A DNA stretch of 20,982 nt from a virus, in IMG/VR virus record IMGVR_UViG_3300002835_012783, positions 1 through 20,982 of that record; one strand, written 5' to 3'. Within the stretch, counting starts at the first letter, position 1. The number at the start of each line of letters is the position of its first letter. The notes under the pieces were generated by a model, which made no database searches, had not been told where the DNA came from, and saw nothing but the letters and a program-made list of their open reading frames with translations. The translations under genes and the position numbers were made by a program. This document shows, piece by piece, positions 1 through 20,982 of this stretch.

Positions 1-566
1 ATGGTTACTACTTGACCTACATAATTAAGTAAATTTACACCAGTTGTAGTCCAATCTCTCCATCTTACGTTTTGATAGTTTATGAAACCAGGTACATTCC
101 CTCCAGCAGCAACTTGATAAAAAGTACATGGAATTATACTTCCGTTTTGATTTCTAACTTGCATTTCAAAACGAGGTTGAGCAATAGGTGGGTGACCTGG
201 GTCTTCTAAAACAACCGCATAACGATAAATAAATAACGCATTTTGGTTTGATACAACAAACGAGTAAGTTAAACTTTCTGCTTGTGCACCTACCTGACTA
301 TTACCTAAACGAGCTGACTGAGGAATTCCTGGTGGAGTTCTAGTCAAAGTCGGTACAATAGGATCTAAACCAGGAGTCATAATTGTATGACGACCATTTT
401 GAATGGTATTCGGATTGGTAATTGTTATTGGGCAACAAGTGCCAATTCCTCCTACCCAGTTTTGAAAACCGTTCATGGAAAAATCAGCATTTGGACAGTT
501 ACCACCAGGTTGTCCTAAGACATATCCCCATGTTAATAGGAATAGTAGAGTTAAAAAGCGTTTCAT
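1..566 (-). CDS. Secreted Bacteroidetes-type adhesin-like protein, N-terminal part (3' end outside window)
   Basis: The reading frame opens at ATG 566-564 and stays open for 188 codons to the window edge, so this is the N-terminal part of a longer protein. Residues 1-18 form a signal peptide (MKRFLTLLFLLTWGYVLG, then Q). The region around residues 100-188 has a pattern I recognise from the N-termini of large Bacteroidetes surface proteins: a beta-rich stretch (LTYSFVVSNQNALFIYRYAV), then PRFEMQV and VRWRDWTTTGVNL near residues 168-179. Such proteins often carry a C-terminal T9SS signal, which cannot be checked here. The start overlaps the TGA stop of the preceding gene (ATGA), indicating translational coupling in a secreted-protein operon. 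The function is unknown; a cell-surface or glycan-binding role is inference. Confidence 0.85.
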   Translation of the reverse strand, partial: MKRFLTLLFLLTWGYVLGQPGGNCPNADFSMNGFQNWVGGIGTCCPITITNPNTIQNGRHTIMTPGLDPIVPTLTRTPPGIPQSARLGNSQVGAQAESLTYSFVVSNQNALFIYRYAVVLEDPGHPPIAQPRFEMQVRNQNGSIIPCTFYQVAAGGNVPGFINYQNVRWRDWTTTGVNLLNYVGQVVT

Positions 567-1132
567 CGTAGTAGTGTTAATTGTCCAAGAATATTATCGT
601 AATATGGCTTCTTATTTTGAGTATAGTTAATACGATAAGTATATACACCTTGAGGGACTATTGTACCATTGTAGGTACCATCCCACACAAAGTAAGGATC
701 TTCAGACTGAAATAATTGAGTACCCCATCTGTCGTGTATAGTGACATAAAAGGAGGTAAATTCCCATTGCTCACCATAAATTGAAAAAGTTTCATTTAAT
801 CCATCTCCATTAATAGTAATACAGTTAGGGATATATAAAGTAAAGCAAGGACTAACGGTAACATACAATGCTCTGTAAGGGCCTTCACAATTAAATTCAC
901 TTATCTCTCTTACTTTGATGGCATAAGTTCTAGTTGTATCTTCAGGCCACTGTACACCAATTGTATTACCCGACTGGCCAATCAACATAGTATCAATATA
1001 CCATTCATAAGTTGAATTAGGATATCCTTCCACAGCATAATATTGGAAAGATGATGCCCTACATAAATCAACTCTCTGTTGACCGAATAGAGGACTAATT
1101 GCTAGCAATAATAAGAATACAAATCTAGTCAT
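563..1132 (-). CDS. Small secreted protein with Ig-like domain and gliding-motility/T9SS type B C-terminal domain (CHU_C)
   Basis: 189 residues. Residues 1-18 are a signal peptide (hydrophobic run FVFLLLLAI, cleavage near FGQ). Residues about 22-95 resemble an Ig/PKD-like fold with NSTYEWYID. Residues 100-189 match the gliding-motility-associated C-terminal domain: IPN (101-103), NGDGLNE (108-114), DRWG (134-137), WDG (150-152), PQGVYTY (160-166) and a final GQLTLLR. In Bacteroidetes this domain directs export and surface attachment through the type IX secretion system (type B signal). Host proteins with it are usually far larger; here it has one short domain in front. It overlaps the upstream gene by 8 bases and the downstream gene by 4. 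A surface-displayed protein made during infection is the simplest reading; the role is unknown. Confidence 0.9.
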   Translation of the reverse strand: MTRFVFLLLLAISPLFGQQRVDLCRASSFQYYAVEGYPNSTYEWYIDTMLIGQSGNTIGVQWPEDTTRTYAIKVREISEFNCEGPYRALYVTVSPCFTLYIPNCITINGDGLNETFSIYGEQWEFTSFYVTIHDRWGTQLFQSEDPYFVWDGTYNGTIVPQGVYTYRINYTQNKKPYYDNILGQLTLLR

Positions 1133-1667
1133 GGATAACTGGTGAAGTGTTTGGTAATGGGTAAACTGTAAAGGATGTACCTGCTGAGGTTGTACAACCT
1201 GCTATATTTGTGTAAGTGTAGGTTACGTTATATATACCTGGGTTGAGTGGATTAAATAATCCTCCTGAACCGTTTCCATTTACTATCCACGTACCTCCTG
1301 CTGGGAATGCTTGAAAATTAAATGCTGGTGAATCTTGACAAATATTTGCTATTGGTAGTACTTGAACAACGGGTTGCATGATTTCAATCAAACATACAAC
1401 AGGATTACCTACACATCCTTGAGAGTTGGTTTCTGTAACTGTTAAGGTATAAGTACCGTTTGCTTGCCCCCAGTTAATTGCTACCTGATTAGATGGAGAA
1501 TTGATTAAGGTTCCTCCTCCAGTTAATGACCAATTATAAGTAGAGCCTGGAGTGTTTTGAACCCAATAATTAATTGAATCACCAGCACATACTGTATCAG
1601 GGCAACTAAACTGAGCGCTTAAATTAAGGCTAAAAAATAAGGCTAATATTGATAGTAGGGATTTCAT
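1125..1667 (-). CDS. Secreted two-domain Ig/PKD-like protein
   Basis: 180 residues. A signal peptide covers residues 1-19 (MKSLLSILALFFSLNLSAQ). Two tandem Ig-like domains follow. The first, about residues 22-96, has the typical Bacteroidetes pattern VCAGDSINYWV, GSTYNWSLTGG, INWG and GTYTLTVTETNSQGC. The second, about 100-168, has ICQDSPAF, FPAGGTW, GLFNP and GIYNVTYTYTNIAGC. Paired cysteines (for example C22/C27, C85/C92, C110/C158) suit an exported, disulfide-containing protein. There is no CHU_C domain; the C-terminus is NTSPVIHD, similar to the end of the secreted protein at 2524-3123. It sits 2 bases after the lipoprotein gene and overlaps the following gene by 8 bases. Function unknown; adhesion or surface display is inference. 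Confidence 0.85.
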   Translation of the reverse strand: MKSLLSILALFFSLNLSAQFSCPDTVCAGDSINYWVQNTPGSTYNWSLTGGGTLINSPSNQVAINWGQANGTYTLTVTETNSQGCVGNPVVCLIEIMQPVVQVLPIANICQDSPAFNFQAFPAGGTWIVNGNGSGGLFNPLNPGIYNVTYTYTNIAGCTTSAGTSFTVYPLPNTSPVIHD

Positions 1668-1669
1668 AA

Positions 1670-2512
1670 TTAATTAGTTGTACAATTTACAAATTCGTAT
1701 CCAGTACCTGTCTTTTTCCAGATGATAAATACAAGCTCCATTTTGCTCATATCCCAGTTGCTGTTGTATTCGATAGTTCGAGCCCAATGATATACACCTC
1801 CAGCACTTAAACTGGTGAATACTTCTTCTCCAAATGCACCAGCTGCAATAGCTGATTTAGCTAGTACATGATGATGTATATGCGGGTTTTGAGTACTACC
1901 ATTTTGAGCAGCTTGAATTTCTTTGTATAGAAATAGAGCAGACATTGTATAAGTACCCGATAAATTATCTAGAGCCTTTACATATACATTTACATTTAAT
2001 TTACCAGCATTTTTACCAGCTCCTTGAGTTACATGAGTACCAATAGATAATTTAGGGGTTTGGTTGTTTTTATTTGCTATTTCACTTGGGATACCTGAGG
2101 TACTGGTACCGACAAAAGTTTCATTAACAAAGAAATTAGGTGTTCCTGTATATTGCCATTTAGCAGAAAATTCATCAACTAATGGCCCATTATCAGGTGT
2201 AGTTAGTGCATCGCTAATTTGTAAAGACATAGCCAATGCCCTGCCCTTATGATTAGCATACAGCTCTTCAAATCTTGTAACTCCCCAACCACCACAAGGA
2301 CCACACCAAGTAGCAGTAAACTTACCAAAGATTGAATTTTGCAAACTATCGATATAAACACACGACCCGTTGTCAATAACAGCATCTGGATTATAGTTAA
2401 CTGATTTAGGATCAGTACACCCTTTGACTACCGTTCCATCATCAACCAATAAGGTTGATTCTTGGCAAGCCATTAAAAATAAAGTTGTTAAAATAAATAG
2501 ATAGTGTTTCAT
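1670..2512 (-). CDS. Omp28-like thioredoxin-fold lipoprotein
   Basis: 280 residues. The N-terminus is a lipoprotein signal with lipobox LMAC (residues 13-16, Cys16 lipidated). Residues 31-53 hold one copy of the Bacteroidetes calcium-binding-like repeat GCTDPxxxNYNPxAxxDNGSCVY. From about residue 60 a thioredoxin-like fold follows, with ATWCGPC and the CxxC pair at Cys70/Cys73, as in Omp28-related outer-membrane proteins. The substrate cannot be told. The protein would be anchored in a membrane of the host envelope, possibly facing outward. It sits 11 bases after the upstream secreted gene and 2 bases before the next, so it is part of the same operon. A thiol-redox lipoprotein on a phage genome is unusual. 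Fold assignment is fairly sure; biological role is not. Confidence 0.85.
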   Translation of the reverse strand: MKHYLFILTTLFLMACQESTLLVDDGTVVKGCTDPKSVNYNPDAVIDNGSCVYIDSLQNSIFGKFTATWCGPCGGWGVTRFEELYANHKGRALAMSLQISDALTTPDNGPLVDEFSAKWQYTGTPNFFVNETFVGTSTSGIPSEIANKNNQTPKLSIGTHVTQGAGKNAGKLNVNVYVKALDNLSGTYTMSALFLYKEIQAAQNGSTQNPHIHHHVLAKSAIAAGAFGEEVFTSLSAGGVYHWARTIEYNSNWDMSKMELVFIIWKKTGTGYEFVNCTTN

Positions 2513-2523
2513 GTTGTTTAAGG

Positions 2524-3123
2524 TTAATTGTGAGATATGGGTGAAGTTGAGACTGTAGAACCGTTTATTGTACCATTAAATATATTAAAAGGAACAGTTG
2601 GACATCCATTAATGCCCCAACTACCCCATGTACCATCAGCACCCGCAGTTATTTGAATTAATAAATTCTGGGGAGTGCATTGCTGAGTGGCAATTAGCTG
2701 AAAGCAAAAAGACCAACTACAGTTTATCCCAAAATCTCCCCAATCATTTCCAGGGTTACCATCTACTGGTCCAGCAGGGCCTTCATAAAACCATCCAGGA
2801 CCTACTGTAATTCCTGTTGAGCTAGAAGTTACTGTATTTGCAACCCAAATCCATTGACCTGCATTAGAACAGTTAATTGGAGCTGCTGAAGGTATTACTG
2901 AAGTCCATCCAGGCCCTAAGTTAAGGTCAAATCCTTCTAACCAATTAGACCCAAATCCAGTACCATTCCATCCAGTCATTGTATAACATACTGTTACCAC
3001 TGTACCTGGAGAGTAGGTGTTGTTAGTTGGTTGAGGATTTAGAGTAAAGGATTGTTGACCCGCACATTGAGCGTTAATATGAAGGGAAAAAATAAAACCT
3101 AATAAAGTTAAAAGAACTTTCAT
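2524..3123 (-). CDS. Secreted protein of Bacteroidetes surface type, function unknown
   Basis: 199 residues. The signal peptide is residues 1-19 (MKVLLTLLGFIFSLHINAQ). The mature part is rich in Gly, Trp, Asn, Thr and Cys, with GTVVTVCYTMTGWNG, NWLEGFDLNLGPGW and GINCSWSFCFQL, giving a beta-rich exported protein. I recognise this general pattern from N-terminal regions of large Bacteroidetes surface proteins but cannot name a family. The C-terminus is STSPISHN, like the NTSPVIHD end of the protein at 1125-1667. It starts 5 bases after the stop of the kinase gene and is followed by the lipoprotein gene after 11 bases, so it is the first gene of the secreted cassette. No transmembrane segment is seen beyond the signal. 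Confidence 0.8.
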   Translation of the reverse strand: MKVLLTLLGFIFSLHINAQCAGQQSFTLNPQPTNNTYSPGTVVTVCYTMTGWNGTGFGSNWLEGFDLNLGPGWTSVIPSAAPINCSNAGQWIWVANTVTSSSTGITVGPGWFYEGPAGPVDGNPGNDWGDFGINCSWSFCFQLIATQQCTPQNLLIQITAGADGTWGSWGINGCPTVPFNIFNGTINGSTVSTSPISHN

Positions 3124-3128
3124 TTTTG

Positions 3129-3665
3129 TTATTTGTTATAAATATGTTGTAGGATGGCCTCTATACGTTCTTGAGTTGAGCCTTTAATTTCTTTATAACT
3201 CTTGATTTTATCTCTATACATTCGTAGAATTTGTTGAATAGTTTGATCTATCTGATTCCTATAGATAGGATCTGTAGTTCTAACTCCATTATCTTCAATT
3301 TCAACTCCTTCAGGAGAAATGTAGAAAATATAATCATACTCATTTAGTAGACATTGAGCATACATTTCAAATCCAGCTTTATCTATAATATTGATTGAAT
3401 TAGCATTTAAAGTAAACGCCATAACATCAATAACAGTTCTATCTGTGATTACATTGTCATACATTAATTCAGTACACCTTTCAGCCAAAAATATAGTTTG
3501 ACCTTTTAATGTTGAATCTGTATTAAGAGGAATACCTAAATCCCTAAGATATTTTGAACGTTCAGTAGCAAAATGATAATCTTTAAATTCAGGTAATTCC
3601 TTTAAGGCATTAACTAAAGTAGTTTTGCCAACACTTTGACTCCCTGTGAAACCTATACGGGCCAT
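3129..3665 (-). CDS. NadR-like P-loop ATPase/kinase (AAA_28 type)
   Basis: 178 residues. Walker A is GSQSVGKTT (residues 8-16). A Walker-B-like segment VITDRTVID lies at 72-80, and a lid-like GVRTTDPIYRNQI at 127-139 has the arginine expected in NadR-type nucleoside kinases. These features fit the AAA_28/NadR family, whose members phosphorylate nicotinamide riboside or related small molecules. Phages often carry such enzymes for NAD or nucleotide metabolism. Only the kinase domain is present; there is no adenylyltransferase or DNA-binding domain. The start codon overlaps the end of the endonuclease gene by 13 bases, and the first secreted-protein gene follows after 5 bases. The substrate is inferred; a general P-loop kinase is certain. 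Confidence 0.85.
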   Translation of the reverse strand: MARIGFTGSQSVGKTTLVNALKELPEFKDYHFATERSKYLRDLGIPLNTDSTLKGQTIFLAERCTELMYDNVITDRTVIDVMAFTLNANSINIIDKAGFEMYAQCLLNEYDYIFYISPEGVEIEDNGVRTTDPIYRNQIDQTIQQILRMYRDKIKSYKEIKGSTQERIEAILQHIYNK

Positions 3666-4402
3666 AATTTTTCTTTTAAAATGTTATTGATATTATTAAA
3701 ATCTTCATATGATATATCAATATATGAAATATTATTGGATAAACAAAACTGTTTTTTAATATTATCTCTATATTGTCTGCCTTTTAAACCCCCTGCTCTT
3801 TTTTCAAAGTAATCTCCCATTTTTTTATAATGTTGTTCTCCATGATATTCTATTATTAAATTTTTCTTAGGAATAAAAAAATCAAAAGGGAGATTTTTGT
3901 TAGTTTTAGGATTAATACAATTTTTAAATCTTTTTTCTCTTTGATATGAAATATTATTTTTTATTAAAAATTTTTCTATTTCATCCTCACCTTTAGAAAT
4001 ATTACAGTAAGGACAATTATTACCATTACCATGAGCTTGAGGACTTTGAGTAAATTCTCCATGTTTTTTACAAATAATTATAACTTTGAATTTAGTCCCA
4101 GGTCCATCTTGGATTTTTACCATTGAATAATCATATCTGTCTCCATGAACTTCTTTAAATTTTTCTATCCATTGTTCTTTTGTAAATTTTCTAGCACTTC
4201 TTACTCTATCACCCATACATGATAAACAACCCTGTCCAAATAAATGGTTATTAGGTTGTTGTTCAAATTCACCATGTTTGGGGCAAATCATTTTAACCTT
4301 AGTTACAGCGTTAACATAATTTACTAAAGAATAATCATAAAAATTATTATGTTTTTTAGAAGCTTTATTTATAAATTGTTCTTGTGTTAATTTAGCGGGC
4401 AT
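3653..4402 (-). CDS. Zinc-ribbon repeat endonuclease, PD-(D/E)XK / Vsr-like (probable free-standing homing endonuclease)
   Basis: 249 residues. Two copies of a module each have a zinc ribbon: C40-x2-H43...C59-x2-C62 and C111-x2-H114...C130-x2-C133, preceded by repeated HNNFYDYS / HGDRYDYS motifs. The C-terminal third (about 138-245) looks like a Vsr-related nuclease: EDEIEKFL (139-146), LPFDFFIP with D174, NLIIEYHGEQHY with E185 and H191, then RDNIKKQFC. Phage proteins of this architecture are usually free-standing homing or mobility endonucleases. The gene is very AT-rich and full of A/T homopolymers compared with its neighbours, which suits recent acquisition. It overlaps the kinase start by 13 bases. 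Upstream at 4403-4480 are two promoter-like elements. The target site is unknown. Confidence 0.8.
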   Translation of the reverse strand: MPAKLTQEQFINKASKKHNNFYDYSLVNYVNAVTKVKMICPKHGEFEQQPNNHLFGQGCLSCMGDRVRSARKFTKEQWIEKFKEVHGDRYDYSMVKIQDGPGTKFKVIIICKKHGEFTQSPQAHGNGNNCPYCNISKGEDEIEKFLIKNNISYQREKRFKNCINPKTNKNLPFDFFIPKKNLIIEYHGEQHYKKMGDYFEKRAGGLKGRQYRDNIKKQFCLSNNISYIDISYEDFNNINNILKEKLWPV

Positions 4403-4410
4403 GTTGTTTT

Positions 4411-4428
4411 TTTATTATACATATTACG
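4411..4428 (-). promoter_or_regulatory. Possible late-type promoter variant upstream of the endonuclease gene
   Basis: On the minus strand this reads CGTAATATGTATAATAAA, ending 8 bases before ATG 4402. It shares the core TATAATAAA with the seven CATACATATAATAAA sites but not the CATAC part. It is a weak candidate because the surrounding DNA is very AT-rich. Confidence 0.35.
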
Positions 4429-4463
4429 TATTAATAGGAAAAACAACAATCCTTATATCCTTT

Positions 4464-4479
4464 TTTATTATATATTATG
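4464..4479 (-). promoter_or_regulatory. Late-type promoter variant between the repeat-protein and endonuclease genes
   Basis: On the minus strand this reads CATAATATATAATAAA, close to the CATACATATAATAAA motif with one inserted or changed position. It lies 61 bases upstream of ATG 4402 and 16 bases after the stop of the gene at 4496-4726. Either this or the element at 4411-4428 may drive the endonuclease, kinase and secreted-protein genes, since no stronger element is seen further downstream. Confidence 0.4.
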
Positions 4480-4495
4480 GGTTGCCCTTAAAATG

Positions 4496-4726
4496 TTATA
4501 CTCTTGATCCTTTACGTTGAGCTCCTTTAAACCATGGCAAACCATTATGAATACGTTTTGATTCATGATGACGATCTTTAGTAACCTGAATGCCATTAAG
4601 ATAATATTCTTGTTTTCCATCAGGATGAATTACAGCAGGACCATTATCGTTATGAAGTTTACCTTTCCAAACGTACATAATAGTTCCGTCAGCTGTCTTG
4701 ATTTGTTTTAATTGATCGATTTTCAT
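4496..4726 (-). CDS. Small protein with GPAVI/MORN-like repeat
   Basis: 76 residues. Residues about 17-50 read MYVWKGKLHNDNGPAVIHPDG followed by KQEYYLNG, a short repeat type (W-x-G-K-x-H...GPA-x-I...DG...E-Y-Y-x-N-G) that is widespread in phages and large DNA viruses and related to MORN-like repeats. Its function is unknown. The N-terminus MKIDQLKQI resembles the MKLNQLRQLI start shared by three genes at 14931-16042, although the EE that follows in those is missing. The gene is preceded by a class-2 promoter-like element at 4745-4776 and, further upstream, by an intrinsic terminator, so it starts its own transcription unit. Confidence 0.65.
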   Translation of the reverse strand: MKIDQLKQIKTADGTIMYVWKGKLHNDNGPAVIHPDGKQEYYLNGIQVTKDRHHESKRIHNGLPWFKGAQRKGSRV

Positions 4727-4744
4727 ATGTGTTTTTATTTATGC

Positions 4745-4776
4745 ATAAATATAATAATAATATTTCAGGAAGCCAA
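4745..4776 (-). promoter_or_regulatory. Class-2 (host-sigma-like) promoter for the gene at 4496-4726
   Basis: On the minus strand, TTTG is followed after 20 bases by TATATTTA. This matches five of six defined bases of the Bacteroidetes -7 element TAnnTTTG, plus a -33 TTTG. The element also contains AAATATTATT-N3-ATATTTAT, shared exactly with sites at 15585-15605 and 16046-16066. It directly follows the terminator at 4783-4802 and ends 18 bases before the start codon. Confidence 0.6.
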
Positions 4777-4782
4777 ACAAAA

Positions 4783-4802
4783 AGAGCCTCTTTTGAGGCT
4801 CT
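4783..4802 (-). terminator. Intrinsic terminator after the gene at 4806-5414
   Basis: A perfect 8-bp stem AGAGCCTC / GAGGCTCT with a 4-base loop is followed on the minus strand by TTTTTG. It begins 3 bases after the stop codon of the upstream gene and ends the structural transcription unit. Confidence 0.9.
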
Positions 4803-4805
4803 ACA

Positions 4806-5414
4806 TTATTTCCAAAATTTAATATAGTTATTTTTTAAAAATTTATCAAAACCATACAATTTTAAACGTTGCATGGTTAACATGACTATATTTTGATTTG
4901 TTTTAGCTACTGTTTGTTTATCTCCTGTTATACTCCAGGGTATAAAAAATACTTGATAAAGTTCCCATAACCAACTAGAGTTTTGAGAATTAAGATTATC
5001 ATAGGTATCTTTATTTATTTCTATGAATTTAATTTCATTTATTTTTTTAGCGAAATATCTTCTAAATTCTCCAATTTGATAATCTTGAGGAGTAGGTTGA
5101 GGAACTATGGGGTATGGAATATTTTTAGGGGCCAATGAAGGATTAATAACATTTAAATATTCTAAATTACCATAAGCCACCTCACTAGTATATACAGGAG
5201 TAAAATTAACATCAGAATGTAATTCTCCAGGTACATTAGGTAAATTAATAAGTTTTTCAACTGGTTTATCTTCTGGTGTTTTACCAGTGAATAATTCTCC
5301 TGTGTATAATTTATGATAATGTCCTTTATATACTTGACCTGTACTTTCTATAGCATATTCATTTCCGTTTGTGTACAGATTTGTTATAATTCTGTTTTTA
5401 GGGTAATAGCTCAT
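4806..5414 (-). CDS. Conserved-looking phage structural or baseplate-associated protein, function unknown
   Basis: 202 residues, no signal peptide or membrane segment. The N-terminus has YYPKNRIITNLYTNGNEYAI followed by YKGHYHKLYTGELFTGK, a pattern I associate with a hypothetical protein often found after the baseplate hub in environmental T4-like phages. The middle is Pro-rich (NIPYPIVPQPTPQDYQ) and the C-terminal half is predicted helical (FRRYFAKKINEIKFIEI, LTMQRLKLYGFDKFLKN). The start codon shares one base with the hub stop (TAATG), so it is translationally coupled to the hub. A terminator follows directly. A baseplate or tail-assembly role is inferred from position only. Confidence 0.65.
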   Translation of the reverse strand: MSYYPKNRIITNLYTNGNEYAIESTGQVYKGHYHKLYTGELFTGKTPEDKPVEKLINLPNVPGELHSDVNFTPVYTSEVAYGNLEYLNVINPSLAPKNIPYPIVPQPTPQDYQIGEFRRYFAKKINEIKFIEINKDTYDNLNSQNSSWLWELYQVFFIPWSITGDKQTVAKTNQNIVMLTMQRLKLYGFDKFLKNNYIKFWK

Positions 5415-8371
5415 TATGAATATGTTTTTTCTGATTTTTTAATAGCGGCCGTTGGTGGTGAAATGGTTCTATTCAAGTAAGCAATAGGATCAAGTCGTGG
5501 AAGATCACTATCTTTGCCTCCTACTCTTATTTCATAATGAAGATGAACACCAGTACTAGGATACCCTTTACTGCCCATTTCAGCCACAACCTCTCCCCTT
5601 GATACGGGTGTGCCATCTTTAGCTGCCCCCTTCCCAATTCTAATATCATTATGTCCTAAGAAATGATAATTATTTGTTCCATTTTCTTTTATTATAACAA
5701 CTTGATCTCCAAATGATGCGGGGCCAAACCCACCATTAGAAATAATACCATCAACAGGTGAAATGATGCGAGTTCCTTTACTCCCGGCAATATCTACACC
5801 ATAATGGTTTTTAACATTTCCATTTATGTTTCTGTTAGGCTTAGGTAAAGAAGTTACTGTTACCTGGGAGCCTTTTACAGTAGGTACCCAATTTGGATAA
5901 ACACCAAATGTAAAATCTGTAAAATTAGAATTTACTATTCCTGCTTTAATTAAAGTATTATTGACAGCTTGTTGAACTGTTTGGGGGGGTGGGGGAGAAT
6001 ATGTTTTTAAAGATCCTGAAGCTTCAGGAACTGACATTGTTTCTATTTTAGTAGTCCATTGTTTTGTATCAACTGTATGGCTAATGGCTTTAACTATTAG
6101 AGCTATTTGTCCTTCATCATAAGTTAAGGGTAATACTCCTTTAGACATTTTAAATTTTTCAAATAATCTAATACCACTAATACCATCTAAAGTCATATTA
6201 AGATTATATGGAATAAAAAATGGAGCATCAATATTTCCATCTTTTGAATATTTTTGTGAAAACAATGTATTTACCTGAGAGTTAGCATTTTTTAGATAAT
6301 CTATATTTTCATCAGTAAATTGTTTTTTACCATAAACTTGGGTAAATATACTTTTAAATTTTCCTATATCAAGAGGAGCTTCTTCTTCCTTATACTTTTC
6401 TCCGTTTGATTTTTTAGAGGATTTTTCTAAGATAATTCTATCTGTTAATCCTTTATTATACTTTTCAAAAGAATAAGCATTTTGAGATATATTAGTACTA
6501 TTAACTTGAGCTCCAACTGAGATAGCAGTTGAAAATTGATTTGATATTTCTGAGTTTAACTGAATATCTTGTACAAAACTTCCTTCTACTCCCGGTTTTA
6601 CTCCAAATACATTTAATGTTGTAAATTTATCTGGTTCTCTGCTAATATTAAAATCACTCCCGTTGTATGTCATAGGGGTTTGGTCGTATATTTTGATAGT
6701 TAAATTATCTCTATCAGCATAAACAGTGAAATTATTTATTCCTCCTAAACATACATTAACATCATCCATTATTTGTTGGAGTAATTTTACTAGAGTAGCT
6801 ACTCCATCTTCTTCTTTTGTTAGAGAATTTAATACCCCAGCTAAATATTCTATGTTAAGAAGAATATGTCCCATTTTACCAACAAAAACATTAGCATTTC
6901 CCGTTTTAAAATTAGGAAATTCATTTCTAGCATTAGTCCCATTAATAGAGCCATTTAATATTGGGGCAATATTGTAATAACCGGTAACTCCCCCTCTTGT
7001 TGGGTTAAGAACAACATCATTTATAATACTCCCAGTAGCTAATGAATCTATTATTTCATTTAAATTTTGATGAACAGGAATTAAACATATTCTAGGGTCA
7101 GAGGAAAATTGGTTTGGAGGGGAGAAAAAATAATTTTTATCAACTTCGGTAGTGGTACTATTAGTTAATCCAAAATAATCATAATTAAAATCAAATTTTA
7201 TTTGAGGTGAATCTCCATTATATAATCCACATTCTGTTTCAATAAAATACAATAAAGAGGCTAGAGTTATATGAACACTATAAGTTGTAGATACCCTATA
7301 AGAAAAACCTAAATTAAAATACTCACGTATTTGAGATGCTGGGTATTTGTAGATATTTTTTTCGTATTTAGGTTCTACTTGGCCATTGATAGTAGGTATA
7401 TTCCTGTTAAATACATGATTGGTTATAGTTTTTGTACCTTGTGACTCATATATCTCAAATAACCATTTATTAATTTTGGATGATTCTTTTTGAGCTACAA
7501 TTGCAGGTACTTCCTCAGTAGATTCTGTTGAAGATTCTGTGATACTCTCTGAGGGATTATCAACCACATTCATTTTTAATGATTCTATAATAGAACCATA
7601 AGCTATCAATTCTAAATTAATGTCATAACTTCCATCTCTATTAAAAGACCAACTAAATTTAGAGACAGGTCCTATGAAACCTTCATAATTTCCTTTATAT
7701 CTTTCTTTTTCAATGTTAATTTGATTTTGAATAACATATTGGTCTACTAAAAGTCTAACTTCACCTGATGGAGCAGGTCTAGTTGTAGTTCCCCTCAAAA
7801 AACTTTCTAATGGCGCGGACTGAAATTTATCCCATTGTTGTAAATTTCCCCCATTATCAAGATAAACAGTGTGACCAAATTCAAGCAATATTGAATAACC
7901 TGGTCTCATATAGAGATAATCAATTAAGGCAAATTGTTCTCTACTGTATGCTTTTATTTTAATAGTGGCTTTAGCTAAAGCTCCATTATTATAGTAACTA
8001 ACATCAGCTGATGTTATACCAGGCATAGGGACAAATCCTCTTTCTCCTATTCCTCCCCAACCATATTCTCCATTTAAGGCACTGTTTGAAAAGTTTATAC
8101 CTGATTGTAGATTACCTGATTCATTTGATGCTCCACCAAATAATATAAAATTTTTAGCTAAATTAGCTCCAATTAAATTTGCATCTATACCTAATTTTGC
8201 TATAATACTACCATCAACATCTACAGAACTAGCTAATCTTAACCAAGGGGTTTTAGTAGTGACCCATTTTAATGTATTAGGATCAATATTAGTTTTACCT
8301 AAAGCTTGTTGCCTTCTTTCAATTTGAGTTTTAACCCAGGACTGGAATGGTTCTCCAATAATATTGGCCAT
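5414..8371 (-). CDS. Baseplate hub protein with C-terminal M23 peptidase
   Basis: 985 residues. The N-terminal part has hub-like motifs: PMPGITSADVSYYNNGALAKA (116-136), YLYMRPGYSILLEFG (152-166) and a repeat-type ending GPVSKFSWSFNRDGSYD with GSIIESLK (234-266). A Ser/Glu linker lies at 271-290. The C-terminal about 150 residues form an M23 (lysostaphin-like) metallopeptidase: zinc ligands H856 and D860 in HYGVD, H943 and H945 in HLHYE, and H907 in LGHND. M23 enzymes cut peptidoglycan cross-links, so the hub would open the cell wall during tail contraction, the job done in T4 by lysozyme on gp5. The gene follows the LysM-like gene after 1 base and is coupled to the next gene. Hub identity is from context and motifs; the peptidase is certain. 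Confidence 0.85.
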   Translation of the reverse strand: MANIIGEPFQSWVKTQIERRQQALGKTNIDPNTLKWVTTKTPWLRLASSVDVDGSIIAKLGIDANLIGANLAKNFILFGGASNESGNLQSGINFSNSALNGEYGWGGIGERGFVPMPGITSADVSYYNNGALAKATIKIKAYSREQFALIDYLYMRPGYSILLEFGHTVYLDNGGNLQQWDKFQSAPLESFLRGTTTRPAPSGEVRLLVDQYVIQNQINIEKERYKGNYEGFIGPVSKFSWSFNRDGSYDINLELIAYGSIIESLKMNVVDNPSESITESSTESTEEVPAIVAQKESSKINKWLFEIYESQGTKTITNHVFNRNIPTINGQVEPKYEKNIYKYPASQIREYFNLGFSYRVSTTYSVHITLASLLYFIETECGLYNGDSPQIKFDFNYDYFGLTNSTTTEVDKNYFFSPPNQFSSDPRICLIPVHQNLNEIIDSLATGSIINDVVLNPTRGGVTGYYNIAPILNGSINGTNARNEFPNFKTGNANVFVGKMGHILLNIEYLAGVLNSLTKEEDGVATLVKLLQQIMDDVNVCLGGINNFTVYADRDNLTIKIYDQTPMTYNGSDFNISREPDKFTTLNVFGVKPGVEGSFVQDIQLNSEISNQFSTAISVGAQVNSTNISQNAYSFEKYNKGLTDRIILEKSSKKSNGEKYKEEEAPLDIGKFKSIFTQVYGKKQFTDENIDYLKNANSQVNTLFSQKYSKDGNIDAPFFIPYNLNMTLDGISGIRLFEKFKMSKGVLPLTYDEGQIALIVKAISHTVDTKQWTTKIETMSVPEASGSLKTYSPPPPQTVQQAVNNTLIKAGIVNSNFTDFTFGVYPNWVPTVKGSQVTVTSLPKPNRNINGNVKNHYGVDIAGSKGTRIISPVDGIISNGGFGPASFGDQVVIIKENGTNNYHFLGHNDIRIGKGAAKDGTPVSRGEVVAEMGSKGYPSTGVHLHYEIRVGGKDSDLPRLDPIAYLNRTISPPTAAIKKSEKTYS

Positions 8372-8372
8372 A

Positions 8373-8696
8373 TTATAAACTATTTAGAGTGTTAAAACTA
8401 GCGATAATATCGCTTACATTTACAGGTATACGTATTTGTATGCCTGGAGTGAGGAATAACGAATCCCCGCTTATTTTCTGGGGATTTGCGGCTGCTATTA
8501 TCCAATATAGAGTAACATCATTATAATATTGATTTGCTAATAGATCTAGCCTGTCCCCAAATCCTGTTATAACATAAATGTCACTAGACCTAAGAGGTAT
8601 TTCAGGATATTTAGTTGTGTCATAATACCGTTTACCTATGGGTCTGATGACATCATCCGTTGTTCTAGATTCTTGTATGTTTTGGTAACGATTCAT
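8373..8696 (-). CDS. LysM-like baseplate protein (gp53 / P2 gpX type)
   Basis: 107 residues. Residues about 38-92 form a LysM-like domain: SDIYVITGFGDRLDLLANQYY, then YWIIAAANP and LTPGIQIRIP. This is the form used in phage baseplates, where a short LysM protein binds the hub or wedge (T4 gp53, P2 gpX), rather than a cell-wall-binding enzyme. It lies directly before the hub gene with a 1-base gap. A late-type promoter ends only 2 bases before its ATG, so its mRNA may have almost no leader. The next in-frame Met is not close, so the start is kept. Confidence 0.8.
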   Translation of the reverse strand: MNRYQNIQESRTTDDVIRPIGKRYYDTTKYPEIPLRSSDIYVITGFGDRLDLLANQYYNDVTLYWIIAAANPQKISGDSLFLTPGIQIRIPVNVSDIIASFNTLNSL

Positions 8697-8698
8697 GT

Positions 8699-8713
8699 TT
8701 TATTATATGTATG
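8699..8713 (-). promoter_or_regulatory. Late-type promoter motif before the LysM-like gene
   Basis: An exact copy of CATACATATAATAAA on the minus strand. It lies 7 bases after a terminator hairpin and 2 bases before ATG 8696. Confidence 0.7.
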
Positions 8714-8720
8714 GTAAGAA

Positions 8721-8744
8721 AAAGCTTGCTGAGAGGCAAGCTTT
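8721..8744 (-). terminator. Intrinsic terminator after the gene at 8785-10989 (second hairpin of a pair)
   Basis: A perfect 9-bp stem AAAGCTTGC / GCAAGCTTT with a 6-base loop is followed on the minus strand by TTCTTACC. The T-tract is short but the stem itself ends in TTT. Confidence 0.75.
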
Positions 8745-8747
8745 CGG

Positions 8748-8768
8748 TCCATGAATACTCTTCATGGA
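8748..8768 (-). terminator. Upstream hairpin of the tandem pair after the gene at 8785-10989
   Basis: A perfect 8-bp stem TCCATGAA / TTCATGGA with a 5-base loop lies 16 bases after the upstream stop codon. It has no T-tract of its own, so it may protect the 3' end of the mRNA or assist the following terminator. Confidence 0.5.
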
Positions 8769-8784
8769 GGGGTTCATATTTTAT

Positions 8785-10989
8785 TTATACTAAATTTACT
8801 GGGATACCATTAACTGGTAAATTAGAGATAACAGAAGTATTATTTCCTGATATTGGTGGGTCTAAGACTTCGTTTCTTATATTTGTTGAATTGTTGTAAT
8901 AATTATAATGGCTGTATCCGTTTTCATTACCAGTGCTTTTAGAATCTCCTCCATTTCTTAAACTTATAAATGGACTACCTTTTCCTGATTTATCAGTTGC
9001 TCTTCTTGGTAAGAAATCTTGAATTGGAGTAAATCCTAAATCTACATTTATTATATGAGGTAATTCTTTAACTGAGTTATCAGATTCAGTTTTACTGTTA
9101 CCTATATTGATTTCCCAAGGAGATTGTTCAGGAATAGTGTAATTTAATGAAGTTATAATACCTGGGGTTTCAAACAGATAAGCTCCCATTGTCATTTTAT
9201 ATAAGGTACCTCTCATAAAACCTGCTTCTGTATAGTCAGGGGCTAGGGTGGAGGCTAGATAGTTTAGTTTATAATACATGGGCATTAGCTCTTGTTTAGA
9301 TTGAGCGGCCACCGTAAAACTCATTTTAACATCTCTAGTGAAACCTTCATAATTATATAATGTATTACCCCTACCCACATAATTTATTGAATTCCATTTT
9401 GGAGTATATGAATCACTAAAATTATTAATGAATGCCCTAAAATGCATGTAAAAAGCATTTGCTGAGGTGTCATTTTTGTAGGCTGCTATATAAAAAGTAG
9501 CTAAGTCATTTAAACTATTAGGGTCATTTAATGTTGTAGCACCTCCGGAGGCCGCATCTAATTTTTTATATGAACCTTCATATATAGGTTCAGCTGTTAT
9601 CTTATCAAGAGCATTTTTTATATTATTTTCTCCACCAAACCCACCAAGGCCCCCTAATGTATAGTCTGATCTATCTTTAGTTCTAGAACCTGGGTCTCCT
9701 AAACTTACTCTATTCTCTATATTGTTAATTAAATAATTTGGGGAGAAAGATAAAATAGTTTTATTTTTTTCAATATCTAAATCTTTTCTAAAATCATCAA
9801 CTAATATTGAATTCCCACCTTGAATTGGTGTTTTACTATTGATCCCACCCTGAGTAAGTGCTGCTGTATTAGGATATAGTTGATTATAGTTAGAAGGAGT
9901 AAAGGTAGATAAAGTTTGATTAGCTGGGGATTGTTTAAAACCAAATGGGTTATTGGGGGTTTGGTTACCTGTATCTATATCAAACCCTAAAATAGAATTA
10001 TCTCCTCTAGATGAAATATTAGGGTTAAGGGATTGTTTTAAGAATATTGATGTATTACTAACTCCTAATTTACGAGTGATATTATCATATTCTAAAGAAT
10101 CTTTGTATGATCTTCTAGCATTAGTAGATTTAAAATAACCATCAGATTCTAAATTTTTCTTAATTTCAGGATTATTTACTCCTGTTCTTTCACTAGCAAA
10201 TCTAATATTAGTATTGTTTACTCCTAAAACAGAACCAGGACCTCCACCATAATTTAAAATACTACCCAAATTTTGAGTTGTATCAATAGGTATTCTATCT
10301 CTTTTTGGTACATTTACAAATGGTAATCCTTCAATTTTAACTCTATGAAGTTGAAGAAGTCTGTTATAATATTTACCTACTACTAAATTGGATGTATCTT
10401 CTTCTTTTTTCCTTTTCATCACCTCGGAATAAGTATTTATTCCTCCAGCCCCTAAAATGTCTTCTAATGTTGAATCGCCAGTATAAGCTCCTGTAGGTTT
10501 AAGTGGATTTAAACCTTGTTTATTTAAGTGAGTTCCTGTCCATCCTTGAACCGCTACTTGAGCCAGTGTTGAAGTTGGTAAATAAATACCTTCATTGACA
10601 GCTCCTCCTCCATATCCCACCCCGTAAGAGGCTTCAGTTTTAACTGCTGTTCTTGATAGTAAATTTTGATTAGCGGTAAATATTAAACCACGAGGTGATT
10701 TTAAATCAAAAAAATATTGAGTTAAACGCGATACATCTTTACCAGCATTAATAGGGGCCAATAAACCTCCCCTCACCAACGCATCAGGAAAACGCGCGGC
10801 TAAAACATCAAAAGGGGGATTATCTTCAGCTCCTATAGAATATCCAATTTGACCTGTGTTAGGATCATATCCTGATTGTAGGCCCGGGATTGGAGTAGTA
10901 ATATAGGGTTGATTACTAGATCCTCCTTTTAATTTATCTCCTCCGTATTTGAGATTTAAAAGGTTGGTTTTTAGGTTTATTAAAGCCAT
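8785..10989 (-). CDS. Large tail/baseplate structural protein
   Basis: 734 residues. I cannot name the family with certainty. The N-terminal half is rich in Gly, Asn and Ser with loops (GGGAVNEGIYLP, NYGGGPGSVLG) and no signal peptide. The C-terminal part, about 500-680, has a pattern seen in tail-tube initiation or baseplate proteins: FYMHFRAFINNFSD, GFTRDVKMSFTVAAQSKQEL, YKLNYLASTLAPDY, LYKMTMGAYLFETPGIITSL and SPWEINI. Its place between tape measure and baseplate genes supports a role at the tail tip, such as connecting tube and baseplate. It starts 9 bases after the 94-residue protein gene, with no promoter of its own, and ends at a tandem hairpin. Confidence 0.75.
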   Translation of the reverse strand: MALINLKTNLLNLKYGGDKLKGGSSNQPYITTPIPGLQSGYDPNTGQIGYSIGAEDNPPFDVLAARFPDALVRGGLLAPINAGKDVSRLTQYFFDLKSPRGLIFTANQNLLSRTAVKTEASYGVGYGGGAVNEGIYLPTSTLAQVAVQGWTGTHLNKQGLNPLKPTGAYTGDSTLEDILGAGGINTYSEVMKRKKEEDTSNLVVGKYYNRLLQLHRVKIEGLPFVNVPKRDRIPIDTTQNLGSILNYGGGPGSVLGVNNTNIRFASERTGVNNPEIKKNLESDGYFKSTNARRSYKDSLEYDNITRKLGVSNTSIFLKQSLNPNISSRGDNSILGFDIDTGNQTPNNPFGFKQSPANQTLSTFTPSNYNQLYPNTAALTQGGINSKTPIQGGNSILVDDFRKDLDIEKNKTILSFSPNYLINNIENRVSLGDPGSRTKDRSDYTLGGLGGFGGENNIKNALDKITAEPIYEGSYKKLDAASGGATTLNDPNSLNDLATFYIAAYKNDTSANAFYMHFRAFINNFSDSYTPKWNSINYVGRGNTLYNYEGFTRDVKMSFTVAAQSKQELMPMYYKLNYLASTLAPDYTEAGFMRGTLYKMTMGAYLFETPGIITSLNYTIPEQSPWEINIGNSKTESDNSVKELPHIINVDLGFTPIQDFLPRRATDKSGKGSPFISLRNGGDSKSTGNENGYSHYNYYNNSTNIRNEVLDPPISGNNTSVISNLPVNGIPVNLV

Positions 10990-10998
10990 GTTATATTC

Positions 10999-11283
10999 TT
11001 ACCCTGGAAGATTCAATAAGTATTGGTCAGAGTTTGGAATTACACCATTATTATAATCAAGTTGAGAAGGTTGAGGGAGAATGTTTGGGGTCCCATCAAC
11101 ATATCCTTGATACGCAGCATTGACTGTAGATTGGTTTGCTCCATTAACAGAGTAGCTAACTTGTGAACCATCAGCGTGAAGTTTAGACTGATTGGTAGCT
11201 AAAATATTGATAGCTGGGGTAGAACCATTTCCTGTAATAGAGTATGGGCTTCCTGTTTGAGTTAATTTGTTGAGTAGTGACAT
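10999..11283 (-). CDS. Small structural protein of unknown function
   Basis: 94 residues, polar and rich in Asn, Ser, Gln and Gly, without signal peptide or membrane segment. No family is recognised. It follows the tape measure gene and is preceded by a late-type promoter, so it heads the transcription unit with the large structural protein at 8785-10989. A baseplate or tail accessory role is inferred from position. Confidence 0.65.
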   Translation of the reverse strand: MSLLNKLTQTGSPYSITGNGSTPAINILATNQSKLHADGSQVSYSVNGANQSTVNAAYQGYVDGTPNILPQPSQLDYNNGVIPNSDQYLLNLPG

Positions 11284-11300
11284 AGTTTCTAGTTTTAATG

Positions 11301-11315
11301 TTTATTATATGTATG
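11301..11315 (-). promoter_or_regulatory. Late-type promoter motif before the 94-residue protein gene
   Basis: An exact copy of CATACATATAATAAA on the minus strand. It begins immediately after the TAA stop of the tape measure gene and ends 17 bases before ATG 11283. No terminator separates them, so read-through is likely. Confidence 0.7.
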
Positions 11316-13769
11316 TTAGGAGCCAGTACGATACTCAGCTAATGCTAAAGTTTTTCCTACTAAGTTACCATCTATTGATACATTTCCTTCTTTATTTAGG
11401 ATTGAAGTTAAAAGTTGATTCATTCTGTCTAATCGTTCAGCTAATGGTTGTATATTAATAGAGGAAGACATAATTGAAGTAGATTCTTTACTTTTTCCTA
11501 TTTTATTAGATATTCCTGGGGCTGCCACTAAATCATCATTTGGAGATAATTCAAATAATCCCCCTTCTTTAGTTGATACTGTGGTTTTTCCTTTGGCAGG
11601 GGATAACATATCACCAGCTTTATTAGCTTGATTTTTATTTTTTTCTAGATAGGCCATTCCTGCTCCGGCAGCGGCTAAAGCTATAGCTGCCCCCACTCCA
11701 AAAGTTAAAGAACTATTTAACACTAAAGCTGCTATACCAGCAGCTGTTAGTAATCCAACAATCACTCCCATAACATCACCAAAACTTTTACCCCAATTTA
11801 TAAGCCATCCTAATGGTTTTAACATAAGCCCTACAATACTAAAAATTGATGATAAAAGATCAAAAGCGGGCATTATTGCTTCTGCTACAGTCACAAATAT
11901 TTCTCTTAATTTTTCAACAGAAGCATTCATTCTGTCTTGAATTGAGGCTTGATTTTCTAAATCCTCAATACTTTTTTCTTTTAACATCTTTTGGGCTCCT
12001 TCTATCCCATATTGTTCTGTTAAACTATTTAATAATTCTTTTCTTTTCTCAACATCTTCTTTAGATACATCTTTCAGTTGGTCCTGAATAAATAGAGTTT
12101 TAGCTAATTCTTCTCGATTCATTCCTACTGACTTGGCTATAGCCTCTTGTTGTAAACGATTCATTTTACCAAACTCAGCAGAAGAGCCTAAATTTTTATT
12201 TATTTCTTCAGCAAGTCCTGCTACATCATTAGTTAAAGCATAATATCGAGCTTGTTCTAGATTTAATTGGCGGCCAGTTAATAATTCTGCTTCTAATTCT
12301 GATTCAATGGATGATTGGAAATTTAGTAAACTTTCTGCTATTGCATCTATCTTAGACATTTCTAAACCTAAAGATTTAGCTACAGCAACTGCCTCTGCTA
12401 TCAATGATGGGTTTTTTCCTAAAGAAAGGGTGGTGGCGGCAGAAACATCTTTTATTTCTTTTAAAACTTCTTTTTCATTTAATGCTACCCCTAATCTAGT
12501 TGAAGATATTTTAGCTTGAGCTAATACTTCTCCTGTGGCATCTTCTAAACTTTTATTAGTACCTAATGTTAATTTATATATACCCGCTAATTCTTCATTA
12601 GTTAGTCCTGCGGTTGTTCTGAATTTAGTTATAGTGGCTAAATCCTCTTTATTTAGCATAACATTAGTGCCTAATGTTTTATTTATCGCTAATAGAGATT
12701 CTTGCATTCCTTTAGTAGTAACAAATATATCACCGCTAGCATTGGCTGCTGAATTTAACTCAGAACTCATAAAAGAAGCGTCCTGGTAGGACATGTTCAT
12801 ACCTTTTGCTAGGTCTCCTGTTAATCCATCTACTAATTTGAAGGCATCTACTAATTCTTTTAATAGAGCTAATGGTCCTAAAGCTTTAGCTAAAGCTGGG
12901 CCTAGGGATTTAAGACCCGCCATTAAAGGAGTCATAGATTTCTCTGCTGCTTGGGGGATACCCATAGCCATAGCTTTTGACTTTGCTGCTGTATCCTCTA
13001 AAAGATTTCCATGTTCATCAACTAATCCTAATCTTGTTTTTAATTCAGCACTAATTCCTTTTCCTGTTTTTAAGCTTTCAATTTCTTTATCAGTTAAACC
13101 TTTAGTTATACCATATATTTTTTGATTGTATATGGCTGTTTCTTGAGCGGCCTTTGATGCGTCTTGAAAAGCTGAAGAAAATTTACCTAAACCAGGAATA
13201 GCATTAGATATAGCATCTAACCCGGTAAAAAGTTTTATTCCTGCGTCTTTTTTAATTTTTTCTTGTTCTTTTCTGACACCCTGGAGGGCTTCAAAGAATT
13301 TTCTTTCTTCTTCAGCTTGGCCTTTAATTTCCTCTAATTTATCCCCTTCAATTCTCCCTGATTGGATAGCTACTTGTAAATTTTGAAATTGAAGCTTAGC
13401 TTTTTTTTCTAGTTTATCTAAAGTTTTACCTTCAATTAAAACTCCTTGAGAATTTTCATATACTATTTCTTGAGCTATTTTAGATATTGAACTTAAAGCA
13501 TTTTTAGCACTAGATAATTCTGTATTTTGTTTGCTTAGCTCGGCTACACTGTCTTTAAATGATTTATAAATAAAACTTAATTCACTATTTAAATCATCCG
13601 CGGCATTTACTACATCCCTGAATAAAGTTTCAAATTTTTCTAATTCAGCAGTGTTAGCTTTAAGATCTCTAAGTATACTTTGATAATATGCTTGTTCTCT
13701 AGCATTCAATTTAGCTAAAGTTCCTTCTATCTGTTTTATTTTATCAGCTAATTCTTTTGCAGTTGCCAT
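11316..13769 (-). CDS. Tail tape measure protein
   Basis: 817 residues. The N-terminal about 240 residues are Lys/Glu-rich coiled coil (KELADKIKQIEGTLAKLN onward). A central helical region follows, with Ala-rich segments. A hydrophobic stretch lies near residues 640-710 (SIVGLMLKPLGWLINW, VIVGLLTAAGIAALVL, GVGAAIALAAAGAGMAYL), typical of tape measures that insert into membranes during ejection. Length, composition and position right after the overlapping chaperone genes support the call. The family rule of about 0.15 nm per residue gives a tail near 120 nm; this is an estimate. It has its own late-type promoter 7 bases before the ATG. Confidence 0.9.
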   Translation of the reverse strand: MATAKELADKIKQIEGTLAKLNAREQAYYQSILRDLKANTAELEKFETLFRDVVNAADDLNSELSFIYKSFKDSVAELSKQNTELSSAKNALSSISKIAQEIVYENSQGVLIEGKTLDKLEKKAKLQFQNLQVAIQSGRIEGDKLEEIKGQAEEERKFFEALQGVRKEQEKIKKDAGIKLFTGLDAISNAIPGLGKFSSAFQDASKAAQETAIYNQKIYGITKGLTDKEIESLKTGKGISAELKTRLGLVDEHGNLLEDTAAKSKAMAMGIPQAAEKSMTPLMAGLKSLGPALAKALGPLALLKELVDAFKLVDGLTGDLAKGMNMSYQDASFMSSELNSAANASGDIFVTTKGMQESLLAINKTLGTNVMLNKEDLATITKFRTTAGLTNEELAGIYKLTLGTNKSLEDATGEVLAQAKISSTRLGVALNEKEVLKEIKDVSAATTLSLGKNPSLIAEAVAVAKSLGLEMSKIDAIAESLLNFQSSIESELEAELLTGRQLNLEQARYYALTNDVAGLAEEINKNLGSSAEFGKMNRLQQEAIAKSVGMNREELAKTLFIQDQLKDVSKEDVEKRKELLNSLTEQYGIEGAQKMLKEKSIEDLENQASIQDRMNASVEKLREIFVTVAEAIMPAFDLLSSIFSIVGLMLKPLGWLINWGKSFGDVMGVIVGLLTAAGIAALVLNSSLTFGVGAAIALAAAGAGMAYLEKNKNQANKAGDMLSPAKGKTTVSTKEGGLFELSPNDDLVAAPGISNKIGKSKESTSIMSSSINIQPLAERLDRMNQLLTSILNKEGNVSIDGNLVGKTLALAEYRTGS

Positions 13770-13776
13770 TCTGTAT

Positions 13777-13791
13777 TTTATTATATGTATG
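13777..13791 (-). promoter_or_regulatory. Late-type promoter motif before the tape measure gene
   Basis: An exact copy of CATACATATAATAAA on the minus strand. It starts 4 bases after the terminator stem at 13796-13816 and ends 7 bases before ATG 13769. Confidence 0.75.
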
Positions 13792-13795
13792 GAAA

Positions 13796-13816
13796 AAGCC
13801 CACTTTTGGTGGGCTT
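13796..13816 (-). terminator. Intrinsic terminator after the chaperone genes
   Basis: A perfect 8-bp stem AAGCCCAC / GTGGGCTT with a 5-base loop runs into a T-tract on the minus strand (GGGCTTTTTCC). It overlaps the TAA stop of the chaperone's second frame. Confidence 0.9.
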
Positions 13817-14186
13817 ATTTCTTCATACTAGTAGAATATGTTGGTTTTTTAGCACTTCTCATAAATTCAGGAACATTAACATTTCCTTGGGAATCTATAA
13901 TAGTGGTCGTGTCTTTACCTTTGGATGCTTTTTCGTATTCTTGGGCCTCCTTATCATAAAAGGATTTTAGTTCATGGAATGTAAAATTTCTTAACCATAT
14001 AGGCATGTGATAGATAGTTTCCCAATCATATCCTCCTTTACCATGAAAAACAATTTCATGGATTTGTTTAAATAAATTTTTACGTGTTTGGGGTGCTGTC
14101 TCCAAACTCAGGCCAAAAAAATTCAATCCCAACTGGGATATTGACTCTATTGTCACTGTTGTTGGGAAAAAAAGTAAGATCAACAT
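13815..14186 (-). CDS. Tail assembly chaperone, second frame (GT-like), probably made by frameshift from the upstream gene
   Basis: The open frame has 123 codons, but its first 107 bases overlap the gp26-like gene in another frame. The meaningful part starts near residue 22 (NFFGLSLETAPQ) and continues TRKNLFKQIHEIVFHGKGGYDW, MPIWLRNFTFHELKSFYD, with a charged C-terminus. There is no convincing start: ATG 14186 begins with hydrophobic residues that are a by-product of the other frame. Position directly before the tape measure and overlap with the preceding gene match the G/GT chaperone arrangement of tailed phages. A +1 (or -2) shift on the T7 run at 14115-14121 would give a fused protein of about 337 residues. 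An internal start is the alternative. Confidence 0.75.
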   Translation of the reverse strand: MLILLFFPTTVTIESISQLGLNFFGLSLETAPQTRKNLFKQIHEIVFHGKGGYDWETIYHMPIWLRNFTFHELKSFYDKEAQEYEKASKGKDTTTIIDSQGNVNVPEFMRSAKKPTYSTSMKK

Positions 14187-14829
14187 CTGGCTGAACTTTT
14201 CTGATGTAATCTCTAAGTGCTCGAGAATCTCGAGCTAAGAGATAATTATCTACAAATTCTCGAATTGTTTTCTTTTCTCGATCTCCATCAACTGATGTAA
14301 TAATATACTTTAAACGAGTAGTTAATTCTGGTGTTGCTTCTTTATTGATTTTCTTTAATCCTTCAAGTTCACGTTCAATATCTCTTTCATCTTTATGAGA
14401 TAAGATTTTGAATGTAATGGAGGTATTTGTTGTAGGTAATGTATAAGAAAATTCATTTACTCCTTTAGTAAATAAACTTTCATCCAGTGGTTTATTCTCA
14501 ATTTGAGTTAAATCAACTGTATGTTCCTCTCCATTATAAGTAAATGTGTAATTTCCTCCATAACCCAAAATACGAGCTGCTACCATTATAGCGTTTTTAT
14601 CACCCACAATTAAATCATCATAATTAACGGGAGAAACAATGAGAGCCTGCATTAACTTGTCCAATACGACACCCTTTTGGATATATGACTGGTTGGTTAG
14701 AATATCCTCGTGTTTTGCGGTCATATAACTCATTTCAATTTTACCTGATGATAAGATATTATCTTCAGGGTAGAGTAAACCTTTTGATGGTAATTCAACT
14801 GTTTCAGTTGGTAACTTTAATTCTGCCAT
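14080..14829 (-). CDS. T4 gp26-like baseplate/tail assembly protein (chaperone G analogue)
   Basis: 249 residues. The N-terminal half matches the T4-type baseplate assembly family (T4_baseplate in Pfam, by memory): LPSKGLLYPED (13-23), IEMSYMTAKHEDILTN (31-46), KGVVLDKLMQALI (52-64) and LIVGDKNAIMVAARILGYG (73-91). It ends in GIEFFWPEFGDSTPNT. The last 11 codons follow a T7 run where the second frame may be entered. Position before the tape measure suits a tail assembly chaperone that holds the tape measure while the tube forms. A late-type promoter variant ends 18 bases before the ATG. Confidence 0.85.
   Translation of the reverse strand: MAELKLPTETVELPSKGLLYPEDNILSSGKIEMSYMTAKHEDILTNQSYIQKGVVLDKLMQALIVSPVNYDDLIVGDKNAIMVAARILGYGGNYTFTYNGEEHTVDLTQIENKPLDESLFTKGVNEFSYTLPTTNTSITFKILSHKDERDIERELEGLKKINKEATPELTTRLKYIITSVDGDREKKTIREFVDNYLLARDSRALRDYIRKVQPDVDLTFFPNNSDNRVNIPVGIEFFWPEFGDSTPNT
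14113..14124 (-). other. Probable programmed frameshift site
   Basis: On the minus strand the bases are GAATTTTTTTGG, read in the gp26-like frame as GAA TTT TTT TGG. The second frame reads AAT TTT TTT GGC. A Phe-tRNA in the P site on TTT can re-pair with the next TTT, moving the ribosome +1 (equivalent to -2 in frame). A second T7 run followed by CCC lies at 14167-14173 in the same overlap and is an alternative site. A one-base homopolymer error in the assembly would have the same look. Confidence 0.55.
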
Positions 14830-14847
14830 AGACTATTTTTATTATGT

Positions 14848-14862
14848 TCTATTATATGTATG
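14848..14862 (-). promoter_or_regulatory. Late-type promoter motif before the gp26-like gene
   Basis: The minus strand reads CATACATATAATAGA, one base from the consensus. It lies 24 bases after the terminator at 14887-14908 and ends 18 bases before ATG 14829. Confidence 0.7.
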
Positions 14863-14886
14863 TACGATATGAAAAAGAAATAAAAA

Positions 14887-14908
14887 AGCCAAACATTTCT
14901 GTTTGGCT
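14887..14908 (-). terminator. Intrinsic terminator after the three small tagged genes
   Basis: A perfect 8-bp stem AGCCAAAC / GTTTGGCT with a 6-base loop is followed on the minus strand by TTTTTTA. It lies 22 bases after the stop of the gene at 14931-15299. Confidence 0.9.
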
Positions 14909-14930
14909 CTTTATTAAATGTTAGTTGTTT

Positions 14931-15299
14931 TTAAAAATCATCATCATCATCCTCATCATCATCCTCATTAAATTCTTCATCATCTCTGAATGAATCATAT
15001 ATATCGTCTTCTGTACTCGAACTAAAGTTTTCGTATGTTAATTCACCATTAGTTAATTTAACTAGCATATCAATTACATCATCTGGTTGGTTTTTAACCA
15101 TTATATCCCAATAATCTCCAACCATCTTATCATCCATTGTCCCACCAGTTATTTTTGATAGTATATTAGTTATAAAATCAGGTTGATTTTCAACTAAATA
15201 AGTAAATGACTTTTTAACAAGATCCTCAACAGGATTTGATTCATTCATAACTTCAGAGATCTCCTCTCTGATTAGTTTTCTTAGTTGATTTAGTTTCAT
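14931..15299 (-). CDS. Small acidic protein with MKLxxLRxLIxEE N-terminus
   Basis: 122 residues, no known family. The first 20 residues (MKLNQLRKLIREEISEVMNE) are nearly the same as in the next two upstream genes. The middle has two similar halves of a short unit: LVENQPDFITNILSKITGGT and MVKNQPDDVIDMLVKLTNGE, an internal duplication of about 40 residues. The C-terminus is an acidic tail (DDEEFNEDDDEDDDDDF). It starts 2 bases after the upstream stop, so it shares an mRNA with the gene at 15302-15571. A virion-targeting role for the N-terminus is only a hypothesis. Confidence 0.7.
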   Translation of the reverse strand: MKLNQLRKLIREEISEVMNESNPVEDLVKKSFTYLVENQPDFITNILSKITGGTMDDKMVGDYWDIMVKNQPDDVIDMLVKLTNGELTYENFSSSTEDDIYDSFRDDEEFNEDDDEDDDDDF

Positions 15300-15301
15300 A
15301 G

Positions 15302-15571
15302 TTATTGTTTATACATACTGTATAATTTTTTAACCTTTTCCTCATATCCAAGATTCTTAAGTTGATTCATAAGAGACTTAATTTCTTCGTGCTGATATTC
15401 ACCTCGTCTATATGCTCTATGATCATCAGACATAAAATATGTCCAATCATGAGTCTTTAAAAGAGATTCTAGTTTGTTAAATAATTCTTGAGATGTTGAT
15501 GACATTGTTTCATCTCCGTTCATTGAGGCTAATTCCTCTCTAATTAATTGTCTTAATTGATTTAGTTTCAT
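15302..15571 (-). CDS. Small protein with MKLxxLRxLIxEE N-terminus
   Basis: 89 residues, no recognised family. The N-terminus MKLNQLRQLIREELASMN is shared with its neighbours. The rest is polar and helical with aromatic residues (LLKTHDWTYFMSDDHRAYRRG, MNQLKNLGYEEKVKKLYSMY). A class-2 promoter-like element ends 13 bases before its ATG and overlaps the stop of the upstream gene. The gene at 14931-15299 follows after 2 bases. Confidence 0.7.
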   Translation of the reverse strand: MKLNQLRQLIREELASMNGDETMSSTSQELFNKLESLLKTHDWTYFMSDDHRAYRRGEYQHEEIKSLMNQLKNLGYEEKVKKLYSMYKQ

Positions 15572-15584
15572 AGTTTTTGTTTTT

Positions 15585-15605
15585 ATAAATATACGAATAA
15601 TATTT
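15585..15605 (-). promoter_or_regulatory. Class-2 promoter-like element before the gene at 15302-15571
   Basis: The minus strand has AAATATTATT, then CGT, then ATATTTAT, with the same spacing as the other two copies. The -7-like TATATTTA is present, but the TTTG expected 20 bases upstream is absent. It overlaps the TAA stop of the upstream gene. Confidence 0.5.
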
Positions 15606-16042
15606 TAGGTAGATTTATGTTGGAATCCTTTACCGGCCATAAGTTGTGATCCTCTTTGATTTAACCATTTTTTAGCTTTGTTTAATGAAGCCGCTACATT
15701 ATATTGACCATGAACCTTTTCACCAGGAATGTCTTCTAATTTATTTCCATTTTTATCCATTATGTAAGTCTGAATATAATAAAAATAATGATGAGGAAGA
15801 TTAAAATCTAATTCTTCACCTTCAGGGGTTAAAACATATCCCTGAGTTTTAAGTTGAAAATTTAATCCTTCAGGAGTAGTATACATTTCATCTTTTATAT
15901 CAAGTGTATATTTATCATGTATTTTATTCCCAAACTCACTTTTACTAGTTTCTTTAGAGATTATTTTGTAAGATGGATTTACCTCATTAATAGCTTTAGA
16001 AATTTCCTCTTTGATTAGTTGTCTTAATTCTTGTAATTTCAT
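15605..16042 (-). CDS. Protein with MKLxxLRxLIxEE N-terminus, function unknown
   Basis: 145 residues, no recognised family. The N-terminus MKLQELRQLIKEEISKAINE belongs to the shared set. The rest is a mixed alpha/beta domain with GNKIHDKYTLDIKDEMYTTP, LTPEGEELDFNLPHHYFYY and KAKKWLNQRG near the end. It lies between the tube gene and the next tagged gene, each with a class-2 element. The promoter element ends 3 bases before the ATG, so little or no leader is expected. Confidence 0.7.
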   Translation of the reverse strand: MKLQELRQLIKEEISKAINEVNPSYKIISKETSKSEFGNKIHDKYTLDIKDEMYTTPEGLNFQLKTQGYVLTPEGEELDFNLPHHYFYYIQTYIMDKNGNKLEDIPGEKVHGQYNVAASLNKAKKWLNQRGSQLMAGKGFQHKST

Positions 16043-16045
16043 GAT

Positions 16046-16077
16046 ATAAATATAATAATAATATTTTAGATAGCCAA
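16046..16077 (-). promoter_or_regulatory. Class-2 (host-sigma-like) promoter before the gene at 15605-16042
   Basis: The minus strand has TTTG, 20 bases, then TATATTTA, the same arrangement and spacing as at 4745-4776, including GGCT after TTTG. It contains AAATATTATT-N3-ATATTTAT at 16046-16066. It starts at the stop codon of the tube gene and ends 3 bases before ATG 16042. Confidence 0.6.
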
Positions 16078-16078
16078 A

Positions 16079-16567
16079 TTAGAAGTTCAAAATACAGTAA
16101 TCCATTCCTAAAGTTAGAGTCAAGTTTTGAGCTACTGATTCATTATCCCATGAAAAATCACCTTGAGCAAAGTTCTTAATAAAAGCTCCTTTGATGATCC
16201 ATTCAGAAACAATATCACCTACTGGACCTAGAATGTCTAAAGTAATATCTTTTTTATAGAAATCAGAATAACCATCTCTACCTGTTACTGATTCATGATG
16301 TAGACGAACCCATTCCATACAAGCTTGAGCACCTGAAGGAGTAATTGGGTCAAATAATGTTAAAGTAACATCATTCCAGGTTAATTTACCTTTTACTTTA
16401 CGGTAAACATTGATGTGGTTAAGTTTGATTTCGTCTTGAGAAAATCCTAGACCACTGATTCCTTTAATTGTATAAGCGGGGATTCCGTCAATATACATAA
16501 TAAAACGATTCTGTAGTTTAGGTTCAAAAGCGGTAAAGAATATTTCGTTTGGATTTAGTACTGCCAT
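16079..16567 (-). CDS. Tail tube protein (gp19-like)
   Basis: 162 residues, the usual length for T4-type tube proteins. Motifs: FEPKLQNRFIMYIDGIPAYTIKG (14-36), SQDEIKLNHINVYRKVKGK with the tube-type loop, LTWNDVTLTLFDPITPSGAQA, and C-terminal FAQGDFSWDNESVAQNLTLTL. This is the T4 gp19 family. The protein stacks as rings around the tape measure to make the inner tube. It follows the sheath gene in the standard T4-like order. A late-type promoter variant ends 18 bases before the ATG, allowing separate expression from the sheath. Confidence 0.93.
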   Translation of the reverse strand: MAVLNPNEIFFTAFEPKLQNRFIMYIDGIPAYTIKGISGLGFSQDEIKLNHINVYRKVKGKLTWNDVTLTLFDPITPSGAQACMEWVRLHHESVTGRDGYSDFYKKDITLDILGPVGDIVSEWIIKGAFIKNFAQGDFSWDNESVAQNLTLTLGMDYCILNF

Positions 16568-16585
16568 TTTAGTATATTTATTTGT

Positions 16586-16600
16586 TCTATGATATGTATG
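16586..16600 (-). promoter_or_regulatory. Late-type promoter motif before the tube gene
   Basis: The minus strand reads CATACATATCATAGA, two bases from the consensus and the most diverged of the seven sites. It ends 18 bases before ATG 16567. Confidence 0.6.
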
Positions 16601-16615
16601 TTATTTTTACAAAGT

Positions 16616-18349
16616 TTATGCAAATGTTACTCCAGTAGGTAGAATGTTAAAATCTAAATAAACAAATTCAGCAGTTTTGGTAGGTTGTAAATAAATACCA
16701 CCTCTTAACTCATTTCTGTCAATCACATCTGGAGTATTATTTGAATCATCCATTACTACTCTAAATGCATATAGACCTTGTCTTTGTTGTACAGATTCAA
16801 GATATGGATTAACTTGAGCTAGGAATTGATTTCTAGTGGCAGTAGTGTTTTGTTCAAATACTAAGTTGTCTGCTACTTGAGAAATATATCCTTTTAACTC
16901 AATTAACAATCTTCTAACATTTACTCTATCAAGAGCTGATGCTTGTTTTTGTAGTGTTTTCTGTCCAAATACTACTACACCAGTATTAGGGAATGTAGCA
17001 ATTGGGTTTACTTTTCCTTGATATAAAGTATCTCTGTCTGAGTTGATTAATTTACGTTCAGCTTGAATTACTTGACCTAATCCACCTCTGTTAATACCTG
17101 CAGGGGCAAACCATGCTTCAGCAATTCTATCGTTATTAGCGTAAACTCCAGGGATCATAGTAGAAGCTGGAACCCATACATTTTTACCTGAGTCTGGGTC
17201 TGTGGTTTGTAACCAAGGCCAGTAAGCAGCAGCATATGAAGTATCACGAGAAGCAGCTTGACTAGTTACAGCACCAATTGAAGAACCATATCCTACTAGG
17301 TCAATAGGGGCAATAGCATCTCCTCTATTTTCAATATTTGTAATTAAAGTACTTAATACTGTTGAATGACCTGCAAATGCATCAATTAAGCCAGGAGCTG
17401 AAATAATGTTGTATCTGTATTCGTCTTTATTTGCTAATAAATTAAACACATCAGTATAATTGGTTCCTACTAAACCTTGTGAGTTAGTATTAGTAATATC
17501 TTGGTAATATTTGTTATTTCCTCCGATATTACCAGTAGCATTTTCAAAAGCACCACTTTGTGCAATTGGAATAGAAGAAGTATAGGCATTAATTCTAACA
17601 TCACCATTACTATCAAGATAATCTACAGTAGTTAGAGATACATTGCTTACTCTTACATAGCGAGAAGAGTTACGATATGAACCAGATGGTTGTAGATAAA
17701 TATCAGCTGTACCCGCGTTACGAGTAGTTAAGGTTTGATCACCAATAATTCTAGCTACGTAATTTGAGGAATTAGGATCTAAAGATAAGTTAGTCCATGT
17801 TTCTAGAACAGTTTTGTTATTTGTTCTATCATCACCTCTTCTAATTAATAAACCAAAAGTACCTGAGGCAGTATTAGGAGAAACAATTTCCCATCTTAAA
17901 TTATCTCTTGAACCGCTTGCTAATACACCTTGAGCATCTTCTGGGCCTACACTGTTCATAATTACACCATCACTTAGAGTTTCTAAAGTAAAGGCATTTA
18001 ATGAACCAATGTTAGCACTTGAGGAAATGGGTTGAGATACTGCTGGAGTATATGAACCTGAGGCTACTCTAGTTACAATTAAACTAGTTCCACCATTTTG
18101 GAAATAGTTGTAAGCTGAGATAGAGGTAAAATAAGTATATGTTTGAGCATCTGTTACTGATCCACTGTTAAAAGTAGTACCAAAATAAGCTTGATACTCA
18201 CTATAAGTAGTAATAAGTTTAGGTACTCCTACTTTACCTTTTACAGTTGGACCAACAAGAGCGGCTCCAGCTTGAATAGGTAAGCTAGTAACTTGAGATT
18301 GGTCGTTTTCTCTAGCTAGTACACCGGGTGATAGTAAAATTTCTGCCAT
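16616..18349 (-). CDS. Tail sheath protein (gp18-like)
   Basis: 577 residues. The N-terminus LSPGVLARENDQSQVTSLPIQ with GAALVGPTVKG is typical of contractile sheaths. The C-terminal domain has WVPASTMIPGVYANNDRIAEAWFAPAGINRG, LYQGKVNPIATFPNTGVVVFGQKTL, RVNVRRLLIELKGYI and a late ELRGGIYLQPTKTAEFVYLDF. Sheath subunits surround the tube and contract to drive it through the envelope. The middle third (about 130-300) is the variable surface-exposed insertion region of this family. It is preceded by an exact late-type promoter and followed by the tube gene. Confidence 0.95.
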   Translation of the reverse strand: MAEILLSPGVLARENDQSQVTSLPIQAGAALVGPTVKGKVGVPKLITTYSEYQAYFGTTFNSGSVTDAQTYTYFTSISAYNYFQNGGTSLIVTRVASGSYTPAVSQPISSSANIGSLNAFTLETLSDGVIMNSVGPEDAQGVLASGSRDNLRWEIVSPNTASGTFGLLIRRGDDRTNNKTVLETWTNLSLDPNSSNYVARIIGDQTLTTRNAGTADIYLQPSGSYRNSSRYVRVSNVSLTTVDYLDSNGDVRINAYTSSIPIAQSGAFENATGNIGGNNKYYQDITNTNSQGLVGTNYTDVFNLLANKDEYRYNIISAPGLIDAFAGHSTVLSTLITNIENRGDAIAPIDLVGYGSSIGAVTSQAASRDTSYAAAYWPWLQTTDPDSGKNVWVPASTMIPGVYANNDRIAEAWFAPAGINRGGLGQVIQAERKLINSDRDTLYQGKVNPIATFPNTGVVVFGQKTLQKQASALDRVNVRRLLIELKGYISQVADNLVFEQNTTATRNQFLAQVNPYLESVQQRQGLYAFRVVMDDSNNTPDVIDRNELRGGIYLQPTKTAEFVYLDFNILPTGVTFA

Positions 18350-18366
18350 ATTATATTAGTATTTGT

Positions 18367-18381
18367 TTTATTATATGTATG
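18367..18381 (-). promoter_or_regulatory. Late-type promoter motif before the sheath gene
   Basis: An exact copy of CATACATATAATAAA on the minus strand. It ends 17 bases before ATG 18349 and lies 17 bases after the stop of the coiled-coil gene. Confidence 0.75.
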
Positions 18382-18398
18382 GCATAGATATTTCAAAG

Positions 18399-18650
18399 TT
18401 AAGAAACAGGGATAAATTCTCCCGTCTCTAATGAAATATTTCCTTTACCATACTTGGTTTCAATTTCTTTAATTAAATTTTGTTCGCGTTGTTGAATTTC
18501 ACTTAATTCTTTTTCTAGTTGTTCTTTTTGAACATTTAAATTAATTTGCTGAACTTCATTCATTCCTAATTTAAAAACTAATTCATCAAATTGGGTTCGT
18601 AAACTTCCGATTTGTTTCATTTCTTCTTCTGTTAAAACCTTTTTTTCCAT
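18399..18650 (-). CDS. Small coiled-coil protein, function unknown
   Basis: 83 residues. Residues about 5-68 are a Gln/Glu/Lys-rich coiled coil (EMKQIGSLRTQFDELVFKLG, QINLNVQKEQLEKELSEIQQ). The end has KYGKGNISLETGEFIPV, a short pattern I recall from small proteins of environmental phages but cannot tie to a function. It lies 13 bases after the repeat-protein gene and shares its mRNA. It could be a chaperone or a trimerisation partner for the fibre-like protein; this is inference. Confidence 0.75.
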   Translation of the reverse strand: MEKKVLTEEEMKQIGSLRTQFDELVFKLGMNEVQQINLNVQKEQLEKELSEIQQREQNLIKEIETKYGKGNISLETGEFIPVS

Positions 18651-18663
18651 AATTTATTTATTT

Positions 18664-20025
18664 TTAAGTTAATAATACAAAACCTGTGAATACTACATAA
18701 GCTGTTCCTGATCCTAAATTGTTATTTACTTCTATAACTCCAGTTGAACTATCTAAAGTGATATTTAAGCCATTACTATAACTAGTTAAAACAGTATTAG
18801 CAGTTATAAAAGCAGTATCTCCTAAATGTTTTCCTACTAATATAGGAAAAGCTGCTGATGTGAACAAACCTCCTGTCATAGTACCACTTCCTGCTATCAT
18901 CTGGAATTTTGAGCCACTTTGGACAGTGGGTACTGCTGAGGAACTTACTTGATAATATCCATAAACATAATCTGCATCTGTTGCTTTACTAGCATAAGAG
19001 GCACTAACTACACTTCCTAATAATAAAGAAGCGGTAGCAGCATAAGAGGAAGATAAAGCTGTTGAAGCAAAGGATGCTGAAGTTGATGTTAAAGCACTTG
19101 CAGCAGTTGTTGCTGAGGTTGCTGTTGTTGCTGAGGTTGCTGTTGTTGCTGAATCAGCTGTGACCGCGTAAGAGGCACTAACTACAGTTCCTAATAATAA
19201 TGAGGCTGTAGCAGCATATGAAGCAGAAGTTGCTGTAGTAGCGGAAGTTGCTGATATTGCTGTTGTAGCTACATTAGCTGAGTTTGCTGTTGTTGCTGTA
19301 GTAGCAGTTGCCGCTAAAGTAGCATAAGAGGCACTAACTGCATTTAAAACATATGAGGCAGTTGTTGCTGTAATGGATGTAGTGGCAGTTTCTGCTAAAA
19401 TAGCAAAAGAAGCTGTATTAGCCAAAGAAGCAGTAGCGGCATATGATGCACTTTGTACTGTTCCTAACAATAAGGAAGCTGTAGCAGCATATGAAGCAGA
19501 AGTTGCTGTGGTTGCTATTGAAGCTGAATTTGCTATAGTGGCTAAATCCGCTAAAGCTGAAATTAAAGCATATGAGGATGTTAAAGCTGTGGTAGCAAAA
19601 CTAGCAGTTACAGCATAGGAGGCACTTACTACACTTAAAGCTAAACTTGATGTGGTTGAATTTACCGCGTAAGAGGCTGAGGTTGAGGTAAGAGCATAAG
19701 ATGAGGAAATAGTAAAGGAGGCAGTTTGGGCATTCGCTACATATGAGGATGTTTGAGCAAAGGAAGCTGTTAAAGCTTGTTGTATAAATGAGGCAGTTAA
19801 TGCATTTGATGCTGTTAAAGCTTGATTGGCATATGAGGCTGTTCCTTGTAAAGATCCAGTTAAACCTCCAGAATCCATTGATAATGAACCTGTGATAATT
19901 AAGCTACCACTTATAGTTATGTCATAAGCTGCTGCTCCAGTTAATGCATCTATTGATTGTGATACATGAGCCGCCTCAATTGTTGAGGTGTTGTTTATAC
20001 CACTATTTGATAATATTAATGCCAT
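18664..20025 (-). CDS. Ala/Ser/Thr-rich repeat protein, probable fibre or whisker
   Basis: 453 residues. After an N-terminal domain (1-60, ISGSLIITGSLSMDSGG) about 300 residues consist of degenerate short repeats built on ASYA-x-TAS and SATTAT units. SASYAATASLLLGTV-type segments recur several times. The C-terminal about 90 residues (from DADYVYGYYQVSSS) are non-repetitive and may be a head or trimerisation domain. Such patterns occur in phage fibre shafts. It lies between gp15-like and sheath genes, an unusual site for a tail fibre, so a neck whisker or head-tail decoration is possible. A late-type promoter ends 7 bases before the ATG. Confidence 0.8.
   Translation of the reverse strand: MALILSNSGINNTSTIEAAHVSQSIDALTGAAAYDITISGSLIITGSLSMDSGGLTGSLQGTASYANQALTASNALTASFIQQALTASFAQTSSYVANAQTASFTISSSYALTSTSASYAVNSTTSSLALSVVSASYAVTASFATTALTSSYALISALADLATIANSASIATTATSASYAATASLLLGTVQSASYAATASLANTASFAILAETATTSITATTASYVLNAVSASYATLAATATTATTANSANVATTAISATSATTATSASYAATASLLLGTVVSASYAVTADSATTATSATTATSATTAASALTSTSASFASTALSSSYAATASLLLGSVVSASYASKATDADYVYGYYQVSSSAVPTVQSGSKFQMIAGSGTMTGGLFTSAAFPILVGKHLGDTAFITANTVLTSYSNGLNITLDSSTGVIEVNNNLGSGTAYVVFTGFVLLT
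19000..19860 (-). repeat. Degenerate coding repeats of the fibre-like gene
   Basis: The DNA repeats short Ala/Ser/Thr codon blocks. Two perfect 18-base copies lie at 19115-19132 and 19133-19150 (GAGGTTGCTGTTGTTGCT on the plus strand). Longer near-copies encode SASYAATASLLLG around 19010-19050, 19180-19220 and 19430-19490. Boundaries are approximate. Confidence 0.8.
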
Positions 20026-20032
20026 TTACTAT

Positions 20033-20047
20033 TTTATTATATGTATG
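20033..20047 (-). promoter_or_regulatory. Late-type promoter motif before the fibre-like gene
   Basis: An exact copy of CATACATATAATAAA on the minus strand. It begins immediately after the TAA stop of the gp15-like gene and ends 7 bases before ATG 20025. Confidence 0.75.
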
Positions 20048-20914
20048 TTAGAAATTTGGGAGAGTATTATCTGGTCCAATTTGAGTTTCAAAGTTAAATA
20101 CTACTTTGGTTTTATCTGAGAATTTATTTTGGGCTGATAATTCTTTATTTGTAGTATCAGGGATGATATATCCGTATAAACGTAGAGAGAAATTAGTTTT
20201 TACTACTCTTTGTTCACCTTGTGGTAATTCAGTAGTATTAGCAAATGAATCAATTCTAGCTTGAAACTTAAATTGTTCTGGATTTCCCCAATATGAATCT
20301 GAGGCATAGTTTATTGCTTCAACTATTTTATTCATTTGTTCAACATAATATGTTGAAACTATGCATTCATAAGTTAAAGTAACATAATCAGGCATAACCA
20401 CAGCATAATATTGTTTTTGTGGTTTTCGATTATTCAGAATATTGAATTTATCATAAGCATTTTTAGGGGAGTATGCTTTAGTAAATACTTTATAATTGTT
20501 AGGATTATTAGCGTCAAGTTTATTAGCTATTGAACGATTTTTTTCTATATTAGTTCGTTTAAAGACAATCAAAGGCATCATAATTTTTCCTTTTTTATCT
20601 CTATAGAAACCATCTTTTTGAACTGCTTTCCATCTTTCAGGAGAACCATAAACTATAGGTACAGGAATTCTTGTACCATTTTGTATTACTGTAGGACGAA
20701 TAATATTTTCAAAGTAATAAATTATTGCTCCATCAATATCTTCTAGTCCAACACTAAATGGTTTTGTAGTATCACCTTTAAATGATAATTCCTCTGCTCT
20801 ATTAGTTGGATCTACAACATTAGGATTACCTCTAGTAGTATCATATGCCTGTTGCTGAGATATGCTTATTTCCCGTTGTGTTTTGGGTGTTGGTGTTTTT
20901 CCTTTCTTAGCCAT
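20048..20914 (-). CDS. Tail sheath stabiliser/completion protein (gp15-like)
   Basis: 288 residues, against about 272 for T4 gp15. The pattern follows gp15: IIYYFENIIRPTVIQ (64-78), IPVPIVYGSPERW (83-95), IMMPLIVFKRTNIEKNRS, then VTLTYECIVSTYYVEQMNKIVEAINYASDSYWG and a late FKFQARIDSFANTTELPQGEQRVVKTNFSLRLYGYIIP. gp15 caps the tail and joins it to the neck. About 50 residues at the N-terminus are low-complexity and basic. Its start overlaps the end of the upstream gene by 8 bases, suggesting coupling. The call rests on motif memory, not a search. Confidence 0.75.
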   Translation of the reverse strand: MAKKGKTPTPKTQREISISQQQAYDTTRGNPNVVDPTNRAEELSFKGDTTKPFSVGLEDIDGAIIYYFENIIRPTVIQNGTRIPVPIVYGSPERWKAVQKDGFYRDKKGKIMMPLIVFKRTNIEKNRSIANKLDANNPNNYKVFTKAYSPKNAYDKFNILNNRKPQKQYYAVVMPDYVTLTYECIVSTYYVEQMNKIVEAINYASDSYWGNPEQFKFQARIDSFANTTELPQGEQRVVKTNFSLRLYGYIIPDTTNKELSAQNKFSDKTKVVFNFETQIGPDNTLPNF

Positions 20915-20982
20915 TGTATCTTTCTTTAGTAATACCTACACGATCAGCAGGTACTAAGTGGGTTGAACAAATGATAGAAACA
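20907..20982 (-). CDS. C-terminal end of an upstream gene (partial), possibly a neck protein
   Basis: A frame open from the window edge ends at TAA 20909-20907, giving 24 residues (ICSTHLVPADRVGITKERYNG at the end). The stop overlaps the start of the gp15-like gene by 8 bases, the same tight packing seen elsewhere. In T4 the gene before gp15 is neck protein gp14, so that is a candidate, but the fragment is too short to identify. Confidence 0.55.
   Translation of the reverse strand, partial: VSIICSTHLVPADRVGITKERYNG

Follow-up and report, generated by a model that had tools for sequence, protein, structure and literature searches.

A conserved operon of predicted adhesin-like surface proteins in phages of probable Bacteroidota hosts

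A phage that probably infects Bacteroidota carries, downstream of its tail genes, a run of five adjacent genes with export signals, three of which (A, B and C) form a conserved operon that recurs in dozens of other phages. We suggest that these genes belong to a cassette for the display of adhesins, whose products would be exported by the host and would coat the infected cell; phage-encoded surface display as such seems likely to us. The window, i.e., the whole stretch of 20,982 bases analyzed here, is the full record of a virus fragment (IMGVR_UViG_3300002835_012783), and all of its convincing genes lie on the minus strand. The features are as follows.

4806–20914, minus strand: myovirus tail and baseplate cluster identified by domain and homology searches, running from 20914 to 4806 in the order sheath, tube, gp26-like protein, tape measure, gp53-like protein and M23-peptidase hub
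3653–4402, minus strand: homing-type HNH endonuclease, an upstream neighbor and a mobile element near the insertion site
3129–3665, minus strand: thymidylate-kinase-like AAA_28 phage gene, the upstream neighbor of A
2524–3123, minus strand: gene A, a 199-aa exported protein with a beta-sandwich model (adhesin/pilin-like) and a C-terminal SPISHN
2527–2547, minus strand: conserved TSPISHN motif at the C-terminus of A (in the family, PI[SNQT]HN-stop or nearly so)
1670–2512, minus strand: predicted Omp28-like lipoprotein (280 aa) with a lipobox-like MACQ, the motif GCTDPKSVNYNPDAVIDNGSC and a thioredoxin-like WCGPC
1703–2176, minus strand: Omp28 domain PF11551 (E 3e-12)
1125–1667, minus strand: gene B, a 180-aa exported PKD and Ig-like protein (weak PKD/Ig matches)
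563–1132, minus strand: gene C, a 189-aa exported Ig_7-like and CHU_C protein
605–832, minus strand: CHU_C / TIGR04131 type-B sorting domain of C for the type IX secretion system (T9SS) (E 2e-16 / 9e-14)
3–566, minus strand: gene D (188 aa), truncated where the contig ends; N-terminal part of what is probably a PKD-CHU_C adhesin

The spacing across the run is 11, 2, -8 and -4 bases, in agreement with a preliminary description of this DNA that had reported five neighboring genes with gaps of 2–11 bases or overlaps. That description had also assigned a signal peptide or lipobox to each gene, which is borne out by a signal-peptide heuristic: all five genes of the run are positive, as opposed to none of the remaining 19 ORFs of the window and only 2 of 630 upstream ORFs in tail-gene relatives. 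The calls are supported by the Q-rule residue, described as Bacteroidetes-specific (PMC5837995), as the likely cleavage points of the four proteins other than the lipoprotein (NAQ, SAQ, FGQ and LGQ) place Q directly after A or G. More broadly, [AGS]Q occurs in the signal-peptide region of 147 out of 164 signal-bearing A, B, C and fused proteins, compared with 465 out of 2717 signal-less ORFs. Export by the Sec pathway with the host signal peptidase I is thus strongly indicated by these predicted signals. Among the Ig-like, Omp28-like and T9SS-type domains attributed to the five proteins, CHU_C in C, Omp28 and weak PKD/Ig matches in B were recovered, the T9SS sorting domain being confined to C.

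Following the tail cluster are a small gene, the HNH endonuclease, the thymidylate-kinase-like gene and then A, the Omp28-like gene, B, C and D, so that the run does lie, as described previously, downstream of phage tail and accessory genes on the same strand. Judged by the sheath protein, Flavobacterium phage immuto is the closest cultured phage (53.6% identity along the full length), and its tail genes are in the same order as those of the window. Taken together, the domains, the Q-rule, immuto as the nearest cultured tail and the relatives of the Omp28-like gene point to a host in Bacteroidota. The idea that the genes are borne by phages is reinforced by their relatives, which are repeatedly linked to phage genes (the tail tube in 14 cases, hub and replication genes, and a T4-type portal on 12 out of 16 contigs bearing A-B-C, the fused form described below or D, compared with none of 14 control genomes). 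Most tail-gene relatives have no secreted genes downstream of the hub, which indicates that the cassette was inserted as an accessory element between the tail genes and those of replication, and rules it out as a core trait of this tail-gene lineage.

The core of the run is the A-B-C module. Relatives of A were found on 28 and later 122 viral contigs by pattern-based searches, in which distant relatives are missed. Among 93 A genes examined, including that of the window, 70 stand alone and 23 are fused. A stand-alone A is followed by B and then C on the same strand in 64 of the 70 viral loci, with typical gaps of 3–20 bases between A and B and 0–3 bases between B and C. In 14 of the 70 loci the tail-tube gene is directly upstream of A, and in several of these 14 gp26-type hub genes come after C. 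Thus, the earlier view of five surface proteins holds as to their type, and can be sharpened to three genes that form a conserved module, accompanied by two accessory ones. In the 23 fused viral loci, A is the start of one secreted protein of 505–688 aa; the fused proteins tested end in CHU_C, and most are collinear with A-B-C. This is best illustrated by the fused protein of locus L018, in which A corresponds to residues 1–191 (E 2e-55), B to 280–433 (1e-26) and C to 436–602 (2e-22), the cut points coinciding with domain borders. An AlphaFold model of a fused protein has a pTM of 0.43, and domain packing is therefore not readable from it. The three genes are under purifying selection, with median dN/dS of 0.16 (A), 0.14 (B) and 0.20 (C), compared with 0.10 for tube and 0.23 for gp26. 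C combines the two features of type-B T9SS cargo, namely a sorting domain (PF13585, 60.1 bits against a cut-off of 27; TIGR04131, 51.5 bits against 35) and a Sec signal peptide called by the heuristic. No sorting domain was found in A or B, and no SprB repeats in the proteins of the window.

Gene A itself gave no match in the domain search. Its AlphaFold model (pLDDT 88) weakly resembles fibrillar adhesin and pilin domains; nothing below E 1e-3 was returned by a PDB fold search with the model, and a PDB sequence search gave nothing significant. Among viral folds, only that of a GEVED-domain protein of Virus NIOZ-UU157 matched strongly. In a set of 50,697 phage records, A or C occurs in only three, all unannotated and metagenomic; beyond these three, A, C or Omp28 was not found in named phage records. 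A pattern scan of 84,980 genomes was empty, which would have been compatible with a virus-only family, but a profile search rejected this by matching the A domain in 74 of 395 Bacteroidia genomes. There it is a domain near the N-terminus of longer adhesin-like proteins; in two bacterial relatives readable in full (L354 and L355, 614 and 621 aa), SprB repeats and CHU_C come after A. None of the bacterial matches was a stand-alone A of the size found in phages; their shortest open frame, of 223 aa, seems to be broken. In a tree of the A domain with 92 rows (75 phage and 17 bacterial), 72 of the 75 phage rows are separate from all 17 bacterial rows with support of 100/98, while three phage rows (L026, L028 and L118) are nested among bacteria, suggesting that A was captured more than once. 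Judged by sequence, the genes of the run derive from host adhesins and lipoproteins.

Such an origin raises the question of whether the run is chance host cargo with no viral function, or the product of an assembly chimera at 3100. It could be argued for from the host relatives of A and of the Omp28-like gene, from a GC content that is uneven along the window, and from the junction at 3123/3129, which is spanned by no contig found among the viral contigs searched. The separation of most phage A rows from the bacterial ones argues against it, as do the 64 conserved operons with their low dN/dS, the tail genes directly adjacent to the module in independent contigs and the T4 portal on most of the contigs bearing A-B-C, the fused form or D. 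For the gene family this explanation is already contradicted, and we regard it as very improbable overall. A chimera near 3100 and a presence in host chromosomes alone had both been named as grounds for abandoning the idea of phage-borne genes; relatives of the run genes are on many phage contigs, and the chimera is rejected as very unlikely because phage genes adjoin relatives of A and of the Omp28-like gene in other contigs.

The two accessory genes have histories of their own. The product of 1670–2512 is, by its domain scores, a predicted Omp28-like protein (47.2 bits against a Pfam cut-off of 34.9) outside the NF033782 subfamily (32.3 bits against 150). Its gene is between the baseplate-hub region and DNA polymerase/gp32/recombinase genes in contigs L030 and L034, and in other genomic places in L032 and L035. 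It has 89.8% nucleotide identity to its counterpart in L030 despite the tail proteins of that contig being only 22–55% identical to those of the window, which suggests that it moves between phages. Full-length Omp28 relatives with 45–50% identity are present in Flavobacteriales chromosomes, from which the predicted lipoprotein was, on this evidence, captured. D, the fifth protein of the earlier description, is only the N-terminus of a longer one. The fragment within the window has no domain match of its own, and is 95% identical in amino acids and 84.5% in nucleotides to the beginning of a protein of 1347 aa from contigs L443 and L444 that has ten PKD domains and CHU_C. No match to the window sheath was found in these two contigs, which are possibly incomplete. 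Because the window is the full record, sequence further downstream of D cannot be seen.

Although A and B are not related to each other in sequence, almost every complete protein of either kind terminates in PIxHN or something close to it (e.g., GPINHN and SPIQHN). An HN ending is found in none of 2956 other ORFs of the loci then sampled. B of the window ends in the variant SPVIHD, and an ITHN remnant persists in the fused proteins of L018, L021 and L025 where A gives way to B. We speculate that PIxHN is a putative docking tail. Without a sorting domain, the passage of A and B across the outer membrane would be unexplained unless they ride with C, and it would be tempting to propose that both pass the translocon docked on C via their common tail, as parts of a multi-subunit T9SS cargo; at present we consider this doubtful.

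How, then, might the cassette work? The host Sec pathway and signal peptidase I would export the products, one of them as a lipoprotein. As A, B and C together match the single protein of other phages, they probably associate as the same rod, that is, they would assemble non-covalently into the equivalent of the one-piece A-PKD-Ig-Ig7-CHU_C protein. C, and D in its complete form, would pass the host T9SS via type-B sorting domains, and A and B may do so too. Type-B cargo is known to bind PorP/SprF and PorP-like barrels (PMC9143113). Genes of the PorP/SprF type are present in all four Bacteroidota genomes examined, with 3–14 copies each, and were found in none of 18 phage records, so the anchors used would be those of the host. 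Coating of the infected cell would probably be late, given that the genes are on the same strand as the tail cluster and, in relatives, inside it. We lean towards this explanation as a whole, from Sec and T9SS export through the rod to late coating.

The same position has another possible reading, namely that A, B and C join the virion, coating particles at lysis or acting as a tail accessory. Many phage virions are decorated by Ig-like domains, and incorporation would account for a place beside the tail tube, with sheath and tube genes adjoining the module in 14 contigs. However, tails are assembled in the cytoplasm, whereas A, B and C have all kept Q-rule Sec signal peptides and the secretion-sorting domain of C is maintained under purifying selection. 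With an export signal on every subunit, the virion is the least likely destination of these proteins, and we judge it improbable.

Regarding the purpose of display on the infected cell, SprB and RemA have been named as possible phage receptors, with phage resistance resulting from GldM mutation (PMC13288928), and the receptors of F. columnare phages are likely the gliding machinery (PMC7345892). On these grounds, the likeliest purpose would be that the displayed proteins mask, or compete with, the T9SS-exported gliding adhesins used by flavophages for adsorption, resulting in superinfection exclusion or in progeny being kept from re-adsorbing; this suggestion is tentative. A late position is more in keeping with a block of re-adsorption than with superinfection exclusion of the classical, early kind. 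Alternatively, display might alter the behavior of the infected cell, such as how it glides, aggregates or adheres to algae or particles, with the result that cells lyse where new hosts are dense. This idea draws on the adhesin-type domains of the module (PKD and CHU_C), on the weak likeness of the A model to fibrillar adhesins and pilins, on 14 SprB repeats in a protein of a distant 642-kb phage (LR756502), and on the C-type lectin and cohesin domains that accompany Por_Secre_tail in immuto. Nevertheless, no ligand or binding site is identifiable, and expression with the late cluster would leave little time for behavior to change, making this purpose rather unlikely in our view.

Phage-encoded T9SS cargo is already known. 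Cryophage, a Bacteroidetes phage with T9SS sorting-domain proteins, carries type A domains (Bellas et al. 2020, PMC7468147), for which superinfection exclusion or inter-strain competition was proposed by its authors (PMC7468147). As in that case, the sorting-domain protein described here is on a genuine phage genome, with a tail cluster in the window and a T4 portal in relatives. In Cryophage, however, the type A domains belong to enzymes (endoglucanase and GH39) and to a PA14 protein, all encoded in variable islands (PMC7468147), whereas the window has a type B domain in an adhesin module whose three genes are conserved as an operon, in some phages within the tail cluster. Type A domains occur in 8 of the 18 phage records tested, including that of immuto. 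Gut phages with crAss-BACON ORFs also have T9SS sorting domains on ORFs near head genes, but in a BACON context and with no A-B-C-type module described in the part of that account available to us (PMC6949934). Phages of P. gingivalis encode Q-rule proteins secreted via host signal-peptidase I for which a role in modifying host outer membranes has been suggested, but these are five genes of unknown function, and T9SS is not mentioned (PMC10367356). Flavobacterium phage vB_FspM_immuto (NC_055915) has a secreted run as well (gp012–gp019, including a Por_Secre_tail protein), which differs from that of the window in its C-type lectin and cohesin and in its place in the genome; neither A nor CHU_C was detected in immuto. 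Among host proteins, the SprB-type type-B adhesins of gliding Bacteroidota share CHU_C/TIGR04131 sorting and likely PorP/SprF anchoring with the scheme proposed here (PMC9143113), but they are chromosomal, much larger and made as one polypeptide, whereas the phage version is minimal and, in most cases, divided among three genes. In the literature searched, with all preprints and most subscription papers outside it, the split type-B operon of three genes, its place among the tail genes and the PIxHN tail of A and B are undescribed.

Little is understood of how Bacteroidota phages use their receptors and control superinfection, adsorption in this group being linked to gliding and type IX secretion. 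A compact and widespread module that apparently reuses the same secretion route therefore offers a directly testable gene set, and the pairs of split and fused forms provide natural material on whether T9SS exports complexes with members that have no sorting domain. If A and B do pass docked on C, phages would have divided a single adhesin into three parts, each exported on its own, and evolved a hitchhiking form of type IX secretion. With its three-gene core present in dozens of phages, sometimes inside the tail cluster, redecoration of the infected cell, as predicted here, would seem to be a genuine viral strategy.

Gene D, an adhesin gene truncated by the contig end, has probably been exchanged recently between different phages, since its DNA (positions 1-497) is 84.5% identical to that of two viral contigs (L443 and L444) in which the window's sheath was looked for and not found. 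It is also possible, judging from sequence identity, that the C subunit of the conserved A-B-C operon of exported proteins was swapped alone in contig L218, because in comparisons with L229, L231, L256 and L262 the identity of C (56-59%) is below that of A and B (78-85%).

Between A and B, in the slot occupied in the window by the gene for the Omp28-like lipoprotein, four other loci (L004, L005, L200 and L201) encode a secreted protein of 402-414 aa, the L005 version of which (1868-3088) carries a PKD and a type A T9SS sorting domain. The Omp28-like protein itself (2360-2422) has the motif GCTDPxxxNYNPxAxxDxGSC in common with some fused adhesins, which are A-B-C-like in one piece (L018, L025). 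A and B, which are unrelated subunits, share a C-terminal PIxHN motif (2527-2547 and 1128-1151 in the window; L200-L263), and among the remaining ORFs of 100 aa or longer in the loci that were checked, none has HN as its last two residues.

The thymidylate-kinase-like and HNH endonuclease genes upstream of A (3255-4458) are also paired in other phages (L375, L380, L381). The region 18664-20025, where GC skew is markedly positive, encodes a low-complexity protein with many TASYA/SATT repeats that may be a fibre-like part of the tail.

In the 642-kb genome of an uncultured phage (LR756502.1), a 1670-aa protein (11512-16524) combines an A domain, 14 SprB repeats, a PKD domain and CHU_C, a type B T9SS sorting domain; by its sequence, it resembles a gliding adhesin carried on a huge phage. 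The cultured Flavobacterium phage immuto (NC_055915.1) has its own series of secreted proteins (9935-16409), with a C-type lectin and a combination of cohesin and Por_Secre_tail domains, and offers a practical experimental model.

Follow-up and report, generated by a model that had tools for sequence, protein, structure and literature searches.

A type B T9SS sorting domain in a phage protein belongs to a three-gene set that may form a surface fibre

A linear, 20,982-bp IMG/VR virus record (IMGVR_UViG_3300002835_012783; this whole stretch is referred to here as the window) encodes a short protein that combines a signal peptide with a complete type B sorting domain of the type IX secretion system (T9SS), and that belongs to a set of three small genes found, split or fused, across many phage contigs. 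Our favoured reading, which we hold with a little better than even confidence, is that the set encodes a three-subunit surface fibre made late in infection, its subunits being exported by Sec and then by the host T9SS with the help of a host PorP/SprF shuttle. If this reading is right, many large Bacteroidota phages place a compact fibre outside their host by way of the host's own T9SS.

A short phage protein ends in a type B sorting domain

The initial annotation of this DNA had assigned to the 563-1132 product a type B C-terminal sorting domain (CTD), and profile searches bear the assignment out: the protein scores 51.5 bits against TIGR04131 (E 8.6e-14; residues 101-188, profile positions 3-84 of 85), for which the curated cut-off is 35 bits, and 60.1 bits against PF13585 CHU_C (E 2.3e-16; cut-off 27 bits). 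The domain reaches the extreme C-terminus (residue 188 of 189), and across the CHU_C family it is conserved up to the last residues; five motifs, A-E, within the last 100 residues are described as required for type B secretion in the available text of PMC12618676. In the window record TIGR04131 has a single match; 14 control genomes gave no match. At its other end the protein begins with MTRFVFLLLLAISPLFG followed by QQ, a Sec-type signal that places a glutamine after the likely cleavage site, as in the Q-rule described for Bacteroidetes in the accessible part of PMC5837995. Signal peptides here and below were called heuristically, by eye and with simple script rules that look for a hydrophobic stretch near the N-terminus and for a cleavage site of the Q-rule type.

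An AlphaFold2 model of the protein (mean pLDDT 84.8) places strands at residues 17-94, which form one Ig-like domain, and at residues 104-188, which form the CTD; the claim that a single short domain precedes the CTD is thus confirmed, and the low-confidence N-terminus of the model fits a signal peptide. Since the phage-encoded protein carries both T9SS export elements, we would naturally infer from its sequence that it uses the host T9SS. After signal cleavage at the site as read here, 172 aa remain, fewer than the up to 235 aa reported in the available text of PMC12618676 as necessary for efficient type B secretion, so that the protein might be used as a naturally occurring type B module of minimal size.

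Table 1. Genes of the window and their positions
Feature	Positions	Strand	Description
Second tip-type protein ORF	3..566	minus	Ends at contig edge after 188 codons
CHU_C piece	563..1132	minus	189 aa, ATG start; signal peptide (about 1-17, Q at +1), Ig-like domain (17-94), type B T9SS CTD (101-188)
Ig/PKD-like piece	1125..1667	minus	180 aa, own signal peptide, tail SPVIHD
Omp28-like lipoprotein	1670..2512	minus	280 aa, WCGPC motif, PF11551 E 3e-12
S5 piece (label coined here)	2524..3123	minus	199 aa, own signal peptide, tail SPISHN
Thymidylate-kinase-like gene	3129..3665	minus	phrog_2107 E 2.6e-27; directly upstream of the secreted set
Tail tube protein	16079..16567	minus	In relatives, the split cassette comes directly after the tail tube gene
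Tail sheath protein	16616..18349	minus	53.6% identical to Flavobacterium phage immuto sheath

The protein is one of three pieces that occur split or fused

The genes considered here are tightly packed on one strand, and downstream of the thymidylate-kinase-like gene five secreted-looking ORFs follow one another: S5, the Omp28-like gene, the Ig/PKD-like gene, the CHU_C gene, which overlaps its predecessor by 8 bp, and ORF 3-566. Three of these products, S5, the Ig/PKD-like piece and the CHU_C piece, align respectively to the N-terminal, middle and C-terminal thirds of phage proteins of 505-604 aa (best E values 7e-76, 6e-26 and 3e-23); in the split form, the break falls at the linker that joins S5 to the next domain of the fused protein. 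Searches with Pfam and TIGR04131 profiles detected no sorting CTD in the S5 or Ig/PKD-like pieces of the window, and Pfam PKD models match the latter below cut-off only.

Relatives of S5 occur on 28 IMG/VR contigs, in most of which S5 forms the N-terminus of a 505-604 aa protein; TIGR04131 matches are present on 26 of these contigs and on none of the 22 sheath-relative contigs searched, all of which may be fragments. (The underlying neighbourhood comparison covered 50 of 108 loci: 22 of 80 sheath loci and all 28 S5 loci.) A CHU_C profile scan of IMG/VR gave 454 relatives, the best 80 of which were kept for analysis; an apparent lack of CHU_C relatives in an IMG/VR scan with a single sequence had been an effect of the method. 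Sorting the resulting 110 loci (the window, L107-L134 and L182-L262, which include these best 80 of 454) yielded 41 split triples, 38 fused proteins, 14 pairs of PKD-like and CHU_C genes without a short S5 in view, 10 short CHU_C genes alone, one S5 and PKD-like pair at a contig end, and six other arrangements. Some contigs were reached twice, and counts below are accordingly given as distinct sequences from these 110 loci.

After removal of repeats, at least 30 split triples and at least 24 fused proteins remain, each fused protein having the three parts in the order S5, PKD-like, CHU_C. In all 30 distinct triples the three genes share one strand; their order is S5-PKD-CHU in 28 and PKD-CHU-S5 in the other two, and both intergenic gaps are 25 bp or shorter in 24. 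At least 49 distinct short CHU_C proteins, 170-211 aa long, share this form, and within that phage family the length of the window protein is ordinary. Its small size is therefore no peculiarity, nor does the protein stand alone: it is a member of a three-gene set. Q-rule-like cleavage sites are present in 32/32 S5, 38/41 PKD-like and 39/49 CHU_C pieces, as delimited by a simple ORF caller that leaves some start positions uncertain. The closest pairs of pieces have dN/dS values of 0.06-0.28, which indicates purifying selection; values at larger divergence were saturated and were discarded.

S5 is a domain of large host proteins

Inspection of host genomes gave the same domain in another setting. 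A first scan of genome contigs had returned two loci and suggested that S5 was confined to phages, a view overturned by a profile search that found it in 75 of 395 Bacteroidia genomes. Among the matches listed, host S5 frames run from 345 to 6145 aa, apart from a single one of 223 aa; the expectation that host counterparts are usually large thus holds for S5-linked proteins, with that one exception. Twenty host stretches were fetched, 18 of which were readable (one was incomplete, and in another the ORF caller gave no S5 ORF). All 18 S5 proteins read to their end are single polypeptides of 750-1714 aa that finish in CHU_C, which argues that S5 belongs to large host type B cargo. Judged by these sequences, S5 is a domain of such cargo, of which the phages carry a compact or split version: S5 lies towards the N-terminus and CHU_C at the C-terminus as in the phages, but the 18 host proteins are unsplit.

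In a tree of S5 sequences the split forms cluster, with two fused rows inside the cluster (support 86/89), an arrangement that takes two changes; fused forms make up the host row and the long-branch rows. Fission of a fused ancestor is the likelier origin of the split form, rather than fusion of separate genes, though only tentatively so, since some fused seams still carry the motif ITHN.

A C-terminal tail is common to the two pieces that lack a sorting domain

Across the 110 loci, the tail I-x-H-[N/D/Y/F] closes 29 of 32 distinct S5 and 37 of 41 distinct PKD-like pieces, compared with six of 1222 other ORFs from the same loci (distinct sequences of at least 60 aa, some of them spurious). Five of these six background ORFs were flagged as signal-peptide-like (one each in L186, L187 and L188, and two in L228); those of L186, L187 and L188 encode a different tip protein in the place of S5, related by eye to window ORF 3-566, and the sixth (L192), whose start is missing, is PKD-like by eye. 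Both tails are present in 27 of the 30 distinct triples, and in all 27 the class of the last residue (N/D or Y/F) matches between the two pieces, as happened in 0 of 10,000 shuffles that did not control for kinship. In the window, S5 ends in ISHN, fitting the pattern, and the PKD-like piece ends in VIHD, which has V for I and falls outside the strict form. I-x-H is also kept at six of 18 fused seams, five times as ITHN, so that the tail may be an inherited linker and not a joint between subunits. This tells against a pure docking tag: the tail may represent an inter-domain joint that the split pieces inherited from the fused form or handed on to it.

A proposed surface fibre and competing explanations

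In host bacteria, type B cargo is reported to exit the translocon with a PorP/SprF shuttle, which anchors the cargo and is needed (PMC12618676, PMC9143113 and PMC10994853, in the parts available). Searches for PorP/SprF found none in 32 phage records, the downstream side of the window being cut by the contig edge; two host MAGs, searched as a positive control, gave 12 and 13 matches. The phage cargo would accordingly be expected to rely on a shuttle of the host. Cargo genes usually, but not always, have a shuttle gene next to them: in Flavobacterium johnsoniae, according to the accessible text of PMC12618676, three of 12 type B cargos are encoded without a neighbouring shuttle gene and all three use one host shuttle.

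The strong sorting-domain match, the alignment of the three pieces to one fused protein, the recurrence of split and fused forms, the shared tails, the cleavage sites, the host S5 proteins that end in CHU_C, the lack of a phage shuttle in the records searched and the purifying selection in the closest pairs together lead us to favour a three-part fibre in which S5 would be an exchangeable tip, the Ig/PKD-like protein a connector and the CHU_C protein the anchor. Host Sec would export each of the three subunits; the host T9SS translocon would recognise the type B CTD of the CHU_C protein, and a host PorP/SprF shuttle would catch this protein, which would then be fixed outside the infected cell. 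S5 and the connector, having no sorting domain, would in all likelihood accompany the anchor or assemble with it, the three proteins being joined through the C-terminal tail common to S5 and the connector. Displayed late in infection, such a fibre would screen or change the surface of the cell, superinfection being one thing it might guard against. We infer T9SS export, complex formation, timing and surface function of the set, as well as the crossing of passengers with the CHU_C carrier; for late expression, the sole pointer is the position of the set in the tail module of relatives. The nearest isolated relative, Flavobacterium phage immuto (Immutovirus), has a type A cargo instead of a type B one, which counts against the fibre reading, as do the lack of TIGR04131 matches on the 22 sheath-relative contigs, the I-x-H kept at some fused seams and the VIHD ending of the window's own connector. 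Nor do we know of any T9SS substrate composed of non-covalent subunits.

A more tentative proposal, possible though on balance doubtful, is that the set is a split T9SS substrate, a host-type adhesin cut into three Sec-exported proteins, two of which would ride on the sorting-domain carrier by means of an I-x-H-[N/D/Y/F] docking tail. A split substrate would, if real, be the first T9SS cargo of several subunits known to us and a carrier and passenger system for this machinery, and it poses the question of whether the T9SS can carry passengers that have no sorting domain.

The best placed of the rival readings, which we judge unlikely, holds that the CHU_C piece alone reaches the surface, that S5 and the PKD-like piece stay in the periplasm or are released at lysis, and that the three genes are linked by descent from a fused protein. 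The lack of a detectable T9SS CTD in those two pieces fits this reading, as do the order PKD-CHU-S5 in two of the 30 distinct triples and, in the window, L109 and L110, the presence of other genes that separate the pieces; against it stand the covalent connection of S5 to CHU_C in all 18 host proteins and at least 24 distinct phage proteins, and the conservation of the two tails to the last residue.

The genomic position of the cassette bears on a further reading, very unlikely in our view, in which the pieces are virion structural proteins (a Hoc-type decoration of tail or capsid) that merely resemble secreted cargo. The cassette does adjoin sheath and tube genes in several relatives: as far as it is in view, the split set lies directly after the tail tube gene in L119, L132, L240, L241, L242, L245, L250 and L259; in L191, L203 and L209 a connector-like gene and the sheath come after it; and in L236 sheath- and tube-like genes lie beyond CHU_C. 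A weak match to T4 Hoc (E 1.6e-4) also covers part of the alignment of the CHU_C family. Virion assembly takes place in the cytoplasm, however, and the pieces have signal peptides with Bacteroidota-type cleavage sites, with a CTD conserved to the last residues; a Hoc-like protein would be expected to have no export signal, whereas the CHU_C protein has both a signal peptide and a sorting domain.

More doubtful still is a shuttle decoy, an abundant small type B cargo that would occupy limiting PorP/SprF and so keep gliding adhesins such as SprB from reaching the surface. Type B shuttles are described as limiting and needed in stoichiometric amount (PMC12618676, in the text available), SprB and RemA are possible phage receptors according to the accessible part of PMC13288928, and the 32 phage records have no PorP/SprF of their own. 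The same portion of PMC12618676 nevertheless describes shuttles as fairly specific for their own CTDs, and a decoy leaves the conserved S5 and PKD-like partners unexplained. Under the fibre reading, the set gives a way into the question of how phages change a host surface bearing candidate receptors such as SprB.

The initial assignment of the gene to a phage is upheld by a neighbouring contractile-tail module, whose tail sheath, tail tube and baseplate genes lie on the same strand of the window and have products that match PHROGs, and by close relatives of the cassette within tail modules on other contigs. A chimera, whether by misassembly or by host DNA misplaced on a viral contig, was already disfavoured and is scarcely credible: S5 and CHU_C domains do occur in host genomes too, but the set is present on tens of viral contigs, some within tail modules, 12 of the 28 S5 contigs carry a tail sheath or terminase match (E 1e-3 or better), two phage records of more than 600 kb, LR745206.1 and LR756502.1 (634 and 642 kb), have four and three TIGR04131 matches, and hosts show no split form among the matches listed, except possibly the one 223-aa frame.

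In each of these large records, several T9SS sorting domains of type B accompany one or more of type A, and one of the domains ends a 1670-aa protein. A 322-kb contig encodes a fused protein (L130) together with a short PKD-like and CHU_C pair led by a different tip protein (L187). A further match, in MT839536.1, was dropped as bacterial on account of uvrA-like and lytic-transglycosylase-like ORFs recognised by eye; this 4.2-kb record from a phage collection resembles bacterial DNA.

Relation to known T9SS cargo

The view that a T9SS route had not generally been described for phages holds only in part. Type A cargo has already been proposed for Cryophage (Bellas et al. 2020, PMC7468147), where it might act in superinfection exclusion or in competition between strains; its proteins likewise carry T9SS sorting domains and are proposed to use the host system, but, in the portion of that paper available, these are type A domains on enzymes and PA14, whereas the window has type B and non-enzymatic Ig-like pieces in a three-gene set. 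Sorting domains have similarly been noted in crAss-like phages, near or fused to BACON proteins (PMC6949934); these are BACON repeats, with no split set described in the accessible part of that source, as opposed to the S5, PKD-like and CHU_C set of the window. PMC10013915, as far as its available text goes, deals with a host genome and has no bearing on phage cargo. In the open-licence papers searched, phage T9SS cargo of type B or in split form did not come up, which makes its absence from print no more than a tentative conclusion; what would be new here is the type B class and the split set, phage T9SS cargo as such having been proposed before.

Host type B adhesins such as SprB and PG1035 have a signal peptide and type B CTD as here and are anchored by a shuttle; according to the available parts of PMC12618676 and PMC9143113, they are single polypeptides, often with an adjacent shuttle gene, whereas the phages have three short proteins and no shuttle gene was found in 32 records. 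Closer to the window, gp15 of phage immuto is likewise secreted, short (243 aa) and equipped with a T9SS sorting domain, but it joins a cohesin domain to a type A CTD, in contrast to the type B CTD of the window protein. This gene (L003:12691-13422) is annotated merely as a cohesin-domain protein. A cohesin and dockerin parallel within immuto gp13-gp15 was considered and set aside: gp15 has the cohesin, but the segments of gp13 and gp14 yielded no dockerin.

With respect to fold, Foldseek returned generic Ig-type folds only, with low TM scores. For the model of a fused phage protein the best PDB matches are fragments of GhpA, the grappling hook protein of Aureispira, a generic fold match; GhpA also has a C-terminal CHU_C-like stretch, but at 5898 aa it is a cellular protein quite unlike the short phage pieces.

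Neighbouring genes

The contig edge cuts a second candidate cargo. Residues 24-188 of ORF 3-566 match, at 95% identity, the N-terminus of a phage type B cargo of 1347 aa (L261, L262) that contains many PKD-like repeats, and the DNA is 84.7% identical to the start of that cargo gene, a similarity that makes it probable that the window holds a second, long T9SS cargo gene.

The Omp28-like gene, which separates the S5 and PKD-like genes in the window, encodes a lipoprotein 74-94% identical to those of six viral contigs (L021-L026). Where the tail proteins of these contigs are in view, their identity to the window's is no more than about 21-55%. High identity on contigs with such dissimilar tail proteins suggests that the gene moves between phages, as it seems to do from these comparisons. 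In L109 (8550-9758) and L110 (1868-3088), the corresponding place between S5 and the PKD-like gene is occupied by a secreted protein of 402-406 aa with a type A CTD match, so that types A and B stand in one run.

Elsewhere in the window, three small adjacent ORFs (14931-15299, 15302-15571 and 15605-16042) begin with similar peptides, MKLNQLRKLIREE, MKLNQLRQLIREE and MKLQELRQLIKEE, and diverge thereafter; MKLDQLRSIIKEE is found near the corresponding place in a relative. Finally, the 985-aa baseplate-region protein encoded at 5414-8371 carries a metallopeptidase/endolysin-like domain at about residues 840-980, its C-terminal end.

Follow-up and report, generated by a model that had tools for sequence, protein, structure and literature searches.

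A probable late promoter of a Bacteroidota myovirus lineage and a candidate gp55-like sigma factor that changed with it

What is the 15-base motif that recurs in a single orientation before the virion genes of this phage, and which protein reads it? The DNA analyzed here (the window, 20,982 bases) comprises an entire IMG/VR record and represents part of a T4-like myovirus genome. Its nearest isolate is the Flavobacterium phage immuto (160 kb), with 54% identity in the tail sheath, and the two share their gene order from sheath, tube, hub, and tape measure onwards. Among the minus-strand genes of the window are those for the tail sheath protein (16616-18349; phrog_23, E 8e-73), the tail tube protein (16079-16567; phrog_4542, E 1e-22), a baseplate hub subunit (14080-14829; phrog_150, E 2e-7), and a baseplate wedge/hub protein (8373-8696; phrog_7145, E 6e-12), and the gene at 11316-13769 occupies, by gene order, the position of the immuto tape-measure gene. 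The minus-strand genes at 563-1132, 1125-1667, and 1670-2512 encode proteins with matches to CHU_C, a domain of type IX secretion signals (E 2e-16), to an Omp28 domain (E 3e-12), and, weakly, to PKD/Ig-like domains, i.e., surface or secreted host-type proteins on a phage. Immuto itself has an annotated queuosine-type pathway together with DpdA (L195, 18607-37015), which suggests 7-deazaguanine DNA modification. From sequence comparisons, we assign a probability of roughly 80% to the motif being the late promoter of a Bacteroidota myovirus lineage, read by a gp55-like phage sigma factor that changed with it; very probably, it acts as the late-infection switch for the virion genes.

The motif is real. 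The first-pass annotation had listed seven copies in one orientation, and all seven were recovered where it had placed them, all on the minus strand (five exact, one with one mismatch, and one with two). The exact copies lie at 8699-8713, 2 nt upstream of the baseplate gene; at 11301-11315, 17 nt upstream of gene 10999-11283; at 13777-13791, 7 nt upstream of gene 11316-13769; at 18367-18381, 17 nt upstream of the sheath gene; and at 20033-20047, 7 nt upstream of gene 18664-20025. The site with one mismatch (14848-14862) precedes the hub gene by 18 nt, and the one with two mismatches (16586-16600) precedes the tube gene by the same distance, a form that recurs at the tube gene of five other loci (L007, L008, L150, L162, and L191). 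The copies thus stand just upstream of start codons (2 to 18 nt), as had been described, but the list of sites was incomplete. It had missed a probable degenerate eighth site (AATATGTATAATAAA; 4411-4425, minus strand), 8 nt upstream of gene 3653-4402, and a late element of the old type (CATATTTATAACAAA; 3132-3146, minus strand), 8 nt upstream of gene 2524-3123 and inside the end of gene 3129-3665. With one mismatch at most, the window contains 6 sites versus 0.04 expected, and none of 100 dinucleotide shuffles reached 6; with up to three mismatches there are 14 versus 4.8 expected, so that weak sites by themselves mean little. Where a gene of the window lacks the motif, it mostly follows closely on another gene or has a different promoter. 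Three sites directly follow intrinsic terminators, in agreement with the original description: hairpins with T-runs on the minus strand at 8720-8745 (RNA fold of -12.3 kcal/mol, z -4.3), 13796-13816 (-12.6 kcal/mol, z < -4), and 14883-14912 (-16.3 kcal/mol, z < -4) stand in front of the sites at 8699, 13777, and 14848, respectively.

The same element is present at the same places in IMG/VR relatives, as ATATTTATAA, and CATAYRTATAAYAAA is confined to the lineage of the window, in which two adjacent positions have changed from TT to mostly CA. Tail sheath relatives number at least 598, counted among the first 600 pattern matches. Upstream of the sheath gene, CATACATATAATAAA is found in six loci with 95 to 98% sheath identity and is replaced by a TATTTATA-type sequence in relatives at 61 to 71% (78 of 80 loci were compared, a few of them with little or no upstream sequence; L012 and L017 were left out because the match begins inside the gene). 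For ATA-NN-TATAA, we then tallied the central dinucleotide over the 45 nt that precede ORF starts, overlapping contigs being counted separately. The 21 lineage loci gave CA 49, TA 17, CG 12, TT 5, and 6 others among the eight commonest. TT accounted for 223 of 243 sites in 73 sheath relatives, where 223 of the 241 copies of ATATTTATAA on both strands fall inside such 45-nt stretches, and for 144 of 158 in the sigma relatives L201 to L279. The share was just 10 of 27 in the immuto-like sigma relatives L280 to L359, which means that in the available stretches of that branch the element is either less frequent or shorter.

Across 32 lineage loci, 84 of the 88 sites with no more than one mismatch are found at most 25 nt upstream of an ORF start; many of these loci overlap, and the sites represent 36 distinct downstream genes. 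Two of the remaining four are at a distance of 134 nt, and two have no downstream ORF in their fragment. The reversed motif did not occur in these 32 loci. The motif is therefore not equally common inside genes, the pattern that had been put forward as telling against a promoter. An IMG/VR-wide scan for the 15-mer up to 20 nt before an ATG returned 111 stretches. Among the 109 that were examined, one or more immuto-like proteins are encoded by 52 (by some of these, generic enzymes only) and 17 share more than 300 bases of DNA with the window; further stretches carry portal, terminase, capsid, baseplate, or primase regions of the same kind of genome. Judged by these sequences, the motif of the window is a lineage variant of a putative family-wide promoter.

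Early genes of the family, those of the window's lineage included, retain instead a host-type promoter with two boxes, TTTG ... TATATTTA. Expectation-maximization on upstream regions gave as second motif TTCkTATATTTAggTAtaa, with AGTTG ca. 20 nt upstream, and both boxes of these early sites (AGTTG ... TTCkTATATTtA) are strongly conserved. In contrast, the late sites show no strongly conserved column upstream, that is, no -33/-35 box. In having a single -10-type element and no conserved -35 region, they agree with late promoters of the T4 type. The promoter type of the host sigma-A consists of TTTG at -33 and TAHHTTTG at -7 (PMC6847099). The late sites have neither box, and the early sites of the same phages match this type except for the final G, which is often A. 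Two early promoters of the form TTTGGCT-N-TATATTT were located on the minus strand of the window, at 16048-16078 before gene 15605-16042 and at 4747-4777 before gene 4496-4726. A search for sigma-70-type promoters yielded no signal (81 matches in 4000-20982 versus 84.7 in shuffles). In the immuto genome, 43 early-type sites were located, 38 of them short of 77 kb, and 15 of the 24 late-type sites are found beyond 90 kb; the reversed controls gave 3 and 7 matches, respectively, so a fair share of the late-pattern matches there are due to chance. One lineage contig (G024) combines 18 early-type ORFs, TTTGGCT ... TATATTTA (reversed control, 4), with five late sites of the new form and two TTTATAA-type ORFs; the early type was kept and the late sites took the new form, which indicates that the late element alone has moved.

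This comparison bears on the best-surviving competitor, a late promoter read by the primary sigma factor of the host with a phage activator standing in for the -33 contact (the arrangement of T4 middle transcription), the phage's sigma-like protein then doing something else. The TATTTATA of most relatives does resemble the -7 box TAHHTTTG (PMC6847099), and the early and late motifs of the family have TATTTA in common. However, the late sites of the lineage have lost the TTT of that box (TACATATA) and the early sites on the same contigs have kept it, which speaks against a shared reader, since such a reader should hold both. We regard this explanation as unlikely.

The distance from the late element to the start codon, counted between the first T of the 8-mer and the A of the ATG, is broad overall (mostly 10 to 41 nt) and has a sharp lower limit, with start codons from 10 to 13 nt on and hardly ever closer. 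The sheath relatives contributed 152 sites, with 22 at 10 to 13 nt, one at -31, and none between. The smallest offset of 48 lineage sites is 12 nt (three are at 12 to 13), half of those in the sigma-relatives set (16 of 32) are at 11 to 13, and the 15 immuto sites include one at 9 and one at 12. Placing the 8-mer as in T4 (-13 to -6) would put the transcription start at or beside the A of the ATG in the genes with the shortest offsets, which suggests that the late mRNAs of several genes are nearly leaderless. Leaders of F. johnsoniae exceed 10 nt in most transcripts (PMC6847099). Near-leaderless late mRNAs, if real, would have a bearing on translation in hosts without Shine-Dalgarno sequences. 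The genes at 14931-15299, 15302-15571, and 15605-16042 of the window, as well as 8474-8821 of L127 (all on the minus strand), share an N terminus of the form MKL-x-x-LR-x-LI-[RK]-EE. Similar N termini (MKTDILKKLIKEAVREAIQE) occur in relatives at the genes with the shortest distance from promoter to ATG; the shared MKL-type N terminus is possibly a common targeting segment.

Proximity to start codons would also fit a translation-initiation or mRNA leader element that is no promoter at all, the more so as the last part of the motif is A-rich and A at -3 and -6 is preferred by the ribosomes of Flavobacterium (PMC6847099). Nevertheless, the breadth of the spacing, the absence of the motif from genes inside tight operons, the location of three sites after terminators, and the different sequence used by host-type early genes in these phages make it very improbable. 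Least probable of all is an operator through which a phage repressor or activator acts on ordinary promoters: one orientation and high conservation would fit it as well, but the surroundings of the sites show no conserved second promoter box, and the terminator stems, 4 nt from the motif at 13777 and 6 nt at 8699, leave no room for one.

A candidate for the gp55-like sigma gene that the first-pass annotation had recommended looking for lies outside the window, and its protein was therefore read in relatives. A Sigma70_r2 search over 18 records found a subthreshold match (E 1.9e-4) on the contig of L127, which belongs to the window's lineage; T4 gp55 itself scored 0.0045. The matching ORF, of 243 aa, lies directly before a motif-bearing gene, and its immuto homologue is gp118, annotated as hypothetical. 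A gp118-family protein is present in single copy in 8 of 10 records (immuto and seven large relatives) and absent from T4 and from one fragment. Among 88 members, 38 matched the PHROG late sigma factor family phrog_234 at E ≤0.1 (best, 0.0011) and 31 matched phrog_11747, a family of unknown function, with better E values. Profile comparison with gp55 by hhalign gave a collinear alignment at an insignificant E of 0.15, and the candidate passed no family cut-off. The best PDB sequence match could be attributed to chance (E 0.24), and a phmmer search with T4 gp55 against the immuto ORFs returned no match. With phrog_12791 and Sigma70_r4, T4 alone was matched among the 18 records, the 17 non-T4 records giving no Sigma70_r4 match.

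Two AlphaFold models were obtained for the family (pLDDT, 76 and 80). For the first, T4 gp55 (7d7c_F) ranked first (Z 10.2 over 112 residues, 3.4 Å); for the second, the best 50 chains listed were all sigma factors, gp55 (7d7c) not being among them, which rules nothing out. Chains titled RPSB and RPSH in the latter set we take to be sigma-B and sigma-H. Foldseek on its own reached best E values of 0.13 and 0.02 for the two models. The candidate has an additional C-terminal helical domain that aligned loosely with full sigma chains in the second model; the large rmsd and the lack of a profile match give little support to a region 4-like reading of this domain. A search with phrog_223 revealed no gp45-like clamp in the nine non-T4 records. 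Overall, this conserved hypothetical protein likely contains a sigma region 2 and may belong to the gp55 family, and we infer that it is the sigma factor that reads the late element. In searches of open-licence papers, we recognized no description of this promoter or protein.

The candidate has also changed where the motif has. None of the 12 lineage sigma loci has TT sites, and in the other groups TT prevails wherever there are sites (counting the six commonest dinucleotides per sigma group). We compared the 12 lineage proteins with 110 others. Fifty positions are at least 98% conserved in the others, and six of these are altered in the lineage, all twelve proteins carrying the same changes: I45L, F49Y, F51I, Y52R, K94L, and F170H. 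As a control, the tail sheath (5 lineage proteins versus 31 others) differs at 1 of 150 conserved positions. Over the whole region 2 half there is no significant enrichment (5 of 33 conserved positions changed versus 1 of 17, P 0.65), F170H being outside region 2; in the patch 45 to 53, which was picked after seeing the data, 4 of 8 positions changed (P 0.004). Reading the weak gp55 alignment (E 0.15) residue by residue by eye, position 45 corresponds to gp55 L54, a pocket residue whose change to alanine impairs initiation, and position 88 to Y97, which stacks on A-12 (PMC7892883); position 94 is six residues further on the same helix. F49Y and R52 are also found in relatives with TATTTATA-type sites, and one of these loci (L454, with L51 and R52) has TATTTATA before the gene that follows its sigma gene, so that residue 52 by itself does not set the motif class. 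Positions 45, 94, and perhaps 51 are thus better candidates. As the co-change is one evolutionary event on one branch, the link from residue to base is a correlation with n = 1. Against this reading speak the old-type copy at 3132-3146 of the window and a further contig, G025 (L460 and L461). The first ~3 kb of G025 are 99% identical to L138, a locus of the lineage, and the rest has no lineage matches bar short pieces. Identity is 97% across sigma residues 1 to 91, and its 40 kb hold no site of the new form and six TTTATAA-type sites (five by a stricter window); G025 may be mosaic or chimeric.

Taken together, the sites stand at the likely transcription-unit starts of virion genes and differ from the early promoters, and a sigma-like protein is altered in the same lineage, all of which favors the original proposal, a late promoter whose reader is a phage-encoded sigma factor with a specificity of its own. 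In the model that we propose, the late promoter would consist of one -10-type element, TACATATA, itself part of CATACATATAATAAA, and would lack a -33/-35 box. It would be read by host RNA polymerase with a phage-encoded gp55-like sigma factor (243 aa, immuto gp118 family), and early genes would rely on promoters of the host sigma-A type. Transcription would start ca. 11 to 13 nt past the first T of the element, leaving several late mRNAs almost leaderless, and promoter and sigma factor would have shifted together in the lineage from the family form TATTTATA. A bolder version, to which we give slightly less than even odds, is that a large, so far uncharacterized group of Bacteroidota myoviruses uses for late transcription a distinct, new sigma factor branch, which combines region 2 with a C-terminal domain of unknown kind and is possibly clamp independent, that many late mRNAs start at or by the AUG, and that one lineage re-addressed all its late promoters at once through substitutions at residues such as 45, 51, and 94. 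The model would provide a common group of Bacteroidota phages with a late-transcription system, promoter and candidate reader, the latter now annotated as hypothetical. The lineage shift would be a natural specificity swap with many promoter sites and few candidate residues, which makes a change of sigma target with dozens of dependent sites directly testable.

The closest known system is that of T4, where gp55 acts together with the coactivator gp33 and the clamp gp45. Its late promoters are a single 8-bp AT-rich element of the -10 type with no conserved -35 region (PMC2988020), the same architecture as here. The consensus is TATAAATA in T4, TATTTATA in the family, and TACATATA in the lineage of the window, the latter two agreeing with T4 at six of eight positions each. 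The first-pass annotation was correct in that the core differs from both the T4 late and the Bacteroidetes types, but it is not unrelated to T4: all three have TA...ATA in common, and the positions -12 and -8, at which gp55 holds an A in deep pockets (PMC7892883), fall within it. The lineage element would thus work like the T4 one without being identical to it. In both cases there is a dedicated phage sigma factor with a region 2 fold, predicted in ours, although the candidate is longer than gp55 (about 230 to 243 aa), has the C-terminal helical domain, and shows weak sequence similarity. With respect to Bacteroidetes sigma-A, the early promoters here are of the same type, whereas the late element lacks the -33 box and, in the lineage, the TTT. 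Finally, the T4-family Aeromonas phage Aeh1 has a/gC instead of TA at -13/-12 of its late consensus (PMC2988020) and is, by analogy, a precedent for a shift of this kind; here the change lies at -11/-10 in the T4 register, with the changes of the candidate reader mapped as well.

Follow-up and report, generated by a model that had tools for sequence, protein, structure and literature searches.

Why do three neighbouring phage genes that encode unrelated proteins begin with nearly the same amino acids? The genes lie in a 20,982-base viral record (hereafter the window) from an uncultivated T4-like phage, a fragment without head genes, and a first-pass annotation of this DNA had likened their common N-terminus to the capsid-targeting sequences of T4 internal head proteins. 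We think it probable that this N-terminus (the tag) is a capsid-targeting propeptide that acts like the T4 internal-protein leader and represents a new, heavily expanded class.

Three tagged genes in a slot between tail genes

The three genes are encoded on the minus strand and follow one another, in order of transcription, as gene A (15605..16042; 145 aa, start MKLQELRQLIKEEISKAINEV), gene B (15302..15571; 89 aa, start MKLNQLRQLIREELASMNGDE) and gene C (14931..15299; 122 aa, start MKLNQLRKLIREEISEVMNES). The cassette slot that they occupy is bounded upstream by the tail tube protein gene (16079..16567, minus strand; PHROG 4542, E 1.3e-22) and downstream by a baseplate-hub-like gene (14080..14829, minus strand; PHROG 150 baseplate hub, E 1.8e-7). 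All three reading frames were found where the first-pass annotation had placed them, and a degenerate tag pattern has exactly three matches in the window, at the starts of A, B and C, with none in 100 dinucleotide shuffles. The common consensus is MK(L)xxLRxLI(R/K)EE, and the tags are similar, not identical, in DNA. Behind the tag the bodies are unrelated, as had been claimed: iterated searches kept them as separate families, none reached a Pfam family above cut-off, and their PHROG matches were weak and different from one another. The claim of near-identity over residues 1-20 held for the tag common to all three, but not for its end. The tags of gene A (residues 1-20, MKLQELRQLIKEEISKAINE; 15983..16042, minus strand) and gene C (MKLNQLRKLIREEISEVMNE; 15240..15299, minus strand) have predicted cuts after E12 and E20, the second (I/L/M)xE site at residue 20 reading AINE|V and VMNE|S, respectively. 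The tag of gene B (MKLNQLRQLIREELASMNGDE; 15509..15571, minus strand), in contrast, continues as SMNGDE|T without a second site, and its sole IxE site is the first, IRE at residue 12.

AlphaFold2 models of genes A and B, built on shallow alignments, begin with a helix in both cases. In gene A the helix spans residues 3-19, pLDDT falls below 50 at residues 15-22 and a beta-rich body starts at residue 26, so that the model sets the tag apart as its own helix, joined to the body by a stretch of low confidence where the cut is predicted. In gene B a helix at residues 2-18 is followed by a small helical domain (pLDDT 79.6). A fold search with the gene A model found nothing in PDB with E below 0.1 and no significant match in BFVD. 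Relatives of gene A were found at 94-100% identity in L123-L133 and at 51% in L195. Gene C has shorter relatives in L128, L131 and L284. In place of the single stretch found in relatives it has a similar pair, LVENQPDFITNILSKITGG and MVKNQPDDVIDMLVKLTNG, and its C-terminus is acidic.

Elsewhere in the window (563-3123, minus strand) proteins with secretion-signal-like starts are encoded inside the phage tail cluster. One of them carries a C-terminal CHU_C type IX secretion signal domain (E 2.3e-16) and another matches Omp28 (E 3e-12), and these two matches point to a Bacteroidota host. A 453-aa protein encoded between sheath-side genes (18664-20025, minus strand) consists mostly of Ala/Ser/Thr-rich, ASYA-type repeats and has no Pfam match.

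Spread of the tag and exchange of the genes behind it

Sought in other phages, as the first-pass annotation had suggested, the tag proved widespread. We collected 347 unique tagged proteins, whose bodies beyond residue 22 form 196 clusters without detectable mutual similarity (blastp, 1e-3, with the class (i) family described below set aside); the carriers are thus nearly 200 small, unrelated proteins in related aquatic phages. Two tag DNA patterns each matched at least 120 stretches in viral contigs and a third matched 14, whereas two tag patterns gave 0 and 1 match in 84,980 bacterial and archaeal genomes. The sole match lies on a 3 kb contig that encodes two more proteins with similar leaders and is probably a misbinned phage fragment. 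Up to about ten mutually unrelated tagged proteins occur at a single locus, L219 and L029 have nine exact-pattern genes within 10-14 kb, and a profile of the tag, run on sixteen records, gave 8-14 copies in most of them (E up to 1, the weakest being doubtful). Three tag variants, on gp095, gp094 and gp080, are present in the cultured Flavobacterium phage immuto (host Flavobacterium sp. LMO8), which makes the head-loading idea testable. These copies were found by profile and missed by tblastn of the tag against cultured phages, an insensitive search because the query is too short. The literal tag strings appear in no paper of the literature searched, whose scope mostly excludes subscription journals. 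In-frame TGA codons in the Peptidase_S77 genes of G024 and G028 (L244 and L209; 3 and 2 codons, respectively) suggest that a stop codon may be reassigned in some tag-bearing phages.

The contents of the slot vary among relatives of the window (A-B-C, D-A-B-C, D-A-C, A-C, B-C and D-A-E), and in immuto the slot is empty of tagged genes, the tube gene lying next to the hub gene. Body C occurs behind three tags (MKLNQLRKLIREE, MKKSELRQLIREE and MKLQELRQLIREE), and in L131 the upstream sequence and tag start of gene A precede body C, which places a recombination junction inside the tag. Remnants such as MKLNQTKTMKLNQLRQ may be the scars of such junctions. Overall, comparison of the loci shows that cargo genes have been reshuffled by recombination within homologous tag DNA. 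Matches to proteins that the pattern had not scored as tagged were found for 30 of 176 bodies; some of these proteins have divergent or start-misassigned tags, and in the clear cases the match carries a different leader or is a domain within a head-module protein. In the relatives L131, L133 and L124 (for example L133 3530-5008, minus strand) a 493-aa reading frame, missing from the window, separates the sheath gene from the tube gene; it runs on the opposite strand and looks like a homing-endonuclease-type gene.

Cut-type sites and the head-gene context

Compared position by position across the 196 clusters, residues M1 to E13 are strongly conserved, and conservation stops at E17, E19 or E20. 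The (L/I)xE site at E12 is present in 194 of the 196 tags. A second site, [LIVM]xE ending at residues 17-24, occurs in 161 of 196, compared with a mean of 57 and a maximum of 76 in 500 shuffles of residues 14-25, a test in which helix periodicity is not fully separable from a cleavage site. The background of this motif downstream of the tag is about 9% per 10-residue window, and the residue after the second site is A, G or S in 65 of the 161 tags.

Other leaders in the same phages obey the same rule (MIKLHDILKE, MxNFDLKKFLxE and MRTSLLDLLKE). In immuto the NFDLKKFL leader, related to the tag, is found on gp077, gp076, gp092 and gp003. A general motif ending at residue 7-14 is found in 78 of 476 proteins of the head and neighbouring regions (background 0.5 per position). 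It opens several proteases (MKHLLIE), scaffolds (MKDLLKE) and capsid proteins (MSLQTILNE) encoded by these phages themselves; several S77 proteases begin with LLVD, not LLIE. In immuto this motif is enriched between 100 and 160 kb (11/63) relative to the first 100 kb (4/150; Fisher p 0.0004). Unrelated bodies also share two other leaders, M[DN]xxLWNKxxxxNxL and M..KKxKxxEGxxxxxSLLPV (L162 (G015) 13881-17816; L298 5033-6788 and 17304-17546), which are possibly further targeting leaders.

The T4 prohead protease gp21 cuts after L/I-X-E (PMC9026906). Peptidase_S77, the T4-type prohead protease, is encoded in every one of the 11 tag-bearing records that reach 100 kb, and the tag-bearing records without it are all about 65 kb or shorter. 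The Gp23 capsid protein was found in 9 of the 15 tag-bearing records tested. One record, G010 (read as L153), matches the window at about 92-96% identity across most of the aligned segments; it has genes A and C, both tagged, as well as the genes for protease, scaffold and capsid. Maturation of T4 gp23 removes a 65-residue propeptide by a cut at E65 (PMC9958956). In an alignment of T4 gp23 with 12 tag-group capsid proteins and that of immuto, E65 is an invariant column with L, I or V at P3 in nearly all rows (LNE|T, VSE|A, VTE|A, VVE|S and similar contexts). The comparison with the capsid cleavage site that the first-pass annotation had proposed therefore finds the site kept in an (L/I)xE-like context, which points to one specificity for the second site of the tag and the capsid site.

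Tagged genes adjoin the protease gene, or sit between portal, protease, scaffold and capsid genes, in five records (G015, G016, G022, G037 and G027; loci read, L162, L298, L303, L306 and L307). Of 36 tag clusters in ten records, 17 are no more than 20 kb from the protease, compared with 8.2 expected (p about 0.001, an approximate value that takes clusters as independent and uniform). The domain of gene B has phmmer matches immediately upstream of Peptidase_S77 genes (L298:8985-9554 and L299:6576-7784) and also in L010, L178 and L253.

Proposed head loading, its alternatives and known systems

A further family, class (i), accounted for most matches of the first pattern scan and was then split off. 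Its 82 sequences are about 140 aa long, with the N-terminus MKLDQLRKIIREEV (consensus MKLDQLRKIIREEVRxAVKEELQEVMNEA), and their first 14 residues are almost exactly those of the tag. The gene, conserved and single-copy, precedes gp25- and gp6-like genes in the baseplate module (for example in L058, L040, L008 and L016); the immuto ortholog is gp114 (L165 31525-31941). All 82 sequences have [LIM]xE|A at residues 24-31. This touches in part on what the first-pass annotation had named as evidence against it, an uncleaved tag on cytoplasmic proteins: a near-identical N-terminus does occur on a baseplate-module protein, yet one with a cut-type site in every sequence. Class (i) may belong to the head although its gene lies among baseplate genes, or such a helix may also serve the tail, and the position of class (i) in the baseplate module is the main reason why our confidence in head loading is not higher. 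The other points that we count against head loading are the slot of the window among tail genes, the head genes being read in relatives such as L153 and not in the window, the missing second site of gene B, the LLVD starts of several proteases and the limited power of the shuffle test to tell helix periodicity from a cleavage site.

Could the tag be a helix that docks onto a tail or baseplate component, its carriers being accessory tail proteins or tail assembly factors? Besides class (i), the window genes are flanked by tail tube and hub genes, and tagged genes near sheath and hub genes were seen in L302 (14496-14849, between the two, a slot like that of the window) and L307 (14434-14655). 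We nevertheless regard tail docking as quite improbable, given that tagged arrays also occur in the head block adjoining the protease, that a locus can hold up to about ten unrelated tagged proteins, that the same slot in immuto lacks tagged genes and that the tag ends in protease-type sites. Only slightly less doubtful is a role as minor scaffold-like proteins of the prohead core, needed for assembly and then degraded instead of being kept and injected. The domain of gene B and other tagged bodies are indeed encoded beside the protease, where T4 has the core proteins gp67 and gp68, and T4 IPIII has an assembly role. Unlike essential core proteins, however, the bodies are very diverse, vary among close relatives and are dispensable as a set in the window slot, and their cut-type sites lie at the end of the tag, not across the body.

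It is very improbable that the common start is a DNA or RNA element, such as a translation leader or recombination site, with no role for its protein product. Tag DNA is similar among neighbours and acts as a recombination junction, but conservation ends at a protease-type motif. Among the 196 bodies, codon choice differs in 61% of pairs with I10 in both and in 59% for L6. Constant amino acids with widely varying synonymous codons place the conservation at the protein level, and we rejected the nucleic-acid reading on this ground.

We infer head loading and tag cleavage from the comparisons above. Late in infection the tag, as an N-terminal amphipathic helix (MKxxxLRxIIRE), would bind the prohead core, and the cargo would be trapped as the T4-type shell assembles. 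Peptidase_S77 would cut after (I/L)xE, at E12 and/or a second site near E20, and free the mature body, a step that we derive from the motif, protease and capsid-protein evidence. More speculatively, the bodies might stay in the head with the DNA and then be injected, perhaps as diverse early effectors such as anti-restriction proteins, or some may merely help head assembly. The capsid-targeting analogy of the first-pass annotation thus gained from several independent computational tests: the co-occurrence of the protease, the conserved capsid cut site, the enriched (L/I)xE motif, the head-module location, the exchange of leaders and the domains in common with head-module proteins. Its suggestion of an action against host defences found no such backing: among 145 tagged proteins, a Pfam scan gave almost nothing beyond isolated matches and a PADLOC scan gave no defence-related signal beyond single weak matches. 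Since these matches are isolated, we claim no effector class.

T4 IPI, IPII and IPIII have the leader alone in common and block distinct GmrSD restriction enzymes (PMC12373910). The tagged proteins are similar in organisation, and it is plausible, as speculation, that their bodies are injected and act against host defences. More tentatively, and with somewhat more doubt than belief, we propose that uncultivated T4-like phages, at least some of them on Bacteroidota, use a head-loading code unlike that of T4 in sequence to package and inject hundreds of recombining, unrelated effector families, most without recognisable relatives. If the head-loading reading is right, the start rule MKxxxLRxIIREE...LxE would identify proteins that are packaged into the head and probably injected, in abundant phages beyond the reach of cultivation, and hundreds of uncharacterised proteins would be open to screening as anti-defence or host-takeover factors. 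The tag would also offer an alternative means of loading proteins into T4-like capsids, and tag-mediated recombination would be suggested as a way in which phages swap such cargo.

The closest known parallel is the leader of T4 IPII and IPIII (MKTYQEFIAE|A, cut by gp21), likewise short, N-terminal and carried by small phage proteins that are otherwise unrelated. In MKTYQEFIAE residues 4 and 7 serve mainly targeting, and residues 8 and 10 processing (PMC9026906). The tag hydrophobics L6, I9 and I10 together with E12 repeat this spacing shifted by two, so that register and start are alike, although the match is too short to show common descent. The phages with the tag also encode a T4-type protease and capsid protein, and in both systems the cargo genes vary among relatives. 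The tag differs from the T4 leader in sequence, is about twice as long and usually has cut-type sites at both E12 and E17-E20 where the T4 leader has a single one, and records of the tag group hold up to about 10-14 tagged genes compared with the three internal proteins of T4. Head propeptides of phiKZ and SPN3US are removed by the prohead protease after Glu, often at multiple sites (PMC9026906). The tag resembles these propeptides in its Glu sites, often several, its removal being predicted from sequence. Unlike phiKZ and SPN3US, which cut at S/A-X-E, the tag group has a T4-type Gp23 and Peptidase_S77. In contractile injection systems, a short N-terminal leader loads unrelated cargo proteins into a contractile particle. 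In contrast to those signals, the head protease site of the tag and its setting among head genes indicate the capsid as the destination and not the tube lumen.
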